From IMG/VR virus record IMGVR_UViG_3300042516_002692, positions 1-64,000 of that record: 64,000 nucleotides of DNA; one strand, 5' to 3'. The notes under the pieces were generated by a model. It made no database searches, had not been told where the DNA came from, and saw nothing but the letters and a program-made list of their open reading frames with translations. The DNA comes from a virus. This document shows, in pieces, positions 1 to 64,000 of the stretch. The number at the start of each line of letters is the position of its first letter. The first letter of the stretch is position 1. The translations under genes were made by a program, and so were the position numbers.

Positions 1-438
1 CACTACATTACTAACACGAGTGGGTACGGTAAGCACAAAGTAGCCGACTGTGGTGTTATGGTACAATATCAGGCCGACAACAGGCTTGACTTTACCCATG
101 TCGAACCATGGGAAGAGAACGGTAAAAAAATAGGCCAGAAGACTACTTGTGATATCAGTTGTTCTGCTATGGGTGCGAGTGGGAATACTGTTACCTCATA
201 CCTAAGATTCGGCCATGGTATCGATTGTACTAAAGAGTTCATTGAGCTTGGCGAATCTTTCGGCCTGATCGAAAAGGCTGGAGCATGGTTTACTCTCCCA
301 TACCTGTCCGAACATCCAGATCTAGCTTCAGTAGCTGAGCAGAAGTTTCAAGGGCAACAGAAGGTCTATGACTTCATCTCCTCTACCCCATCGGCTAGTG
401 AGTTCCTGAAGAAGGAGCTTGGATCATTGCTCGCTTAG
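1..438 (+). CDS. recA: RecA/UvsX-like recombinase, C-terminal part (5' truncated by window edge)
   Basis: The frame is open to base 1, so only the last 145 residues are visible and the Walker motifs lie outside the window. What is seen fits the end of a RecA-family strand-exchange ATPase: a SGYGKHKVADCG tract, then GID at about residues 73-75 and LGESFGLIEKAGAWF just after, the usual order in bacterial RecA before the C-terminal lobe, ending with KFQGQQKVYDFI. RecA/UvsX coats ssDNA and drives homologous pairing; in phages it supports recombination-dependent replication. A UvsY-like gene, helicase and primase follow downstream, which fits. The stop is TAG at 436-438, and the next gene apparently starts inside this one. 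Whether it is closer to RecA or to UvsX cannot be settled from this part. Confidence 0.85.
   Translation, partial: HYITNTSGYGKHKVADCGVMVQYQADNRLDFTHVEPWEENGKKIGQKTTCDISCSAMGASGNTVTSYLRFGHGIDCTKEFIELGESFGLIEKAGAWFTLPYLSEHPDLASVAEQKFQGQQKVYDFISSTPSASEFLKKELGSLLA
412..417 (+). promoter_or_regulatory. Strong Shine-Dalgarno AAGGAG with no AUG/GUG/UUG behind it
   Basis: AAGGAG lies inside the end of the recA-like gene. Eight bases downstream, in the frame of the following nuclease, is ATT (426-428), and five bases downstream ATC (423-425). No ATG, GTG or TTG exists in that frame between the upstream TGA and base 549. The site argues for a rare AUU or AUC start. Confidence 0.5.
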
Positions 439-833
439 TAATTGGGCTAGATGGGAAGCAGCATAAGCTTATTCTCCAGTCCACCAAACGGAAGAGCAGG
501 GCTAAGTCGGCCCCTCACCAAAAGGCCCTTTCTCTTTTACTGGAGATCTTGCCCGGAGTCGTTATCTTTGAAGAGGTAACACTACCGGGCTGTGGGCTTT
601 ATCTGGACATATTCCTACCGTCTATATCTCTTGCTGTTGAAGTACATGGTAGGCAGCACTATGAGTTCGTCCCATTCTTCCATAAGACTAAGGCCGACTT
701 TCTCTTAGCTCGCAAAAGAGATCGAGATAAATTAGAGTGGTGCAATCTAAATGATGTTACTTTGGTGACTCTGCCGCATGATGAGGAGGACAAATGGAAG
801 AACTTGATCGCTTCAGCGATATCACCGGACTAA
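426..833 (+). CDS. PD-(D/E)XK (VSR/DUF559-like) nuclease with probable AUU start
   Basis: The protein is about 136 residues if initiated at ATT 426, and only 94 if TTG 549 is used. The longer form is preferred because the upstream residues read as protein: HQKALSLLLEILPGVVIFEEV is a typical helix-strand lead into this fold and is cut away by the TTG start. The core LYLDIFLPSISLAVEVHG is the D...E-x-H-G active-site pattern of VSR/DUF559-like nucleases, followed by RQHYEF and a basic KTKADFLLARKRDRDK helix. It sits between the recA-like and uvsY-like genes and overlaps both, so a resident DNA-repair or recombination nuclease is as likely as a free-standing homing enzyme. The fold call is fairly firm; substrate and start codon are inference. 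Confidence 0.7.
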   Translation: MARLVIGLDGKQHKLILQSTKRKSRAKSAPHQKALSLLLEILPGVVIFEEVTLPGCGLYLDIFLPSISLAVEVHGRQHYEFVPFFHKTKADFLLARKRDRDKLEWCNLNDVTLVTLPHDEEDKWKNLIASAISPD

Positions 834-1282
834 AAGAACTCACTTCGTTCATAGACAGATACTGTCTTGAGTTTATGACCCCTGATTGTAGCTTCGACCC
901 AGTAGTCCAGACGATTCTGGATATGCCTCACGAGGACTTGATCTCACTATCTTCAGATGAAGCCTACGCTGGAGCCTTTAAGCTGCACTCCTATTGTGTA
1001 TTCGTCCGTAAGGAGACAGATAAGTGCATAGCTAAGAGAAGCTGGTGCGAAGAGATACTTCATAACATCGTGGCCAGAAACTGGTCTAATCACTCCGAGT
1101 ACATGAAATATGAAGTGAAAAGACAGGCTATTATTGCTGAAGATACCTTTGCTGTTAAGGTAGAGAAAATGAGAATTTATCTTACTTCTGTTATTTGTCA
1201 GGCCGACCAGAAGTTAGATTCAGTAAAAAGAATGGCCGATATCCTCCAAGACATTGGGAAGAAGAGATCTTATGATAGATAA
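794..1282 (+). CDS. UvsY-like recombination mediator (putative)
   Basis: This 162-residue, mostly helical, charged protein starts at ATG 794 behind AGGAGG (784-789) and overlaps the nuclease by 40 bases. Length, position next to the recombinase and the pattern of the last 90 residues resemble T4 UvsY: a helix YCVFVRKETDKCIAKRSWCEE, a basic linker, then AEDTFAVKVEKMRIYLTSVI and a terminal helix ending MADILQDIGKKR, comparable to the LSADKDVLKVDTSLQYWGILL-type end of UvsY. UvsY loads UvsX onto ssDNA coated by gp32. The similarity was judged by eye and is weak in the first 60 residues, so the role is an inference from pattern plus context. Confidence 0.5.
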   Translation: MEELDRFSDITGLKELTSFIDRYCLEFMTPDCSFDPVVQTILDMPHEDLISLSSDEAYAGAFKLHSYCVFVRKETDKCIAKRSWCEEILHNIVARNWSNHSEYMKYEVKRQAIIAEDTFAVKVEKMRIYLTSVICQADQKLDSVKRMADILQDIGKKRSYDR

Positions 1283-1775
1283 GCTAAAGCTGGCAATCGA
1301 CAAAAAGGATTGGTCGCTTGTAATTGAATTTTACAAGCAACTAACGGGAATTAATCCAGATGGTCACGAGATGGTTCCGGTCCCAAGCAAGCCTCAGAAA
1401 GTTGCAGAGACTGGCCGGAAAAATGACTTTCAAGACTTTACAATGAGGCCAGTCCAGACCAACCTCAAAAAGGCCACTAAGGTCGAGAAGGCTGTTACTC
1501 CCAAAAAGCCGAAGCGTGGCGGGAAAAAGACCCCAGTAAAGGCGAAGCAAATTGAATTTGTCGACACTGGAGAGGCCCCAGACGAGCCGGGAGCAGACCA
1601 GATCAACGACAATGTTGCTTTGACCCCGAGAAACCGTAAGCCATTTAAGCCCGTAACAATGGAGTGCATTTTATGTAAGAGCAAAGAAACAGTTGCTCCT
1701 CTCTTCAAAAGAGACAAAGATACCTACAAGTGCAATAGTTGTCTGTCTAAAGGGAAAATAAATGGACCTGAGTAA
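1272..1775 (+). CDS. Small protein with C-terminal zinc ribbon
   Basis: The ATG at 1272 follows a purine-rich AAGAAGAG and overlaps the stop of the upstream gene; an upstream TTG (1254) lacks a comparable site. The 167-residue product has three parts: an N-terminal helix IDKLKLAIDKKDWSLVIEFYKQL, a long basic low-complexity linker rich in Lys and Pro (about residues 45-100), and a C-terminal CxxC...CxxC zinc ribbon (MECILCK, then YKCNSCL). The layout suggests an accessory protein that docks on a partner and binds nucleic acid, sitting between the recombination and helicase genes. I do not recognise the family. Its stop overlaps the helicase start. Confidence 0.75.
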   Translation: MIDKLKLAIDKKDWSLVIEFYKQLTGINPDGHEMVPVPSKPQKVAETGRKNDFQDFTMRPVQTNLKKATKVEKAVTPKKPKRGGKKTPVKAKQIEFVDTGEAPDEPGADQINDNVALTPRNRKPFKPVTMECILCKSKETVAPLFKRDKDTYKCNSCLSKGKINGPE

Positions 1776-3201
1776 TGTAGCTAGCGAGCGGGCAGTTTTA
1801 GCTGGCATATGCTCTCATGGGGTTGATTGCTACCTTGATACAGAGGCCTTCCTTGAGGAAGGCACATTCACTGTAGACTTTAATAAGGTGATGTACAAAT
1901 GCATAAAGCACATCATCAACAAGTCTGATAGGGTTGACTTTGTGTCGCTGCTCTCAGCCGCGACAGACTTGTCTCTTGGGGACTATGTTAACAAACCAGA
2001 TGTGCTGAAACATTTCAATGGGGTCTTGGCTACTCCAGTGGACGTCTCAAGTGTTCTAGGGCACGCTAAGAAGATTAGAAGACTTCAGTTCGCCCGCCAC
2101 TTGCAGGAAACCATCAAGGAGTCCTACAAGAGCCTCAATGAGATCTCTGGGGAAGAATCCCTCTCCGACATTATCGCTGTAGTTGATACCCCATTATCAA
2201 ATGCCTCTACTTCTTACATGAAGAAAGATGAGAACAAGCCCAAGCTCCTAGGCGAAATTGGCATGGATTATTTTGATTATCTCATGTCAGATGAGATTAA
2301 GCAAGTAGGCATTCCAAGCGGATTCCCATCCTACGATAAAGCTATTGGCGGTGGATTCCTGCGTAAGTGTGTTGATCTAGTCGGGGCGAGAACAAAAGGC
2401 GGCAAGAGTATTTTCTGCGAAAATGTGGCAGTACATGTAGCTGGTAAGCTTGGTATACCAGTACTTGTTTTAGATACAGAGATGTCTGAACTTGATCATA
2501 TCAATAGGTCTTGGGCCAACCTTTCCGGGATTGAGATCAACACTATTAAGCTTGCCGAATACAAGACTGATTTACAAGCTGTAGAACTTGTCAGATCAGC
2601 TAGAGACACTCTCAAGGGAATGCCATATCATTACATTAATGTCTCTGGAAAGGGGTTCGACGAAATTCTCTCGATAGCTCGAAGGTGGGTTCTTAAAGAG
2701 GTGGGGTTTGAGCCAAGTGGAAGAACTAAAGATTGCTTAATAATTTACGACTATTTCAAACTGATGGATTCTTCTGGCTTATCACAGAACATAGCCGAGT
2801 TTCAGGCCATGGGCTTCCAAGCCACGAAGTTGCATAATTTCTGCGTTGAGCATGACGTGCCATGCTTGTCGTTCGTTCAGTTAAATAGGGATGGTATAGA
2901 CAAGGAATCAGCAGACGTAATATCTCAATCCGATAGAATTGGGTGGCTCTGTACTTCATTTACTATCCTAAAAGAGAAGTCGGTTGACGAGATCGCCGAT
3001 GATGGTCCAAAAAATGGCAATCGTAAGCTAGTACCAGTACTTTCAAGACATGGCCCCGGAATGACTGATGACGGTTATATCTGTCTCGAAATGAAGGGCG
3101 AATTAGCAAGGATGAGAGAAATTGGCACTGTTAGACGACTTTCTAGAAGTAAAGAGTTCCCAGAAAGACCTCCAGAGTCTGAAGGGGAAGCTGAAGGCTA
3201 A
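1762..3201 (+). CDS. dnaB: Replicative DNA helicase, DnaB-like
   Basis: A 479-residue RecA-fold hexameric helicase that unwinds DNA at the fork and partners with the primase encoded next. The N-terminal helical domain (about 1-110) is DnaB-like (SERAVLAGIC, then a YKCI tract). The ATPase domain has Walker A GARTKGGKS at 208-216, the catalytic-glutamate strand VLDTE at 236-240, Walker B LIIYDYFK at 326-333 and the sensor FVQLNRDG at 371-378, followed by an SDRIGW motif. Length is normal for the family (T4 gp41 about 475). The ATG at 1762 overlaps the upstream stop by 14 bases. The last 80 bases overlap the primase gene in another frame, so the two are probably translationally coupled. Confidence 0.95.
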   Translation: MDLSNVASERAVLAGICSHGVDCYLDTEAFLEEGTFTVDFNKVMYKCIKHIINKSDRVDFVSLLSAATDLSLGDYVNKPDVLKHFNGVLATPVDVSSVLGHAKKIRRLQFARHLQETIKESYKSLNEISGEESLSDIIAVVDTPLSNASTSYMKKDENKPKLLGEIGMDYFDYLMSDEIKQVGIPSGFPSYDKAIGGGFLRKCVDLVGARTKGGKSIFCENVAVHVAGKLGIPVLVLDTEMSELDHINRSWANLSGIEINTIKLAEYKTDLQAVELVRSARDTLKGMPYHYINVSGKGFDEILSIARRWVLKEVGFEPSGRTKDCLIIYDYFKLMDSSGLSQNIAEFQAMGFQATKLHNFCVEHDVPCLSFVQLNRDGIDKESADVISQSDRIGWLCTSFTILKEKSVDEIADDGPKNGNRKLVPVLSRHGPGMTDDGYICLEMKGELARMREIGTVRRLSRSKEFPERPPESEGEAEG

Positions 3202-4132
3202 GATCCCCGAAATCCTCAACTATTTTGGGGTCAGGACCTACCGCTCAGGACAACTATTGGTCTGTAACTGCCCCATCCACGCGGGTGACAACATAACGGC
3301 TTTCAACATCAACTCTGACATCACATCAGAGTACTGCGGTCGTTGGTTCTGTAATACTGCTGGGTGTCATAAGAAATATGGTGGGGATGTCCTAGGGCTC
3401 CTGAGGGGGCTCGCCACTATAAATGGCAACTTACCTTTTACTGAGGTGCTTAAGCTTGCTTCCACATTCTGCGGAGCGGAACAGGTCGACTATGTCTCTG
3501 ATGCTTTTAACGATATCGTTTTGAGGGACAAAGACAGGCCTAGCGGCCCGTCTAGGGAAGAAATTAGAAGTAAGCTAATAAGACCAGTAGACTTCTACAT
3601 AAAAAGAGGTTTCTCCTCTGAGATTCTTGACATCTTCGACGTTGGGATATGTAATGATCCTACGAAAGAGATGCATGGTAGAGTAGTATTTCCAGTTTAC
3701 GATCCAACTGGAAAAGTCTTTATCGGATGTGTTGGGCGAACCCTCATAAGTGCTCCAGATAAGTGGAAGAACCAAAAGGGATTTAAGAAATCTCACCACC
3801 TATATGGTTTATGGTTAGCTTTTCAGGCCATTTGCCAAGCGGGCCGGATTATACTAGTAGAGGGCCAAGGTGACGTGATTAGATTCCATCAGGCCGGGAT
3901 AAAGAACGCTGTTGGGATTTTCGGGTCACGCCTATCAGATCATCAGGAGCTTCTACTGCAGAAAACTGGGGTTACAAATGTGACCACTGTCTTTGATCGG
4001 GATGAAGCTGGAGATAAGTGCAGGGAAGATTGTAACAAGCTCAGTCGCCTATTCAACGTGAAACATGTTGTGCCCGACATCGACGATGTTGGAGAAATGT
4101 CAGTAGAAGAAGTTCAAAGGTTGAAATTATGA
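3122..4132 (+). CDS. dnaG: DNA primase (CHC2 zinc finger plus Toprim)
   Basis: A 336-residue primase that makes RNA primers for lagging-strand synthesis. The zinc-binding N-terminus carries C50-x2-H53 and C77-x4-C82, as in DnaG/T7 gp4 CHC2 fingers. The Toprim catalytic centre shows VEGQGD at 246-251 and DRDEAG at 292-297, the conserved Glu and DxD metal ligands. The start must be TTG 3122: a TGA closes the frame three codons earlier and no ATG or GTG precedes the zinc finger. No helicase domain is fused, in keeping with the separate dnaB-like gene it overlaps by 80 bases. It ends in TGA overlapping the ATG of the next gene (ATGA). Confidence 0.95.
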   Translation: MALLDDFLEVKSSQKDLQSLKGKLKAKIPEILNYFGVRTYRSGQLLVCNCPIHAGDNITAFNINSDITSEYCGRWFCNTAGCHKKYGGDVLGLLRGLATINGNLPFTEVLKLASTFCGAEQVDYVSDAFNDIVLRDKDRPSGPSREEIRSKLIRPVDFYIKRGFSSEILDIFDVGICNDPTKEMHGRVVFPVYDPTGKVFIGCVGRTLISAPDKWKNQKGFKKSHHLYGLWLAFQAICQAGRIILVEGQGDVIRFHQAGIKNAVGIFGSRLSDHQELLLQKTGVTNVTTVFDRDEAGDKCREDCNKLSRLFNVKHVVPDIDDVGEMSVEEVQRLKL

Positions 4133-4953
4133 CACAAATTGTTTGTATGGCCGGAAGCAAAGAGTCTGGTAAAACGACAGCGGCGAACTTCCTCCATGGG
4201 CATCTCTTGAAGCTCAATGAGGTCATAAAGGAATATGAGATCACCAAAGCTGGTGAGCTTAAGGTTAATACTCATTACATGAAAGATGGGGAAGTCAAGG
4301 AGGATATGGGGGTCTTAGACCTTTCCAGAAAGGACGATTTGTACGTTCAGTACGCCGATCAGAGGATTTGGCCATATGTGAAGATGTATAACTTCGCTGA
4401 TGCGTTGAAGGAGCTTTGCATCACAATGTTCGATATTTCCCATGAGCAGGCTTACGGCAGCTACAAGAATAGCTTGACTAAGCTGAAGTGGGAGAATATG
4501 CCGGGTGTCGCAAGCTCCACCCAAATCGAAGATTTGTCCTTATCGACTGAGGACCTAGAGAAGCTAGGTATTCAGTCACATAAGCCCGGCTTCATGACCG
4601 CTCGTGAAGTCCTCCAATTCGTCGGCACCGACATCTTCCGCCGCATGTACGAGCCAGTCTGGGTCAAGCTCCTCATGAACAAAATCAAAGCGGATTCTCC
4701 ACTTGTCGCCGTTATTGCTGATTGCCGCTTTGATAATGAAGCACAGGCAGTAAAAGATGAGGGCGGCACTATTGTGCGACTTACACGACGACCCACAAGA
4801 GACAACCATGCATCTGAAGATGGGTTCAAAGAATTCTCAGATTTCGACTTGGTTTTGGATAACGAGATTCTTGGCATCAAAGATGCAAATCAGCAACTGC
4901 TAGACTTCTTGGTTCAAAAGGGCCTTAACGAGTTCGTAGCAAAGGCTGAATAA
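4129..4953 (+). CDS. Deoxynucleoside monophosphate kinase
   Basis: A 274-residue P-loop kinase that phosphorylates dNMPs to dNDPs, feeding phage DNA synthesis. The P-loop GSKESGKTT is at residues 9-17. The LID/substrate region has GFMTAREVLQFVGTDIFR, followed by a strand VAVIADCRFDNEA and LTRRPTRDNHASED, which matches phage gp1-type dNMP kinases. There is a basic/acidic insert at about 35-75. The start ATG overlaps the primase stop; the end forms TAATG with the next gene, so the genes are coupled. The function is a confident family call; nucleotide preference cannot be read from the sequence. Confidence 0.88.
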   Translation: MTQIVCMAGSKESGKTTAANFLHGHLLKLNEVIKEYEITKAGELKVNTHYMKDGEVKEDMGVLDLSRKDDLYVQYADQRIWPYVKMYNFADALKELCITMFDISHEQAYGSYKNSLTKLKWENMPGVASSTQIEDLSLSTEDLEKLGIQSHKPGFMTAREVLQFVGTDIFRRMYEPVWVKLLMNKIKADSPLVAVIADCRFDNEAQAVKDEGGTIVRLTRRPTRDNHASEDGFKEFSDFDLVLDNEILGIKDANQQLLDFLVQKGLNEFVAKAE

Positions 4954-5996
4954 TGATTTTGACCTACCTACGCTCTAGTTCTATCGGCACTTATGCTATG
5001 TGCCCCCAGAAGTACTTATTCACATACGTTCTAGGTATGAAGGATAAGGACAATGGTAAGGCCATTATGGGTTCGACCACTCACAAGGTGCTCGAACTAC
5101 TAGGGAAGCAGAGGATAGCTACGCAGAATAAGAAGCGAAGTTTCGAGGATGAAGAGTTTGGCAAAATTGGCCACTCTAAGTGGAATATTGAATATTTCAA
5201 CGAGATCTCTCACGCTTACTATGAGAAGATTTATCCGGGGATTATGCCACATAATTCTAAGAAGCTAACTCTTGAGTGGTCTCATCTAGCTGTTACTCGA
5301 CTCGATGGGGAAATGGACCCGAGGAATCAAAACATCCACGCTGTAGAAGAGTTCTTCGAGGTAGAGGTTCCTCACGAGTGGGCGAATTACTCATACAAGG
5401 TTGGCGACGAAGTCATTGAGGGTCGATTGGGACTCAAGGGCACGGTTGACCTGATTGTGAAAGAAGATGATGTCTTCTTCCATATCATGGACTATAAGAC
5501 TGGCCGCAGGTACAACTGGGCCACAGACAAGGTTAAGACCTATGACTGCCTAGCGGAAGATAAACAGCTCTTACTGTATTACTATGCTTTGCGACTTAAG
5601 TATCCGGACAAACACTTCTACATCTCAATCTATTACATCAACGACTACAAGATTGATAAAGTAGATGTACCCGGAGGTATTTTTACTTTCGCGTTCGATG
5701 ATAGCGATTTTAAAAAGGCTGAAAGCATGATTAAGGAGCAGTTTGAGACGATCAGGGACGATAAATTTCCCAGAGTGATCAGTAAAACCTGCAACCATTT
5801 CAAGTGCCAAAGACTGTGTGCTTTTTCCCAGATCATTCCAGAAATTTCCCCAGACGTGCCAGCCTGTATCTTTATCCGTAGCGAGATTGAGAGAATTGGT
5901 ATAGATGCAGTCACAGAGAAGTATGCCGACTTGAATAGGATGAAGGTATACTCTGGTGGCGGAAGAAACGAGGTACAACTTGAGCCAAAAGATTAA
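4953..5996 (+). CDS. RecB/Cas4-like PD-(D/E)XK exonuclease with predicted Fe-S cluster
   Basis: A 347-residue nuclease of the RecB/AddB/Cas4 group. Seen in order: H44 in GSTTHKVLELL, D166 in LKGTVDLIV, the catalytic D180-x-K182 in IMDYKTGR, and Q205 in KQLLLYYYAL (QxxxY motif). Four cysteines are placed as in Cas4/AddB iron-sulfur nucleases: C17 (AMCPQKY) at the N-terminus and C280, C285, C289 (KTCNHFKCQRLCAF) near the end. Such enzymes resect DNA ends, which fits the recombination module. The ATG is in a TAATG overlap with the kinase gene. The Fe-S cluster is inferred from cysteine spacing. Confidence 0.88.
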   Translation: MILTYLRSSSIGTYAMCPQKYLFTYVLGMKDKDNGKAIMGSTTHKVLELLGKQRIATQNKKRSFEDEEFGKIGHSKWNIEYFNEISHAYYEKIYPGIMPHNSKKLTLEWSHLAVTRLDGEMDPRNQNIHAVEEFFEVEVPHEWANYSYKVGDEVIEGRLGLKGTVDLIVKEDDVFFHIMDYKTGRRYNWATDKVKTYDCLAEDKQLLLYYYALRLKYPDKHFYISIYYINDYKIDKVDVPGGIFTFAFDDSDFKKAESMIKEQFETIRDDKFPRVISKTCNHFKCQRLCAFSQIIPEISPDVPACIFIRSEIERIGIDAVTEKYADLNRMKVYSGGGRNEVQLEPKD

Positions 5997-6300
5997 CGAC
6001 GATCAATGTGGGATCAAAAGATGTTCGGAGTATTTCGCCGACATATACATTAAAAAATGCAATGATGAAGCATGGAATTCTATTTTGGAACCTTGCGAGG
6101 ATCGCGACCCCACGCTCAATGAAGAAAAAGTCCTCGAAGAAAGCCATAAGATTTGGAATAAAAGAATTTCTAGAATACTTTGTCGAGCATATGGAGACGG
6201 GGTAATAAATAGCGAACAGCTTCATATTCTGACATCAGCATTCGATCCTTCGCAAGATCATAAGGTATACGGACCAAATTTCAATAAAGGATTCAAATGA
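5980..6300 (+). CDS. Small hypothetical protein
   Basis: This is about 106 residues from TTG 5980, which has GAGGT five bases upstream. A GTG at 5956 with GAAGG nine bases upstream is the alternative and would give 114 residues. Both starts lie inside the end of the nuclease gene. The product is charged, helical and contains four cysteines (CGIKRC, KKCN, EPCED) without an obvious zinc spacing. Its TGA overlaps the ATG of the exonuclease gene (ATGA), so it is translated as part of the operon. I recognise no family. Confidence 0.65.
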   Translation: MSQKINDDQCGIKRCSEYFADIYIKKCNDEAWNSILEPCEDRDPTLNEEKVLEESHKIWNKRISRILCRAYGDGVINSEQLHILTSAFDPSQDHKVYGPNFNKGFK

Positions 6301-6950
6301 ACTACGAGAATATAATCGTCCATGACCTTGAAACGACTGGTGTGGACACCAGCACGGCACAAATTGTACAGATCGGTGCTATCTGCGTCGACGCCAGAAG
6401 ACTTGAGATTATTGAAGGCAGCGAATTTGACGTCCTTATTAAGCCTTTGTATGGAGAAGAGTGTGCTAAAGCAGGTCTGCAAGAATTGACTGACGGAGCT
6501 ATTAATATCCACAAAAAGGGCCACGCTTTATTAGCAGAGAAGGGCGTAACCCTAGAAACTGGGCTATCTAACTTTGTTTCCTATGTGAACACTCATAACT
6601 ACGGGAAGACTAAGTGGAAAAGTCCAATCCCCGCTGGCTACAATATCAATGGGTATGATACCCCAATCCTGAAAAGAGATTTGGCAAGAACTGGACTATC
6701 TAGCCCATTCCACCCATCTATCTCAATCGACGTACTCCAATTAATGTGGATGTTCTTCGAAAATGATAAGAACGTAACCCGCCTATCCGCCGACTCACTC
6801 ATTAGAAAGCACATGGGATGGAAAGACAAGGGAGAATCCCACGACGCTCTCGGGGACGTAATCATGACAGCGGAAGTCCTCATTAAATCAATGCGACTAA
6901 TCCGCAAAGCCGTAGGTACTGTCAAGTTCGAAAATTGTTTCGCCCTCTAG
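6297..6950 (+). CDS. DnaQ-like DEDDh 3'-5' exonuclease
   Basis: A 217-residue stand-alone exonuclease of the RNase T/DnaQ superfamily. All ligands are visible: D10 and E12 in VHDLETTG (motif I), D121 in YNINGYDTPILKRD (motif II), and H182 with D187 in SHDALGDVIMTAEVL (motif III, the h-type DEDD). No polymerase domain is attached. It may proofread with a separate polymerase, or degrade ssDNA ends during recombination or host-DNA breakdown; the sequence does not decide. The ATG overlaps the preceding stop by four bases. Confidence 0.92.
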   Translation: MNYENIIVHDLETTGVDTSTAQIVQIGAICVDARRLEIIEGSEFDVLIKPLYGEECAKAGLQELTDGAINIHKKGHALLAEKGVTLETGLSNFVSYVNTHNYGKTKWKSPIPAGYNINGYDTPILKRDLARTGLSSPFHPSISIDVLQLMWMFFENDKNVTRLSADSLIRKHMGWKDKGESHDALGDVIMTAEVLIKSMRLIRKAVGTVKFENCFAL

Positions 6951-6967
6951 TACCAGACGGAGTCTCT

Positions 6968-7408
6968 ATGGATATCCTCGAAAAATATGAAGCCCTTATA
7001 GCCGATCTTGCACACTCTCTCTATAGGAAGACCCACCTATATGACTTTAAAGACCTCTTCCAGATAGGTCTGCAATCGGCTATAAGGCTTGAAAAAAAGT
7101 TTGACCCAGTCAGGTCGCAGAGGAGTACATTCTTTACTCTCTGCGTTCGAAGAGATATGGTCAAATTTATCAAAAAGCATAACAAAGCTTTTACCAATAC
7201 AATCCTCCCAAGTGGGATTGGCTCAAGCGATGAGCTTCAGCTCTGGGAATCTCTACCTGATCTCTGCCCCGAAGATGCAGAGATGGTCAGGATGCTCTCA
7301 GAAGGCCACAGTAAAAGAGAAGTGGCTAGACGACTACAGCTACCACTGAAAGAAGTAAAAAATCGGCTAATCAAGGTTGGGGAGTTAATATGCTCAAAAG
7401 AGTGCTAG
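6968..7408 (+). CDS. Sigma-70-like transcription factor (region 2 plus HTH), candidate late sigma
   Basis: From ATG 6968 (GGAG at 6959-6962) the protein is 146 residues; an upstream TTG at 6935 has no ribosome site. Residues 26-70 read as sigma region 2: DFKDLFQIGLQSAIRLEKKFDPVR followed by STFFTLCVRRDMVKFIKK, matching the DL-Q-G-L-A...FD...FSTY...IR-A pattern and close in style to T4 gp55. Residues 105-140 (MLSEGHSKREVARRLQLPLKEVKNRLI) are a region-4-like helix-turn-helix. Regions 1 and 3 are absent. Such small sigma factors redirect host RNA polymerase to late phage promoters. Candidate target sites lie upstream of several structural genes here. The family call is fairly confident; the late role is inferred. 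Confidence 0.78.
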   Translation: MDILEKYEALIADLAHSLYRKTHLYDFKDLFQIGLQSAIRLEKKFDPVRSQRSTFFTLCVRRDMVKFIKKHNKAFTNTILPSGIGSSDELQLWESLPDLCPEDAEMVRMLSEGHSKREVARRLQLPLKEVKNRLIKVGELICSKEC

Positions 7409-9042
7409 TTGGATCTGAAGCTTCTTATCTGAATACTGGGTACGCTTCTTACGGTCGTGAGCTTATTAGGCGGCTTATCGCTACCGGCAAGTATGAAGTA
7501 GCCGAGATCTCCTGCTACGGATCTGCCGATGACGAAAGACGTAGGGAAATTCCTTGGAAGAACTACCCAATGGCTCCCTCTAAGGGCGATTCTGACGAGG
7601 TAAAGCAGATATATGCCTCTAATCCGGCCAACCAATTTGGGGCATGGAGATTCGAGAGGGCCTGCCTAGATTTTAAGCCAGACTGCCTAATTATGCAGAA
7701 AGATCCATGGATGGATTCTTGGGTGAAGCATTCGCCATTTAGACCATTCTTCTCTTGGTCTTGGGCCAGTACGGTGGACTCAGCCCCGCAGAATCCAGAA
7801 TGGATTAATCAATTTGCCGATGCTGACTACTTCTACACTCTCTCAGAGTGGGCCGAGGGGGTCATCAAGGAGCAGGCTGGCGATTCAGTAAACCTAGTTG
7901 GTTCTGTGACGATGTGTGCTGCTGACGAGTTCAAGCCAGTCCCTAACAAGGCGGCACATAGGCTCTCTATGGGTCTAGATCCCGATTGGAAAATTATTGG
8001 GACCGTCATGAGGAATCAGCGAAGAAAGCTCTTCCCCGAACTCCTAGAGGCCTTCGCTCTTTATCTAGCCACTACCGGAGATGAAAAGACTTATCTCTAT
8101 TGCCATACGTCATACCCAGACAATGGTTGGGACCTTCCACAATTGATGATGAAGTACGGTATATCATCTCGGGTCCTATTCAGCTATGCCTGCGAAGAAT
8201 GCGGCAAATTATCAATCAGCAAATTTAGCGATACGATCAAGCAATGCAAGGGCTGCAAAAAGTATGCAGCAAAGCTATCTAGTGTAAGTAATGGTGCTAC
8301 GACCGCTGAGTTGGCCAAAATCTATAACCTGTTTGACTTATACATCCAATATTCAAACTCAGAGGGAATGGGCATAGGCCAGCTTGAGGCGGCTGCTTGT
8401 GGAGTACCAGTTATGTCTACTGACTATTCCGCAATGGAATCCATCGTCCGTAAAATTGGCGGATTCCCAATTCCACTCAGGGCAAAAGTCCTAGAGCTTG
8501 AAACTGGGTGCTATCGAGCAATTCCAGAGATAGACGAGGTTGTCTCCTATTGGAAGATGTTTTTCTCTTTACCGGAGAGTGATAGGGCGGCGATATCTGA
8601 GAAGACTTTGTCTGAGTACTCTCGCAACTTCAATTGGGACGAAGTAGTCGGAAAGTGGATGGTTTCACTCGACCAGTCTCCAAAGGGGGCTTGGGATAAA
8701 CCATTTAGACAAATCAAGATCCCGGATGACAAAATCCCGAATTTCACCAACAATAAGGATTTTCTTGACTGGGCTATTTCTTCCTATTTGCCCCATTCTA
8801 ATCTGATTAACTCATATGAGGCTAACTGCCTACTTAGGGATCTGAACTTCAAATCCTATAAACCCAACCCATGTGGTTTCTTCTATTCGGAGAACTCTTA
8901 CTTTAATAGGGTTCCTTTTGTAGATTTCAGCAGAGACCACGTTATCAAAATGTTCAAGGGCAAGGCTGAGACATTCAATTTCTGGGAAAGCGTGAGATGT
9001 GGCAAGAGGAAACTACAATCGGAGGACTGGCTCAATGATTAG
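7390..9042 (+). CDS. GT4/GT-B glycosyltransferase with inserted zinc ribbon
   Basis: A 550-residue GT-B enzyme. The N-terminal Rossmann half opens with KRVLVGSEASYLNTGYASYGREL, the usual nucleotide-free acceptor domain of GT4. The donor half carries KIIGTVMRNQRRKLFPELLEAF (about 201-222) and the sugar-nucleotide motif SEGMGIGQLEAAACGVPV (about 324-341), with the conserved pair E325/E333. Between them C268, C271, C286 and C289 (CEECGK, CKGCKK) form a zinc ribbon that ordinary GT4 enzymes lack. About 150 residues of unassigned sequence follow the donor domain. It heads the glycan cluster, starts inside the sigma gene and probably transfers a sugar to a phage or host glycan; donor and acceptor are unknown. 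Confidence 0.88.
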   Translation: MLKRVLVGSEASYLNTGYASYGRELIRRLIATGKYEVAEISCYGSADDERRREIPWKNYPMAPSKGDSDEVKQIYASNPANQFGAWRFERACLDFKPDCLIMQKDPWMDSWVKHSPFRPFFSWSWASTVDSAPQNPEWINQFADADYFYTLSEWAEGVIKEQAGDSVNLVGSVTMCAADEFKPVPNKAAHRLSMGLDPDWKIIGTVMRNQRRKLFPELLEAFALYLATTGDEKTYLYCHTSYPDNGWDLPQLMMKYGISSRVLFSYACEECGKLSISKFSDTIKQCKGCKKYAAKLSSVSNGATTAELAKIYNLFDLYIQYSNSEGMGIGQLEAAACGVPVMSTDYSAMESIVRKIGGFPIPLRAKVLELETGCYRAIPEIDEVVSYWKMFFSLPESDRAAISEKTLSEYSRNFNWDEVVGKWMVSLDQSPKGAWDKPFRQIKIPDDKIPNFTNNKDFLDWAISSYLPHSNLINSYEANCLLRDLNFKSYKPNPCGFFYSENSYFNRVPFVDFSRDHVIKMFKGKAETFNFWESVRCGKRKLQSEDWLND

Positions 9043-9748
9043 TACAACTTGTAAAGATTGTGTCTTTAAAGAAATGCATGGTAAGGTTCAGACTGGATGC
9101 AAACTACTTATTCTTGAGAGATTCAGAGATGCCGGAGAAGAACTATCTAGATACCAAGACGAAGAGTCTACCTTCTACAAGGTGGATCGCATCTGTATGT
9201 GGCGAAGGTCTGAGCCAACCGAGGATATCGAAAAAGATGTCTATATCAAATCTAACATTGTGGTAATGCATGATGAAGGTGACGATCTGGACCAAACCCT
9301 AGAAGATATCTATAATCTTGACACTCCCAAGCCTCCGAGGGTTATAGTATGTCATACAACCAAAAATTTGCTTGAGGGTTACGACAAATGGTCTAAGAAA
9401 TTTGGCCCACAAAGATTCTCCTGTATCATGTTGGTTGAATCTCTATATAGCGGCTCTGGATGCGATGAAGCGTTTAAGAGATCGAAAAATGGCTGGATCT
9501 TTTTCATCAAATCTGGCGATAGAGTAGATAAAGATATGCTGAATGCTCTAAACTACTCTGTGAACTACAAAATGAGTAAGCATTTAGCGACTACCGGAAT
9601 TATTAGTTATATGGCCGTTGCCTATAAATTACTCAAAGGACAAATGGGAAATATCCACGAGACATTGCTCGAAATAAATGGGGCTACAAAAGACTGGAAA
9701 GAAATCTATGAAGATTATCGGCTATACATTTCGGGACAAAGCTCCTAA
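9035..9748 (+). CDS. Cys-motif protein with GT-A (GT2-like) fold, putative glycosyltransferase
   Basis: The ATG at 9035 has GGAGG upstream (9020-9025) and overlaps the previous stop; an earlier GTG at 8999 would add residues from inside the glycosyltransferase gene. The 237-residue product opens with a cysteine cluster (TTCKDCVFKE, TGCKLL, RICMWRR). After it comes an alternating strand/helix region with VVMHDEGDDLDQTLEDI and KNGWIFFIKSGDRVDKDMLNAL. The latter resembles the GT2 position where a strand ends in the metal-binding acidic motif, here SGDRVD instead of DADD. Location inside the glycan cluster supports a sugar-transfer role, but the catalytic residues are not convincing and it could be a degenerate or regulatory member. 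Confidence 0.6.
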   Translation: MISTTCKDCVFKEMHGKVQTGCKLLILERFRDAGEELSRYQDEESTFYKVDRICMWRRSEPTEDIEKDVYIKSNIVVMHDEGDDLDQTLEDIYNLDTPKPPRVIVCHTTKNLLEGYDKWSKKFGPQRFSCIMLVESLYSGSGCDEAFKRSKNGWIFFIKSGDRVDKDMLNALNYSVNYKMSKHLATTGIISYMAVAYKLLKGQMGNIHETLLEINGATKDWKEIYEDYRLYISGQSS

Positions 9749-10076
9749 GACTAGTCCATTTGTCGACGAGGTCGTTATTCTCAAAGAGTATAGCGAGCTA
9801 CAGGGCGACTATGCGATAGACATAACTCTGGGAGAATTAGCAGAAGACCCAAGACCTTGGCTCAAAGATGCAGCCGCCTATTATGGCGACTATTTCGACC
9901 AGTATGGTACTTACTCTCTGCACAGCATGTTCCCGTCAATAAGGACAACTTATCCCGGAATGATTTATAAGACATCTCTGCTGGTGGAATGTAAAACCAA
10001 AAACCCGCTAGAGGAGATCTGTAAGAATAATACCATTTCCTATATTCCTCGCCCAATGTTTAAGATTGTAATATGA
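9708..10076 (+). CDS. Hypothetical protein of glycan cluster
   Basis: A 122-residue protein starting at ATG 9708 inside the previous gene (41 bases overlap). It has an N-terminal strand MKIIGYTF, an aromatic-rich middle (AAAYYGDYFDQYGTYSLHSMF) and a basic C-terminus. There are no catalytic motifs I recognise. Its stop overlaps the start of the nucleotidyltransferase gene (ATGA-type), so it is in the same transcription unit. It could be the detached acceptor domain of a glycosyltransferase, but this is only a guess from position. Confidence 0.6.
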   Translation: MKIIGYTFRDKAPKTSPFVDEVVILKEYSELQGDYAIDITLGELAEDPRPWLKDAAAYYGDYFDQYGTYSLHSMFPSIRTTYPGMIYKTSLLVECKTKNPLEEICKNNTISYIPRPMFKIVI

Positions 10077-10720
10077 GCACCTATATATTGCTTTCTGCTG
10101 GGGCAGGAAGGTCTATGCAGACTAGAGGGGCTAAAGCCCTATTAGAGTATAATGGACTTACTGTGCTAGACCATCAGGTCAAAACTATACAGAGGTTTGA
10201 CAAGAAGGCAGACATTCTTGTCGTAACTGGGGTTGGTCATGACAGGATCGTCAAACACATCAGTAAAAGAGAGTATGACATTCGTGTTCTATTCAACTAT
10301 AACTACAAGCTAACTAGCCAGACCGAGAGTCTCAGGCTAGCCCTAAATGCAATAAGGCATGACGCAGTCTATATCATTCATGGAGACATGATTTTCAATG
10401 AGGCGAGTCTGTGTTGCTCGAATAGGTCATCTCTGGTGCTGTCGTCAAATGATGACAAGAAAAGTGTCGGAGTCGCATATTCAGATGGAATGGTTATCCA
10501 TTTGTCCTATGGCCTTCCAGAGAAGTGGGGCCAAATAGCCTATATCTGCAAAAAGGACTTTCAGATCGCTAAGAGGACGATAAACTCGTTCAGAAACAAC
10601 AAGATGACTTTTGAGTACATCAATATGCTCTTAAAAGAGATTACGATGTCTATTGTCTATGATGGTGTTAAAACATTGGAGATAAATAAAGACTATGAAA
10701 ACGCTAGTGATAACATCTAA
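10073..10720 (+). CDS. Sugar nucleotidyltransferase (MobA/RmlA-like NTP transferase)
   Basis: A 215-residue GT-A-fold nucleotidyltransferase. The nucleotide loop is LLSAGAGRSMQTRGAKALLEYNG (residues 6-28 with one break), equivalent to the L-A-G-x-G-x-R-M...K-x-L signature of NTP_transferases. VTGVGHDRIVKHI and YIIHGDMIF (the D of the metal site) follow in order. These enzymes activate a sugar-1-phosphate or a polyol phosphate to an NDP- or CMP-sugar. Together with the adjacent glycosyltransferases this suggests the phage makes its own activated donor. The exact sugar and nucleotide cannot be inferred. Confidence 0.8.
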   Translation: MSTYILLSAGAGRSMQTRGAKALLEYNGLTVLDHQVKTIQRFDKKADILVVTGVGHDRIVKHISKREYDIRVLFNYNYKLTSQTESLRLALNAIRHDAVYIIHGDMIFNEASLCCSNRSSLVLSSNDDKKSVGVAYSDGMVIHLSYGLPEKWGQIAYICKKDFQIAKRTINSFRNNKMTFEYINMLLKEITMSIVYDGVKTLEINKDYENASDNI

Positions 10721-11384
10721 AAATGACTTTAGAATTCATACCCTGATGGCTCCACTAAAGAGTCTTATGGAAGTCGGATTCATGGCCAAGTACGATGGCC
10801 AATCAGTTTCTGATTTCGGTGCAGACTTGGTATTCACTGATGAGCCAGAAAAGACGCCCGGAGCATATGACCTCAGCAAAATTGGCTCTATCCGCCCGTT
10901 CATCAATCTAATATCATATACTGAGCCACACAATACGCCAAAATATGAGTCTGATATCTCATACATCGGTCCAATATCCGATATGGACTCTTCATTGTTG
11001 GACCTATATCGACTCGGATACAATGTGAGGAACTTCTTTGGGTCAGCTTCTCTTTTACCGTGCTATTCTGGCTCTATCCAGATTGGCGAGTGTTGGTCCA
11101 TCTATAAGACGGCTAAAGTCTCGCCGATTCCTAGATCAGATATTGGATATAGAGAGCTGGACATAATCGCCGGAGATGGGAACCCCCTGAAGTTTTCGAC
11201 AAAAGAAGAGTTCATATCTGAAGCGATCAAGGGGATTAAGGGCAAAAAATTTAAGCATACTATGTCCAAGACCAGCATTTTTGCTGGTCATACAAATTTT
11301 GACAGACTTTCTCAGATCGTTCATGATCTAGGGTTTTCTGCAGTGGCCAAGAAGATACTAGAGGACAAAAAATGCTTGGTTTAA
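10695..11384 (+). CDS. CgeB/GT1-like protein, putative glycosyltransferase
   Basis: A 229-residue protein starting 26 bases inside the nucleotidyltransferase gene. It begins with a Rossmann-like strand/helix (KTLVITSKNDFRIHTLMAPL) and later has SASLLPCYSGSIQIGECWSIYKTAKVSP, which resembles the Y-x-G-x-I-x...I-W-S-L-Y-K-x-A-K-V segment of CgeB/GT-B glycosyltransferases. The full donor motif normally after it is missing, so the enzyme would be short for GT-B. It lies between two other cluster genes. The assignment is tentative. Confidence 0.55.
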   Translation: MKTLVITSKNDFRIHTLMAPLKSLMEVGFMAKYDGQSVSDFGADLVFTDEPEKTPGAYDLSKIGSIRPFINLISYTEPHNTPKYESDISYIGPISDMDSSLLDLYRLGYNVRNFFGSASLLPCYSGSIQIGECWSIYKTAKVSPIPRSDIGYRELDIIAGDGNPLKFSTKEEFISEAIKGIKGKKFKHTMSKTSIFAGHTNFDRLSQIVHDLGFSAVAKKILEDKKCLV

Positions 11385-11809
11385 TAGTGGCCGATACTAA
11401 CTTTTCAGAACGATCAATAATGGCGTTTGAGGAACTTAACAAGAAGGCTAGGGGGCTAGATGAGGCTTCTTTGTTCTACGTGAACCTAAGCTCTCAGGTT
11501 CTGCCAGCCGACTTCTCCATCATGAATATCACAGAGATCGCCAATGCATATGATTGGACTCTAGTAGCGACTTGCCTAATGTCAGCCGATATACTCAAAA
11601 TGGCGACAATAAGGGCCAAAAAAGCGTATTATATGATGGATCTGGCCTTTTTAATGAAACCGTATGACTTTGTGAAGACATATGAGACCTTGTCTAAGCT
11701 GAAGCTCATCGTAAGGTCAGAACATCACCAAAGGTTCATCAAGAACCTATTCAATCTTGACTCTATTGTTTTACCGTTTGAGTTGGATAAGATATGCAAT
11801 ACGCTATAG
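11372..11809 (+). CDS. Hypothetical protein of glycan cluster
   Basis: A 145-residue protein, ATG 11372, overlapping its upstream neighbour by 13 bases. It has alternating strands and helices: MLGLIVADTNFSERSIMAFEEL, then WTLVATCLMSADIL and KKAYYMMDLAFLM, LKLIVRSEHHQRFIKNLF. This reads like the N-terminal half of a GT-B Rossmann domain without the nucleotide-binding half. Possibly it acts with the preceding CgeB-like protein as a split enzyme; I see no direct proof. The stop overlaps the start of the endonuclease gene by 16 bases. Confidence 0.6.
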   Translation: MLGLIVADTNFSERSIMAFEELNKKARGLDEASLFYVNLSSQVLPADFSIMNITEIANAYDWTLVATCLMSADILKMATIRAKKAYYMMDLAFLMKPYDFVKTYETLSKLKLIVRSEHHQRFIKNLFNLDSIVLPFELDKICNTL

Positions 11810-12600
11810 TTAATTCTGCGAAACTCCGTTTCTCCTATTTGGATGAAAAGAAGTCTGTTCCCACCATCGCTGTCGAAATGGGCACTAATGAAACCAAGAT
11901 TAGGCGAGCCCTAAAGTTCTTGGGGGTTCCAATCCGCTCTTATGCGGAAGCTCAGAGTGTAGCCATTTCTCAGGGGATCGCTAAGCATCCCACCAAGGGG
12001 AAAAAGCTCTCCAAGGAAACAATCAATAACATTTCAGCCCAAAGATCAAAAGCTTGGCTTGATTTGCCGGAAGATGAAAAGCAGAAATTCCGCGACCTCA
12101 AAAAGGAACAGTGGAATAATATGACCGAGTCAGCTAAAGAGAATCTGAGATCAGCAGCCTACGCAGCGATCCGAGAATCAGCCGAAATTGGGTCTAAAAC
12201 TGAGAGGTATGTATCTGCCGCTCTTGAAGAAGAGGGCTATGGCGTAATCATTCATGCCAGAAATCTCATACAAAGTCAGGCTCTTGAGGTTGACATGTTC
12301 ATCCCTGACCTTAAAACTGCTGTAGAGATTGACGGCCCGTCACATTTCGAGCCGGTTTGGGGACCTGATCGGCTGAGAAAGCAACAGTCTGCTGACACTG
12401 CTAAGCAGGGATTGTTGATGAATAATGGGTACGCCCTGATAAGGGTAAAACAATTGGATAGGTCGATGAGTGTTAAAAGAATGAAGGATGTTTATGAGTT
12501 AATCCTGTCTGAACTTAGGAAGATTGAAGTTGAATTTCCTCCACTCGGCAAAAGGATGATCGAGTTGGAAATTAAAGATGGTGTTACTAGGAAGATTTAG
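11794..12600 (+). CDS. Free-standing homing-type endonuclease (HTH, NUMOD3-like, PD-(D/E)XK)
   Basis: A 268-residue modular nuclease. An N-terminal helix-turn-helix (KSVPTIAVEMGTNETKIRRALKFLGV) is followed by a NUMOD3-like segment (KGKKLSKETINNISAQRSKAW) and by a VSR/EDxHD-type nuclease domain. In the latter LEVDMFIPDLKTAVEIDGPSHF supplies the D...E-x-D-G active-site strands, and an Arg/Lys-rich helix and YALIRVKQLDR follow. The combination of DNA-recognition modules with this nuclease is typical of phage homing endonucleases. It sits at the end of the glycan operon, directly before a candidate promoter, a place where mobile genes often insert. No intron is visible around it. Confidence 0.8.
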   Translation: MQYAIVNSAKLRFSYLDEKKSVPTIAVEMGTNETKIRRALKFLGVPIRSYAEAQSVAISQGIAKHPTKGKKLSKETINNISAQRSKAWLDLPEDEKQKFRDLKKEQWNNMTESAKENLRSAAYAAIRESAEIGSKTERYVSAALEEEGYGVIIHARNLIQSQALEVDMFIPDLKTAVEIDGPSHFEPVWGPDRLRKQQSADTAKQGLLMNNGYALIRVKQLDRSMSVKRMKDVYELILSELRKIEVEFPPLGKRMIELEIKDGVTRKI

Positions 12601-12602
12601 GC

Positions 12603-12619
12603 TATAATAGATCGAGGAA
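12603..12619 (+). promoter_or_regulatory. Candidate -10 box TATAAT and SD for the annealing-protein gene
   Basis: TATAAT at 12603-12608 matches the sigma-70 -10 consensus exactly and is followed by GAGGAA (12614-12619) four bases before the ATG at 12624. The corresponding -35 position (about 12582-12587) reads TGTTAC, a poor match. It would separate the annealing/SSB pair from the glycan operon. The short leader (under 15 bases between box and ATG) puts the start of transcription very close to the SD, which weakens the call. Confidence 0.35.
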
Positions 12620-12623
12620 ACGA

Positions 12624-13286
12624 ATGAGCACTGAAGAAAAGACAGTTCCGGATTATTTATCTCCAGAGTGGGACACTTATGCGATGTCTCAGTTTGCCCC
12701 AAATGAACTTCAGGAAGGGCATCCTAACGCTGCTGGACTTCGTAGGGTAGCAGAACTACTCCTAGGACCAATTCTCAAGAGTGGCCCAACTCAGGTATTT
12801 CCATCTGAGGGGAATGGCCCCACTAGAGCTACTGTCGTTTATTCTGTCACATTCTCGTGGAAAGCGGACGGTACTATCAGAGAATACTCTGAAGTGGCTG
12901 ACGTTTGGCACGGGAACACTGACGCACTCTTCTGCGGATACGCTGTAGCGACCGCCTCCACCCGAGCAGAGGGAAGAGCCCTCCGCAAGGCTTTAAAGCT
13001 TAAGAAGTGTTCCGCAGAAGAGTTGAGCAAAAATGATGTGGCCAAAATTGTGGCTGAAGAAACAGTTGAGAAGATCTCGAACGAGCAAATTAGTTTCATT
13101 GATAGCAAGTGTAAGAAGCTTGATATCAATGTGATCGCCTTTATTAACTCTGGGGAGAAGCAATATCGCAGCATTTACGACGTGACGAGAGATACAGCAG
13201 CAAAGATGATCAAGAAGTTAACAGAGTTAACGAATGACAAAACTTTGATCGGCGAACCAATCAAAGTTTATACCGAATGGAGATAG
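12624..13286 (+). CDS. Rad52-like single-strand annealing protein (putative)
   Basis: A 220-residue protein with the order of elements typical of Rad52/Sak-type annealing proteins: a central strand RATVVYSVTFSWKADG, a second strand pair REYSEVADVW, and the signature helix ASTRAEGRALRKALKLK, which parallels the A-x-T-x-A-(D/E)-x-R-A-L-K-R-A-L motif. A C-terminal helical tail follows (ISNEQISFIDSKCKK), in a place where other annealing proteins carry an interaction tail. Such proteins coat and anneal complementary ssDNA. The neighbouring SSB-like gene supports the role. Similarity was judged by eye, and other nucleic-acid-binding families remain possible. Confidence 0.5.
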   Translation: MSTEEKTVPDYLSPEWDTYAMSQFAPNELQEGHPNAAGLRRVAELLLGPILKSGPTQVFPSEGNGPTRATVVYSVTFSWKADGTIREYSEVADVWHGNTDALFCGYAVATASTRAEGRALRKALKLKKCSAEELSKNDVAKIVAEETVEKISNEQISFIDSKCKKLDINVIAFINSGEKQYRSIYDVTRDTAAKMIKKLTELTNDKTLIGEPIKVYTEWR

Positions 13287-13314
13287 GGCTGTCGCCCTTC
13301 CCAGTGAATTTTTT
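13285..13314 (+). terminator. Weak hairpin plus T-run between annealing and SSB-like genes
   Basis: AGGGC (13285-13289), loop TGTC, GCCCT (13294-13298), then a run of six T at 13309-13314. The T-run is ten bases from the stem, so termination would be inefficient. The stem begins on the stop codon of the annealing-protein gene. It may act as partial attenuator or mRNA end. Confidence 0.3.
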
Positions 13315-13327
13315 AGAAAGCGAAGCA

Positions 13328-13930
13328 ATGAGCAGAACTGATACACAAACATCCAACAAGATCAAGTCCCCTGTTAAGTACTACATCGAATTCGGTGGTG
13401 CCGAAGGGATTTGGGCCTATTGGGACGGTGAAAAGAATGTGAGGTTTGATACCCTCGAATTCGTGGTAATGGATATTCGATCGTCAATCGGTGGTTGGAG
13501 CGATTCTAACAATTGTCGCATCAACTCCAACATTGTTAAGTCTACCGTAAAGAATCCACTGACTGTCAGGGCTGGCAAGGTGGTCCTCGCTGAGGGACTT
13601 TACGCTGACATCAAGAATGACGTAGTAGCGGCAGGAGGTAAGTTCGTCACTAACATCTTCGCAATGGCTAAGATTGATGAAGCTTGGACCCCGGTCGATA
13701 TTCAGTTGTCTGGGGCGTGCCTGCGAGACTGGTCAGCCTTCGTCGAGGCGAGTGGAAGCATCTTCAAGGTATACGAGATGGTCGTTTCTGCGACTCGTGG
13801 CGAAGCCCAGAAGAAGGGGGCGGTTAAGTACTTCACTCCTACTTTTACTGCTGGAGAATTGGACGCCGAAGTGGCCGCAGCAGCAGATGAATTCTGTAGA
13901 GATAAGCTGATTCCTTATCTGAACCAGTAA
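13328..13930 (+). CDS. Single-stranded DNA-binding-like protein
   Basis: From ATG 13328 the protein is 200 residues; the longer frame opened at 13277 would begin inside the upstream gene and read through the hairpin. Features are those of a phage SSB-like group: SPVKYYIEFGGAEGIWAYWDGEK at the N-terminus, a central block DIRSSIGGWSDSNNCRINSNIVKSTVKNPLTVR, AEGLYADIKNDVVAAGGKFVTNIF and DIQLSGACLRDWSAFVEA. Beta-rich spacing with aromatic residues fits an OB-fold. The acidic flexible tail usual in SSBs is short here. It follows the Rad52-like gene, so the two probably act together on ssDNA. The family match is from memory of similar phage proteins. Confidence 0.6.
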   Translation: MSRTDTQTSNKIKSPVKYYIEFGGAEGIWAYWDGEKNVRFDTLEFVVMDIRSSIGGWSDSNNCRINSNIVKSTVKNPLTVRAGKVVLAEGLYADIKNDVVAAGGKFVTNIFAMAKIDEAWTPVDIQLSGACLRDWSAFVEASGSIFKVYEMVVSATRGEAQKKGAVKYFTPTFTAGELDAEVAAAADEFCRDKLIPYLNQ

Positions 13931-13967
13931 AATAGAATGGTCTAATTAACGATCAGATCACACTGAA

Positions 13968-13991
13968 GGGTGGCGAAAGCCACCCCTTCTC
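13968..13991 (+). terminator. Hairpin with GAAA tetraloop after SSB-like gene
   Basis: GGGTGGC (13968-13974), GAAA, GCCACCC (13979-13985), followed by CTTCTC. The stem is GC-rich and stable, and the loop is a GNRA tetraloop, but the tail is pyrimidine rather than a pure T-run. A similar hairpin with the same TTCTCG tail lies on the minus strand after the tail-tube gene. Probable transcript end or processing point before glf. Confidence 0.5.
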
Positions 13992-14004
13992 GTTGGATGA
14001 GCCT

Positions 14005-15075
14005 ATGCTAGATTTCCTTATAGTCGGGGCAGGATGTTTCGGGGCGACGTTTGCTAGAGTTGTGAAAGACCATGGCAAAAGTTGTTTGGTCATCGATAAG
14101 CGGGAGCATATAGCAGGAAATTGTTTCACCACTAAGCAGAACGGGATTGATGTCCATGAATATGGTGCCCATATATTTCATACCTCGAACGAAGAAGTAT
14201 GGAACTTTGTTAATCGCTTCAGCAAATTTAATAATTACAGGCACACAGTTAAAGTTTCAAATTTTGGCAAGATCTACTCATTTCCCATAAACTTAATGAC
14301 GCTATATCAGATGTGGGGAGTCCAAACTCCCGAGTCGGCCCACCATGCTCTTCAGCAAAGACAAATTCCATCCGTGGAAGATGATCTGGAATCCTATATC
14401 CTATCTCAAATAGGATCTGAACTCTATGAAACATTCGTACGAGATTACACGTTGAAACAATGGGGAACCGATCCTAAAAATTTGCCAAAATCCATCATCA
14501 AGCGTCTTCCAATAAGACTATCATTTGATGACAGGTATTTCTTGGATACATATCAGGGCATCCCTGTTGACGGCTACACATCTCTTTTTACTGAAATGCT
14601 TTCTGGAATTCGGGTCGAGACTGGGGTCGATTACTTCGCCAATAAGGGCCGACTAGATCGATTAGCAAAGAGGGTTGTTTATACTGGGCCAATTGATCAA
14701 TATTTTGACTATGATTTTGGCAGACTAGGCTGGAGGAGTCTACGATTTGAGACTGAACTCGTAAGAAAGCCAGACTATCAGGGGTGTAGTGTGATGAACT
14801 ATACTGATAGAACTCCATTTACGCGGATATGTGAGCACAAGCATTTCACAGGAGTGCTTACAGATACGACAGTGATAACAAGAGAATTTCCGTCAGATTC
14901 TGGAGACGAATTCTACCCGATTCGAACCAAGCATGACATAATCACCTATAATAGGTACAAGGCACTTACTTCTTTGGGAAGTACCATATTCGGTGGCCGA
15001 TTAGGCCACTACAAATACATAGACATGCATCAAGCGATTGGTGCAGCTTTAAAGGCGGCGTATGAAGTATTATAG
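14005..15075 (+). CDS. glf: UDP-galactopyranose mutase
   Basis: A 356-residue flavoprotein that converts UDP-Galp to UDP-Galf for galactofuranose-containing glycans. The FAD Rossmann loop LIVGAGCFGATFARV is at the N-terminus, followed by VIDKREHIAGNCFT, and then EYGAHIFHTSNEEVW, the His-containing flavin-proximal segment typical of bacterial UGM. YTLKQWGTDPKNLP and the substrate-loop Arg and Tyr residues follow. Length is close to bacterial UGMs (about 370). ATG 14005 is preferred over TTG 13993. The gene opens the second half of the glycan cluster, behind a hairpin terminator. The family call is secure; how Galf is used here is unknown. Confidence 0.93.
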   Translation: MLDFLIVGAGCFGATFARVVKDHGKSCLVIDKREHIAGNCFTTKQNGIDVHEYGAHIFHTSNEEVWNFVNRFSKFNNYRHTVKVSNFGKIYSFPINLMTLYQMWGVQTPESAHHALQQRQIPSVEDDLESYILSQIGSELYETFVRDYTLKQWGTDPKNLPKSIIKRLPIRLSFDDRYFLDTYQGIPVDGYTSLFTEMLSGIRVETGVDYFANKGRLDRLAKRVVYTGPIDQYFDYDFGRLGWRSLRFETELVRKPDYQGCSVMNYTDRTPFTRICEHKHFTGVLTDTTVITREFPSDSGDEFYPIRTKHDIITYNRYKALTSLGSTIFGGRLGHYKYIDMHQAIGAALKAAYEVL

Positions 15076-15289
15076 ACTAGTGTTTAAAAAAGACAATTTA
15101 GGAGTATCGTTTTCTGAAATTTCAGAGCAGACGATAGATGATGCCACTTTTTCTAAAATGAATTGGGATAAGCCGATTATCAGACAATTTGATGGCAGAT
15201 ATCACCACTTTATCTCCTTGCATAGAGATTATTTAGAGTGCATTTTACTTGGAGTCGGCGTGTATCAGGAGTTGTCAAGTGGGATTTGA
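15062..15289 (+). CDS. Small hypothetical protein
   Basis: A 75-residue protein that starts inside the last 14 bases of glf and ends inside the methyltransferase start. It is mixed alpha/beta with aromatic clusters (MKYYRLVFKK, GRYHHFISLHRDYLECILL). Overlaps on both sides and the GGCGG ahead of the ATG suggest it is translated as part of the operon. No family recognised. Confidence 0.5.
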   Translation: MKYYRLVFKKDNLGVSFSEISEQTIDDATFSKMNWDKPIIRQFDGRYHHFISLHRDYLECILLGVGVYQELSSGI

Positions 15290-15761
15290 AATACAGGCAG
15301 ATGATGTCCTATTCCTATATGCCCTTATAAGGGCATTTAAGATAAAGACAGTTCTAGAACTTGGCGGTCTGGATGGCTTTTCTGCTAGATGCTTTTGTTG
15401 GGCAGGAGCAAAAGTTTGGAGCGTTGATGTGAACTCATTTTCAATCAACCATCCAGACCATATTATGATTTCCAAAAATATATCTGATATAAGAATTGAG
15501 GATATAGGGTCATCCATTGAGATGATATTCTTTGATGCTCACTGCTACGAAGAGCAGACTAAATGTCTTGAGCTTCTAAAAAGAGAGTCAGTTATTACAG
15601 ATAGCACGATGTTGGTATTTCACGATACGGCAGGACACCATCAGATATCTGAAAAATTGATGGTTAATGACTTGATATCTTCTGGCTACAGTTGCTTACA
15701 TGTCCCGACAGAAAAGGGGCTAAGTATTTGTAGAAAAACTATTCCGCTGGAGATAGTGTGA
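15279..15761 (+). CDS. SAM-dependent methyltransferase-like protein
   Basis: The start is GTG 15279, with AGGAG (15267-15271) seven bases upstream; a longer reading from TTG 15249 lacks a site. The 160-residue product has motif I TVLELGGLDGFSARCFCWAGAKVWSVDV (in two parts), where the G-x-G loop is LGGLDG and the acidic end of strand 2 is SVDV. IEMIFFDAHCYEEQTKCLELL matches the motif II strand with the D of methyltransferase_24-type O-methyltransferases, followed by STMLVFHDTAG. These enzymes often methylate sugars. In this cluster a glycan acceptor is the natural guess. Confidence 0.72.
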   Translation: MGFEIQADDVLFLYALIRAFKIKTVLELGGLDGFSARCFCWAGAKVWSVDVNSFSINHPDHIMISKNISDIRIEDIGSSIEMIFFDAHCYEEQTKCLELLKRESVITDSTMLVFHDTAGHHQISEKLMVNDLISSGYSCLHVPTEKGLSICRKTIPLEIV

Positions 15762-16699
15762 TGCAAGAATGCATATGCTCACAGCCCGGATGGTGTAGTC
15801 GCCATTTTGAAACTAAAGATAGGAAAAAATGGCTAATGTGCCTAAAGAATGAAGGACATAGGCATAGCCTAGATCTTAAATTTGGTACACCATATCACAT
15901 GATGACCCAAGATCAAATCTCTTGTGTACACAGGTACGTAGAAGAAGAAAAGCATCTTCGTAAATTCATTCATGATTATGACGAGCGGATCTTAGACGAA
16001 TGTAAGATCCTACTTCTCGGACATCGCCCCGATCAATATGACGGGGAAGATAGAAATTATCTGTATCTTACTTTACTGCAGGACATGGACCTAGGGACCT
16101 ATAGACAATATCAAAACAATTGTTTTGCAGAATCTAGAGCTTTTTTAGCAGATATGCCAGAAGCAGAGTATGTCGGAGTTGTTACAGCTTCTTGGAATAG
16201 AAAATTTGGACCCAATAAAATCGATAATTTTCATAACTGGGATAACACCAAAATCTTGTTCAATAGTGGAGACAAAAACATAGTTTTGACGGCAGAAAGA
16301 TCGTTATTTAAACATAACGACATTTTTCTGCTATTCAACAAGGGCTGCATAAGAGACTTTGAGAAATTCGCTATCTCTCTTACCGGTGAAGTATGCAATT
16401 TTGGTCTTTGGTCCAATCAGATAATTTGTCACAGGAGTGTGTATCTCAGATTGCAAGAATTCTATAGGAGGGTATTCCCGCTGGTGGTCCAAAAAATATT
16501 CTCGTACAACTTACGATCTGTAAAATGTAGTGGTATGCACAGTGACCAGAACCTGATCTACTCTGGCCCCGAAGTGGGTTTCAATAATAGAAAAGAAGGA
16601 CTTTTCTTTGAATTTCTAACCAATCTATGGTTCGCATCTCAGAAGGATCTGATGATTCTACCTAATGCGGTCTGCAATACTGATTGGTACTTCCATTAG
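15758..16699 (+). CDS. Unknown protein with N-terminal Cys/His module, glycan cluster
   Basis: A 313-residue protein. Residues 5-28 form C-x-C-x5-C-x2-H-x3-K-x7-C (beginning CICSQPGWC), a probable zinc site. The same spacing occurs in the convergent minus-strand protein ending at 16708. The rest is a mixed fold with CKILLLGHRPDQ, EYVGVVTASWNRKFG and ICHRSVYLRLQEFY, somewhat like sugar-transfer enzymes of the TagB or DUF4422 type, but no catalytic motif is clear. The ATG overlaps the methyltransferase stop. It is the last plus-strand gene; its stop is eight bases from the facing stop. Confidence 0.6.
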   Translation: MMQECICSQPGWCSRHFETKDRKKWLMCLKNEGHRHSLDLKFGTPYHMMTQDQISCVHRYVEEEKHLRKFIHDYDERILDECKILLLGHRPDQYDGEDRNYLYLTLLQDMDLGTYRQYQNNCFAESRAFLADMPEAEYVGVVTASWNRKFGPNKIDNFHNWDNTKILFNSGDKNIVLTAERSLFKHNDIFLLFNKGCIRDFEKFAISLTGEVCNFGLWSNQIICHRSVYLRLQEFYRRVFPLVVQKIFSYNLRSVKCSGMHSDQNLIYSGPEVGFNNRKEGLFFEFLTNLWFASQKDLMILPNAVCNTDWYFH

Positions 16700-16723
16700 T
16701 CCTTCCATTAGTCCTTCCAGTAG
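16691..16723. repeat. 12-bp tandem repeat at convergent gene junction
   Basis: TTCCATTAGTCC is repeated exactly at 16691-16702 and 16703-16714, followed by a partial copy TTCCAGTAG. The repeat holds the stop of the plus-strand gene (TAG in the first unit) and the final codons and stop of the minus-strand gene (TAA in the opposite direction). No hairpin terminator is present between the two genes. Confidence 0.85.
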
Positions 16724-17175
16724 CCAGCAGGACATGAATTAGCGGCCCAACTAGCTTTAGTGGGAGTATGACATCCACATTTCGTACATCTGTCTCCAGA
16801 CAGAAAAGGGCACGTACTGCAAACCTTCAGCCTCTCCTGCTTCGTTTCTTCTGATACATGGCTAAAGCCGCTTTTAGCATGTTGTTTTATCGCCGATCCT
16901 AGGTTTTTAGCTTGCTGCCACAGTGACGGCATACTATGGGGCTTCTCCAATGTCGGTGCGACTTGCGGAGACTCAATCGCTGGAATCGTAGTAGGCGATT
17001 CTTTTTTATTGCACTCAACAAATCTCTGGCCCGGACCACGACACTCTTCCCATCTGTTGAAATAGGCTGGACTATTTTGGCATAGCTTGTGCTGATGTGG
17101 AGATTTTTCGATCCCGTGCCTATTGCAAAAACCGGCAAGTGGACACGAGCAATCGGTCTTTTTGTTTTCTTCCAT
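16708..17175 (-). CDS. Two-zinc-finger protein, end of tail operon
   Basis: A 155-residue protein with a Cys/His module at each end. The N-terminal one (residues 9-32, beginning CSCPLAGFCNRH) follows C-x-C-x5-C-x2-H-x3-K-x7-C, exactly the spacing of the facing plus-strand gene. The C-terminal one (LKVCSTCPFLSGDRCTKCGC, then NSCPAGYW) is a common metal-binding motif seen in many phage and bacterial proteins. The linker is Pro/Ser-rich. It is the last gene of the late block; function unknown. A role in binding or folding the Cys-rich protein encoded just upstream is conceivable but unsupported. Confidence 0.7.
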   Translation of the reverse strand: MEENKKTDCSCPLAGFCNRHGIEKSPHQHKLCQNSPAYFNRWEECRGPGQRFVECNKKESPTTIPAIESPQVAPTLEKPHSMPSLWQQAKNLGSAIKQHAKSGFSHVSEETKQERLKVCSTCPFLSGDRCTKCGCHTPTKASWAANSCPAGYWKD

Positions 17176-17192
17176 ATCCTAAATCCTCTGGA

Positions 17193-20100
17193 TTACATTG
17201 CCTCTGTAATTGTCACATGAATTACTGAAGAATCACACTGAACATATCTAGTTGCATCTAGGCATCCACAATTATTGAGATAATCTTCGGTGTGGTCTCC
17301 CCTGCTGTCTGATGCCGAGTTGAATATCATGCATTCGTCAATATTAAGCTTCCATGAGTTTCCAAGTACGCTACATAGGGTTCGACTTGGACAACATCCT
17401 GTCTCGATAGGATATGGAATGTATAAATAATCACCGCACTTATACGCTGCTACGCTTATATTCCCATCACTGATGAACGGCTGACCACCAGATTCACAGT
17501 AAGTATATGCTCCAGCTATTGGTTGTGCCCTATCGCATGCGGAGCATCCAACTGGCTCGATAGTCTCTCCTATTTCGTAAGCGACCCCTCCTGACGATGT
17601 CATATATCCGTAATATGGAGCTGAATCTCTTACCGTTGCAGTATTTGCAGATCCACTAGCTGGGCCAGCACAACATGTGTCACATGGTGTAGTGCAATAA
17701 TCCACTATTCCTGTCCCAACGACTTCAGCATATATACCTCTGGATTTTGCTAGCGTTACACAGACCGACTGTGGAGCTAGTTCGTAATATCCAAGAATCC
17801 CTCCACAAGTGCTATCATTGCAGGTACAGGGAGGAGGTTTTATAAAGCCCCCGCAAGCAACACTTGGCACTCCATCTAGAACATATTCAAGTAAAGTTGG
17901 CGGATCTTGTAATAGGTCTCTCCTCCTCAAAACCGACTCGCAACATTCTACGTCCACCAATATTTTGAAGGGATTAAATAAGCAATTATCTTGTTCTGAA
18001 TAGGCAGATTTATCAAGATAATATCCCATACTGCTAAAGTTGTTAGCCAAAAAGGTCTTTGGGCTTCCGACACTAGCATCGATAGAAGACTGAGAATGTA
18101 GACTCATAATATGACAAGCATCGGAAACTATAGAACAACTTTTAGTATCTGATGTATATCTAAATAATGATGTATTCACACCTATTAACGGAAGATAATC
18201 TTCAACAGTGATTATTACGTCATCTAATCCAACATTTTCAGTTATAGAAGTTTTAGCTGTTTCGTCACAAGCATTGATAAATCTCGTATTTTCTGCTTCT
18301 AGTATTATGTCTGGCATTTCGTTAGTTTCAAAATCTTGATATCCAGTGTACCAGTCTCCTAAAACCAATGATGAATTAGATGTACAAAGTTGTAGAGCCC
18401 CAAATCTAGATACTTTAGTACCTACAACATATTTCCTTCTTGGAAAGAACATTTTATTACAATAAAAGTCACTTCCACACTCTGCATGATCTTGTAAGCA
18501 ACTATGGAATTTATTAGTCCAGTCTACCCCGAGTCTATTTGCTGGTGTGAAATATAAGCCAGTATCAAAAATAGCAGTACTACTATAGACTACTCCGGTC
18601 CCGCAAGGATTAGGAGGTGGACTGTTGTCTGTTTGATCTCCTAGATCAATGGCTGGAAAATATTTGTTACTAGGCACACCTGACTCATAGAATAGATTAA
18701 AATAATTCCACAGTCTGTCTTCGCCAGATGCTGGGGGTTCTCCTAAAATAAAATCTTGATTTGAATGGAGACCTTCTGAATAATGAGCATTGCAGACTCC
18801 CCTATATGACACAATGCCAGTTCCAGACATTTCTGGCTCAGAATAATATGCAGGAGTAACAGAGTCAGATGGGGTACAGAATGGGATCTCTACGCAAACA
18901 GTCCCAGTCCCAACTGGGTATCGATATGATCCTATCTGTTTAGGTTTACAGGATGATGCGGGCGTACCACCTACTATATGTTGCCAATTTCTAGGTCTGG
19001 TATGGTACTCTCTGGCCACGTATAGGTTAAAGACATCTCCTGTACACTCTATCTTGTTAACCACCATAACTTCTGGAAAACAGGATCTTAGATTAACCGA
19101 TACTCCACTATTCACATCACCAGACCAAGGGATTGGGTCTCCGCACGATCCAGCTTGAGCTGACTGATCATGACTACAATCTCCATCACAAGTAGATGGT
19201 ATTAGTGTTGTGCATACTAAATCGCCCTGACGTTCGCGATGTGGTTCTTCAAACTCATAGTAAACGCCAGTCGCTAGCATGTTGGGGCCAGTATGCCATG
19301 AACAAGCCGAATCAGCAATCAGATCTACTGGAGTAGACGCAAAATCAATTTCAGTATTCGAATTTATATAGACTGGGCCAATTGATCCATATTCTCCGGA
19401 ATAACTTACGGCTACCACCAGTCCAGTTGTCTCTATCCCGTAAAAATCACAGACTGTGCCAGTTCCATATACTAAAGTTTTTGCACCAGATATATCTATA
19501 AGGGTTTTTCTCATTAACTGTAAATTACAATTGCAAACACATGGATTTTGATATTCCGGCGGTATAAACGTAATTGTGTCACACTCATCACATACCACAG
19601 TTGGACAATCACAGGTTTCTACTGTGGGATTAGAGCATGCTGCACACGGAAAAAATGCTTGCTGGCCATAACTATTTGTACCGGCACATCCATATTCGCT
19701 AAAATATGTATTACACCCAAAAACCTTATTAGAGGCGAGACTTGACAAAACATCTGCTGGAGAATTTAAAACTCCTAACGACTTTAAGCTATCAATAAGG
19801 GGCTCAGGAATGATTTCAAAAATTTGCTCATTTCCACTCGGGACCAAAACAAAGCTTGCTTTCAGTTGTAGATCAGACGCAGCCGAAGGGAAATGATGGC
19901 CGCAGCCAGCATTTTCATACATTACATCTAAAACATTACTAGCCCCAGTAATTTGAGATAGGGTTAAGTAATTCCTTATAATCCCAGTAGCGTCTGGAGG
20001 TATTAAATGATCGTGAGCCCCCTCGCATGCTAACTTAAATGATGCATAGACAGAAAATCCGGGAGACCTAACCGTTGGAGCAGGCGTGAAATAATCATTC

Positions 20101-22781
20101 AGTCTATCCTGAGCACAATCTGGCACATTGATGTATGAGTTATTTATATTCCAAGTTGTCCATCCTGCAGAGATATTGCTTCCTCTGAGCTTTATATTCA
20201 TAAGATCAAATTGATTTGCTATGCACGAACACGTATTGCCAACGTACGAGCTTGTCAAATCTATTCCACTAACTAGTCCGTCACATGGTACACCAAATCC
20301 AGTCTCACATGAGTATGTTGGATCAAAGTTGGTCCCCTTATAAGTGCAATGATTCCATCCATACTTTTCTCCTCTAGCATGAGAGAAACTGGTATTTAGC
20401 CCAGCGGTTTCTAATATTAGGTCAGTTTGTGCAGCCTCAATGCTTCCGCATCCGACACAATCATCTGTATGATCAATCTCCACCAAGAATGGAACTTTGT
20501 CTGTCGGCCATCCACTGGCTCTGGTTGAGCAAAGATCAAAATCTAAGTATGGATACTCAGGAGGGGGTCCATCACACGCCAGTCCATAAGCAATAGCTGG
20601 CTTGGGTCGGAAGTACGGCGATACTACTCTTCCCTGACTATCAGAAACTCCCCAGAATGGATAATTTCCTGATGCAGAGAACCCTCCTACCTGTCCACTT
20701 TCTAGTGTATATGGATTATTGAATTGCCAATACATGGGTTGAGGATCTGTGGGAGCTACTCCAGTATTCCTATAATCCCCGGCTTGTACTAAGTTCGCAA
20801 ATGCAGAGGTGATTACCTCTCTACGATCATGATATTCATTTCCGCAAAGATTACGAATGAAACCATAGGTAGTATATGGCTGCTTGGGAAGACAAGCATA
20901 ATCTGATGACGGGATAGGGCACTCACTTAAGCTTCCCCCTTCACATTCTGACGCCCATTTATATTGCCACAATATGTCATTACATCCGTAATCCTCGGGA
21001 TACAGGTCAAACTTTGGGAATGTTGGAAAGGTAACAGGAGATGGAACTTCGACAAAAATAGGATCTCTGAGACCCGGTGGAACATCGTCTCCACAGCCGC
21101 AGACGTCTTGTGGTTTGGTCTTAGGCCCCCACACGTTTGAGAGATTGATGTACATATAAATCTCTTGACCAGACAACCCCTTTCTTAAGTCTTCTACCCC
21201 CGTAGGGGCAAAATATGGGTGTCCTGATTCACTATATGTGCAACCATCATCGAAATTACAGCCACGATAAACAATGGCTAATCTACTAATCATATTAGTA
21301 ATTTGTTTGTATGGCCCATCACATTCTTGAAATCTTTCGGAATACTGAGTAATACAATCTGGGTATACCGATAATGAGGCCTTCTTACTGTAGCAAGTCC
21401 CATTATTTCCTTGGGTTTTGTTATATTTTCCATCTACCCGAACGGACGTATCATATTTGTCTATGTCAAAGAATGCCCCATAGTATGGGTGCTCTTGTGA
21501 GAATACCGGATAACCACTCTCAAGAAGTACACCAGTCTCAGTCACATCTGGAATGGTTTTGTTGACCCTAAACGAGTTGGCGGGATTGATCTGGCTAGTG
21601 GTCCCCAACCCGTATGTATATCTATTTTCTGGGAACCTATTGGCCTGAAGCTTGTTTTTATTATTATTGAAAATTCGGCCAAGATCTGAGTGATAGTTTT
21701 TGACACTATTGGGCCTTTTGGTGTCATTCGATATGTTGTGGGCTGCTCCACCGCAACACGTATTCGGGTCTGACGTTCCAAGGGCCGACCAGCGGTGCCC
21801 AGTTTCTAATACCTCGCCACTACCCAACGTGCCAACAACCTTACAGTCGGTTACCCCACTTGAGTGAGTCACTCCAAAGACTCTGTATCCCCCATCTAGA
21901 TATGAGCCATATACACCAAGAGCCATACCATCGGCTATGCCCGAAGCCACTCCACTATTATAGATTAAACCTAAATGAAGGAAGTCTTCGATCCCACCAC
22001 TTCGGTAAACATAAGCTTCTCCTTTATATAAAGACGGAATTGATCCATCTTGGACGCAGCCCCGCTCTCCCGATACACGGATCTGGAATGGGTCATATTC
22101 TAGGCCAAAATTATCACCTCTCAGAATCTCTTGTTTCGGAGAACCATCACACTCCGAAACTACGCTAGAGTCCATATAGATATTGTCATAGCATACGTCT
22201 TGTGATATGTATCTCCAAGCCCCAGTCTTGTTCTTAAAGATGGTGTCCGTAGTTGAGATTTTGGTCCCATAGCCGAAATTTTCTGGGAACTTCTTGTATA
22301 CCTTGGTAGGATCTGATTGGTCGCATGATTCAAGATCTGAAGTGGCCGTACCGGCCCTATCAATCAGGTAAACCTCAGCCCCACCACGCTCTATGTCATC
22401 CCTAGTGGCACCGTTATAGTGTTTCAGCCCAGAAAATTCATCGGCAGTAGGATCGTCTGGGTCGTAAACGGACCTATATAGTACGTCTGGTCGTTGTTCG
22501 TCTCTAAATGGACCCTGAACTGGCCCTAGAGTACCGCATTGCTTGGTGGCGAAGTGTAGCTCATCATACCCATCGAAGAAGTCGTAGTGGCCATTTGAGA
22601 AGATGGCTGTGCCACTTGTTAATACGTTGCCACTTCCATCATTGAAGCCCCAGAAGGTAGGATTGGCAATAACTCTGATCTTGAGCTGCTTCGGTAAAGA
22701 GATAGTGCCGTCCTGACCACAGAACTGGTCATTGATGCAGTTTCTGCTACATTCGTAGCACCCAGATAGCATATCGGCCAT
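17193..22781 (-). CDS. Giant cysteine-rich tail protein, unknown
   Basis: A 1,862-residue protein, the longest after the tape measure, with about 90 cysteines by hand count (near 5 percent). Many are paired as CxC or CxxC (CDCPTVVCDEC, CVCNCN, CTCNDSTC, CNKM). Proline- and glycine-rich segments and repeated words such as SG(V/T)GxV and YxxSG are present, but there are no clear long repeats, signal peptide or catalytic motif. It is the last large gene of the tail-tip set, so a host-facing adhesin or tail fibre is the best inference. The cysteines suggest either disulfide cross-linking after release or many small metal sites. The ATG is at 22781; the 137 bases upstream are described separately. 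Confidence 0.75.
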   Translation of the reverse strand: MADMLSGCYECSRNCINDQFCGQDGTISLPKQLKIRVIANPTFWGFNDGSGNVLTSGTAIFSNGHYDFFDGYDELHFATKQCGTLGPVQGPFRDEQRPDVLYRSVYDPDDPTADEFSGLKHYNGATRDDIERGGAEVYLIDRAGTATSDLESCDQSDPTKVYKKFPENFGYGTKISTTDTIFKNKTGAWRYISQDVCYDNIYMDSSVVSECDGSPKQEILRGDNFGLEYDPFQIRVSGERGCVQDGSIPSLYKGEAYVYRSGGIEDFLHLGLIYNSGVASGIADGMALGVYGSYLDGGYRVFGVTHSSGVTDCKVVGTLGSGEVLETGHRWSALGTSDPNTCCGGAAHNISNDTKRPNSVKNYHSDLGRIFNNNKNKLQANRFPENRYTYGLGTTSQINPANSFRVNKTIPDVTETGVLLESGYPVFSQEHPYYGAFFDIDKYDTSVRVDGKYNKTQGNNGTCYSKKASLSVYPDCITQYSERFQECDGPYKQITNMISRLAIVYRGCNFDDGCTYSESGHPYFAPTGVEDLRKGLSGQEIYMYINLSNVWGPKTKPQDVCGCGDDVPPGLRDPIFVEVPSPVTFPTFPKFDLYPEDYGCNDILWQYKWASECEGGSLSECPIPSSDYACLPKQPYTTYGFIRNLCGNEYHDRREVITSAFANLVQAGDYRNTGVAPTDPQPMYWQFNNPYTLESGQVGGFSASGNYPFWGVSDSQGRVVSPYFRPKPAIAYGLACDGPPPEYPYLDFDLCSTRASGWPTDKVPFLVEIDHTDDCVGCGSIEAAQTDLILETAGLNTSFSHARGEKYGWNHCTYKGTNFDPTYSCETGFGVPCDGLVSGIDLTSSYVGNTCSCIANQFDLMNIKLRGSNISAGWTTWNINNSYINVPDCAQDRLNDYFTPAPTVRSPGFSVYASFKLACEGAHDHLIPPDATGIIRNYLTLSQITGASNVLDVMYENAGCGHHFPSAASDLQLKASFVLVPSGNEQIFEIIPEPLIDSLKSLGVLNSPADVLSSLASNKVFGCNTYFSEYGCAGTNSYGQQAFFPCAACSNPTVETCDCPTVVCDECDTITFIPPEYQNPCVCNCNLQLMRKTLIDISGAKTLVYGTGTVCDFYGIETTGLVVAVSYSGEYGSIGPVYINSNTEIDFASTPVDLIADSACSWHTGPNMLATGVYYEFEEPHRERQGDLVCTTLIPSTCDGDCSHDQSAQAGSCGDPIPWSGDVNSGVSVNLRSCFPEVMVVNKIECTGDVFNLYVAREYHTRPRNWQHIVGGTPASSCKPKQIGSYRYPVGTGTVCVEIPFCTPSDSVTPAYYSEPEMSGTGIVSYRGVCNAHYSEGLHSNQDFILGEPPASGEDRLWNYFNLFYESGVPSNKYFPAIDLGDQTDNSPPPNPCGTGVVYSSTAIFDTGLYFTPANRLGVDWTNKFHSCLQDHAECGSDFYCNKMFFPRRKYVVGTKVSRFGALQLCTSNSSLVLGDWYTGYQDFETNEMPDIILEAENTRFINACDETAKTSITENVGLDDVIITVEDYLPLIGVNTSLFRYTSDTKSCSIVSDACHIMSLHSQSSIDASVGSPKTFLANNFSSMGYYLDKSAYSEQDNCLFNPFKILVDVECCESVLRRRDLLQDPPTLLEYVLDGVPSVACGGFIKPPPCTCNDSTCGGILGYYELAPQSVCVTLAKSRGIYAEVVGTGIVDYCTTPCDTCCAGPASGSANTATVRDSAPYYGYMTSSGGVAYEIGETIEPVGCSACDRAQPIAGAYTYCESGGQPFISDGNISVAAYKCGDYLYIPYPIETGCCPSRTLCSVLGNSWKLNIDECMIFNSASDSRGDHTEDYLNNCGCLDATRYVQCDSSVIHVTITEAM

Positions 22782-22789
22782 TGTATGTC

Positions 22790-22918
22790 CTAATCAGCCA
22801 GAAGATTGCTGGCTATGTTCCTAAGTTTATTTATGAATTTTTCATATGCTAATTGCGGTGAAGATTCTTTTAATTTATCACGTTCATTTGAAATAAGTAA
22901 TAAGTAATAAGTAATAAA
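22790..22918 (-). other. Open frame in phase behind TGA of the 554-residue tail protein
   Basis: Directly after the TGA of the upstream gene the same frame stays open for 42 codons and ends at TAG 22790-22792. Its end, NERDKLKESSPQLAYEKF then INKLRNIASNLLAD, looks like a charged helical protein rather than noise. There is no ATG, GTG or TTG in this frame. It may be a decayed C-terminus, a read-through extension or a separate peptide with a rare start. Confidence 0.3.
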
Positions 22919-22919
22919 T
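22892..22919. repeat. AATAAGT heptanucleotide tandem repeat
   Basis: Three exact AATAAGT units (22892-22912) and a fourth partial unit (AATAAAT) lie immediately behind the stop codon of the 554-residue tail protein. Seven-base units change the frame when gained or lost, but here the copies fall after the stop. Confidence 0.8.
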
Positions 22920-24583
22920 CAAAAGGCGTTCGATAGGGCTGTGTCCTCGCCACACCACTCACAAGATTTAAAGCCTTGGCTCTGAATCTTTACGCTACAA
23001 GTCTGCAGCAGTCCTCCATCACAAGCCACATGGGTAACAACTTGTTGCGTTTTATATTCAGAATTCATGATCCAGTGAATATCGAGGCTCTCAGTCTCTA
23101 CAGTCGCATTGGTAGGATAAATAGACACCGAGTAAGTCTTGCTACGTGGAAACCCACTATTTGGACTCACAGTCCCTGTAGTCATAACTCCGTCAGTAAA
23201 TGATAAAGAAACCGAGGCACATATACCTGAATTAATTATACCAAATCCCCCATAGGTATATCCACTTCCACCATTAGCCACCTGAAAGACTGCAATACCA
23301 GAGGAGTTGGTCACCACATTCCCCGAGGCCCCAACGCCGGAGCCCCCAACAAAACTCCCAGTATTCACATTCTTGGATCGGCCAGTTTTCATAGTGAAAC
23401 AAAGATCTCCAGTATCCAAGTTTTGCTTAAGAGGGTTCTCAATCAAAATCTTCTTATTTACTGATGCAGTTCCGTGTCCCCCTATTCGATCACCAGATGG
23501 GCATGGGTTGGACACATGTCCACAATCTTGACAATCTTCATTCCAAATATTATAGTAGGCCTGACCGACATCATCAATAGTTTCTCTGATGATAAAGGCC
23601 TCGTAGTGCGGGAACTCAAGCCCAGTATAGTCTAATTGTTCATAGGTGCCAACGTTATTAGGATTACCAGTATACGCAACATATTCTGGATCATAAATTA
23701 CTCCAGTAGATGAGAATTGCCTCATCATCTCTGGACCTGATCTGGTGAACTGGTCCCTCGAATTACTTCGTTCAACCTCATAAGAAAAGTTTGGCGGATT
23801 GTAGGTATTCGTAACTTTTGATAAGAAGACCTTGGTAGAAGTCCCAGCACTCCAGACGGCTCTGGATTGGTCCCAGCGAACGTCCAGAGGGCCAGTTTTC
23901 CAGAGGGAAGGATTCGAGTAAGCCTGAGGATGCATCGCACCATCAGCCCCCGTGGGGACCGGATTCCCGTCAATATCGTAGCCGGGGCCACTAAGGATAA
24001 GTGGGGCTCTGTGGGCTATGCTCCTAATATCAAGTAGTTCTGTCTTCTTTCTATAGTAGAAATCAGCATCAAAATAATGATCTGATGGATGTACTCCAGA
24101 CTCTATAGAGTTGTCTGTGCTATATTTACTTGAAGTAATTGCTGCAAGTATGTTGTGACCTCCAGAAGCCCACACATCCTGATTGTAAGTTCCGCTATCA
24201 GTAATTCCAGTCGATAATATTCCAGTACCAAACATATTCGACGGGTTAAATGGATTTAAAGAATTTACATTAACTACTCCTTCCCCGCTCTCTGTAGGAC
24301 TTTCAAAATGTGGCAACGATCCAGTATGCTCAATGTGAGTAGAATATGGTACAAATAAACCATCTAAACTTATAGCTCCAACTCTATCTAGCATATCTTT
24401 ATTGCCAGAAGAATTTATCAATCTTGTATACTGATCGAAATAGTTAGAGTCTACAAACGACGTATAAAAATTAAAAAAGTTTTGTCTATCTGTTCCACTG
24501 GCTAATGCGTCTCCACTAGATCTAACAAAGTCTACAGCCGTAGATACTATAAACTGTGGCCTACCTATTAAGTCCCTTTCCAT
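22919..24583 (-). CDS. Tail-tip structural protein, unknown
   Basis: A 554-residue protein without a recognised family. It starts at ATG 24583, which shares a base with the stop of the upstream tail gene. It is rich in Ser, Gly, Asn and Tyr with many SG and TG pairs, as in the neighbouring tail proteins, and carries several CxxC pairs (CQDCGHVSNPC, CEWCGE near the end). Position directly ahead of the giant Cys-rich protein and behind the tail-hub-like proteins suggests a tail-tip or fibre component. The C-terminal CxxC pair recalls the metal sites of the giant protein. Confidence 0.7.
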   Translation of the reverse strand: MERDLIGRPQFIVSTAVDFVRSSGDALASGTDRQNFFNFYTSFVDSNYFDQYTRLINSSGNKDMLDRVGAISLDGLFVPYSTHIEHTGSLPHFESPTESGEGVVNVNSLNPFNPSNMFGTGILSTGITDSGTYNQDVWASGGHNILAAITSSKYSTDNSIESGVHPSDHYFDADFYYRKKTELLDIRSIAHRAPLILSGPGYDIDGNPVPTGADGAMHPQAYSNPSLWKTGPLDVRWDQSRAVWSAGTSTKVFLSKVTNTYNPPNFSYEVERSNSRDQFTRSGPEMMRQFSSTGVIYDPEYVAYTGNPNNVGTYEQLDYTGLEFPHYEAFIIRETIDDVGQAYYNIWNEDCQDCGHVSNPCPSGDRIGGHGTASVNKKILIENPLKQNLDTGDLCFTMKTGRSKNVNTGSFVGGSGVGASGNVVTNSSGIAVFQVANGGSGYTYGGFGIINSGICASVSLSFTDGVMTTGTVSPNSGFPRSKTYSVSIYPTNATVETESLDIHWIMNSEYKTQQVVTHVACDGGLLQTCSVKIQSQGFKSCEWCGEDTALSNAF

Positions 24584-27500
24584 TATTTATTCCTTAATGT
24601 GTTAGATATTTTTCTTAATTGCTTTAGTAGTTCTTTACTACTTTTACCAACTCTTGGGGACAAAGTCCTAAAATTATATGTAGTACTAACTTCACTGTTA
24701 TTAAAGCTTATACTTATATCTGTTATTCTCGGACCATTTAACAAAGTTTGACCAACACGCTGTATTATAGGCAAACCTTTTAAGGTTAAATTACCTTCTT
24801 CTTGAGCGAACAAAGAAAAATCATCAATACTATTTGCAATAGCTTGTCCAGCTAGATTCATTCCAGCAAAACCAGATAATGATGTGCCCTTAACTGATTC
24901 TATATTTCTACTTACACTCCCATCAGAATCTACTATTTGCCAATTTGTATTTATTGTTCCATATACAGGTATCATAAAGTTTTCAGGAACTAATTCTTCA
25001 TCTTGTTCATACTCAAATTTTCCACAATATATAGTTTCAGAAAAATTTGTTATCCAAGGCCCATATACGTACCTATTAGATTTTTGTGGTATACCAATAG
25101 ATCTTGGAGATACTGCTGGTCTAGAAACACAATTACTACCAAAGTTGTCTCCAAATTCCTTAAATCTAGATTCTGGTATTAGCGATAATGATTTTTCCTT
25201 AATCAGATCAGAAATGTCGTCAACATATTGTCCAGATAGTGGATTAACTCCAGAATGCTGAAAACTAGACGGATAATATACTGGTTCAGTCGTAAATTTT
25301 ATAAAAGGTAATCCAGAGCCAGTGTCATTAGCTGGGTTATTTTTAATTCCATACAAAATATCTTTTAGGGCAGTCCCTGAATAATGAAAAGAAAAATGCG
25401 CAGTATAATTAATATCTGCTGGTTCTACAAGATTTAAATATACTACTTTATTATTTTGATCAAAACTTTGCAGTACTTGAGTATAATATCCAGAAGAATG
25501 CACATTATGGCTGAATATTCCAGATGGCGGTGTATATACGGTCGTATAACTATACTGAGATTGATTAGCCTTTTCTATAGAAATAGCTGATTGTGTATTA
25601 TTCGCTGAAGCAAAATCTTTTGCTCCTGCATTACTCATAACATTATTAGGTAATAAACTTTCATCTTGCCTGCTGACAGTTTTTCCTGAAAAATTATATG
25701 TATACATATAATAGCTTCCAAGATTTCCTTCAACAGCAGATCCTAACCCATTACTTTCGGCTTCAAAAAACGGACAATGCCCCCTGTTGTAATAGCTGAA
25801 ATATTGAGATGGAATAAATAGATATTTTTCAGATATCTCAGGCGAGGTATACGCCATTCCTACTTTTGCGCATGCTCCAGATGCAGATGGATCAAGATCA
25901 AAAACTGTATTATCGCCATGTTCAGAAAAGTCAAATTTATACTTTACACCAGACGCGAATCCGGATATGTCTCCAGTTAATAATCCATAAACAAGATCAT
26001 CGCTTCCACCAGCAGTAAAAGAATGCTCAAAACTAGCAAATGGTTTCAGTTTACCATCTTCTATAAACTTTGAGTCTTTTGGAGCCTCTATTTCGTCAAA
26101 AGCATATGGTTCTACATATGCAGAAGAGCTTACGTCCCAAGACCTGACAAAGTTACCAACTAAGCTCTGATTGTCTTGGGTCAATTTTGTCTTAAAGACA
26201 GGAATTGGAGCTACCCAACTTTTTCCATAGTGCGTGTCCCCAATGTCTTTCACTTTTTCCCAGATCTTTTTTATCGTATCGTCATCTTCTGGAAATGAAA
26301 AATCCACCTGAGAAGTATTAGCACTTCTCAAGCCTCTAAACGCCATATATTTAGCAACAGTCGCGACGGCGGATTTAAAAGTCTCATTGTTAATTTGATT
26401 AAGTCCACCACCACTCAATACCATCCACTTATGAGGCTTTATGGAAGACATGAACTCTTCCCAAGATTCATAGGAGCACATAGCAGCTCTTATCTCTAAC
26501 ATACTGGCAAAATAAATACCATCATAGCAGACACCTGTAATAGTTTTGCTGGAAAAAATATGCTGCATATCTATAGCCACCCAATCCCATATGTCATTGG
26601 GGGGGAGTGTCTGAGTTATTATTGGGATTGATTTTTGTGAGCTTGAGGTTATACCGCACGCATCACCAGACGATGTAACTAGAGTTATTTCTCCCCAATA
26701 TTGATATATGAAATCTCTTGGTACAACATTCATTCTAGTCTGAAATCCACCAACAACCATTTTGCCCACAGTTGGATTGGTTGACTTTAGTGATAGGCTT
26801 AAATTTATTGGCCTATTTGTTATATTATTAAGTATTTGATATGGGGTTGGAGTTACTGGAAAACTCCCTCCATATGGAGAAGATCCTTCTGCTCCTCTTC
26901 TACTATAATCTAGATCTAATGGATTTATAAATCTCCCATCATTTTGCGGAGCTATACCGGGATTTATGCTGCCAAGAGTTCCATAGTCTCCAGTGTCTGG
27001 TTTTTCAAGATTCAATAAGTCATAAGTGAATTGACTAAATGGCTTATTGCATGTTACATATTGACTTCTTGGAATAAGCAGAATGGAAATTATACCACCG
27101 AAAACTGAATTTGGATACGTCTGACTCATAGATGCTGCAAATGCACCATCCTTATAGCTATAATCATTTAGTTCTACTATGAAATCAGCACTTATGGTAT
27201 CGCATATTATGGAAATAAATTCAGCAATTGAAATAGATGGACCGGGAATTACAAAATCTTCAGGAAGATAATTCAATGCCTGAGAAGTAAATCCTATGAT
27301 ATCAAATCCATAGTAAAATGGATATGGGGGAACGTATCCATTGGCCGTACCACATATATTGTATGTGTTGGCTCCATACATTAAATTACCACCTATATAT
27401 CTTCTTGGCGAGGAAGATTCGGTCCTATTAACTATCTCATCAATAGCATAAGCTATTTTGTCTACCCTCATTCCAGAAGTTACACTTGAAGCTCCAAATC

Positions 27501-28143
27501 CAGCAAAAGGCACTATCGCAAGAGAATTACCATTTGAATCTACCCACTCGTTTTCATATGCAGCAAAAACATTTATTAGATTATATAACCTATTCCACAT
27601 TCCAGTAAAAGACAGATTAGCGTTATTGGTTGCGAATGAGAATTGAGCAGTTTCAAAATAGCTTACTGTTGGAGTCATACTAACTCCATCTGGAATATAT
27701 CCCGGTTGTTTATCTGAGTCTTCAATCTGATAATATCCGTCATCAGAGAAGTATCTAGGAAGCCCTTCTAGAGCAGACCCATATCCTGTGTACCCATCAA
27801 TAATTAGCGTAACTGCTTCCAATATCTTAAGCGGGCTTAGTAGCTCCACTCTGTAAAATTTGCCCTCTGGACTTGAATCTCTAGTGACAGACTCAAGAAT
27901 TCCATTGAATCCAAATATAGTCGCAGAATTATAATCTACGATCTTAAAAAAATATGGAGATCCAATTACTCCGGGAGAGAATACATCGCCATCTGTATCG
28001 TCAACTATTAGATCTATAGAGCATGATCCGGGTTGAGACGAGAAATCTGCCGAACAATTGAAGCTAGCTACAGTACATCCCATAAATTTTTGAACTGGGA
28101 TACTAGATTCAATTCCAGAACCAAATGGTAAAATATTTTCCAT
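24583..28143 (-). CDS. Large tail hub/tip protein, putative
   Basis: A 1,186-residue protein. The first 130 residues (GCTVASFNCSADFSSQPGSC, then SIDLIVDDTDGDVF, GSPYFFKIVDY, FGFNGILESVTRD and YRVELLSPLKILEAVTLI) show the layered beta pattern seen in tail-hub and tail-associated proteins just downstream of the tape measure. The remainder is Ser/Tyr/Gly-rich and unassigned. It would sit at the distal end of the tube and connect it to the receptor-binding proteins. No peptidase motif is visible. The local base composition is more AT-rich than in the head genes. Confidence 0.65.
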   Translation of the reverse strand: MENILPFGSGIESSIPVQKFMGCTVASFNCSADFSSQPGSCSIDLIVDDTDGDVFSPGVIGSPYFFKIVDYNSATIFGFNGILESVTRDSSPEGKFYRVELLSPLKILEAVTLIIDGYTGYGSALEGLPRYFSDDGYYQIEDSDKQPGYIPDGVSMTPTVSYFETAQFSFATNNANLSFTGMWNRLYNLINVFAAYENEWVDSNGNSLAIVPFAGFGASSVTSGMRVDKIAYAIDEIVNRTESSSPRRYIGGNLMYGANTYNICGTANGYVPPYPFYYGFDIIGFTSQALNYLPEDFVIPGPSISIAEFISIICDTISADFIVELNDYSYKDGAFAASMSQTYPNSVFGGIISILLIPRSQYVTCNKPFSQFTYDLLNLEKPDTGDYGTLGSINPGIAPQNDGRFINPLDLDYSRRGAEGSSPYGGSFPVTPTPYQILNNITNRPINLSLSLKSTNPTVGKMVVGGFQTRMNVVPRDFIYQYWGEITLVTSSGDACGITSSSQKSIPIITQTLPPNDIWDWVAIDMQHIFSSKTITGVCYDGIYFASMLEIRAAMCSYESWEEFMSSIKPHKWMVLSGGGLNQINNETFKSAVATVAKYMAFRGLRSANTSQVDFSFPEDDDTIKKIWEKVKDIGDTHYGKSWVAPIPVFKTKLTQDNQSLVGNFVRSWDVSSSAYVEPYAFDEIEAPKDSKFIEDGKLKPFASFEHSFTAGGSDDLVYGLLTGDISGFASGVKYKFDFSEHGDNTVFDLDPSASGACAKVGMAYTSPEISEKYLFIPSQYFSYYNRGHCPFFEAESNGLGSAVEGNLGSYYMYTYNFSGKTVSRQDESLLPNNVMSNAGAKDFASANNTQSAISIEKANQSQYSYTTVYTPPSGIFSHNVHSSGYYTQVLQSFDQNNKVVYLNLVEPADINYTAHFSFHYSGTALKDILYGIKNNPANDTGSGLPFIKFTTEPVYYPSSFQHSGVNPLSGQYVDDISDLIKEKSLSLIPESRFKEFGDNFGSNCVSRPAVSPRSIGIPQKSNRYVYGPWITNFSETIYCGKFEYEQDEELVPENFMIPVYGTINTNWQIVDSDGSVSRNIESVKGTSLSGFAGMNLAGQAIANSIDDFSLFAQEEGNLTLKGLPIIQRVGQTLLNGPRITDISISFNNSEVSTTYNFRTLSPRVGKSSKELLKQLRKISNTLRNK

Positions 28144-28152
28144 ACGTCTTTC

Positions 28153-29766
28153 CTATGATCTTTCGTAAGTCCATTCAATATTATATGAATAGTTTCCTGT
28201 TTTAGGATTCCAAGATTCTTGTGGAGCAGAATAAAAACATTTAGAAGCAACTACCCCTACCTCATTAGCCGGATTGATTGCATCAAATATGCCTTGAAAA
28301 TAAGATGTTTGTGTTATACTAGGCTTTTGAGAAAACCAAGACCTAACTCCAGCAACATCAGCAGTAGTCCATCTACCATAAGCATCAACATCACTAGAAG
28401 ACCAATTTTGCCAATCTCTTTCCATAAGAACGCTAATAGATAACGATCTTCTATATTCGCTTCTTGATCCAAGATATTGTAAGATGGGCTGATTTCTGCC
28501 TATTACTGGTGTTGCCGAAAATAATTGGCCCGGATAAGTATCATTTACAGATATGTCTTCACTAATACTCCCCGGCACTAAATTTGGCGGTCTATCGTCA
28601 TAATTATAGGAGTAAGTTACTTGACCAGTGTATGGGTTTCTGCCCTCTGTAAAGCTCTTGACTTTTGGATGAAGCCAATTTAGCCCAGAATTTAATCTGG
28701 CTCTATTATAGAAACTAGCCTTGACGCTATTATAATAGTTAATGGCATTAGTATATTTAGATACCCCAGTACCAGATACGGTATACGGATTATTAGTTTC
28801 TATTCCTGCAATTGTGCCTTGTAAATTTACTGTAGTAATTGATGATTCGCTTTTTTCAATTGATAAAGATGTCTCTTCTATGGCATACTGTCCAGATGGC
28901 ATTAAGCCAGATGGTAAATATATGAAAGACTCTTCTATGGAATAGCTTCCTCCTAATTTATCTACATTCTCTACTATCTTTCTTCCAGTTAGAGAGTACC
29001 CAGAAGTCACTCCAAGAATACTATCTGGTAAAGATGAAGCCGAAGTATCAAGAACAGATATTACATATCCACTCGCTTGCTGCCATGGTTGTAATAAAAC
29101 TACTCCACTCTGATTATATACCTTTTTGCCTTTGGCCTCAAGATTCCTAGTTACATTATAGACTTTAGATATTTGAGTAAAATTGCCAGTATTTACTACT
29201 ACCTGATCAGATTCCTGTATTGACCACCTATCTGAAGCTGACTGAACATAATAAGAAAAATTATCTTCAGAACTACCATTGGGGAATAGGCCGCTATTAG
29301 CGGGTTCAATAAAATTATTGAAGCCTACACTAAAACTATAGCTAGTTGGATTAGACCAATTCTTGTCATTATTTACTGTGAAATTTTTTAGGTCCCCATA
29401 AAACTTTAGGCCTTTGTCATTAGAAAATCCTACAATTTCTACTTTTATGCCTGTCGCTGGGGTAAGAGCTTCTCTAAGTCTTTCTATCTTTGTGATTGTA
29501 GATATTAACAGGTCTGACTCTGAAACTCCATGAGTTGGGTCATCGCTTGGGTCTTGAGTAGATGTCCAAGGATCTGACGAAAAACTAGAGCTAAAGTTTG
29601 TTCCAGTAACAGCGACTGGATTGCCTTTATTCTGCAAAATTGTGCCGTCAAAATTGACACTGTATGAAGACCCCAAGAGCATACCGTCATCTGAAAGTTC
29701 TATATTCTTCTCAAATGTAACGAGTGGGGCAGGTAGAATTTTTTTATTGTTTACTATGACTGGCAT
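28153..29766 (-). CDS. Tail protein, distal-tail-like
   Basis: A 537-residue protein directly after the tape measure in reading order, with ATG 29766 sharing a base with the tape-measure stop. The N-terminus MPVIVNNKKILPAPLVTFEK followed by LGSSYSVNFDGTILQNKG resembles the opening of many siphophage distal-tail or hub proteins. Long beta-rich segments and repeated IEES(F/L)xxxPSGLMPSGQYAIEE-type stretches (about 265-300) follow. The position fits a Dit-like ring component; the family match is only by pattern. Confidence 0.65.
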   Translation of the reverse strand: MPVIVNNKKILPAPLVTFEKNIELSDDGMLLGSSYSVNFDGTILQNKGNPVAVTGTNFSSSFSSDPWTSTQDPSDDPTHGVSESDLLISTITKIERLREALTPATGIKVEIVGFSNDKGLKFYGDLKNFTVNNDKNWSNPTSYSFSVGFNNFIEPANSGLFPNGSSEDNFSYYVQSASDRWSIQESDQVVVNTGNFTQISKVYNVTRNLEAKGKKVYNQSGVVLLQPWQQASGYVISVLDTSASSLPDSILGVTSGYSLTGRKIVENVDKLGGSYSIEESFIYLPSGLMPSGQYAIEETSLSIEKSESSITTVNLQGTIAGIETNNPYTVSGTGVSKYTNAINYYNSVKASFYNRARLNSGLNWLHPKVKSFTEGRNPYTGQVTYSYNYDDRPPNLVPGSISEDISVNDTYPGQLFSATPVIGRNQPILQYLGSRSEYRRSLSISVLMERDWQNWSSSDVDAYGRWTTADVAGVRSWFSQKPSITQTSYFQGIFDAINPANEVGVVASKCFYSAPQESWNPKTGNYSYNIEWTYERS

Positions 29767-32700
29767 TATACTCTTCCTGTTTTCTGCGCTAATAGTTGAT
29801 CAGCTATCAATGTCTTCATTTCTTGCCTCATCTGCTTTGACAATGCCTCTAGTCCTTCAGGAGAGCTAATATCTACTACCACATTAGTGGTATCTAATTT
29901 CATACTTATAGAGCCACTCTGTAGAGAGGTTACAATATTTTTCAGCTCATTATTAAATCCAGTTAATCCAGTATTCATGTCTTTTATAGAATTCCCAAAT
30001 ATATCAGCAGACGCTTTTAATAACTGGAGACTGGCGTCTTGCCCCTGTAAAAGGGCCTTCTCATTTTTATCTATTTGAGAAGTTTGAGATGTGGCTTCTC
30101 CTTGGAGCTGCTTTTGTCTTTCTGTCATTCTTCCAGTAGCTATAGATCTTGAGTCTTGTGTAATCGCTCCGGGACCAGCTATACTCTCAAAACGATTAGC
30201 TCCCATCATAGAAGCACTCTGATTAAATCTTTGGCTTTCTTCTGTTTGGATTACGCTAGTGTACATCTGTCTATTTAGAGTACCCCGGTCTATTTCTTTA
30301 CCGAGTTGGGCATTTGCAGCTTCGTCTCCTTGGGTCTTTCTAATTTCTTCAACCCTGCTGATTGCCTTAACCTGTTTTTCTGCCTCCTTCTTCGCTTGCT
30401 TTCCAAGTCCTCCGCTGAGAGCAAGATTCAAATCCTCAAATGTTTGACCGCGATTCTTTTCAATCTCCATCTCTTCTTTTATTGCCTCTATAAGAGCTTG
30501 CCTATTTTTAGTTTCTAGCCCTATAGCATCTGCCTGTTCCTTAGCTTTTATTTGTAGGGCAGCAAACGTGTTAGCAAGCTCTGGACTGACTATATTTCCT
30601 TGAGCTTGCGTTTGTGCTATTTTAATTCCTGTAGAAGCAAGCCTGCTTGATGTTCCTACAAAATTTAATCTAGAAGCATTCGCCCTAGCGTCATTAGTGC
30701 TTATAGCCGATTTTCTATCTCTAATTTCAGATATAGTAGATCCACCAACCTTGAATGATTGTAAATCTTTCTGTCTATTCTGAGCAGCTTGAGCATTATT
30801 AAATACTGCCTCATTGTATGCTGTCTGAGCTTGAGAAGCTCGCGATACACTATCTATGTATGAATTAATTGCAGTTTCTGTGTTCTTAGCGGCTTCTATT
30901 AGACTGTTTTTAAGCTTATCTGAACCTTCAATGGTAGATTCATAGGCCTTATCAAGAGCTTCACCTTCTAGTCCAGTAGCATCTCCACCAGTCGCATTAA
31001 TTATTTCTTTCTTTTTAGCTGTTATAGCGTCTTGAGCTGCCTGTCTTTTCTCGGGAGTTGCAGTAGCAAAAGCGGTTTCTAGCTTAGTCATCTCTGACTT
31101 GCCTTTTGTGACCGCAGAAACATTTTCTTTATAGCCCTTTATTCCTAGTGCCTCAGCAGCCCTAGATTGCTTATCTATGTCTTCACTAGAAGCGGCTGAA
31201 GAAAGAGAAGAGCCCCTAAAGCTATCAGAAGCTAAACCAGAGACTACGTTTCCAAGTTCAGATGCGGCAATTGCTTTTTTATTAGCTTCAGCAATCCCGG
31301 TAGTAGTAATAAGTTGTTTTTGCATCTGTGCATTTAGTACAGCCCTTATAGCGGCTTCGGTTTTTGCAGCAATTGCTAACTCATCAAATTTTTCTTGTAA
31401 ATTAGTAGCTTCTCCAGAAGCTAAAACAAGTGCTTTATTTTCTCCTAAGCTATCTAAAAATTCTGTCCAACCCTTACCAGCATCAGCAGATTCACCCATC
31501 TTGAAATCAATAGCGGGCATAATAAGTTCTAAACTTTTTTTAGCCTCAGCTTGGCTTTCCTGTTTCCTTTTTGTACTATCTTCATCTCTCGCTTTAGTCT
31601 CTTCTTCTGAAGCAACAAAGCTACCTAAAAATTTTACAAGACTTCCAGCAAGCGGCCCACCGGCACCACTGGCCGCTCTAGAAGACGATTTTATATATGA
31701 TAGATTTGAAGCATCTTTTACATTCGCTTTATCGTTTTCTGCAATTACTGCTTTTGCTTCATTTGCAACCTTGATAGCGGCAGCTACATTTGCTTTAGTC
31801 TCAGAACTATTTAAAACCTTATCTGCCGATTCTTTGTCTTTTACTTTTGAGGAAAGCTTTGTAAGTCGCTCTTGTCCCTTTTCTCTTGTTTTCTCGGCGT
31901 TCTTTTTTGCAGCTTCAAATTGAGCCTTAGCAGCTATAGATGTCGTTGATTCTAGTAGTCCAAGCTCAGCTCCTAAATTTCTAAGGCCCCCAATAGCATA
32001 TTCTACACCCGGTATAAACCCAGCAAGTTTTACAGCTACGCCAACAGCAGCACCCACTAACGGGCCTCCAAATGCTGTCGCCACTACTGCGGCCCCAGTA
32101 GCCAGAGCCGTAAGATCATTTTGAGCCTGAACAGATACTGCCGTCTCTCCAGCTTTTGCTATATTGCCTTCTTCAATAGCTTTAGCAGCCTCTTGCTCTC
32201 TGCCAAGTAGATAATCTAAGCCTTTCCCGAATGCTAGAACAGATGCTCCTGCGATTACAAATGGAGCTGCTGCAGTAGCGGCAGATGCAACCTTAGTACC
32301 AATAGCAGCAGAAGCAGTTTTAGATCCAACTCCAACACCTACTGTTTGAAGTTGTGATCCTAATCCAGTGACGGCCTTTCCAACTACCCCTTGGCCAAGT
32401 TTGCCACCAATCCCCTGTACATATTTACCAGCTCCAAACACGCTTTTCCCAACTTGTCTCGCCCCACCAGTTACTTGTTCAGCTAATTTAGCACCTTTTC
32501 CGGTAAATAGGTCTTTTCCAATATCAAAAATCTTTTTTGGGTCAAGATCTATGCCGAATTGAGACAAAGTAAGCTGAGCAGCAGAAAGAACAGACACAAA
32601 ATCTAATATTCCTCCAATTGCTCTACCAGTTGCTGTTTCTTGATCTACATATTGAGAAGCGACTCCAGATACAACCAAAGCCAATGTAGAGAATGTTCCA

Positions 32701-35700
32701 GTTAAATTCTTACCCCTTTCTTCTATTTCTTTTTCAACTGTACTATTATCTTTCGGGCCATTTGGGCCATTCGGACCGTTAGGGCCATTCGGACCGGACT
32801 GAGCCATTTTAGCAAACGCAGCCATAGCTGGATTAGGGGGCACGACTGGCTTATTAACAGCAGGTGCTAATGGAACAGATTCCCTAAAAGTAGAAGCTGT
32901 TCCGGACTTTAGTCCCTTAGTTAGATTATTTTTCTCTTCAATGATTACAGAACGTAATGCATCTCTTTCTTTATTAAGTTTATCAATTGTCTCAATTGAT
33001 TTTGCTTCTGCCTCATTAAGCTTACCTAATTCCTTGGAAGATTCTCCCGGCCTAGTTGAAACTTGTGCCTTTTGTTCCTGTATAGCCTTTAGCTTAGTCT
33101 GTTCCTCTGAAACAGATTTACCAAGCCGTCCTATCTCAGGTCCAAATTCTTTAGCCAAAGGTCTGCTGCTGACAGATGAAGTTTTATTAACAGGGGAATT
33201 TAATGCTGTAATAGCTAAATTTTCATCTTGTCTTACTTCTTGCGATTTATATGGCCTTAGATCTATATCTGAAGCCTCAAGACCAGCATAAGTGCTTCCA
33301 GCTTTTTCTAGGTGGCTTCTTAACTCGGCCATACCGATGGCGGCATCTGTAGTGCTAAATAAAATTTTTCTTACTTCTGGAGTGGCCTTCGCAGCAAATT
33401 CAGCAAATAGTTCTTCATTTTTGGCTAAGTATTTTTCAATATTTTCAGCAGAATGTCCAGCAGCTTCCATAGCGGCCTGCATTATTGGCTTTACCTTTTC
33501 CACCACATCAAATTGAAATGTTCCTTCTTGCTGACTAGCTAATTTGGGTCCTGCATAGCCCTCCTTGTTGGCCCTAGCTGCTCCAAGTGCTGCATCACCT
33601 AGGTGCGTAGCCTCATGCACAACAGTCTCTTCAGTAGCACTTGTTTTTGCTCCCTGAATCTGTAAGCCTATAGAAGATGCACTATCTCCAACTGTAGCTC
33701 TACCCCGAGTGCCTTCTCCAAAAGCTTTTGAGCTTCCAAGTTGGGGCGATGCACCAGCTTGAACATTCTCAATGCCTTTGAATGTGCTCAATATACTGTT
33801 TTGGAGAGTTTCGGGCATCAACTCTAGCACACCTGTAAAGACCCTACTAGCATGCTCAAGGTCTTTTATCACATTTCCTTGCGCTCTAACAACATCTTTT
33901 TCAGCAACGCCACCTTCAAAAAATCTCTGTATACCAGAAACAGTTCCTCCCTTAGCATATTTATTGACCTTATGGAGATTTCCATAACCAAATGCTTGTG
34001 CGGACTTCTTGTTAACGACAAACTCGCCGGGAGTAAGCAGTGCTGGCACTGTATCTGTACCAGAAATTCCACCACCAGTAGCCCTTCTTATACCCACTTT
34101 CTTTTTCCGCTTCATCGTCCATAAATCTGGATCGGTTACATACGTAGTAACAGATTTTGGACTAAGATCCTTCTGCCTAATCTCCATTCCTCGTATTCTT
34201 CTGTTCGCGTTATTAGAAGCAGATAATAATAGGGCCTTCGCAGCAATACCTGCATGTGTTGCCCCCTTTATATTATCATCATCACTATACGTGGTTCCCT
34301 CCTTCATGAATTTAGCTTCAGAAGCACCTCCGGGAGAATATGGAAAATCTACATATGCATATGGATTAGTAGATGGCCGACCAGTTTTAAATCTTCTACT
34401 CTTAGATAGAACCTGCTCAAATCTTTTTCCATACGGGCCACTCAATTTATGGAATAGCTCAATATCTTTCTGATTTGGTATTACGTTTTTAAAATTAGCC
34501 GTATAATTCATTTTTCTTTTAGCTAGAGCACTAATATTACCTGAAGAATCTTTAAAGCCTTTAAGGGTTTTAATGCTCTTATAAGAATCGCTTAATTTCT
34601 CTACTGTGCCCCCAAAGCCATATTTATTGATCCCATGCAAAGCGTCAGCCCCCATCGCCTGAGCCGCACTCTTCCTGATAACGAATTCGCCGGGCTCCAA
34701 CATAGCCGGTACAGTGTCCCCACTCCCGCTACCGGGAACAAACCCACCTCTTGCTCTCTTGATAGGAGTCCTCATACTACCAAAACTAGAACCCGGCAAC
34801 ACCTGAAAAGCTGATCTTGCTAACTTAATTGCCCCCAAAGTAGCTATAAGTGGAATAAGCTCCTTGATAGAATCAGCGAACCCGATGAATGCATTAGTCA
34901 AAGACAAAACCACAGAGACCATAGCTTTAAAGGAGGCAGTATCCATGATATCCCCAATCAGCTTTGAAAAGTTCTGCTGAGTTTGAGTTATCTTAAAAGC
35001 TAATGTCTCTTGAGCCTTGGCCAAGTCGGCAGCAGTCTCAGAGGCAGCATTCTGAGCATCTGCATAAATCCTCTGCATCTTGGCACCTTGAGTCAAAAGA
35101 GGAATGACTCTCGACTGCTGCAAAACACCACCAAGCTGTTCAACTATTTCAGCGAACTGGATAGATCCGGGCTGAATATTGGCTCTTTGTATCCCCTTCT
35201 GAATTTCAAGAATGGCTTCATAGTTACCAATGAAGTTCCCTTTAAGGTCTGTAAGCTCTATGCCAAATTGGCGTAGGTAGTCAATCGTTTTAGGCCGCTG
35301 CAGACGAGAGAAGATTGTTCTAAGACCCGTCGCGATAGTCTCAGAGCTTTCTCTGGTAGTATCTCTGACTGTTGTGTAAATAGTCACAAGTTCTTCTAAA
35401 GACCCACCAGTTGCCGCAAAAACACCGCCCGCCCGCTTGGCCGCATCGACCAAGTCATCAGATTCAACAGCGTACTTCTTAGCAACCACATTCAGTAAAG
35501 AAAGAACTCTCGCAGACTGCCCAACAGTCTCAGTGAACTGCTTGTTGATAGCAATCAAACCTTCTGTAGTGTTTGCTATGCTCTCAAATGAGGCTAACAA
35601 TGTTGTTTTGGCTAATTCATCAGCAGCAGCTTTAGCTTCTCTTAGAGAATAACCGGCTTGGGCCAGAACTCTTATAGTCTCTGCGATTTTTGGGGCGGAT

Positions 35701-36038
35701 AGACCATAAGCAACAGACATATTTCTAATAGACTCAGAATGTTGTTTTATGTCCTGATTACTAACTCCTACTGTTTGAGCTAATTTAGCTAATTCTTTAT
35801 CAAACTTAATAGCATCATTTGTAGCACTAGATACAAAAGAAGCAAGTCTAACCATTACCCCGCTGAGTGCAGTGTAAGCAGCTAAATTTATTCCTTTAAG
35901 GGTTATAGTCTCAGAAAAGGTTTTAGCTGTCCTAGTGCCTTTTTCTAGGCGTGAGTTTATATTAGAAATGGCCCTGTCGACAGAAGAGCTATCTACATTT
36001 TCTAGTACTAACCTAGCAGATATGTCGTAAAGGGCCAT
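29766..36038 (-). CDS. Tail tape measure protein
   Basis: A 2,090-residue tape measure that sets tail length. Residues 40-250 are the TP901-type core (SFVSSATNDAIKFDKELAKL, VLAQAGYSLREAKAAADEL, TVRDTTRESSETIATGLRTIF). Two copies of the motif (S/T)DTVPA(M/L)L(E/T)PGEFV follow, at about 34,680-34,730 and 34,000-34,060. An HExxH motif (H808-E809-A-T-H812) lies in the middle; a GPN-repeat linker at about 1,080-1,095; hydrophobic Ala/Gly-rich segments near 1,170-1,330; then very Ala/Lys/Glu-rich coiled coil to the end. By the usual ~1.5 angstrom per residue rule the tail would be about 300 nm. It follows the chaperone-like genes, as in other siphophages. Confidence 0.95.
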   Translation of the reverse strand: MALYDISARLVLENVDSSSVDRAISNINSRLEKGTRTAKTFSETITLKGINLAAYTALSGVMVRLASFVSSATNDAIKFDKELAKLAQTVGVSNQDIKQHSESIRNMSVAYGLSAPKIAETIRVLAQAGYSLREAKAAADELAKTTLLASFESIANTTEGLIAINKQFTETVGQSARVLSLLNVVAKKYAVESDDLVDAAKRAGGVFAATGGSLEELVTIYTTVRDTTRESSETIATGLRTIFSRLQRPKTIDYLRQFGIELTDLKGNFIGNYEAILEIQKGIQRANIQPGSIQFAEIVEQLGGVLQQSRVIPLLTQGAKMQRIYADAQNAASETAADLAKAQETLAFKITQTQQNFSKLIGDIMDTASFKAMVSVVLSLTNAFIGFADSIKELIPLIATLGAIKLARSAFQVLPGSSFGSMRTPIKRARGGFVPGSGSGDTVPAMLEPGEFVIRKSAAQAMGADALHGINKYGFGGTVEKLSDSYKSIKTLKGFKDSSGNISALAKRKMNYTANFKNVIPNQKDIELFHKLSGPYGKRFEQVLSKSRRFKTGRPSTNPYAYVDFPYSPGGASEAKFMKEGTTYSDDDNIKGATHAGIAAKALLLSASNNANRRIRGMEIRQKDLSPKSVTTYVTDPDLWTMKRKKKVGIRRATGGGISGTDTVPALLTPGEFVVNKKSAQAFGYGNLHKVNKYAKGGTVSGIQRFFEGGVAEKDVVRAQGNVIKDLEHASRVFTGVLELMPETLQNSILSTFKGIENVQAGASPQLGSSKAFGEGTRGRATVGDSASSIGLQIQGAKTSATEETVVHEATHLGDAALGAARANKEGYAGPKLASQQEGTFQFDVVEKVKPIMQAAMEAAGHSAENIEKYLAKNEELFAEFAAKATPEVRKILFSTTDAAIGMAELRSHLEKAGSTYAGLEASDIDLRPYKSQEVRQDENLAITALNSPVNKTSSVSSRPLAKEFGPEIGRLGKSVSEEQTKLKAIQEQKAQVSTRPGESSKELGKLNEAEAKSIETIDKLNKERDALRSVIIEEKNNLTKGLKSGTASTFRESVPLAPAVNKPVVPPNPAMAAFAKMAQSGPNGPNGPNGPNGPKDNSTVEKEIEERGKNLTGTFSTLALVVSGVASQYVDQETATGRAIGGILDFVSVLSAAQLTLSQFGIDLDPKKIFDIGKDLFTGKGAKLAEQVTGGARQVGKSVFGAGKYVQGIGGKLGQGVVGKAVTGLGSQLQTVGVGVGSKTASAAIGTKVASAATAAAPFVIAGASVLAFGKGLDYLLGREQEAAKAIEEGNIAKAGETAVSVQAQNDLTALATGAAVVATAFGGPLVGAAVGVAVKLAGFIPGVEYAIGGLRNLGAELGLLESTTSIAAKAQFEAAKKNAEKTREKGQERLTKLSSKVKDKESADKVLNSSETKANVAAAIKVANEAKAVIAENDKANVKDASNLSYIKSSSRAASGAGGPLAGSLVKFLGSFVASEEETKARDEDSTKRKQESQAEAKKSLELIMPAIDFKMGESADAGKGWTEFLDSLGENKALVLASGEATNLQEKFDELAIAAKTEAAIRAVLNAQMQKQLITTTGIAEANKKAIAASELGNVVSGLASDSFRGSSLSSAASSEDIDKQSRAAEALGIKGYKENVSAVTKGKSEMTKLETAFATATPEKRQAAQDAITAKKKEIINATGGDATGLEGEALDKAYESTIEGSDKLKNSLIEAAKNTETAINSYIDSVSRASQAQTAYNEAVFNNAQAAQNRQKDLQSFKVGGSTISEIRDRKSAISTNDARANASRLNFVGTSSRLASTGIKIAQTQAQGNIVSPELANTFAALQIKAKEQADAIGLETKNRQALIEAIKEEMEIEKNRGQTFEDLNLALSGGLGKQAKKEAEKQVKAISRVEEIRKTQGDEAANAQLGKEIDRGTLNRQMYTSVIQTEESQRFNQSASMMGANRFESIAGPGAITQDSRSIATGRMTERQKQLQGEATSQTSQIDKNEKALLQGQDASLQLLKASADIFGNSIKDMNTGLTGFNNELKNIVTSLQSGSISMKLDTTNVVVDISSPEGLEALSKQMRQEMKTLIADQLLAQKTGRV

Positions 36039-36059
36039 GACTACTCCACATAAAAGTTA

Positions 36060-36842
36060 CTAAGCTTCTACAGGTTCCGTAGGTGCAGGATCACAGTTAA
36101 AATCATCCTCAAACTCGGCATCTTCTATATTTAGTCCTATCGGATTACCATTTAGGTCAATCCTCTTTCCGTCCTTGTCGAGCCTATATCCATCTTCGTC
36201 GACTTGACGCCCATCGATATCGACTAGGCGACCAGCTTTATCGATGAAATGGCCAGATTCATTGACAAGCTTGAATCGCTTCAAAAACTTGTTTTCTACC
36301 AATGAATCTTCATATTTCTCGTCTACACCGTAGATAAAATTCGCAAACTTTTCTGCGAGTGCAATGCCTAGCTCGTCAGAGCCCTTTTCGACATAAGACT
36401 CTACAGAATCATAGACTAATTTCTGAGTGTCATAATCAAAGATAGATTTTGCCAAAAGGGCATTGAATCTAGCGTTATCTGCTTGGGCCTCGACAGAATT
36501 TGCCTCCATCTGATTACGCTCAGAAATAAGAGATCTAAATTCTGCACGCTTTTTAGAAAGTTGAATTGCAAGAGTTTTACCCTCACTAACTTTCATTTTT
36601 CCAGAAGACAACTTATATTCAAGTTCACCAATTTCTTTGATGAATTGTTTATAGTTTTCCTCTTTGCTGTCATTCCATACGCCCTGTTCTCGCATATGGT
36701 TCATGAGGCTCTTCTTAAGAAGTGCCCCATCATCAATAGCTTCCCTAAAGGCTCTATTATGGGCCTTTTTTCCTTCTGCAACGGCTTGTGGGGTAAGCTT
36801 GATAAAATAATCTTTTTCCCCAACTGTGAATCTATTTTCCAT
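36060..36842 (-). CDS. Tail-assembly-chaperone-like protein with heptapeptide repeat tail
   Basis: A 260-residue, charged helical protein encoded directly ahead of the tape measure, the standard chaperone position. Residues 15-75 (AVAEGKKAHNRAFREAIDDG, then LLKKSLMNHMREQGVW and EENYKQFIKEI) align with the protein encoded at 37112-38026, so the two look paralogous. Residues 197-238 are six consecutive seven-residue units of the form G-x-x-(I/V/L)-D-x-(D/N/A). An acidic tail ends the protein. No -1 or +1 slippage site joining it to a neighbour was found; it is a separate gene overlapping the upstream small gene by 11 bases. Confidence 0.65.
   Translation of the reverse strand: MENRFTVGEKDYFIKLTPQAVAEGKKAHNRAFREAIDDGALLKKSLMNHMREQGVWNDSKEENYKQFIKEIGELEYKLSSGKMKVSEGKTLAIQLSKKRAEFRSLISERNQMEANSVEAQADNARFNALLAKSIFDYDTQKLVYDSVESYVEKGSDELGIALAEKFANFIYGVDEKYEDSLVENKFLKRFKLVNESGHFIDKAGRLVDIDGRQVDEDGYRLDKDGKRIDLNGNPIGLNIEDAEFEDDFNCDPAPTEPVEA
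36129..36254 (-). repeat. Six tandem 21-bp units encoding a heptapeptide repeat
   Basis: The units read GHFIDKA, GRLVDID, GRQVDED, GYRLDKD, GKRIDLN and GNPIGLN. Glycine is fixed at position 1, an aliphatic at 4 and Asp at 5 in the first five units. DNA copies differ at many bases, so the repeat is old or selected at protein level. Confidence 0.85.
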
Positions 36843-37080
36843 GATCTCTCCTAAGTGGCATAAAGTAAACTGTCTTGTATTTGATATCGTACCCGTCTAA
36901 ATCCCGTTCCAATTCCCTGATCTGAAAATGGCCCTTGTCCAAAATGTCTTTTCTTAGTCCTTCATATTCATCCTCCTCAAAAATTTCTTTGAACTCTTCC
37001 AAACTTGCAAGAGCCCCAATCATTGTTGTCATGATGCGTTTCCGCACCGCCTGATAAAGTTGTACTGCCCCGTTTCCCAT
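36832..37080 (-). CDS. Small protein between chaperone-like genes
   Basis: An 82-residue protein with ATG 37080 behind GAGGTT (spacing about 6) and a stop that overlaps the next gene by 11 bases. It has a helical N-terminus (VQLYQAVRKRIMTTMIGAL), an acidic middle (EEFKEIFEEDEYEGL) and a basic C-terminus. No family recognised. Position between the two paralogous chaperone-like genes suggests a tail-assembly role. Confidence 0.6.
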   Translation of the reverse strand: MGNGAVQLYQAVRKRIMTTMIGALASLEEFKEIFEEDEYEGLRKDILDKGHFQIRELERDLDGYDIKYKTVYFMPLRRDHGK

Positions 37081-37111
37081 TTTTAACCTCTCAATCCTTG
37101 TTGAGGCAAAT

Positions 37112-38026
37112 TTATTTGCCTCTGAAACTTAATTCGTTCTTTTTGATGCCTATCTCTTGTTTTACGTGCGAGAACTGACGCTCATCAAGCTCACCTTTAG
37201 CGACTAAATCTTTAGCCCTAGACTTTAGAATCTGCTTACCTTCTGCGCTATTTAGACTATTAATCTCTTTAATCTCCTTCTGGCTAGAAGCCATAACGAA
37301 GACCTCCCCAGCGTTCTGATCCGGAAGGGCATTTTTCTTGTCTTCGGTCTCTCTCTTTTTGGCCTGTTTAATAAACCAACCATCAACAGCTAGTGGGTCT
37401 TTCATGACTGCATTACTTGGGGCATCCATAGATTCACCAATATTGTCGTATAGCTTACTCCAGTAAAGTAGACTAAGCTGATTGTCGTTGAGCTGGTTTG
37501 AACTTACCCCAAAAATAGATTTGGCGTCTTTAGAAACTCCCCATATCATTCTCCAAGTACTGTCAAAATACAAAGCCCTGATATCTTCCTCTGACATCCT
37601 AGAACTTAAAAATTTCCTAGAAAACGCAAACGGGGCGTCTTTATCTCTGAATAAATAATATGCATAAGCCTCATCCCTAGCATATTCGCAAGTGTATTCG
37701 CTTAGGTAGATTTTCTTCTGAAATGCGATGTTCAATTGATACATTTTGGCGTCGATCGCCTTCTTGATCTTCGTGCGTTTGGTTTCCAGAGCGAACGCTT
37801 CAAAATAATCCATTTTCATTTGCTGCAAATCTTCAAACCCTTTAAGGTAGTCTTCCTCTTGCTGCTGAGTCCATAGGCCAATCTCCATCAAATAATCGGC
37901 CAATTCTTCTTTACTGAAAGACCCAGACTCAAAGCATTCGTCGTAGACCGCTTCGGCATAAGCCGAAGCTTCAGCCTTCTCTATAGGGGAGAAATTGGCG
38001 ATCCTGATCGGCTTTTTAAAAGCCAA
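37112..38026 (-). CDS. Tail-assembly-chaperone-like protein (paralogue); start uncertain
   Basis: A 304-residue helical protein from TTG 38026, which has no ribosome site. The same frame is open further upstream, where AGGAGG (38069-38074) stands nine bases before an ATC codon (38057-38059) and 12 before ATA. A start there would give about 315 residues beginning (M)IQELLSNTTLLAFKKP. Residues 12-75 (AEASAYAEAVYDECFESG, then ELADYLMEIGLWTQ and EEDYLKGFEDL) align with the protein at 36060-36842. It is the first gene after the tail-tube terminator. A role in tail assembly is inferred from position and paralogy. Confidence 0.6.
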   Translation of the reverse strand: MAFKKPIRIANFSPIEKAEASAYAEAVYDECFESGSFSKEELADYLMEIGLWTQQQEEDYLKGFEDLQQMKMDYFEAFALETKRTKIKKAIDAKMYQLNIAFQKKIYLSEYTCEYARDEAYAYYLFRDKDAPFAFSRKFLSSRMSEEDIRALYFDSTWRMIWGVSKDAKSIFGVSSNQLNDNQLSLLYWSKLYDNIGESMDAPSNAVMKDPLAVDGWFIKQAKKRETEDKKNALPDQNAGEVFVMASSQKEIKEINSLNSAEGKQILKSRAKDLVAKGELDERQFSHVKQEIGIKKNELSFRGK

Positions 38027-38068
38027 TAGCGTCGTGTTAGACAGCAGTTCCTGTATGATGGGCTTCGC

Positions 38069-38088
38069 CCTCCTAAAGTCCTTATACG
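38069..38088 (-). promoter_or_regulatory. Candidate late promoter CGTATAAG and strong SD AGGAGG
   Basis: Reading the minus strand, after the tail-tube terminator comes CGTATAAG (38088-38081), a variant of the element found ahead of other late units, then AGGAGG (38074-38069). A small stem GGGC-GAA-GCCC overlaps the SD and lies between it and the in-frame ATC/ATA codons. No ATG, GTG or TTG lies within reach of the SD. Confidence 0.4.
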
Positions 38089-38091
38089 AGA

Positions 38092-38111
38092 ATGGGGGCT
38101 TTCGCCCCCAT
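38092..38111 (-). terminator. GAAA-loop hairpin after tail-tube gene
   Basis: On the minus strand ATGGGGGC, loop GAAA, GCCCCCAT form an eight-pair stem followed by TCTCGTAT. It stands 28 bases behind the tail-tube stop. The stem is strong, the tail lacks a T-run; the same loop and a TTCTCG tail occur in the plus-strand hairpin at 13968. Termination or mRNA-end protection are both possible. Confidence 0.55.
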
Positions 38112-38139
38112 CAAGTCCGAAGGTTCACGCAGCTAAGGC

Positions 38140-39348
38140 CTACGTAAACCAGTACTTAAAGTAGCTACCAGCCTCAAGCCCCATTGGGTCTCCAGAGTGT
38201 AGAACTACGAAGTCGTTGTTGTTCTGCATTGAGTATGTGATAGAGGCGTTGCCCCCACCAGCGTCCCCACCACCATAGCTTACGCTAGTTAGCTTGTTCT
38301 TGTTGCCAACCTGAATCACGGTTGAGTCATCAAGACATACCTGAATGGTATGGTTTGACAAGTTACCACCGCTAGGTACGTCTTCGACAGCGTTGATATT
38401 GTCCCCACCAACTGCAATCACCTCAATCTCAGTTGTTACGTTGACTGGGAAGTTAACGTATCTGTAGTATGGGGCATAAGTACCAAGCTGGTTGATCGCT
38501 TCGCGGCCAGCATCAACTGAGAAACTGATAGACTGAACGTGAACGTCGGCAGTATTGATTGTCCCACAATTCTTGAAGGTCGATGCTCCGTTAGCTCCGG
38601 TGGATGGTCCGTTATTAGAAATACCAGTGATAAAACTCGGAAGGACGGTAACGAAACTATTGCCACCGCGAGTCACTAAGTCTGATCCGGTCAGGAAGTT
38701 GTTTCTTCGCAGGACACCACTATCTGGCGAATCAGGTGAGTCATCCCCGAATGCGAAGACAGAGTTGACAACTCCACCAGCACCAAGTAGAATACCGGCG
38801 GTTCCAGTTGTGGAGATCCACTTCTTGTTGTTCCCAACAAGAGTCAGGCTCTCAGTGAAATTTCCATCTGTCGGAAGATTGATACTAACTGAAGACCAAT
38901 ACATACCTGAACAATACAACTCAGCGGCCAAACTATCACCACTAGTTACAGCAGAGTCAGTATCGAGACCGATAATCATTCTGAGGTCGGCTCTCGCGTT
39001 GGCTCTGCCAGAAAGGGTAGGATCGCTAGCAGTAATAGTGGCAGCATGATAGGCCATCGTGTAGCCATCCAGCAGACGCTCCATAGTCGCCTCGACATCC
39101 GGAACTTCTTCCACGTTCTCATAGATCGAAAGCTGACCCAATTCCTGCACGGCTTCAAGACTGAAGTTGGTATTAACCCCAAGGCTCTGAAGACCATGCA
39201 TGATGATCATATTGCCGGAACCATTAAAATCGGTTCCAGCATTGCTGGTGCCCCATGCATCTTTTACGCCAGTAGCCCCCATGTCGCCGATAGCAACACC
39301 TTGAGTGGCGTAAAAAACACGCTTATTTGAACTTGTATTAAACGCCAT
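38140..39348 (-). CDS. Major tail tube protein
   Basis: A 402-residue protein starting at ATG 39348 with GGAG upstream. The N-terminal third (HGLQSLGVNTNFSLEAVQEL, then GQLSIYENVEEVPDVEATMER, LLDGYTMAYHAAT) is the pattern seen in tail-tube proteins of long-tailed phages. An Ig-like or surface domain is probably inserted in the middle (ADDSPDSPDSG region). A T4-type late-promoter box precedes it and a hairpin terminator follows, so it probably has its own abundant transcript, as expected for the main tail subunit. Confidence 0.82.
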   Translation of the reverse strand: MAFNTSSNKRVFYATQGVAIGDMGATGVKDAWGTSNAGTDFNGSGNMIIMHGLQSLGVNTNFSLEAVQELGQLSIYENVEEVPDVEATMERLLDGYTMAYHAATITASDPTLSGRANARADLRMIIGLDTDSAVTSGDSLAAELYCSGMYWSSVSINLPTDGNFTESLTLVGNNKKWISTTGTAGILLGAGGVVNSVFAFGDDSPDSPDSGVLRRNNFLTGSDLVTRGGNSFVTVLPSFITGISNNGPSTGANGASTFKNCGTINTADVHVQSISFSVDAGREAINQLGTYAPYYRYVNFPVNVTTEIEVIAVGGDNINAVEDVPSGGNLSNHTIQVCLDDSTVIQVGNKNKLTSVSYGGGDAGGGNASITYSMQNNNDFVVLHSGDPMGLEAGSYFKYWFT

Positions 39349-39379
39349 TTATTTTCTCCAGTAAAAAGGAACTTCTAAC

Positions 39380-39390
39380 TATTTATACGC
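39380..39390 (-). promoter_or_regulatory. T4-like late promoter box GCGTATAAATA ahead of tail-tube gene
   Basis: Minus-strand bases 39390-39380 read GCGTATAAATA, containing TATAAATA, the exact T4 late-promoter consensus. The ATG (39348) lies 32 bases downstream with GGAG in between, leaving room for a normal leader. It lies across the last codons of the upstream gene. A sigma factor of the right kind is encoded at 6968-7408. Confidence 0.55.
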
Positions 39391-40324
39391 CAAAATGAAT
39401 TACCTCAGTGGTAATTTTAACTGTGCCAATTTTTAGGGTGCCCAACGAGTATACAGAATCCAGCTTCGCATCTTTGATATACATGGTTCTGCCAGAATAT
39501 GTGCTACACAAATCGGGGTAGGTTTTTGCCCCAGAATTTGGGACTCCCCGGTAATCTAGGGGGAAATCATCAGCGTCTGCGATTTCGTTAAGATCATACA
39601 TCTTCATGGAGGCTTTAGATTGGTATGTAAGGGCATCCACAAGGGAATCCCGCGTGTAGGAGTCTTCCGCCACACAATGGCAGTAGAAATCTGTTTCGAC
39701 CAATTGGCCACCTCCCAACTGATATGGGGCCAACCTACGCCCCGCCAATTCAACGCCTATTACCGGGAGAGCTTGGCGGTTTTCGGGCAGGAGTTCATAG
39801 ATCCCACTTTGTGAGGCGAAGTCCCCATTGGATCTCTCAGATCTCTCCTGTAGCTGCTTAAACCAGCCCAGCCCATCTGAGCGTGTAACACTCACATACT
39901 TATAGGAGTAGGCCATTTCTACTACAGAGCTTGCGGCTATAGCTGTATCAAACCTTACTGCCCCATTTATGTGGTCAACATGATAGGCATAAGTACCAGT
40001 AGTAGAGGGTGGATATAGAGTTGAATTAACACGAACCCCAGAAACCCCCGGATAGGCTGGATTAGTAGAAGTTAGGGCTCCGACTCCAGATTCCCAAACT
40101 AGATTTGGCCTGAAGGTGGCCCAGACCTGTCCAGATGTATACCGAGGATCATCTACCAAGCGAAGCCTACTATCAACTCCCCCATAAAGTCCCGTAGATG
40201 GAACGGGAACATCAACAAAATTCCCCATCTGGAGAAGGTTGTAGTCTAAATATGAGACCAGATTCTCTTGTATATCATTGGTGAGAGTAGAATCCCCCAA
40301 CCTAACAAAACCTTTTAATGACAT
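39383..40324 (-). CDS. Virion structural protein ahead of the tail tube (tail terminator or sheath-free neck), unknown
   Basis: A 313-residue beta-rich protein (MSLKGFVRLGDSTLTNDIQENL start, GAVRFDTAIAASSVVEMAYSYKYVSV core). It lies between the neck genes and the tail-tube gene, where tail-terminator or tail-completion proteins are usually encoded. It is too short for a contractile sheath and lacks sheath motifs. Ribosome site GAGG before ATG 40324. The specific role is an inference from gene order. Confidence 0.7.
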   Translation of the reverse strand: MSLKGFVRLGDSTLTNDIQENLVSYLDYNLLQMGNFVDVPVPSTGLYGGVDSRLRLVDDPRYTSGQVWATFRPNLVWESGVGALTSTNPAYPGVSGVRVNSTLYPPSTTGTYAYHVDHINGAVRFDTAIAASSVVEMAYSYKYVSVTRSDGLGWFKQLQERSERSNGDFASQSGIYELLPENRQALPVIGVELAGRRLAPYQLGGGQLVETDFYCHCVAEDSYTRDSLVDALTYQSKASMKMYDLNEIADADDFPLDYRGVPNSGAKTYPDLCSTYSGRTMYIKDAKLDSVYSLGTLKIGTVKITTEVIHFGV

Positions 40325-40331
40325 ACAAGCC

Positions 40332-40985
40332 TCACTGTAGGTAACTGAACATTATGTTGCCAATTTCCGGTAAAAGAGAAGCAATGGTGTTAACAACAAA
40401 GTTATCATCTGCCGTTCCGGCGAAGTTTGGGTCAACTCGGAAGATCTTGCCACTTTCACCAGAGGGGAACATCAGGGCGAAACCAGACCTACTTGTCCTG
40501 AATTCCCCTTTGGCCACGAAAAAGTCATCATAGATGATCGTAGTCCCCTTAGTTAATAGCCACTCCATCCAAGGAATAAATTCGCCGCTTCTGGGGCTTT
40601 GGTATGTTCCTATGCCTTTTAGGATGTCACTGAAGCCATCTGGGAGTATTGAGACCGACATAGACCATGCCGAATTCCCCAAAGAGCCCCTATTCTTGAT
40701 GCCAAGATTCACTTTTACTGATCGCTTTACCACGAACAGGAGTGACTCAATAGCTTCTTCGGCTTCTCCTATATTCAAGCCGAAATCAGCCTGAAGTTGG
40801 CCAGATATCAAAGATTTCACATGAGGAGTGGCCCTAATCCTTGTCTCTATAAGTTCGCCCACTCTCAAATTAATCTGAGGGGCGGCTTTCCTCATCTTCT
40901 TGTCAACTTGCTCTACTACCTCAAATAGCACCTTGGCAGATATTGAGGAGGTGGACTCAATAATTTGGATTCGGGATTTTGCCAT
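40332..40985 (-). CDS. Neck/tail-completion protein, putative
   Basis: A 217-residue protein with an N-terminal helical half (SISAKVLFEVVEQVDKKMRKA, ELIETRIRATPHVKSL) and a C-terminal half with PWMEWLLTKGTTIIYDDFF. The layout resembles HK97 gp10-like and neck proteins that join head and tail. Its ATG overlaps the stop of the preceding gene by one base. The assignment rests on order and fold style, not on a motif. Confidence 0.6.
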   Translation of the reverse strand: MAKSRIQIIESTSSISAKVLFEVVEQVDKKMRKAAPQINLRVGELIETRIRATPHVKSLISGQLQADFGLNIGEAEEAIESLLFVVKRSVKVNLGIKNRGSLGNSAWSMSVSILPDGFSDILKGIGTYQSPRSGEFIPWMEWLLTKGTTIIYDDFFVAKGEFRTSRSGFALMFPSGESGKIFRVDPNFAGTADDNFVVNTIASLLPEIGNIMFSYLQ

Positions 40986-41443
40986 TATTTAGTCCAGTGA
41001 GCTACGCAGTATTCCCCGTTTAGCCCCCACACTAGAACTTCGCCACTCCTTTGGAGTCTGGCCTCGCCATTAGATTCGCTATGAGTTATTAGGAATGAAG
41101 CTCTCCTTAGATTATCCATCTGGGAGAGAGTCCCTATCGTCATGCAGGAGCCCGAGATGAACTCAAAGGCTCCCACCTTGTCAAAACTCTTCTTGTCGGA
41201 ATAGACACGAAGTGTCACATCCTCAGTAGTTTCAACTAACTTGGTTGCCTCGCCGCCCCTAATCATTCCCGCTTGACCCACCTGAGGCGACATAGTCAGC
41301 CTCTGCCTTATCTCTGTAGGAGTAGAGGCTATGAGCGATGTCTTCTGATACACTAGCTGACAGGGCACACCAAAGTTATCCAGAGAGGAAAACAATGACA
41401 TAGCCTCAGCATATTTAGTGTACACGTTAGCGGGAATTTGCAT
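40985..41443 (-). CDS. Head-closure/neck protein, putative
   Basis: A 152-residue protein, probably a small beta-barrel: VPCQLVYQKTSLIASTPTEI, then a glycine-rich loop and DVTLRVYSDKKSFDKVGAFEF. Size and place between adaptor-like and tail-completion-like genes fit a head-closure protein. It has a single Cys pair of no clear meaning. No signature motif was identified. Confidence 0.55.
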   Translation of the reverse strand: MQIPANVYTKYAEAMSLFSSLDNFGVPCQLVYQKTSLIASTPTEIRQRLTMSPQVGQAGMIRGGEATKLVETTEDVTLRVYSDKKSFDKVGAFEFISGSCMTIGTLSQMDNLRRASFLITHSESNGEARLQRSGEVLVWGLNGEYCVAHWTK

Positions 41444-41451
41444 GGATTCGC

Positions 41452-41634
41452 CTAACTTGAGTAGTAGGTTTTGTCGTCTACACGACTATCGAGGATGCCA
41501 GATTGTGCCACAATCACATTGTGCTCAACTCTTGGGTTCACCTTTTTGGTATTGCCCAATTTATCAGCATAAACTGTGGCAGTCCCATTCTTATAAACGA
41601 CTCCAGTACCGGCAAATGATACTACATCTGGCAT
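41452..41634 (-). CDS. Small structural-region protein
   Basis: A 60-residue protein (MPDVVSFAGTGVVYKNGTAT then VYADKLGNTKKV) whose ATG 41634 overlaps the stop of the adaptor-like gene. It is beta-rich and has Gly-Asn turns, as in small virion proteins. Only nine bases separate it from the next start. No family recognised. Confidence 0.55.
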   Translation of the reverse strand: MPDVVSFAGTGVVYKNGTATVYADKLGNTKKVNPRVEHNVIVAQSGILDSRVDDKTYYSS

Positions 41635-42104
41635 TAGTGTCTACTCCAATAAGATCCATAGGGGGACAAGATAGCTTCACCAACATTATTATTGGTCGTA
41701 GCAAAGTTCAATTTGGTTCGTTCGTATCTCTCACACATATCGGCATAGAGACTCTTAAAGTTGGTGGCCACACCACCCATATCAATACTGGATGGGCCAT
41801 CACTGACTCGAACAGCCGATAGGCTGTGGGTCTTATATTCTGCCCCAATTATGATGCAGGCTGCTTTCAGAGAGATAAGGTTTATGAAGCCATCATCTTT
41901 ACTGGATGGCTCTGTTGGGTCGGGAGAGATGGAACACCGCTCTACATTAATTGTGTAGACTTGTTCAAAATCAATTTCAGTAGAAACGAGCTGAGCGGCA
42001 ACGAGTATGGTCTGCTCAATTCTTTCGTCCGGGTAGGATGGGTCAGATATATCAGTATCATTAACTAGATATCTGACAATCGTGCCTATTTCAGTATTCC
42101 ACAT
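41634..42104 (-). CDS. Head-tail adaptor (gp6-like), putative
   Basis: ATG 42104 is preferred: GGGGAGG stands six bases upstream. A longer frame from 42134 would start inside the palindrome described below. The 156-residue helical protein (EIGTIVRYLVNDTDISDPSYPDE is 23 long, begins with IGTIVRYLVNDTD and DERIEQTILVAAQLV) has a conserved middle LISLKAACIIIGAEYKTHSL. Its size, helix content and order (followed by head-closure and tail-completion genes) match connector adaptors that bind the portal. Confidence 0.62.
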   Translation of the reverse strand: MWNTEIGTIVRYLVNDTDISDPSYPDERIEQTILVAAQLVSTEIDFEQVYTINVERCSISPDPTEPSSKDDGFINLISLKAACIIIGAEYKTHSLSAVRVSDGPSSIDMGGVATNFKSLYADMCERYERTKLNFATTNNNVGEAILSPYGSYWSRH

Positions 42105-42115
42105 GATGCCTCCCC

Positions 42116-42133
42116 TGTGGGCGATCGCCCACA
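42116..42133. repeat. Perfect 18-bp palindrome upstream of the adaptor gene
   Basis: TGTGGGCGATCGCCCACA is self-complementary across all 18 bases. It lies 12 bases upstream of the adaptor ATG and 35 bases after the preceding gene's stop, so as RNA it would form a tight stem just before the SD. It includes GCGATCGC. Confidence 0.8.
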
Positions 42134-42167
42134 TCCGAAACGAGTGGATGGCGAATTAGCCAGACAC

Positions 42168-42470
42168 TCACACATTACAGTGAGCTTTAAAGGTCGCCCA
42201 ACTAGTATAGAAAACACCACCAAGAGTTATTCTGGCTTGGAATTTATAGAGACCAACTATATCGGTATCTCCTTCTACTGTAGTATACGTTAGTATACCA
42301 TCAGTTCCATCTGTATAAAAATCGGCAGCTACCGTCAGGAGCGTCCCATCAGGTTTTCTGATCAGGAAGTCCGTGCCGGTAGCTGTCGAGATGTCTACAA
42401 CTACATCATCATCTTTTACCGTTATCCGGAGTTCGGTCCCATAATCTAGGGCATGTATTTCGCTTGACAT
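42168..42470 (-). CDS. BppU-like Ig-fold structural protein
   Basis: A 100-residue protein. The order ELRITVKDDDVVVDISTATG, TDFLIRKPDGTLLTVAADFY, DGILTYTTVEGDTDIVGLYKF matches the N-terminal Ig-like domain of BppU baseplate/fibre proteins (DUF2479). Such domains sit in base of receptor-binding structures and on virion surfaces. The stop of the 41-residue gene overlaps its ATG (TAATG), suggesting coupled translation. Confidence 0.7.
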   Translation of the reverse strand: MSSEIHALDYGTELRITVKDDDVVVDISTATGTDFLIRKPDGTLLTVAADFYTDGTDGILTYTTVEGDTDIVGLYKFQARITLGGVFYTSWATFKAHCNV

Positions 42471-42595
42471 TAGTAGGCAATCTGTAAAGTGAAAGTCATA
42501 ACCCTATTTAGGGACAAAATAACTGTAAACATTTCCCCATTTTGAGAAAGTGTTGCAGATCCAGATATCGGCAGAGATGAGATGGGCGAATCCAC
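42470..42595 (-). CDS. 41-residue protein between two coupled genes
   Basis: A short gene from GTG 42595 to TAA 42472-42470. Its GTG overlaps the stop of the preceding 51-residue gene (TAGTG) and its stop overlaps the ATG of the BppU-like gene (TAATG). GGAGG and AAGGA stand within 12 bases of the GTG. The product is DSPISSLPISGSATLSQNG, then EMFTVILSLNRVMTFTLQIAY, which reads as two beta strands. Overlaps on both sides are the main evidence; function unknown. Confidence 0.55.
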   Translation of the reverse strand: MDSPISSLPISGSATLSQNGEMFTVILSLNRVMTFTLQIAY

Positions 42596-42750
42596 TATCC
42601 TTCATCCTCCACCATTTTGGTCAATTTAAGTGACAACTCATGGGCAGTTGCCATAATAGAACCGGCTTTATCTAGGGGATTCTGTGAAGCCAAGGCTCTC
42701 GCTCCGGCGTCGATTAGTACTACTACGTTCTGAATTTCTTCTTTTGTCAT
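42595..42750 (-). CDS. 51-residue helical protein
   Basis: ATG 42750 has AAGGAAAA seven bases upstream; the stop is TAG at 42597-42595. The product (MTKEEIQNVVVLIDAGARAL, ASQNPLDKAGSIMATAHELS, LKLTKMVEDEG) is mostly one or two amphipathic helices. It is the first gene after a candidate late-promoter element. No family recognised. Confidence 0.65.
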   Translation of the reverse strand: MTKEEIQNVVVLIDAGARALASQNPLDKAGSIMATAHELSLKLTKMVEDEG

Positions 42751-42773
42751 AACATTTTCCTTTTATTCAATAG

Positions 42774-42782
42774 TAAATACGC
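42774..42782 (-). promoter_or_regulatory. Candidate late-promoter element GCGTATTTA
   Basis: Minus-strand GCGTATTTA (42782-42774) lies in a 78-base gap, 24 bases upstream of the ATG at 42750, with an SD between. The identical nonamer occurs at 54478-54486 and 59085-59093. Confidence 0.42.
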
Positions 42783-42828
42783 ATACACCATTGCTAGTAT
42801 ATCTAAGCTAGCAAAAATTGTTGAGGGA

Positions 42829-43248
42829 TTATGGGGCGTCTACTGGCACAGCCCACACATCTGCCAATTTTGTCAAGGTAATACCGGCCCCAACTGTATA
42901 TTCGAATGCCGCAGACTTATAACGATCTTCTAGAACTCCGGGATAAGCTGCGTCAATAAATTGGACCAGACCACCAGCGGCTGTCATGATTGCTATCGCC
43001 GTAGCCCCTAAAGTAGTGACAATAGACTGCATTTCTTCAACCGTATAGCGACTTCCGCCACCAGTGAAAGTAGTGACTTGTACGCCATCTACTTCATTTG
43101 TAGCGTCTGACCCAGAAACTCCCCAGAAATCTTCATAAGAAGACTTAAACTGCTGAAGAATACTTTCTTCGAGCTGATTGGAGCGTAGCACCTTGTTGGT
43201 GGCATGCTCTACGGCGTTGAATGTTGATGTTGGTACTTCGAATGGCAT
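42829..43248 (-). CDS. Hypothetical virion-region protein
   Basis: A 139-residue protein (STFNAVEHATNKVLRSNQLEE, VQVTTFTGGGSRYTVEEMQSI, TLGATAIAIMTAAGGLVQFI). It is helical at both ends with a glycine-rich hinge. It lies after the fibre genes and before a promoter-like element. No family recognised; a structural accessory role is inferred from position only. Confidence 0.6.
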   Translation of the reverse strand: MPFEVPTSTFNAVEHATNKVLRSNQLEESILQQFKSSYEDFWGVSGSDATNEVDGVQVTTFTGGGSRYTVEEMQSIVTTLGATAIAIMTAAGGLVQFIDAAYPGVLEDRYKSAAFEYTVGAGITLTKLADVWAVPVDAP

Positions 43249-43257
43249 GATTAACTC

Positions 43258-43767
43258 CTAAATGACCCAAGTAAAAAGAAAATGACCACTTGTTGAACTT
43301 CCGGGGGCGGCACCGCCCCCAGTTGTGTACGTTATTCTGATAGTTGCCCCAGTCACATTTACTGTATTCCCATTAGATCCTCCTACTACCCAAATAGCCA
43401 CACCAAACCCAGATGCTTCAACGTCGGCTTCGGTCCATCCGGTCCCCCATGAATCTGAGCTATCGCCAAATGCGGTTGTCGCTAAAGGAAAAACTGATTT
43501 TGAGGTTCCCACGACATTATTTGATTTCATGATTTGAACGTAAAGAGTATCGCTCCCGCTACTTGAGCAAGTAATTGTGGCCTCTATTCCTGATATGGTT
43601 GCCCCTGTAGGTATATCGAATCCATATCCGGTCATCTCTAAGTAGTTTGACGTAGTCTTATCGACTGGGCAAATACAGTTTGTTACTGATGTTATAGTCC
43701 AAGCCGTCGTTCCAATGCCCGCATCATTGGTTGCAGTAGTTGGGGAAGTGAAAGATGTACTAGGCAT
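43258..43767 (-). CDS. Beta-sandwich virion protein
   Basis: A 169-residue Ser/Thr/Gly-rich protein. The sequence GYGFDIPTGATISGIEATIT and DTLYVQIMKSNNVVGTSKSVF, then ADVEASGFGVAIWVVGG and VNVTGATIRITYT, is typical of small jelly-roll decoration or fibre domains found in many phages. The C-terminal TGGGAAPGSS linker contains a strong GC hairpin at DNA level (about 43304-43321) which is in coding sequence. Start overlaps the preceding gene by eight bases. Confidence 0.65.
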   Translation of the reverse strand: MPSTSFTSPTTATNDAGIGTTAWTITSVTNCICPVDKTTSNYLEMTGYGFDIPTGATISGIEATITCSSSGSDTLYVQIMKSNNVVGTSKSVFPLATTAFGDSSDSWGTGWTEADVEASGFGVAIWVVGGSNGNTVNVTGATIRITYTTGGGAAPGSSTSGHFLFTWVI

Positions 43768-44110
43768 AACTCTCCACTATCCTAATCAATTCTGCATATG
43801 TCTCTGGGTATGGCCTATCGAAACATCTAGCCACTTTACCAATTATATCATAAACTGGGCAAGAAAATGATAAATCTATTAACCACTGTTGATTCATTAG
43901 GCCGATAAAATCTGCCCGAATCTTTGCCAATTTGTCTTCAGAAAGAAGTTCTGGACGTAGTAATAGCCACAATTTGTACTCATCTTCTAGGGCTAACGCC
44001 AATATATCTGGTACGGTAAGGAATTCCCTCCCAGCAAAACATGTGTCTACTAACTGCTGAGTAGCAGCGACACACGGCGAAAATTTGAAAATATCTTCTT
44101 TACTGACCAT
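43760..44110 (-). CDS. Hypothetical protein with Cys residues
   Basis: A 116-residue helical protein (KFSPCVAATQQLVDTCFAG, DILALALEDEYKLWLLLRPEL, RADFIGLMNQQWLIDLSF). Its ATG 44110 shares a base with the stop of the first fibre gene and its stop overlaps the next gene. Four Cys are present without a clear zinc pattern. Unknown; may be a fibre-assembly chaperone because it directly follows a fibre gene, but no motif supports that. Confidence 0.55.
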   Translation of the reverse strand: MVSKEDIFKFSPCVAATQQLVDTCFAGREFLTVPDILALALEDEYKLWLLLRPELLSEDKLAKIRADFIGLMNQQWLIDLSFSCPVYDIIGKVARCFDRPYPETYAELIRIVESYA

Positions 44111-46914
44111 TATGCTGCCTTATCTGTACTCATAAGATACATAACTGATCCATCATATCTCCAAGAGACAATTCTTATGTCGCTAGCTGCGTCAGCCGCC
44201 CAGTCTGGTTCAGTCCCCATCCACTTTATGGTTCCAGCGGAAACTGCCCAAGTGATATCGCGAACAGTAGAAGCATGTTGCTTCACAATAATCGTACCGC
44301 TCGAAACATTGCTTGGCACCGTTAGGGTGGCTGTGACCGCCCCTGTAGCACTTGTCAACGTAAGAGTTTGATGGTTTCCGTTGTTCAGGGTTATGGTTTG
44401 AGTCGTGCCGGAAGGCGTACTGGTTATTTCAGCCGCACTTTGGGCGACCAGCTTAGAGAAGGTGGCCACTTGATTCTGGTCAATGGTCAGGGCGACTGTA
44501 TTAGTGGTCGTACCATTTGGGGTAGTTCCAAAGACAATCTTAGAGCCTTGTGCCCCCGAGGTGAATGCCTCAGTCGCATAGAAGGAGATAGAAGCCCCCT
44601 GTGTTGAGTGATAAGCAGATCCAGTATGATAGCCATAAGTTGCTACGAATCCCAGCAAGCTATTAAGGGCAACTCCAGTAGGGGAACCTTGCGTGCCTTC
44701 AGATCTTCTATATCTAATACCGGAGTGAGTACCGTAACTGTCTAAATAGATGTTAGTCTGTTGGCACAGTAGACCTGTACCACCGGATGGGATGACTAGG
44801 GTGCCTAGGTTGAATGTGGGAGTTCCGGAACTTGTGAAGGTGAGCCAAGGGGTAATAGTGGTAGTGCCAGCAGAGTAGCCGCCGATCGTTAGTCCTCTAA
44901 GAGTGCCTCCGGCACTCCCGTTCTCTGGGCCGATTTCGAAGTTGGCTGAGGCTTTGCCCCGGACGTTTACACGTTCGTAGGATGAAGTTGATGTCCATGT
45001 GCCGTAGATGCCTAGTGATTGGACGTTAGTGCCGTTTCGTGTCGCCCACATACCGGCAGCGTCTCGCACCCACAAAACGTCGGCACTGTTAGAGTCAACA
45101 GATCCTCCAGCCACTCCATACGAACCGCTGTTTATGCACAGGTTACCTGAGTTGAAATCGTATTGCACATTCCCATTTAAGCCAAGAAAAACCCTAGATG
45201 AAGTTGATCTAAAGAACCCTGAGTTGTCTGAGCCAAATCCGTAGGATGGAGCATACACAGACGAGCCAACCGCTCGGACGTTCCCAGCGAAATAACTATT
45301 CCCGCTCTCAACATTCAACGCATAAGCATTCGTGATAGTCGCATTAGTGCCTGCGACTGGAGGTCCACTGATAGACAGCGTACTCGCTGTCGTGATCGTG
45401 CTTGCACCTACGAAGCTATACGTAGGAGCTTGGATTCGCATCGCCCGTTGAGTAGTAATAGCTCCTGTGGCAAATTGGACAGTTCTGGCCAAGTTGAAGT
45501 TTACGTCTGTGGCTTCGGTGGACAGAGTCAACGTAGTATGGGCTGCACCAGTGACGGTGAAGGCTGTTGGGGAACCTGTAGTTGCTACAACTTGGGTTAT
45601 TGTTTCTGAATTTGAAGTCAGGTTTCTGACTAACAAGTCTCTGTATGCTCCGGGAGTTCCAGAGTTAATTTCCATCACGCCAGATGATGGAGACGCTAAC
45701 ATCACATGATGAGACGGTGATGTGGTGCCCCCAATCGCGTATCCACTTGAATTTGGCACGCAGCAGCGAGTTTGGACAGCATCAAAGAAAAACGATGAGG
45801 CTGCTGAAAATCCGACGTTACCGTTTGAGCCATAAATACCTCCGGGAGTCCCGCTTCCATAATTCATTCGAATGGCGACATTACTTCTCGAATAGGTTGT
45901 ACTACTCAAGTCGATGTAGCCAGCCGCTGCAAAAGATAGCGGAGCAGAAGCGGATAAAGTCCCACTCGTCGCGATACTCAGCGCACTAGTGAACGTCCCA
46001 GCAGAACTGTAGTGCCCAATTTCTATCGCTCTATTACTTCCACCTGCACTCCCAATAGCAGAACCGATTTGATAGGCTGCTCCGGCGTTGGCTTTGATTC
46101 TGAACGTCTCAAGACTCGTTGCTGAAGTGTAAGTGTTGTATAGGTTGAGTGTCTGGGCGTTTGTGCTGCTCCGCACATTCAGTATATTAGAAGAAGGAAC
46201 AATAGCACCATTCAGTGAAACTCCCGGAATGTATAAAATTCCAACCCCATCAGCAGTGTCACCTCCCCGAACTAACGAACCCCCAATCGACACCCATTGC
46301 CACGCGGGTATGTTTAATACCCCTCCGGTTGCGGCTCCGATTGAGATGCTTGTCGCTACAGTCAGATTCCGACTAAAGAATCCATCGCGTGGTCTAGTCG
46401 CTCCGCTCTTGCCAATGTCATAAGTGGCATCGGTAAACAGCAGATCGCCAGCAAGGGTCTTAGTACCAGCAAATGTCTGAGTACCAGTAGTAACTAGACC
46501 TCTTGCAGTAGCTGACGCATCTGGGAGGTTGAAGACTGATGTACCGGGAGTTGTTGTCGAATCAATAGCGAAGTCAGTACCGGCAGTACCTACTGTGAGT
46601 AGTTGAGCAGCAGTCGTATCGCCGTTGATAGAAGTGATGCCGCCTCCACCGCTGACAGTCTGCCAAGTTACCGTGCCGCTCCCATTGGTCTGTAAGACCT
46701 GCGAAGAAGTCCCGTCTGTGGTGGGTAATGTGTAAGCCCCAATAGGAAGCCCACTGTCAGAAATTGCTACGTACCTCTTTTCAGAGCCACCATTTGCTAT
46801 AGAGGCTAAAACTCCGCTATTAGCATAGACTTTTAGATAGCCAGAATCTGGGACTGTAGGTGTAGCTACCTCAGAGAAGATTGCTGGTTGTGAATAATTA
46901 GGGACTGTCGCCAT
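44110..46914 (-). CDS. Modular tail fibre protein A
   Basis: A 934-residue, Ser/Gly/Thr-rich fibre-like protein. It shares segments with the two neighbouring fibre genes: FTDATYDIGKSGATRPRDGF then FSRNLTV (about 46,355-46,450), an AAYQIGSAIGSAGG block and an ANFEIGPENGSAGG block with TLRGLTIGGYSAG, and a TTQRAMRIQAPTYSFVGAST block. The C-terminal 90 residues (QTLTLTSATGAVTATLTVPS to WRYDGSVMYL) are a common fibre end domain. Such proteins usually form trimers that contact the host. Module sharing suggests growth by internal duplication and recombination. Confidence 0.75.
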   Translation of the reverse strand: MATVPNYSQPAIFSEVATPTVPDSGYLKVYANSGVLASIANGGSEKRYVAISDSGLPIGAYTLPTTDGTSSQVLQTNGSGTVTWQTVSGGGGITSINGDTTAAQLLTVGTAGTDFAIDSTTTPGTSVFNLPDASATARGLVTTGTQTFAGTKTLAGDLLFTDATYDIGKSGATRPRDGFFSRNLTVATSISIGAATGGVLNIPAWQWVSIGGSLVRGGDTADGVGILYIPGVSLNGAIVPSSNILNVRSSTNAQTLNLYNTYTSATSLETFRIKANAGAAYQIGSAIGSAGGSNRAIEIGHYSSAGTFTSALSIATSGTLSASAPLSFAAAGYIDLSSTTYSRSNVAIRMNYGSGTPGGIYGSNGNVGFSAASSFFFDAVQTRCCVPNSSGYAIGGTTSPSHHVMLASPSSGVMEINSGTPGAYRDLLVRNLTSNSETITQVVATTGSPTAFTVTGAAHTTLTLSTEATDVNFNLARTVQFATGAITTQRAMRIQAPTYSFVGASTITTASTLSISGPPVAGTNATITNAYALNVESGNSYFAGNVRAVGSSVYAPSYGFGSDNSGFFRSTSSRVFLGLNGNVQYDFNSGNLCINSGSYGVAGGSVDSNSADVLWVRDAAGMWATRNGTNVQSLGIYGTWTSTSSYERVNVRGKASANFEIGPENGSAGGTLRGLTIGGYSAGTTTITPWLTFTSSGTPTFNLGTLVIPSGGTGLLCQQTNIYLDSYGTHSGIRYRRSEGTQGSPTGVALNSLLGFVATYGYHTGSAYHSTQGASISFYATEAFTSGAQGSKIVFGTTPNGTTTNTVALTIDQNQVATFSKLVAQSAAEITSTPSGTTQTITLNNGNHQTLTLTSATGAVTATLTVPSNVSSGTIIVKQHASTVRDITWAVSAGTIKWMGTEPDWAADAASDIRIVSWRYDGSVMYLMSTDKAA

Positions 46915-46935
46915 TATCGTGCTCCGCTTGTTCTA

Positions 46936-49509
46936 TTAGGTGCCATACGCTATTTCCAATCCTTCTACCACAGCAACCCACCTCCACGTCTCACCAGCGA
47001 TACCAGTGACACTAATATCTAGAGCGTCATTGGTATTGTCCGCAGTAATGACTACGTCCGTCAATACGTCATCTTCAATGTCTGTGCCTATGGCTTCAAC
47101 AGTACCAACCAAAGATGTTGTTCCGCCCACATTTTTGATAGCTACTTTCCGCTTATAGCAGGCTGCGGCTGAGCCGTCTGATTTTATACCACTGACAAGA
47201 ATATCGCAGAACATGATCTTTCCGCTTGGGATCGTGAATCTTTTTGCAGACCCATCCAGCATTAGTGTTGATGGCGTGGCGTCTGTTGTTTTTATCCTTG
47301 CACGCAATCGCACAGTTTGAGCGTCACCAGCCGCAGCAAACATTCCGCTCGCAGTTGACTCTTGGCAGTAACGAGTAGTAGACGCTCCGACTCCTCCGGG
47401 AATGATACCAATCTCAGTTGTGACTGTATTTTCTCGCCCTCCACCTATCACTGAGTACGGAGATCCACTGAGCGTGTTTAGGTATCCTCCAGCTATCACG
47501 GAATAATAACCAAAACCTGTGATTGAGTTTTGATACCCTCCTCCGATAACGCTTACGGAAGAAAACACTTCAATAGTATTTCTCTCTCCACCACCAATCA
47601 CGGACCTTTGTGCCACACACACTTGCGAAGCTGAAGTCCTGACTGTTTGCAAATCAACCGAGTTAGTCCCTCTCGCATTTCCGCCAGTCACCGTACTGTC
47701 AGCGATAGGTCCAAGATAGAACGCCTCTAGTACCCCCGTCGAAGTATTAGGTCGGAATTGTGCCCATCCAACAATTGTAGACGCACCGGCTGGGTATCCC
47801 CCAATCGTTAGGCCCCTCAGAGTGCCTCCAGCACTCCCACTTTCTGGGCCGATTTCGAAGTTAGCAGAAGCTTTTCCTTTTATGTTAATGAGTTCATAAG
47901 CGGAGGATGATGTCCACGTTCCATTGACACTAAAAGTTTGGGCGTTGGTTCCAGCTCTTATTGTAAGCGAGTTCGATACTGGCCTAATTTGAGATATTGA
48001 ATCAATCCCACAATTACCAAAAGATACCGAAGCAACTCCATCGTACGTATTTCCTGCAGTAATCAACTGCACGTTATTCCAGCTAATCCATTGAAAGGAA
48101 GCAAGATTTATTGCGGAATTCGTATAATTAGTACCGATGCTAATTCCATTGTTTGCTCGTATGTGACCACTTTCAACATTCAGTGCCCACTTATTCGTGA
48201 TACTCGCATTTGTTCCAGCAATCGGAGGCCCACTAATAGAAAGCGTAGATGCTGTCGTGATCGTACTCGCACCTACGAACGAATAGGTAGGTGCCTGAAT
48301 CCGCATTGCTCGCTGAGTCGTTAGTGCTCCTGTCGCGAACTGCTTTGTAGACGATAGATTAAAGTTGACAGATGTTGCCTCAGTTGAAGCAGTCATCGTA
48401 GTGTGGGCAGCATCTGTAAGTACAAACGCCGATGGCGAACCTGACGTACTCAACCACGGTGTAACCAACATACAGGCGTTTTCATCCCAGCGACAAACTT
48501 CGGAATAAGATCCTCCTGATGCCGATCGTAGTACGATTGATATTCGGCCATAAGTGTTGCCACCACCGCTCGTCATAGTTCCATAAATGCCGCCGAATCC
48601 CCAGCCTTCGTACCCCGAGAACTGCAATCCGATAGGTCGGTTCACCGTGTTGGTCGAATTTGTGATCGTGATACCTTGAGGAGCAATACTTCCTGAACCA
48701 AACGACGTAGACGTGCTTGTTGTGTTTACCTGAAAAATATCTCTCAGATACCCAGCAGTCCCGTGACTTATTCCGACGTTGCCAGCAGCAGTGATATGAA
48801 TTCTTGAAGTGAATGCTCCGGCTGAATTTGTGTGCCCAATTTCTATTGGTCGTGTCGTACCCCCAGCACTCCCAATAGCACTACCTATTTGATAGGCCGC
48901 TCCAGCCACAGACCTAAATCTAAGATTTTCAAAGCTTGTAGTAGAAGTCCAAGTGTTATATAACTCAAATGTTTGGGCGGTTGCTGGAGTTGTCGGATTA
49001 TAAATGCCAACGGTGCCAGACCCAACGCGAAACAAGGCGGTGTCAGCATCTGCTAAGGTAGTACCACTAGAAGTAGATGAAAATCCATAGAATCCATCTG
49101 ACCTAATATGATATTTACACGCATATCCCAATTTTGTACCAGCCGCTGTTCCATTCCCGAAATAGGCTATGTGTGATCCAGCTTGACTCAATTCAAAACA
49201 CTGATTACTAGCGTACCCTAATCTAATAGCTGGGTTAGAAACTGACTGTGATGGAGATCCAACCATCAAGGCGGAAGGCATAAATACCTGTCCACCCTGC
49301 TTAGGCATAATCAGAATTGGATAGCCACCAAAAGTATTGGGCGTTATATGACTACGTGGAGGGGTAATAACCATAGCATTTTTCAGATACTGTGGCCAGC
49401 TCGCTCCTGCGATAGGGTTAGGATTATCATCGTACGAAGGACTAATAGTCTTTCTCAGTACGCTATTTAAGGGAGAACTCATTCCCCCGTTAGACATACC
49501 ACTTTGCAT
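46936..49509 (-). CDS. Modular tail fibre protein B with YadA-like head repeats
   Basis: An 857-residue fibre protein sharing three kinds of module with fibre A (AAYQIGSAIGSAGG, ANFEIGPESGSAGG and the RAMRIQAPTYSFVGAST block) and one with fibre C. Before the C-terminus, 47,385-47,640 encodes repeated SVIGGG-x2-N units (SVIGGGERNTI, SVIGGGYQNSI, SVIAGGYLNTL, SVIGGGRENTV), which is the left-handed beta-roll repeat of trimeric autotransporter heads (YadA-like). The last 150 residues are a beta domain common at fibre tips (RLRARIKTTDATPS to RWVAVVEGLEI). A receptor-binding role is inferred. Confidence 0.75.
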   Translation of the reverse strand: MQSGMSNGGMSSPLNSVLRKTISPSYDDNPNPIAGASWPQYLKNAMVITPPRSHITPNTFGGYPILIMPKQGGQVFMPSALMVGSPSQSVSNPAIRLGYASNQCFELSQAGSHIAYFGNGTAAGTKLGYACKYHIRSDGFYGFSSTSSGTTLADADTALFRVGSGTVGIYNPTTPATAQTFELYNTWTSTTSFENLRFRSVAGAAYQIGSAIGSAGGTTRPIEIGHTNSAGAFTSRIHITAAGNVGISHGTAGYLRDIFQVNTTSTSTSFGSGSIAPQGITITNSTNTVNRPIGLQFSGYEGWGFGGIYGTMTSGGGNTYGRISIVLRSASGGSYSEVCRWDENACMLVTPWLSTSGSPSAFVLTDAAHTTMTASTEATSVNFNLSSTKQFATGALTTQRAMRIQAPTYSFVGASTITTASTLSISGPPIAGTNASITNKWALNVESGHIRANNGISIGTNYTNSAINLASFQWISWNNVQLITAGNTYDGVASVSFGNCGIDSISQIRPVSNSLTIRAGTNAQTFSVNGTWTSSSAYELINIKGKASANFEIGPESGSAGGTLRGLTIGGYPAGASTIVGWAQFRPNTSTGVLEAFYLGPIADSTVTGGNARGTNSVDLQTVRTSASQVCVAQRSVIGGGERNTIEVFSSVSVIGGGYQNSITGFGYYSVIAGGYLNTLSGSPYSVIGGGRENTVTTEIGIIPGGVGASTTRYCQESTASGMFAAAGDAQTVRLRARIKTTDATPSTLMLDGSAKRFTIPSGKIMFCDILVSGIKSDGSAAACYKRKVAIKNVGGTTSLVGTVEAIGTDIEDDVLTDVVITADNTNDALDISVTGIAGETWRWVAVVEGLEIAYGT

Positions 49510-49967
49510 TAAAAGTCCTCCAACGTTGCTGCAATGTAGACTGTTCTACCTGCTGTAACAGCGGCAGTAGTCACACAGTAGTAGACTCGAGCATTGGCTG
49601 CTAAAGGAATAACATACTTGCCGCTTGCATCGGTACACATTCCTAAAAGAATTTGGCTTCCTAAAAAGTCCACATTCGCATTTGTTCCATTGGTCCCGCT
49701 ACTAGCTGCAACAGTAATAGATCCAATTAAATACTTTGTAGTTCCAGCGTCTGTACTTACCCAGAACTGGATCGTTCTCGAAGATGAGTCGTCTGAAGAA
49801 ATTACTAAAGACTTCAAAATACTACCGTCAGCACCTGCTGTGCATAGGAGCTTGGTATTAGTTGGTGCGGTTCCACCGTTGGCTGCACTGAATGAGTCAG
49901 CGTTCAGCAAAGTGCCGAAGGCCGATTGGATGTTTTGAGTTACAGGAATTGTATATGTTTTAGCCAT
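49509..49967 (-). CDS. Small beta-rich virion protein
   Basis: A 152-residue protein (SADGSILKSLVISSDDSSSRT region; RTIQFWVSTDAGTTKYLIGSI). It lies between two fibre genes and looks like a compact beta domain found in phage structural loci. The ATG at 49967 is four bases from the preceding stop; its own stop overlaps the next start. Unknown role, probably virion surface or fibre collar. Confidence 0.6.
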   Translation of the reverse strand: MAKTYTIPVTQNIQSAFGTLLNADSFSAANGGTAPTNTKLLCTAGADGSILKSLVISSDDSSSRTIQFWVSTDAGTTKYLIGSITVAASSGTNGTNANVDFLGSQILLGMCTDASGKYVIPLAANARVYYCVTTAAVTAGRTVYIAATLEDF

Positions 49968-49970
49968 TAT

Positions 49971-51986
49971 TTAGCCCCAAATTTGCAATAGTAGAAGAGG
50001 AGTAAGACTTGGTGAAGAAATAGTTCCATAAAATGTTGAATTTTTATTAGAATCTATTACAACCGCATCTACTAACGTATTTAGTGTAGAACCGCTAGAT
50101 CCAGCAGGAGAAACTTGTACTTTAACTGACCCTCCATTTGCTGATCCTGTACTTTTTCCACCAGCCAAGGCAAGTGATGCTCCTGCTGTGTTCGCCCCAG
50201 ACCCGCCCGTTGCATTGTAAACAATATTGTTGGGCGTTCCGTGTGTGACACCATTACCGATGAACACAGACGTAATACCAGCAGCATTTCCACCGATAAC
50301 GCACTGACCTGCGGCTGTTGTAGTTGAGTTCGTGCCAATCGCTACGGTATTTGAATGTCCCGCAGAAGCAGAAAATCCAAATGCTGTTCCAGCAAATGCC
50401 GCTGAAGGAGAATTAGTCAACTGCAGATTATAATTATTTGAAACCAGCGAATACGAACCAAGAAAAGTCAAAGAACCGTCCGCTGCAGCAGATAATGATG
50501 CTGTAAATGTGCCAGCAGCATTCCAGTGACCAAATGTAATCGCTCTATTCGTTCCGCCAGCACTTCCAATAGCACTACCGATTTGATAGGCCGCTCCGGT
50601 GTTGGCTTTGACTTGCAAAGCACCGAATGAGGTGGATGAAGTCCATGTCTCTGCGAGGCGAAACGTCTGGGCATTGGTGCCTCTTTGGAGGTCAAGTATG
50701 TCAGCTCCACCTCGCCATAAACACACATCTCTAGTACCGTCTACGCTAGACGTAGATGACCAACAGATAGTAGATCCGCTTGTTACAATCAATCCACTAT
50801 TCAAAGCCGCAACAGCGGCAGCAGCACCATATGCCTTGAATGCAACTCCGAAAGTAGCCGCATACAAGCCGAAATCACCTCCACCCCAACTGAGTATAGG
50901 CGTTCCCGATGATCCATAGGCTGGGACGTATATCGACGCTCCTACAGTCAAGTTCCTACTAAAGAACCCATCCCTCGGTCTAGTCGCACCGCTCTTGCCT
51001 ATGTCATAAGTAGCATCAGTAAATTTTAGATCGCCGGTTAGCGTACCGCCAGTCAAAGGCAGGTAGGTGGCTGTCGCCACCGAACTAGTCAGATAGCTGG
51101 ATAAATCCAGCGTATTAGAGAGAGTGCCACTCCCCAATGACAACCCAGTCCCAATCACTACTGGGGTCCAACTACCACCAGACCGCTCATAAATGCCAGA
51201 GCCGCTGGCTGAAGCCAGTGAGGTTAAGTCTGCATCTAGAGGTTGATAAGTGGCTGACGCCACTGACGCAGTCAGATATCCACTCGGGTTCGCAGAAGCA
51301 TACTTAGAGTCTAGCTGCACCTGTAAAGAAGAAGTGACCCCATCTAGGTAGCCAAGCTCTGTGGAGCTAACGCTCCCACTTCCGAGCTTGGTCGCGTCGA
51401 TTCCAGTGGCCAACATATCGTTGGTCACTCCGCTATTCTTTACAGAAGCGGATATCGATGGGGTTCCATCGTTGTAGCTAAAGCTAATGCTTGAAGTATC
51501 AGTTAAGATTCCTCCTACTGCATCTTGGGCCTCTTCATCAGAATACGAGCCCGGAACTGGGCCATTCACCCACTCAGATCCAGTAAAAGATAAGATCTGG
51601 CCGCTGGAAGGAGCCGTTAGGCTCACATCATTTAGGGCACTGAGAGCTAAATTCAATTCCCCGGATGGGTCGAGGTATATGGCTCTAGAAGCTACATAAG
51701 ATATAAATGCATACGAAACACGATTGGCAAAATTTACAATAGCTCCGCTGTTGGATGAGCTATAAACAGTGGTCCTAGATAGTGCATTATTGGAAGAATA
51801 TGTGCCTAGTCCACACTCCCAATCCCCATTTGATGGACATTCTAAGCAATAATAACAAGTATCACCAGAAGACATGACCGAAGAAAATCTTCGATAGCCA
51901 GAAGTGGTATTCAGTAAAGACAAAATACCAGTACCTGCTGGACTCTGGACTCTTTCTTTTACTCTATCTGCTATTATGTGTGACAT
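49971..51986 (-). CDS. Modular tail fibre protein C
   Basis: A 671-residue fibre protein. The first 110 residues (RVKERVQSPAGTGILSLLNT, then GYRRFSSVMSSGDTCYY and RTTVYSSSNSGAIVNF) are an attachment domain common to many phage fibres. Then follow QPLDADLTSLASASGSG-type tail-fibre repeats, the FTDATYDIGKSGATRPRDGF block that is nearly identical to fibre A, and the AAYQIGSAIGSAGG block shared with A and B. The N-terminal attachment domain is absent from A and B, so C may be the virion-proximal member. Role by family: host recognition. Confidence 0.78.
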   Translation of the reverse strand: MSHIIADRVKERVQSPAGTGILSLLNTTSGYRRFSSVMSSGDTCYYCLECPSNGDWECGLGTYSSNNALSRTTVYSSSNSGAIVNFANRVSYAFISYVASRAIYLDPSGELNLALSALNDVSLTAPSSGQILSFTGSEWVNGPVPGSYSDEEAQDAVGGILTDTSSISFSYNDGTPSISASVKNSGVTNDMLATGIDATKLGSGSVSSTELGYLDGVTSSLQVQLDSKYASANPSGYLTASVASATYQPLDADLTSLASASGSGIYERSGGSWTPVVIGTGLSLGSGTLSNTLDLSSYLTSSVATATYLPLTGGTLTGDLKFTDATYDIGKSGATRPRDGFFSRNLTVGASIYVPAYGSSGTPILSWGGGDFGLYAATFGVAFKAYGAAAAVAALNSGLIVTSGSTICWSSTSSVDGTRDVCLWRGGADILDLQRGTNAQTFRLAETWTSSTSFGALQVKANTGAAYQIGSAIGSAGGTNRAITFGHWNAAGTFTASLSAAADGSLTFLGSYSLVSNNYNLQLTNSPSAAFAGTAFGFSASAGHSNTVAIGTNSTTTAAGQCVIGGNAAGITSVFIGNGVTHGTPNNIVYNATGGSGANTAGASLALAGGKSTGSANGGSVKVQVSPAGSSGSTLNTLVDAVVIDSNKNSTFYGTISSPSLTPLLLLQIWG

Positions 51987-51988
51987 GC

Positions 51989-52198
51989 TTATCTGATCAA
52001 TTCTATGTCTAGTGTACGGTTGATCACTAAACTGGCCCTTATCGTGACAACGCTTTGACCAGTTTGGCCAGACACAAATATGTAGTGACCCAGCAATGTG
52101 GCCCTGTCCAATATGTCTGGACTAGCTTTGGGCTCCCGGAGTCCATTGGGGCTAGCGAATGAAAGAACGGCAGACCGCTCCCTTTTACTGTCGATCAC
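51989..52198 (-). CDS. Small virion-region protein
   Basis: A 69-residue protein from GTG 52198, overlapping the stop of the upstream gene. It opens with a basic MIDSKRERSAVLSFASPNG and continues DILDRATLLGHYIF and VVTIRASLVIN. I recall similar short proteins with an SKRxRxSAV start next to fibre-like genes in metagenomic phages but cannot name a function. Confidence 0.55.
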   Translation of the reverse strand: MIDSKRERSAVLSFASPNGLREPKASPDILDRATLLGHYIFVSGQTGQSVVTIRASLVINRTLDIELIR

Positions 52199-53055
52199 GA
52201 GGCTTCTCCCTTCGTGAAGGTGACTCCGTCATCTCCCACGGTTTCGGTAGAAACCACCGTCGTAGTATCATCTGCGTAAAGCTTACGCTGGGATGAAGTG
52301 GCTGTGGCCTTATTGCGTGCCCACATAAATAACCAAACAAGCTTATCTTTAAGTGACGATGTCGCTGCTGGTGGGGAGGAAAGCTCGCCAAATGTATCCA
52401 CTGAGAGGACATCAAGAACTTGAGCGTTCACTTGAGCAGGAGTCGCCAGTGGGGAAGTCGCCGCTGTGATTGCTGCCTCAACGAGTGACTGATCGGCGGG
52501 ATCAGTAGGCAAGTTAGTAGTCTTTGCCTTGATCGCGATAATGTCTGTACTGGCAGTCAGTCCATCAGGTTGCACATCATGTACGTCTGCAGCGATGTGA
52601 TTGGCCCCAGTCACTTTTACCTCACGCCCGTTAGTTCCATCGCTGATTATCAGCAGATCACCGAATGAGTCTGCTGTGAATGTTTCTGTGGTCAGTGTAT
52701 TCCAGATCGCGAGACGACTAGCGGAGTCCAGTTCCACTGCTCCTGCATGGACAGCACGAACTGAAAATTGATTGACGTAAGTCGCGGAACTTGTCGTCGT
52801 TCCAGTGACAGCCGCAGACTCTTCGAACTGATATGTGTCCCCCTCGACTTCACCAGCAGGATTATACGAGCAATCGTAAAGCCCAGATGTGGCTGATCGC
52901 TTTGTGATCGTAACGGAATCCGCGACTGAAGATCCGTTTTTCCGCACAGCAACGGACGGCGTGGAATCAGCATCCTTGAGCACTTGCGTGTCTGGATTTC
53001 GCGTTTGAATTGTCCAATACAAAACCCCACCGATGTGAAGAATCGTTGGTCTCAT
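52195..53055 (-). CDS. Structural protein, fibre-associated, unknown
   Basis: A 286-residue protein. Its beta N-terminal half (LYWTIQTRNPDTQVLKDADS, PSVAVRKNGSSVADSVTITK, SGLYDCSYNP) resembles Ig-like BppU domains. A linker with IIAIKAKTTNLPTDPADQSLV follows, and a C-terminal segment LVWLFMWARNKATATSSQR. It overlaps the neighbours by four bases on each side. Repeats of this architecture are common near tail fibres. Confidence 0.6.
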   Translation of the reverse strand: MRPTILHIGGVLYWTIQTRNPDTQVLKDADSTPSVAVRKNGSSVADSVTITKRSATSGLYDCSYNPAGEVEGDTYQFEESAAVTGTTTSSATYVNQFSVRAVHAGAVELDSASRLAIWNTLTTETFTADSFGDLLIISDGTNGREVKVTGANHIAADVHDVQPDGLTASTDIIAIKAKTTNLPTDPADQSLVEAAITAATSPLATPAQVNAQVLDVLSVDTFGELSSPPAATSSLKDKLVWLFMWARNKATATSSQRKLYADDTTTVVSTETVGDDGVTFTKGEAS

Positions 53056-53840
53056 CCGATCACCTGCTGACTCATTGGGTGTTGTGGCTTGTTTGATCCG
53101 ATGGATAATGGCACATCACCCATGCCCCAGTCCTGACTCAGTGCATTTGCAATTTGGTGGAATTCCAACAGCGTAGCCGTGGACGGCATCGTGCCATATA
53201 TCACCTGCGAGATTCCGCCTGCGAACAGGTTAACTCCTGATACGTATCCACCAAACGAAAAACTCCCGCTGCCTCCTGATGTTGCACTGATCTTTCTGGC
53301 AGCGCCTCCGCAGCCCGTCGTTACCATTGATGTCGGTTTTGTAGCTGATCCGTCGATCAATAACCCTAACACGAACCTTCCTGTTGCTGATGCGTTAGTG
53401 GCAGTGAACGTCGGATTCTGGCACTCAAGATTGGCGCTTGAAAGATATACCTGTGATGGAATGTCAGACGCTCGCGAAAATATCGTTCTGGCACCTGATG
53501 TTGATGTAGCGTGTACTGCTGCAAGCAAAAACCGAAGTGATGATGTCCCAGATGGTGCCCCAGTCGCACTCATCAGCATCAAGTCATCAGTTCCGTCAAA
53601 CTGCAAAGCCGGATAACCACTTGCGGAGAAGTTGGCCCGATACACTGGCCGATTAGCGTCGGCAGTCGACCTCACAGCATCTGCAGTGCTGCTACCATAT
53701 CCTGTCCCGACCAGCACCGCCACAGGATCGCCGTCAGCAACACTGACAGTTTTTCCGGTGTTCTGATATTTTGTTCCGGCCGCCGAAAAGTCGAAAAAGA
53801 TCGATGCGGAGTATCGTGTTAACTCGGAGTAGACTGTCAT
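53052..53840 (-). CDS. Concanavalin-A/LamG-like lectin-fold virion protein
   Basis: ATG 53840 is preferred; the longer frame to 53924 lies within the upstream gene. The 262-residue product (SIFFDFSAAGTKYQNTGKTV, YPALQFDGTDDLMLMSA, SLRFLLAAVHATSTSGARTIF, LLEFHQIANALSQDWGM) shows the strand pattern of a jelly-roll lectin/glucanase domain common in phage fibre regions. The C-terminal LLEFHQIANALSQDWG helix is typical of such proteins. Likely a carbohydrate-binding surface protein. Confidence 0.68.
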   Translation of the reverse strand: MTVYSELTRYSASIFFDFSAAGTKYQNTGKTVSVADGDPVAVLVGTGYGSSTADAVRSTADANRPVYRANFSASGYPALQFDGTDDLMLMSATGAPSGTSSLRFLLAAVHATSTSGARTIFSRASDIPSQVYLSSANLECQNPTFTATNASATGRFVLGLLIDGSATKPTSMVTTGCGGAARKISATSGGSGSFSFGGYVSGVNLFAGGISQVIYGTMPSTATLLEFHQIANALSQDWGMGDVPLSIGSNKPQHPMSQQVIG

Positions 53841-53841
53841 T

Positions 53842-54420
53842 TCAAACAGCCTCCAACGCATCAAGCATTGTCCGCATTTCGTTGATCTTTTCAGGTTGCT
53901 CTGATGTGCCGACAGCGTTTTCAAATGCGTCGTAAAGTGACCGGCGTTCGTTTCGCGCTGCTGTCAGTGCTGCCTCGGTTTCCGCAGCCTGTCTTTGTGC
54001 TGCAAATTGCTCAACAGTCAGTTCCTTGTACGGCCTGCCACCATCCAGAGCATAGAACGAATCAACCAAAGCGGCGGCATCCGGAGCGGCCTGAGTAAGC
54101 CCCTGAATGATTTGCCACACAAGACCAGCCCATGTAGGGACCGTCGTCAGCAGGTTCTGAGCACCATCACCAAAAACAGCACTCCAGAAGATTCCGAGCT
54201 GCTGTTTCGTCTCATCCGGAGTCGATGGTGATTCTATCACCTGCTGAATCGCCCCACCCATTGTTGTTGGGCTCGATCGGAACCACAGTAGATTCTCCCG
54301 GAGCCACACGCGAACAGCATCTACAGCGATGTTTGACACAGTCAAAGTATGCAGAACGGCCACGATTTCCGCGTCAGTTCCGGTCAAATTCAACGACTGA
54401 GCTTTTTCGTAACCGTTCAT
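53842..54420 (-). CDS. Helical virion-region protein; start at 54420
   Basis: The frame is open upstream to 54522, but that region contains a terminator and a promoter-like element. ATG 54420 has GGGGGA six bases upstream and begins MNGYEKAQSLNLTGTDAEI, a typical start for this kind of protein, giving 192 residues. ATG 54474 is the alternative. The product is helix-rich with IVAVLHTL and AVRVWLREN near the N-terminus and a coiled-coil end (KINEMRTMLDALEAV). It heads the fibre-region operon. Function unknown. Confidence 0.6.
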   Translation of the reverse strand: MNGYEKAQSLNLTGTDAEIVAVLHTLTVSNIAVDAVRVWLRENLLWFRSSPTTMGGAIQQVIESPSTPDETKQQLGIFWSAVFGDGAQNLLTTVPTWAGLVWQIIQGLTQAAPDAAALVDSFYALDGGRPYKELTVEQFAAQRQAAETEAALTAARNERRSLYDAFENAVGTSEQPEKINEMRTMLDALEAV

Positions 54421-54477
54421 AAATCCCCCAAATTCGACCAACAGCGGATCAACAGATCCGTATTTGTTCTCCATAAG

Positions 54478-54486
54478 TAAATACGC
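54478..54486 (-). promoter_or_regulatory. Candidate late-promoter element GCGTATTTA behind a terminator
   Basis: Minus-strand GCGTATTTA (54486-54478) starts at the end of the T-run of the preceding terminator and lies 58 bases upstream of the ATG at 54420. It matches exactly the element at 42774 and 59085. Confidence 0.42.
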
Positions 54487-54519
54487 AAAAAGGTCGCAGA
54501 GAGTTACTTCTGCGACCTT
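54487..54519 (-). terminator. Rho-independent terminator behind the homing endonuclease gene
   Basis: On the minus strand an 11-pair stem AAGGTCGCAGA / TCTGCGACCTT (54519-54509 pairs with 54500-54490) with an eight-base loop is followed by five T. It shares the TCGCAGA/TCTGCGA core and TTACTTCTGCGAC side with the terminator at 56213-56245. Confidence 0.8.
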
Positions 54520-54563
54520 CATTGTCCTGATTACTTAAGATTGACTTACCCCAGTTCTCCTGC

Positions 54564-56159
54564 TTACATAAATTTCTTGGAAAACTTGAGCTGACCACAA
54601 TCCCACAACTTATAGAGCTTATGATCATAGCCAGTATTAGATGGGAATTTCATGCGATTAAACAAATTCTTACCATCTGTCCATTTAAAGCTCTTAAAAG
54701 CCTTGCCCCTTACGAAGCCAAGCCCTTCCATATAGTCTCCAGTCCCATATCTCAAATCCACAAAGGAAATAAGCCCTTCGGGCTTAAACACCTCAGTAAA
54801 AAAGGAGAGGATCTTACTCAAACCGCCCACAATCGAATGGCCAACCTTGTTACAAAATCTGGAAATCTCCCAATCGTTTCCCTTGACTCGACGAAGCCTC
54901 ATTAGGCTTACTAACTCAGTACCATCATAAAGGCCGATGCATTCGCCCCGCCCCTGTCCCATGAGATGGTTGTCCTCTAAAAATTTGGCACCTTCTTTTT
55001 TACCGACTTGGCCAATTTTGAGCTTGCGAGCGAATAGGCGGGTACTCTTGCCAAGTTTGTTGAGGATGATAGATTTAATTATATGGAACTTTTGAGTGAC
55101 TTCATCTTCACCAAAGAATAGCGGTACGAATCCTTGCTCAATATAGAACTCTCTCTTCTTAACGTGATAGTCGTCCTTTTTGTGTAGTTCACTATGCCAA
55201 TAAGTACCATTGAGTTCGATGGCCAAATTACCTATTGTGAAATCGGCATAATATCTGCCAATTTTTACCTGCTTGCTATACTCTATCCCAGCTTGCTTCA
55301 GCCAATCCTCGACTATTGCTTCTAGGGAACTAATTCGTGGGGTCATCTTAACAGCCAATTCCCACCCGTTCTCTTTTACTAGAACGCTAAATCGGGACCT
55401 AGAAAAGCCAGTTTCTTCTGCCCATTCTCTTTTGGTTCTGCCCTTATGAATAGCTAATATTCCTTTATCTATCTTGGTCTGTCTGCATTTCTTGATCCTA
55501 TCCTTTCTCACCTCTGGCAACTTCATTAGATTATCTACGCCATACTTCTCTAGCATAGTTTGTCTAGACTTCTCTTTTACCGATTCTAGCTGGAACACAT
55601 TGTCGACCCCAGTGACCTCCTTTGTTTTCTTGATACAATCTTCAGACCCGAGATATGTCTCTTTACCAAATCTCTCTTTGCACGTATTCTTCCTTTTCTC
55701 CTTGAACTCCTCAACCGAAGAAGCATTCTCAACACCATACTTCTTTAAGTTAGTCTCTTTAATCTTGTCTCTTACCCCGTCTATATCCATTATCTTATCG
55801 ACACCATATCTCTCCATCATGGTGTCTTTAACTTTATCCTTAATGGCCTGAGATTGTGATGGTCTTTCAACTCCATACCTATCCAGATTTGTCTTAGTTA
55901 ATTTATCCTTGGTAGACTTTAGCTCAAAAACATTTCTTACCCCAAGTTTGATAAAGTTAATATCGCCTATTTTTATCATCCTACAGCTTCTACATGCGTC
56001 TTTATCCAGCATTGCATTTGACTTTACTCTTCGGCAGTGTGCATTGGTATACTCATTACTACAGTAATCACACTTAAGCCAGAGCATATTTTTTGAGTGC
56101 TTGCTAAGTGAAGTTTGTGAATAGCCAAATTCTTTAATTGTTTTGTCATCGAGCAGCAT
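54564..56159 (-). CDS. Homing endonuclease (Cys finger, YGV repeats, VSR-like nuclease, GNAT-like C-terminus)
   Basis: A 531-residue mobile nuclease. In order: an N-terminal zinc site (KCDYCSN, DACRSCR); five or six approximate 30-residue repeats with T-x3-(R/K)-Y-G-V-(E/D) (DRYGVERPS, ERYGVDKIM, KKYGVENAS, EKYGVDNLM); a short helix-turn-helix (TKREWAEETGFSRSRFSVL); a VSR-like nuclease domain with YYADFTIGNLAIELNG then TYWHSELHKK; and a C-terminal region (KFLEDNHLMGQGRGECIGLYD, VGHSIVGGLSKIL) typical of this family. ATG 56159 follows AAGGAAAA. It splits head genes from fibre genes and lies between two near-identical terminators, so it looks like an insertion. Confidence 0.88.
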   Translation of the reverse strand: MLLDDKTIKEFGYSQTSLSKHSKNMLWLKCDYCSNEYTNAHCRRVKSNAMLDKDACRSCRMIKIGDINFIKLGVRNVFELKSTKDKLTKTNLDRYGVERPSQSQAIKDKVKDTMMERYGVDKIMDIDGVRDKIKETNLKKYGVENASSVEEFKEKRKNTCKERFGKETYLGSEDCIKKTKEVTGVDNVFQLESVKEKSRQTMLEKYGVDNLMKLPEVRKDRIKKCRQTKIDKGILAIHKGRTKREWAEETGFSRSRFSVLVKENGWELAVKMTPRISSLEAIVEDWLKQAGIEYSKQVKIGRYYADFTIGNLAIELNGTYWHSELHKKDDYHVKKREFYIEQGFVPLFFGEDEVTQKFHIIKSIILNKLGKSTRLFARKLKIGQVGKKEGAKFLEDNHLMGQGRGECIGLYDGTELVSLMRLRRVKGNDWEISRFCNKVGHSIVGGLSKILSFFTEVFKPEGLISFVDLRYGTGDYMEGLGFVRGKAFKSFKWTDGKNLFNRMKFPSNTGYDHKLYKLWDCGQLKFSKKFM

Positions 56160-56212
56160 GATTTTCCTTTTTCTACGCCAAATTCGGAGATGCCAGCAAA
56201 TCCATTATAGCC

Positions 56213-56245
56213 AAAAAAAATCGCAGAAGCGATTAACTTCTGCGA
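56213..56245 (-). terminator. Rho-independent terminator after the major capsid gene
   Basis: On the minus strand the stem TCGCAGAAG / CTTCTGCGA (56245-56237 with 56229-56221) is followed by eight T (56220-56213). It stands 28 bases after the capsid-gene stop and closes the head transcript. Confidence 0.88.
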
Positions 56246-56272
56246 CTTTAGTTTGATTAGGCCAAAATTCTC

Positions 56273-57277
56273 TTAGAGAGAACCCAGCAAAATGCGACGG
56301 TTGTCTAATGCTGCGAAGCCAAGCTCGCAATTTCCGAAGAACGAAACTCTTCCCTGACGGAAGTAGCTAGGATCTGGGTAGATCATAACTTCCTGCCGAA
56401 CAGGCATGATGAAGGAGTCTCGGCTAGTCATATCAAGACCAACAACCAACTCTACGTCGCTTGATGGGCCAAGGGCACCAGAAAGCTGACTAGTAAAGTA
56501 GGACTGATACTCCTGTGACTCACCAAGCTCGTCCATAGCATGGAGGTTGATACCGAAAATTCGGGTAATAGCACCATCGTCGCTAGCGACGTAGATTTCT
56601 CTACGAGTCGTTTCGTCAACAATGTCCACGCCCCAGTTTCGAATATCTTCCAGAGCTTCTGGGCTAAGATAGATATCGGTCAATCGACCGCGAGAGATAG
56701 AGCCAGAGTTACCCCCAGCATTTCTTCGCATAACCGACTTCATAAGAGAAACCAATCTCTTAGTGAACTGACCAGCAGCAGCGTCAGCATCATATACCAT
56801 GATGTTTCGGTCTACGCCAGCGGCAAGCAGAACGTGCCAAGCATCGTCGTTAATCTTCTTAACGAAGCCAGCTTCCAGCACCTTCATAGCACGACCAGCA
56901 ACATCCCAGCGGGCGTCACGGGCATATCGTGCCAAGAAGTCAATTGAGTTAGCGATACCATAGGTCGGAACCTGAATGTAGTCGCCTTCAACTGCTCGTT
57001 CTGGAATCCGACCATGGCCGGGATTCGTATAGGCTACGAAGTCAACTTCGTCGCCGGGATTCAACAGGTCGAGTGGGAACTCGGCTGTAGAATTGCCATC
57101 AAGTGTAAGCTTCTCAAAGATAGGAGCAGTAACGTCTCCCACCAAGATAGCTTCGCGGAGAGGAGTCTGAAGAGCTTTCGCCATCTGCTCCTGACCAGCA
57201 TATGCTACAGATGGCGACGTATCGCCAGACTGCTTAAGCATTTCAATGAACTCTGGATTCGGCTTAGTGAACGACAT
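56273..57277 (-). CDS. Major capsid protein (HK97-type)
   Basis: A 334-residue protein from ATG 57277 behind AAGGGGTAA. The N-terminal arm is short (MSFTKPNPEFIEMLKQSGDT), followed by REAILVGDVTAPIFEKLTLDG and AEFPLDLLNPGDEVDFVAY, then VPTYGIANSIDFLARYARDARW, and a C-terminal RQEVMIYPDPSYFRQGRVSFFG with a terminal NCELGFAALDNRRILLGSL. The pattern is that of HK97-fold capsid proteins. It follows the protease/scaffold and decoration genes and ends at a strong terminator, as expected for the most abundant virion protein. The two middle segments are quoted only in part. Confidence 0.85.
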   Translation of the reverse strand: MSFTKPNPEFIEMLKQSGDTSPSVAYAGQEQMAKALQTPLREAILVGDVTAPIFEKLTLDGNSTAEFPLDLLNPGDEVDFVAYTNPGHGRIPERAVEGDYIQVPTYGIANSIDFLARYARDARWDVAGRAMKVLEAGFVKKINDDAWHVLLAAGVDRNIMVYDADAAAGQFTKRLVSLMKSVMRRNAGGNSGSISRGRLTDIYLSPEALEDIRNWGVDIVDETTRREIYVASDDGAITRIFGINLHAMDELGESQEYQSYFTSQLSGALGPSSDVELVVGLDMTSRDSFIMPVRQEVMIYPDPSYFRQGRVSFFGNCELGFAALDNRRILLGSL

Positions 57278-57288
57278 CAAATTACCCC

Positions 57289-57738
57289 TTATAGATTGAT
57301 TGAAACCTTGGCGAAACCATCAGCGTCCTTAGAACTAAGGAACTGACCGACCTTCAGAGCCCCAGCGGCCTGAGTGGCACTAATAAGACCAGTACCAGCA
57401 AGATAAGCATCTTGACCACCGGCTGGTGTACCAGAGATAGCGTCAGTAGTGACGAATCCCTTACGCAAGATAGTAATCTTGCCACCCTTCTGGACTTCAT
57501 CCTTGTGCTGGTTCAAGTGCTGACGAGTCAGGTCAAGGTTGACCATATCATTCAGCAGAACCCCGAGAGGATATGCTCCAGATGGATTCGCTTTTACTGT
57601 CGCCAAAGCTACAGCACTATCCATAGCGGCACCTGAGCCCGCCGTACTTACAGAAACAACCAAACCACGAGTAGCAGTTTCATTCATGAAAAATGAAATG
57701 TCTGTGTCTAGCTCGTAACGATCACCCTTTAGTGACAT
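57289..57738 (-). CDS. Head decoration/stabilisation protein
   Basis: A 149-residue protein with an AAGGGGTAA ribosome site, the same as that of the capsid gene. The sequence RGLVVSVSTAGSGAAMDSAV, AYPLGVLLNDMVNLDLTRQH, KDEVQKGGKITILRKGFV is the pattern of D-like head-decoration proteins (beta-tulip with a conserved G(V/A)L-x-D region). It sits between protease/scaffold and capsid genes, the usual place. The assignment is by pattern and order. Confidence 0.72.
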   Translation of the reverse strand: MSLKGDRYELDTDISFFMNETATRGLVVSVSTAGSGAAMDSAVALATVKANPSGAYPLGVLLNDMVNLDLTRQHLNQHKDEVQKGGKITILRKGFVTTDAISGTPAGGQDAYLAGTGLISATQAAGALKVGQFLSSKDADGFAKVSINL

Positions 57739-57748
57739 GCCTTACCCC

Positions 57749-59068
57749 TTATTTCGAATTTTTTGTGGACTGAAGGACACTAGCACGCAGCCATTGTGAG
57801 GCAACGCTTATCTTGTCAGCAACAGAATCTTCAACTACTACAACTGCTGGTTCATCAACCTCGGTTACAGTTTCTAGAGCTTCAGTTTCTGTCTCGACTT
57901 CGACTTCAACCGACTCAGTGTCCGTAACAGGGGTCGGCTTAACAATTAGAGCTACTACTACATCGAACATCTCGTCAGTAGCATCTGCAAATTTAGAGAG
58001 CAACTCTGTTGCTTTATCTTCGGTTGCACCAGCAGTGACAAGAGCGTTCTTTCTTGCAGCAGCTTTCACTTCAGAAACCATCTTCTGGATCTCCTGACTT
58101 AGGGTCAGTTTCTCCTGAGAAATAGTCGCGATAGTGGCTTCTAGTTCATTTACTTTCGTCTCAAGCGAAGTGATAGTGGCCTTATGACCACTGACTTCTG
58201 TCGCTAGAGTGCTCGCAGTAGCCTTCTCTGTGGAGAGAGCCTCTTTCAAGGCGTTGACTTCTGCTAGTTGCACTGAATTATCTTCAGGCATCACTACCTC
58301 CATAGCCAATGTGGAAAAAGTATCTACGGGCTTGAATGGGTTAACTTCCTTCGGGAGGATAACACTTCTTGGATTTGCTGGCTTATCTACAAGACCCTTA
58401 CCAGAAAAATATAGGTCTCTCAACAAGCGGCCAATTTTGTAGCCCTCATACGATCCAGTGCCACCATAAGCCCGCAAATGCTTGGTGAGGAACGCAGAGT
58501 TTTCGTCTCTAGCTATAACTTTTTGTGAACCATCAGGTTCAACAACTGCATAATCGAAGTTTCGAAATACGCATTCCATAGATACAGCTAATTGACCCTC
58601 ATCGATTTTAGCAATCAAGTCATTGACTCGAATGGACTGGTCGGGGTCGCCCCAAGTCTTATAAATAACGGCGGAAGTAACTAGGTCCATCTTATCTGGA
58701 AGAGGAACTTCGTTAATAATGGCACCATCCTCACCCATTGCGGCTGAAGAAATCATATGTCCAATGATGTCTGTCTCATCGTGCATATAATTGAATGGCT
58801 TGTCGACTGGTGTTTCGCGTGCCGCCCATAGGTCTGCTACGTCAAAGACATCGTCGTTTTTATTCCATCCCGCCGATACTAGAATGGAATTTAGATAGTA
58901 AAGATCTGCTTGAACTGGTCTATCACTAATTGAAGCTAGTGTTATTCCAGCTATCTCAGAATCTCCACTAAGTAACTGCGTGCTAGTAATTGGGCAGACC
59001 ATAGCAACACTAACGCTCTTAAGAGCGTCAGATAAGTTGTCTAATTTTTCAGCTTCATATACTTGCAT
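57749..59068 (-). CDS. Prohead protease fused to scaffold
   Basis: A 439-residue protein. The N-terminal half looks like a prohead serine protease: H96 in PFNYMHDETDIIGHM and S163 in QLAVSMECVFRNFDY are the probable catalytic pair, with a strand DLVTSAVIYK. From about 270 to 345 the protein is a coiled coil (EVNALKEALSTEKATASTLA, SLETKVNELEATIATISQEK), then an acidic Glu/Val-rich segment and a basic end (ASQWLRASVLQST). That is a scaffold domain. Protease-scaffold fusions occur in several phage groups. It would direct capsid assembly and then cut itself and other core proteins. The third catalytic residue is not obvious. Confidence 0.78.
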   Translation of the reverse strand: MQVYEAEKLDNLSDALKSVSVAMVCPITSTQLLSGDSEIAGITLASISDRPVQADLYYLNSILVSAGWNKNDDVFDVADLWAARETPVDKPFNYMHDETDIIGHMISSAAMGEDGAIINEVPLPDKMDLVTSAVIYKTWGDPDQSIRVNDLIAKIDEGQLAVSMECVFRNFDYAVVEPDGSQKVIARDENSAFLTKHLRAYGGTGSYEGYKIGRLLRDLYFSGKGLVDKPANPRSVILPKEVNPFKPVDTFSTLAMEVVMPEDNSVQLAEVNALKEALSTEKATASTLATEVSGHKATITSLETKVNELEATIATISQEKLTLSQEIQKMVSEVKAAARKNALVTAGATEDKATELLSKFADATDEMFDVVVALIVKPTPVTDTESVEVEVETETEALETVTEVDEPAVVVVEDSVADKISVASQWLRASVLQSTKNSK

Positions 59069-59084
59069 TGGTTACCTCATAATT

Positions 59085-59093
59085 TAAATACGC
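59085..59093 (-). promoter_or_regulatory. Candidate late-promoter element GCGTATTTA ahead of protease/scaffold
   Basis: Minus-strand GCGTATTTA followed by AATT lies 17 bases ahead of the ATG 59068, with GAGGT in between, in the 52-base gap after the portal gene. This is very close to the start for a promoter, so the transcript leader would be short. Confidence 0.38.
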
Positions 59094-59120
59094 AGCTATT
59101 GTAAGTTTTCTGCTTTTTTC

Positions 59121-61115
59121 TTAAAATTCTTCGTAAGCATATGCTAAGCAGTTTATTTGACGTGCCTCATCAATAGTCGGCTGTCTATTATGAGTCGCCA
59201 AAAAGTTTCGGTAAAAAGGATGGGCGTCTATTTTCTTCTTTTTCTCCATGGCCTCGGCCACGGACTCAGTATCTACTAGAGAGAATGGTTCTAGTCCACA
59301 AAGGGTCACGAACTTAATCTCCTCTAATTCGGCCTGCTGGGCCGTTGTCAGTTCTCGTAGAGAACTACACCCATACTGAGAAAGCATAACTGGATTAAGT
59401 ATGGCCGAAATCTTCTTCTGGGCCTCTGTGGTCCACAAGATAGTACTAGCCAAATCTGCCTTGCTCTTAGGGAGGACTCTCCTCTGCTTCCTAGGACCAG
59501 CATCCTTTTTGAACAAAGGTCGGCCATTATCTTTTACCGGCTTCTTTCCGGCAGGATTTCCAACTCCGGGCTGGACAGGAGGCTTTCTTGCCTTATAATC
59601 TGTCACATCTTCAATGCTGAGTGTGTCTTTGGTGAGGGCCAATTTCACAAACTCAGACTCGACGTTGCCGTTATGGAATGGATCAGATTTAGGTGGCAAT
59701 TTACGCTTCTTTCTGTCTTTTTCTTCTTTGGCGATTCGTGACTCTTCAATGTCGTTAGACTCGCCGAATCTCTCTCGAAGGGTTTCAGCCGAGATGATGT
59801 GCCGATCTGACAATTGAATCCAGAGGTTCTTTTCAGCCGCCTCATCTGACAGGATCATATTGTCAAAGCGGAGTTCCGCTGGAGATGGGAAGCCCATAGC
59901 AGTAGCGATAGACTCAAACTCTAGCCTCCAGAAGTTCTCTAGGAGGCCTCGGCCATACTCAAGCTTCTCAATGAGGGTCTTAAGGCTCAGGTAATTATTA
60001 GTGAAACCCCCACCAGAGGAGGTCCCGGTCATGGTTTGTGGGACTCCTAGTCCCCCATATACAGCGTTAAGTACTGGGCCGTACTTCTCGCTACCTAAGA
60101 AGTGGTAAATTTGGCTAGTAGATTCTTTGAAATCAAGCTCTGGACCCCAGACTAGGTCCATAGTTCCGCCACCAACATTACTAGCTAGTACATCTCTGAG
60201 CTTATCTACGGCTGCTCTAGTTGGGGCGATTTTATGCTCTAGGCTACCCAATCGCCATAGTCGTATATTAGAGATGGCCCCATCTAAAGCCGACATATCT
60301 GCCAGCTTCATCTTCTCCATCATAGTAATATCATCTAAGATGGCATGAATCATTGGGTTGGCCCATACGTCCCAATCATCCTTCTTGTAATGATAGAGTG
60401 ATAGACGCTCTGAGTCTAAGGGGATAAACTCGGCACCATCTAGAATCATCTTTCTAGTCTTAGGGTCTACGTCCTTTAGGAAAGATGGGTCAGCCTTCTT
60501 ATTGGCGATAGCATTCTTGGTCTTGGAAGAAATCCTAATCTTGTAGCTCTTCTCCCCGCCGAAGATGTCAGAATAGTCCCCATCTGCCTCAACAACTAGT
60601 GGATTGAGAAAGTCATACCTGAATGGGATAACTCTCTTTTCAGCCCTCGACATATCCTTCTGGTCAGATTTAGTAATTTTACCGTTGGCTTTATAGACAA
60701 CGACGTTGCCAAGTCTGTATAGGTAGTTGAGGAAACGTTCAGAACGTTCAGCTCCATTGACCTTCTGCCACCATCTACGATAGAATCGCTCTATGTTCTT
60801 GTTAGTATGGGAGATCCTAATACCTTGAGAGGCAAAATCCCCCATCAAATCAATAACCTGCTTGATAAGGCCAACATTATTGTAAGCCTTAACGCACTTT
60901 CGCATGATGCCCTTAGCATCACCCTCTGGAGACTCTGAAGGGCGGAACCCATAATAGTCTTCCCGATTGTACTCATCGCGAACCGATATGTTGGGCTCTA
61001 GCGATAGGTATCTACGATTACTAGCAGAAGTGCTCATCAACCCGGTGTATGAGGCTAAAGCCTCATCTTGGAGAATCGCGTTAGTTGTCTGTGGAACACT
61101 CTTTTTTACTGCCAT
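59121..61115 (-). CDS. Portal protein
   Basis: From ATG 61115 (GGAATAAG upstream) the product is 664 residues; GTG 61151 would add 12. Portal-like features: an N-terminal arm, the helical CVKAYNNVGLIKQVIDLMGDF, then RFYRRWWQKVNGAERSERFL and NYLYRLGNVVVYK, a beta wing, and a stem region GLGVPQTMTGTSSGGGFTNN that corresponds to the well-conserved stretch of large portals. A long C-terminal tail with Lys-rich linkers follows (KPVKDNGRPLFKKDAG). It lies between terminase and protease genes, the standard order. It forms the dodecameric DNA channel. Confidence 0.85.
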   Translation of the reverse strand: MAVKKSVPQTTNAILQDEALASYTGLMSTSASNRRYLSLEPNISVRDEYNREDYYGFRPSESPEGDAKGIMRKCVKAYNNVGLIKQVIDLMGDFASQGIRISHTNKNIERFYRRWWQKVNGAERSERFLNYLYRLGNVVVYKANGKITKSDQKDMSRAEKRVIPFRYDFLNPLVVEADGDYSDIFGGEKSYKIRISSKTKNAIANKKADPSFLKDVDPKTRKMILDGAEFIPLDSERLSLYHYKKDDWDVWANPMIHAILDDITMMEKMKLADMSALDGAISNIRLWRLGSLEHKIAPTRAAVDKLRDVLASNVGGGTMDLVWGPELDFKESTSQIYHFLGSEKYGPVLNAVYGGLGVPQTMTGTSSGGGFTNNYLSLKTLIEKLEYGRGLLENFWRLEFESIATAMGFPSPAELRFDNMILSDEAAEKNLWIQLSDRHIISAETLRERFGESNDIEESRIAKEEKDRKKRKLPPKSDPFHNGNVESEFVKLALTKDTLSIEDVTDYKARKPPVQPGVGNPAGKKPVKDNGRPLFKKDAGPRKQRRVLPKSKADLASTILWTTEAQKKISAILNPVMLSQYGCSSLRELTTAQQAELEEIKFVTLCGLEPFSLVDTESVAEAMEKKKKIDAHPFYRNFLATHNRQPTIDEARQINCLAYAYEEF

Positions 61116-61137
61116 TTGCTTATTCCGATTGTAATTG

Positions 61138-61155
61138 AATTGTGCTTGCACAATT
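61138..61155. repeat. Inverted repeat AATTGTGC-TT-GCACAATT
   Basis: A perfect 8-base inverted repeat with a two-base centre between terminase and portal genes, just ahead of the portal start. The hairpin has a very tight loop; as DNA it could be a binding site. Flanked by a CGTATTAAA element (minus strand, 61162-61154) that resembles the late-promoter candidates. Confidence 0.6.
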
Positions 61156-61182
61156 TAATACGATCGAGCTGACGTAGGAAGC

Positions 61183-63171
61183 TCAATATCCATCATATGC
61201 ATTTTGAGCATCCTTAAACCACTGCGGAGCAATGTAGGCCAACTTAGCCTTTTTACCGACTACTCCACTAGAGAACCCTCCGTAGCTTTCGTATGCCGCC
61301 TGACCAACTAACGAGAAGTTTCTAGCCCCCATATTCGCCATCAGTAAAGCAGAATACCTATCCTTCCTCATCTTCTTTTTCTTGTTAGCCCCAACCTTGA
61401 TGTCCGGAGTATCCCATCTATCTCGCCCATTCGGGGTCTTGGTTATCTCGATTAGGACAAGCTCGTTCTTCATCTCCTCAATTTCCATAACACAGTCTTC
61501 TAGTGTGTCATAGAGCTTATTATTGATCTTATCTTGTTCAGCGGCTAGACCGAGGACGATAGGATCGAACTTAGGGAACAACAAGGTCTTATCCTCTAGG
61601 TCCTTTCTTAAACCATGATTAGCCTCAGAGGTCCATTCAGCCTTGGCGAAATTGACCAACTCAATGATATGGAGCCCAGCTTCATCATCTGTCGGCTTCT
61701 CTTTGTCTTCGTCAATTACGGGCCAGAAGGGGACTTCGCCGGGATGCAAATTAGAGGTTTCGTGTAGGGCTTCGTTAACCGCGACACCGCCCCCCTGAGA
61801 GTCCAGCATGATACGCTCAGTAGGGAATACACGCATAAGCTCACGAATCTTTCTAGCAGCGTAACTGTAAAAGTTATCCTCAGTAGTTAGACCAAGCTTA
61901 ACTCTTTCCGTGTGAGACTGACGAGTAGTAGTCCAGCAGTGTACTATTCTTCTATGGTCTTGATAGAGTTCCAAGACCACTATGGAGAAGTTGTCGATTT
62001 CGGAAGCCGGGTCGACCCCTATGATGTATCTGGCGGCTGGGTTGCCCTTTATCGCAGCATCGAATACAACTGGGCCAGATGGGAGAATAACCTCATTATG
62101 TTCATTAGTAACACAAGACTCGATCAGGCTTCGTTTGAAAAACCCATTACTATCAGTGACAAATACCGCTCCCCATTCCATATTGAAGATACCACTATGA
62201 ACAGACGCCTTAGATCTAGCCACGTTTCCCTCATCCATAAAGCCCTTGGGTAGAACCTCGTATGGTATTCTAATTACTGAATAATCTTTCCAATTGAACC
62301 CCTCTGGGACTCCCTCTGGAAATAGCTCTCTGACTCTCCTTGGATCACCCTTTGAGGCAATAATCTGCTTATACTTCTTCCAATAATCAGCGAAATGGTT
62401 AAAATCATAGAACGCAGTTCCGCACAAAATAATTTGATTTCCCATAGCTAGGTCGTTGGCTCCTAGCAACAATGGGTCAATTCCTCTTTCAGCGGCCATC
62501 TCTTCAGCGGCTCGTCTTCTAACCACATCAGCAGGAGCGGCTGATACGTTACCGAAGCCCGCGATAACGGTTTCAAAGATTTCCCTAGAGTGAGAGCTGA
62601 ATTCTTCGATCAATAGGTCTTGGCAGCGATACCCTCTTATCTTCTCACCAGTACCAATTGGAATACATGTTATGGTAGACCCATTAATGCCAAACCTACA
62701 CATGTCTGGAGATCTGGTAGGACCACTATCTTGATCTACTAAGTCCCTTAAAAGAGGAGCCCCCTTCCATATGGTTTCCATATATTCATGAATAAACTTA
62801 GACTGTCTAAAGGCCGCTCCCGCAACAAGTATTCTCCTGTTGGGCATAATCAACGCACGCATCAGGGAATACAATGCAAGCATAAAGCTCTTAGAGCTTC
62901 CTCGACTGCCGATTAGCATAGGGTATTTTCTTACCCACAATTCTTGAAGAACCACATTCTGGAATGGTAGTATGTCTACGTTTAGAATGTGATGACACAG
63001 AAAAGCAAAATACTCAGGCTGAGATAATAACCACGCTACCTTTTTCTCGAAGTCTAAGTTATCGTCTGTTCTCAAGATATCTAATGGGTTATATGCTGGC
63101 TCTTCCTTTACATACTTGGTCAAATATGCTTCGTTGAGTTCGCGTAAGACTTGTTTGGTTAATTTTTCCAA
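61183..63171 (-). CDS. terL: Terminase large subunit
   Basis: A 662-residue packaging motor/nuclease. The ATPase has Walker A GSRGSSKS at 88-95, an adenine-side MLALYSLMRAL, Walker B DLLIEE at 185-190 and coupling motif IILCGTAFYDF. The RNase H-like nuclease shows YIIGVDPASEIDNFSIV, RIMLDSQGGGVAVNEAL and a later Asp. The start is TTG 63171, the only candidate in frame before residue 1; it lacks a good SD. A GGGC-type hairpin (63200-63216) lies upstream. Length is normal for large-subunit terminases. Confidence 0.93.
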   Translation of the reverse strand: MEKLTKQVLRELNEAYLTKYVKEEPAYNPLDILRTDDNLDFEKKVAWLLSQPEYFAFLCHHILNVDILPFQNVVLQELWVRKYPMLIGSRGSSKSFMLALYSLMRALIMPNRRILVAGAAFRQSKFIHEYMETIWKGAPLLRDLVDQDSGPTRSPDMCRFGINGSTITCIPIGTGEKIRGYRCQDLLIEEFSSHSREIFETVIAGFGNVSAAPADVVRRRAAEEMAAERGIDPLLLGANDLAMGNQIILCGTAFYDFNHFADYWKKYKQIIASKGDPRRVRELFPEGVPEGFNWKDYSVIRIPYEVLPKGFMDEGNVARSKASVHSGIFNMEWGAVFVTDSNGFFKRSLIESCVTNEHNEVILPSGPVVFDAAIKGNPAARYIIGVDPASEIDNFSIVVLELYQDHRRIVHCWTTTRQSHTERVKLGLTTEDNFYSYAARKIRELMRVFPTERIMLDSQGGGVAVNEALHETSNLHPGEVPFWPVIDEDKEKPTDDEAGLHIIELVNFAKAEWTSEANHGLRKDLEDKTLLFPKFDPIVLGLAAEQDKINNKLYDTLEDCVMEIEEMKNELVLIEITKTPNGRDRWDTPDIKVGANKKKKMRKDRYSALLMANMGARNFSLVGQAAYESYGGFSSGVVGKKAKLAYIAPQWFKDAQNAYDGY

Positions 63172-63264
63172 GCTGCACGTTGTTCCACTAAATTTGAATT
63201 GGGCGAAAGAAGCCCACAGTAAAAGAAAAAATGGGCCGACCTACCCCTTGTATGCCGTTACGCC

Positions 63265-63798
63265 CTAGTCAACTAGCCGTTCTGCCTGAGACACAAAGAA
63301 TGGCCGACAGCGAGACGCCATAATGGGCCTAACTCCTAGTACTCTCATTCCACGCTGGTCTGCCGAATCAGCAATTCTAGTTTTGATCTTGTTGCATATC
63401 CGCCAAACACCAGCTTCTTTAATTTGATCACCTGACAATTGGCTGATAATTCGGACTAGGGCAGCACCACCCAGCATTTCTAAATGGTTCTGACCGCTAA
63501 ACTGTGCCGTTTCATACTTCAAGACATCATGAATCTCATATTCGATCCCAAGCCTCCACTGCCAGTCTTTATCGTCGGCGGAAGTTACAGCAATAATTGC
63601 AGTCTCACAGATTTGGCTTGCTATTGTGTGAACTCGCCAGTACTGGATAAGTGGCCATATCAGATAGAGGCCCGGACCTTTTCGTCGCCCCCATCGGCCA
63701 AACCAAAAACAAACTGCCTCCTCCATTGGGCCAACAATTGTGGGCCTTGGAAGAAGTTCCCAAATAAACTGGATGATCTGAGTTAGTAGGTCTAACAT
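63265..63798 (-). CDS. SPFH/Band-7-like (stomatin/prohibitin) membrane protein
   Basis: A 177-residue protein. Residues 1-16 (MLDLLTQIIQFIWELL) form a hydrophobic N-terminal segment. Then PTIVGPMEEAVCFWFGRWGRRKGPG, quoted here in part, with PGLYLIWPLI and QYWRVHTIASQICETAII, followed by VTSADDKDWQWRLGIEYEI, reproduce the SPFH order: E-x-V-x...FGR...GPG(L/F)...P and a later strand pair. A short helical end follows. SPFH proteins scaffold membranes and regulate proteases such as FtsH. It overlaps the upstream gene by seven bases and precedes terL. The fold call is by pattern; the function in a phage is open. Confidence 0.6.
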   Translation of the reverse strand: MLDLLTQIIQFIWELLPRPTIVGPMEEAVCFWFGRWGRRKGPGLYLIWPLIQYWRVHTIASQICETAIIAVTSADDKDWQWRLGIEYEIHDVLKYETAQFSGQNHLEMLGGAALVRIISQLSGDQIKEAGVWRICNKIKTRIADSADQRGMRVLGVRPIMASRCRPFFVSQAERLVD

Positions 63799-64000
63799 TG
63801 CTCTAGCTCTTTAAATCGCCCAAGGACATAATCTTCAGCACTACGCCGATTTCCGCAGAATACTACCGGCATTTTAGCCGCCACTCTATCTATCAAGGTT
63901 TTAAGATGTCGCCCATTTATACGAAGCTCCGACCAAGCATCAACTCTCTCTCCCCTAGAATATTTGCCACTGGCTATCTCTTTTACTGATGGTCTTCTGA
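63792..64000 (-). CDS. Partial hypothetical protein (5' truncated by window edge)
   Basis: The minus frame is open from the window end to TAG 63794-63792, giving the last 68 residues of a protein (RRPSVKEIASGKYSRGERVD, then AWSELRINGRHLKTLIDRVA, AAKMPVVFCGNRRSAEDYVL, GRFKELEQC). It is basic, with a strand VVFCGNRR in the middle. Its stop overlaps the SPFH-like start. It could be a nuclease- or terminase-related protein; nothing decides this from the visible part. Confidence 0.55.
   Translation of the reverse strand, partial: RRPSVKEIASGKYSRGERVDAWSELRINGRHLKTLIDRVAAKMPVVFCGNRRSAEDYVLGRFKELEQC

Follow-up and report, generated by a model that had tools for sequence, protein, structure and literature searches.

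A small sigma-factor candidate from the replication block of a metagenomic phage and the short promoter motif that it may read

Introduction

Does a phage known from viral metagenomes carry its own sigma factor, and which of its promoters would such a factor serve? The question is raised by a short open reading frame, here called s1, which the first-pass annotation had read as a small sigma factor with region 2 and a helix-turn-helix (HTH) end and had linked to a phage-directed late transcription switch. To our knowledge, phage sigma factors beyond a few model phages have rarely been tied to promoters. A literature search on phage-encoded sigma factors combined with late promoters and ECF, or of the SPO1 type, found nothing, which is no proof of being unpublished. 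The analysis described here leads to the view that s1, a minimal sigma factor from the replication operon, probably takes the host RNA polymerase to promoters of the form (G/A)CGTATWWA. The phage group thereby offers a two-domain sigma candidate together with a predicted cognate promoter of the -10-only kind, a pair amenable to in vitro tests on a standard core enzyme, with no need of the host. If the view is correct, s1 would be notably small for a complete sigma factor and would come with a portable orthogonal promoter system; if two further sigma-like proteins of the phage, s2 and s3, also work, a sigma cascade would be present in one phage.

The phage genome

The window, the whole stretch of DNA that was analysed, consists of bases 1 to 64,000 of a 74,611-base viral record. 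A second record, G001 (139,854 bases), is identical to it over 71 kb, and the two join to a genome of 143.4 kb (joined phage F); the gene order of the related phage G002 suggests that about 12-13 kb are missing between the ends of the joined sequence. The replication genes and the small early genes run mostly in one direction and the structural genes in the opposite one (Table 1). A bacterial-type RNA polymerase beta gene is absent from all four records searched, with a positive control in 14 of 14; the control of a PF00940 search for a single-subunit RNA polymerase gave no signal. The terminase is distantly similar (23-24% identity) to those of Bacillus phages Slash and Staley and of Microcystis phage MaeS.

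Other features of the genome deserve a mention. Beside the terminase, the gene at 63265-63798 (-) is Band_7/SPFH-like, at 22.4 of 23.6 bits (E 1.4e-4) just below the Pfam cut-off. Tail-fibre-like genes at 44110-51986 (-) have common repeats of 73-150 bases with 78-88% identity, and in G001 (24041-27683, -) there are DNA polymerase III alpha-like ORFs with stretches that look intein-like by eye.

Table 1. Features discussed in the text; positions are those of the window unless another record is named.
Feature	Position	Strand	Remarks
DnaB-type helicase	1762..3201	+	PF03796, E 2.8e-15; replication block
Deoxynucleotide monophosphate (dNMP) kinase	4129..4953	+	PF21448, E 2.2e-14; replication block
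Exonuclease	6297..6950	+	RNase_T, PF00929, E 5e-12
s1, predicted compact sigma-70-family factor	6968..7408	+	region 2 at about aa 1-76, short linker, region-4 HTH at about aa 84-146
Structural block	16708..63798	-	every called gene of at least 60 aa on the - strand
Promoter-like element GCGTATAAATA	39380..39390	-	42 bases ahead of the 402-aa structural-block gene 38140-39348
Promoter-like element GCGTATTTACT	42772..42782	-	31-32 bases ahead of the 51-aa ORF 42595-42750
Promoter-like element GCGTATTTAAA	59083..59093	-	24-25 bases ahead of gene 57749-59068; conserved in G011
Weaker promoter-like element TCGTATTAAAT	61153..61163	-	47 bases ahead of the ATG of gene 59121-61115; CGTATTA kept in G011
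s2, weaker sigma-like candidate	65918-66367 (window's record)	-	GTG start, 149 aa, second ORF of the late operon
s3, sigma-like ORF, weaker candidate	52796-53275 (G001)	-	early

A two-domain sigma-70-family protein

Read from its ATG, s1 encodes 146 residues, and GGAG stands 5 bases 5' of this codon by eye; an alternative TTG start 33 bases upstream would give 157. Residues 5-72 match the Pfam model of region 2, PF04542 (Sigma70_r2), with 28.8 bits (E 1e-6), above its curated cut-off of 24 bits, which is exceeded in nine of nine records; the match to sigma families for which the first-pass annotation had looked to a profile search was thus obtained. The sigma70-ECF model TIGR02937 of NCBIfam (E 5.7e-8) and the sigma factor family PHROG 351 (E 3.5e-5) match as well, the former being a superfamily model with a curated cut-off of 42.9 bits, below which s1 (32.6 bits) and its orthologues (31.4 and 37.6) all fall. 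By sequence alone region 4 is weak (PF08281, 12.9 bits against a cut-off of 25.7, E 0.089). The TIGR02937 alignment is almost whole-length for the orthologues in records L005 and L006, and in L005 it joins residues 3-133 to profile positions 9-156 of 165 (E 1.6e-9).

The predicted structure gives more on the second domain. An AlphaFold model built from an alignment of eight sequences, of only fair confidence (mean pLDDT 64.7), shows three long helices, followed by a linker of low confidence and a helical HTH at the C-terminus. Titles identify 49 of the best 50 listed Foldseek matches as sigma factors or initiation complexes and the remaining one as an RNA-guided transcription complex; ECF structures are numerous at the top, and the matches include AlgU, CnrH and WhiG, which we take to be sigma factors. 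The scores are modest, with E at or below 0.001 for one match only and TM-scores over the query of 0.31-0.45. Residues 84-146 superpose on sigma-4 domains (3vfz, 1.7 A over 60 residues; 4cxf, 2.0 A over 63). Single-domain VIA-align rows, at 1.7-3.7 A, fit residues 1-77 to domain 2 of sigma factors and residues from about 81 to 146 to their domain 4; the rmsd of whole-length rows is large. In no row does Z exceed 9.7, which lies in a range (below about 13) that can reflect an arrangement common in helical proteins. The s2 model, in contrast, has a confidence similar to that of s1 and no credible fold match.

The domain 2 match stops at about residue 72-76 and domain 4 begins at about 81-87, which leaves no space for regions 1 or 3, as had been noted on first reading. 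The model helices, at their fair confidence, and the domain matches thus describe a protein of domains 2 and 4 only, as in ECF sigma factors. Overall, the profile and fold matches support the placement of s1 in the sigma-70 family, with region 2 and a region-4 HTH, and bear out its earlier description as a small sigma factor. It is very likely a working sigma factor, for which core binding and transcription start are predicted, and it most likely falls in the known class of phage sigma factors.

Conservation and neighbourhood of s1

Eight relatives of s1, with 66-100% identity, were found in viral contigs, and a search with an alignment as query gave 11 loci. Relatives were seen in viral metagenomes only: among 84,980 species genomes 54 candidate stretches were obtained and none was confirmed, and a search of 50,697 phage records gave no match better than E 0.1. 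The gene is under purifying selection (dN 0.02-0.30 against dS from 0.40 to saturation), and s1 is not a chance ORF, since relatives exist and dN lies under dS. Both domains are kept, and a stretch of region 2 that we take to be core-binding is nearly invariant.

The neighbourhood is equally constant. When a repeat of the window's phage (G001) and a record with 29 residues of s1 (L049) are left out, the exonuclease gene stands directly 5' of s1 in ten of ten distinct records, which include the near-identical copies G005-G008, and a glycosyltransferase-like gene follows 3' in nine, the tenth record ending there. The earlier placement of s1 within a replication block holds: the exonuclease, dNMP kinase and DnaB-type helicase genes lie on its strand (Table 1), and the block also encodes a toprim primase and a PD-(D/E)XK nuclease. 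Downstream, a long series of glycosyltransferase- and sugar-enzyme-like genes is seen by eye at 7390-16699 (+), with a UDP-galactopyranose mutase-like ORF at 13993-15075.

Two promoter classes in separate territories

Promoters of class one, of the host sigma-70 type, were defined as TTGACA-16/18-TATAAT with at least 11 of 12 matches. Of 26 such sites in joined phage F, 18 are + strand sites within the early block (66.5-104 kb), for which 0.5 are expected on both strands (12 simulated sequences). The structural - strand and the replication block each have none; the + (antisense) strand of the structural block has four against 1.0 expected, and the rest of the genome four against 1.25. Five partial relatives (G004, G005, G007, G009 and G010) have four sites altogether, two of which represent one conserved site that heads the replication cluster.

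This conserved promoter lies near the cluster head at F 143321, G002 64303, G005 34560 and G010 10737. Its -10 hexamer lies between the arms of an inverted repeat (ACCTCCGAGG..TATAAT..CCTCGGAGGT; the repeat of F is imperfect), in what would be the loop, and T-rich sequence follows; the arrangement is a candidate for promoter, operator or terminator in one. Inverted repeats of 5-6 bp also occur within the spacers of early sigma-70 promoters with at least 10 of 12 matches: 6 of 30 in F (+ strand, 76983-102096, outside the window), 4 of 20 in G002 (3190-21938) and 4 of 20 in G011 (19640-25982). Shuffled spacers give means of 0.2-0.4 and at most 3, and control sites elsewhere 1 of 84. The stems vary from promoter to promoter. 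Two orthologous pairs stay paired despite changes on both sides (GATGGC-GAA-GCCATC / GCTAGC-GAA-GCTAGC and GCAGCA / GCAACA), and other orthologous stems appear broken in one phage.

The second class is defined by (G/A)CGTATWWA, of which GCGTATWW was first noticed by eye in the late region of the window's own phage, before an unbiased word count was made. In the noncoding upstream sequence of five genomes, GCGTATT is the top-ranked 7-mer (10 against 0.68 expected, p 3.4e-9, uncorrected for 16,384 words), and it again ranks first in the own phage alone (6 against 0.39, p 3.6e-6). Among 6-mers, CGTATT and GCGTAT are both outranked by AAATAA in the pooled set, as is GCGTAT by CGAAGC in the own phage. 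CGTATT favours the gene's strand over the opposite one by 7:1, 6:1 and 7:1 in three genome sets; opposite-strand GCGTAT in the own phage is also over expectation (3 against 1.21). When a weight matrix was trained on five sites of the own phage and applied to five other genomes, it found nine same-strand upstream sites against 0.99 expected, with three on the opposite strand; five of the nine precede ribonucleotide reductase (RNR), one a 209-aa gene, and one (G004 26057) probably a mis-called start. In G002 and G011 the matrix finds nine sites against 0.87 expected, two on the opposite strand, partly orthologues of the training sites; the pooled motif counts likewise include orthologues. Out of 2248 letter-shuffled motifs, three equal the own-phage count, one of them overlapping the motif, and seven equal that of the relatives.

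The repeated promoter-like elements reported earlier ahead of structural genes were borne out, with sites of the motif at 39390, 42782 and 59093 and, weaker, at 61163. Within the first, which overlaps the stop codon of the preceding gene, GCGTATAAAT is conserved in G002, G007 and G010. The second is not kept at the equivalent place in G002, and an alternative GTG start at 61151 would put the fourth directly against the start codon. A further element at 66549, just outside the window, precedes the first late-operon ORF (57 aa), immediately before s2. Of 11 records, 7 include the start of RNR, G005 and G007 among them near-identical, and the element (RNR site GGGCGTATTAAT) lies 38-40 bases upstream in all seven, including G002, whose RNR is a distant form; RNR was identified by Pfam in G002 (E 3.5e-163) and in the other six by similarity to it. 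The 209-aa gene carries the element in F, G002, G005 and G010. The element lies mostly about 25-70 bases ahead of start codons, and no -35 partner was seen by eye at 24 listed sites. The motif is missing ahead of many structural genes, and some CGTAT sites precede genes without a late or replication role.

Three own-phage sites in or beside the early genes precede ORFs that resemble mobile endonucleases by eye, with a Pfam nuclease match for none of the three. Further, two DUF7487 proteins, at 54564-56159 (-) and F 88234-89346 (+), one with a DUF559 nuclease-like part, are possibly mobile endonucleases, and both genes have a promoter-like element upstream, weak for the former. In T4, homing endonucleases borne by introns are transcribed from middle or late promoters of their own and seven free-standing ones appear promoter-less (PMC2988022), for which reason the parallel is loose.

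It could be argued that the motif belongs to a leader or a signal for translation, or that its sites are a collection of chance occurrences, and that s1 regulates something unseen. Several motif sites are indeed followed about 18-31 bases on, near the ribosome site, by a word like CTTTTTACTGG(AG), as at 39355-39370 (-) and in leaders of G005, G007, G009 and G010, so that a single RNA element might span the leader, and TTTTACT is enriched too (13 against 2.67). However, the distance between the two words varies, the second word is missing from the sites at 42782 and 59093, the matrix also performs in genomes held out of training, and sigma-70 promoters are absent from the motif's territory; such a reading is highly improbable. 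Another candidate promoter box, CTTTTTACTG, was set aside: its enrichment is only mild, and tracing the frame upstream by eye places the copy at 535 within coding sequence.

The split of the promoter classes by territory supports, at the level of sequence, a phage-directed switch of transcription. This much of the proposed late switch stands, and the word late is too narrow, the motif being found also before RNR in seven of seven records with its start; in phiEco32-type phages, too, a single sigma serves both middle and late genes (PMC4331800).

Which factor reads the motif

In the model that we favour, the host enzyme would first read the early genes from ordinary TTGACA/TATAAT promoters. The s1 protein would then be made from the replication operon and most likely replace the host sigma on the host RNA polymerase core, and the polymerase that bears it would be directed to the -10-type element (G/A)CGTATWWA. 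Class-two promoters would drive the structural genes, the first late-operon gene, RNR and possibly some mobile genes, and the RNR promoter, which precedes the replication genes, would provide feedback to the s1 gene, located downstream on the same strand. That s1 reads CGTATWWA is likely, the two being tied only by co-occurrence; we infer s1, rather than s2, s3 or a host sigma, as the reader, and equally its binding to the host core and the timing.

Some bacterial ECF sigma factors, such as sigma-W of Bacillus, typically recognise CGTA in the -10 element. It could thus be a host alternative sigma that reads CGTATT, with s1 in another role, such as that of a sigma-like co-activator or of a decoy bound to RNA polymerase, and the weak sequence match of its region 4 would fit. 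Against this stand the near-invariant core-binding stretch of region 2, the retention of both domains and the purifying selection, and we regard a host reader as decidedly improbable.

SPO1 runs a cascade of phage sigma factors, and s1 may be one step of a cascade, because two weaker sigma-like ORFs lie in the same phage. In a division of labour of this kind, s1 would serve the middle (replication) genes and s2 the late ones, or the reverse, with s3 acting earlier. Some of the evidence points this way: s2 matches PF04542 (E 0.0047 in a single-genome search) and TIGR02937 (E 0.0033), its model has a helix order resembling that of s1, in G002 the orthologue of s3 is matched by TIGR02937 (residues 24-148, E 1.3e-4), and the motif at 66549 lies before the 57-aa ORF that directly precedes s2. 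The ORFs s2 and s3 are each kept in a second phage (93% and 84%), having been found in the two best-covered phages only, the other records being partial. However, s2 reaches 12.3 of 24 bits, far under the PF04542 cut-off, and its best fold match has E 0.8, with the first sigma chains at E 2.0; s3 itself has no NCBIfam match and, in Pfam, only a sub-threshold HTH. The sigma assignment of both is weaker than that of s1, which has no credible alignment to the profile of either. Moreover, one motif is common to the middle and late sites, which suggests one reader. A division of labour of this sort is therefore unlikely, and a fuller scheme is a little more doubtful still, in which three sigma-like proteins of fewer than 160 residues, mutually non-aligning and one per block (s3 early, s1 replication, s2 late-operon head), would form a cascade from sigma-70 promoters, about one fifth with spacer DNA hairpins, to CGTATT promoters.

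Comparison with known systems

In domain content s1 resembles the ECF sigma factors, which normally lack regions 1 and 3, so that the lack of these regions in s1 is not unusual by itself. Like them, s1 has domains 2 and 4 only, and sigma70-ECF is its best named sequence profile; it differs in being 146 residues long, under the curated family cut-off and phage-borne. An RpoD-like protein of Synechococcus phage ACG-2014f aligns with the s1 family in region 2 (46 columns, hhalign E 7e-7, probability 92; tblastn against s1, E 0.1), but it has 230 aa and strong RpoD-family matches, and only part of region 2 is alignable. A match in Sinorhizobium phage phiM12 sits in a DUF2828 protein and is taken as spurious.

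T4 gp55 serves a short -10-only late promoter, TATAAATA (PMC1524935), and one site of the window reads GTATAAATA. The T4-like box shows no excess: the window has 4 copies where simulation gives 3.85, and the joined phage 8 where it gives 6.66 (100 simulations each). The kinship to gp55 hinted at in the first-pass annotation was not borne out by a weak test of one gp55 against eight sequences (hhalign E 0.043 over 9 columns, probability 1.2). A DnaN-type clamp (PF00712) was not found in six of six partial records, a further difference from T4.

The strategy of phiEco32 and 7-11 offers a parallel. In these phages, host sigma-70 promoters serve the early genes and one short phage motif the middle and late ones; that of phiEco32, tAATGTAtA, lies 6-8 bases before the start (PMC4331800, PMC4281155). 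It is unlike the CGTATT motif, and gp36 of phiEco32 (214 aa) was tried and rejected as kin of s1 (hhalign E 0.28 against the window family). The strategy itself is seen here in the form of sequence patterns only, with a non-sigma-70 motif before middle and late genes and sigma-70 sites mainly early, and in the record table the sigma genes of phiEco32 and 7-11 stand near dNMP kinase and exonuclease genes, as does s1. It is because this layout is that of phiEco32 and 7-11 that s1 is considered very likely to be a working sigma factor and likely to read CGTATWWA.
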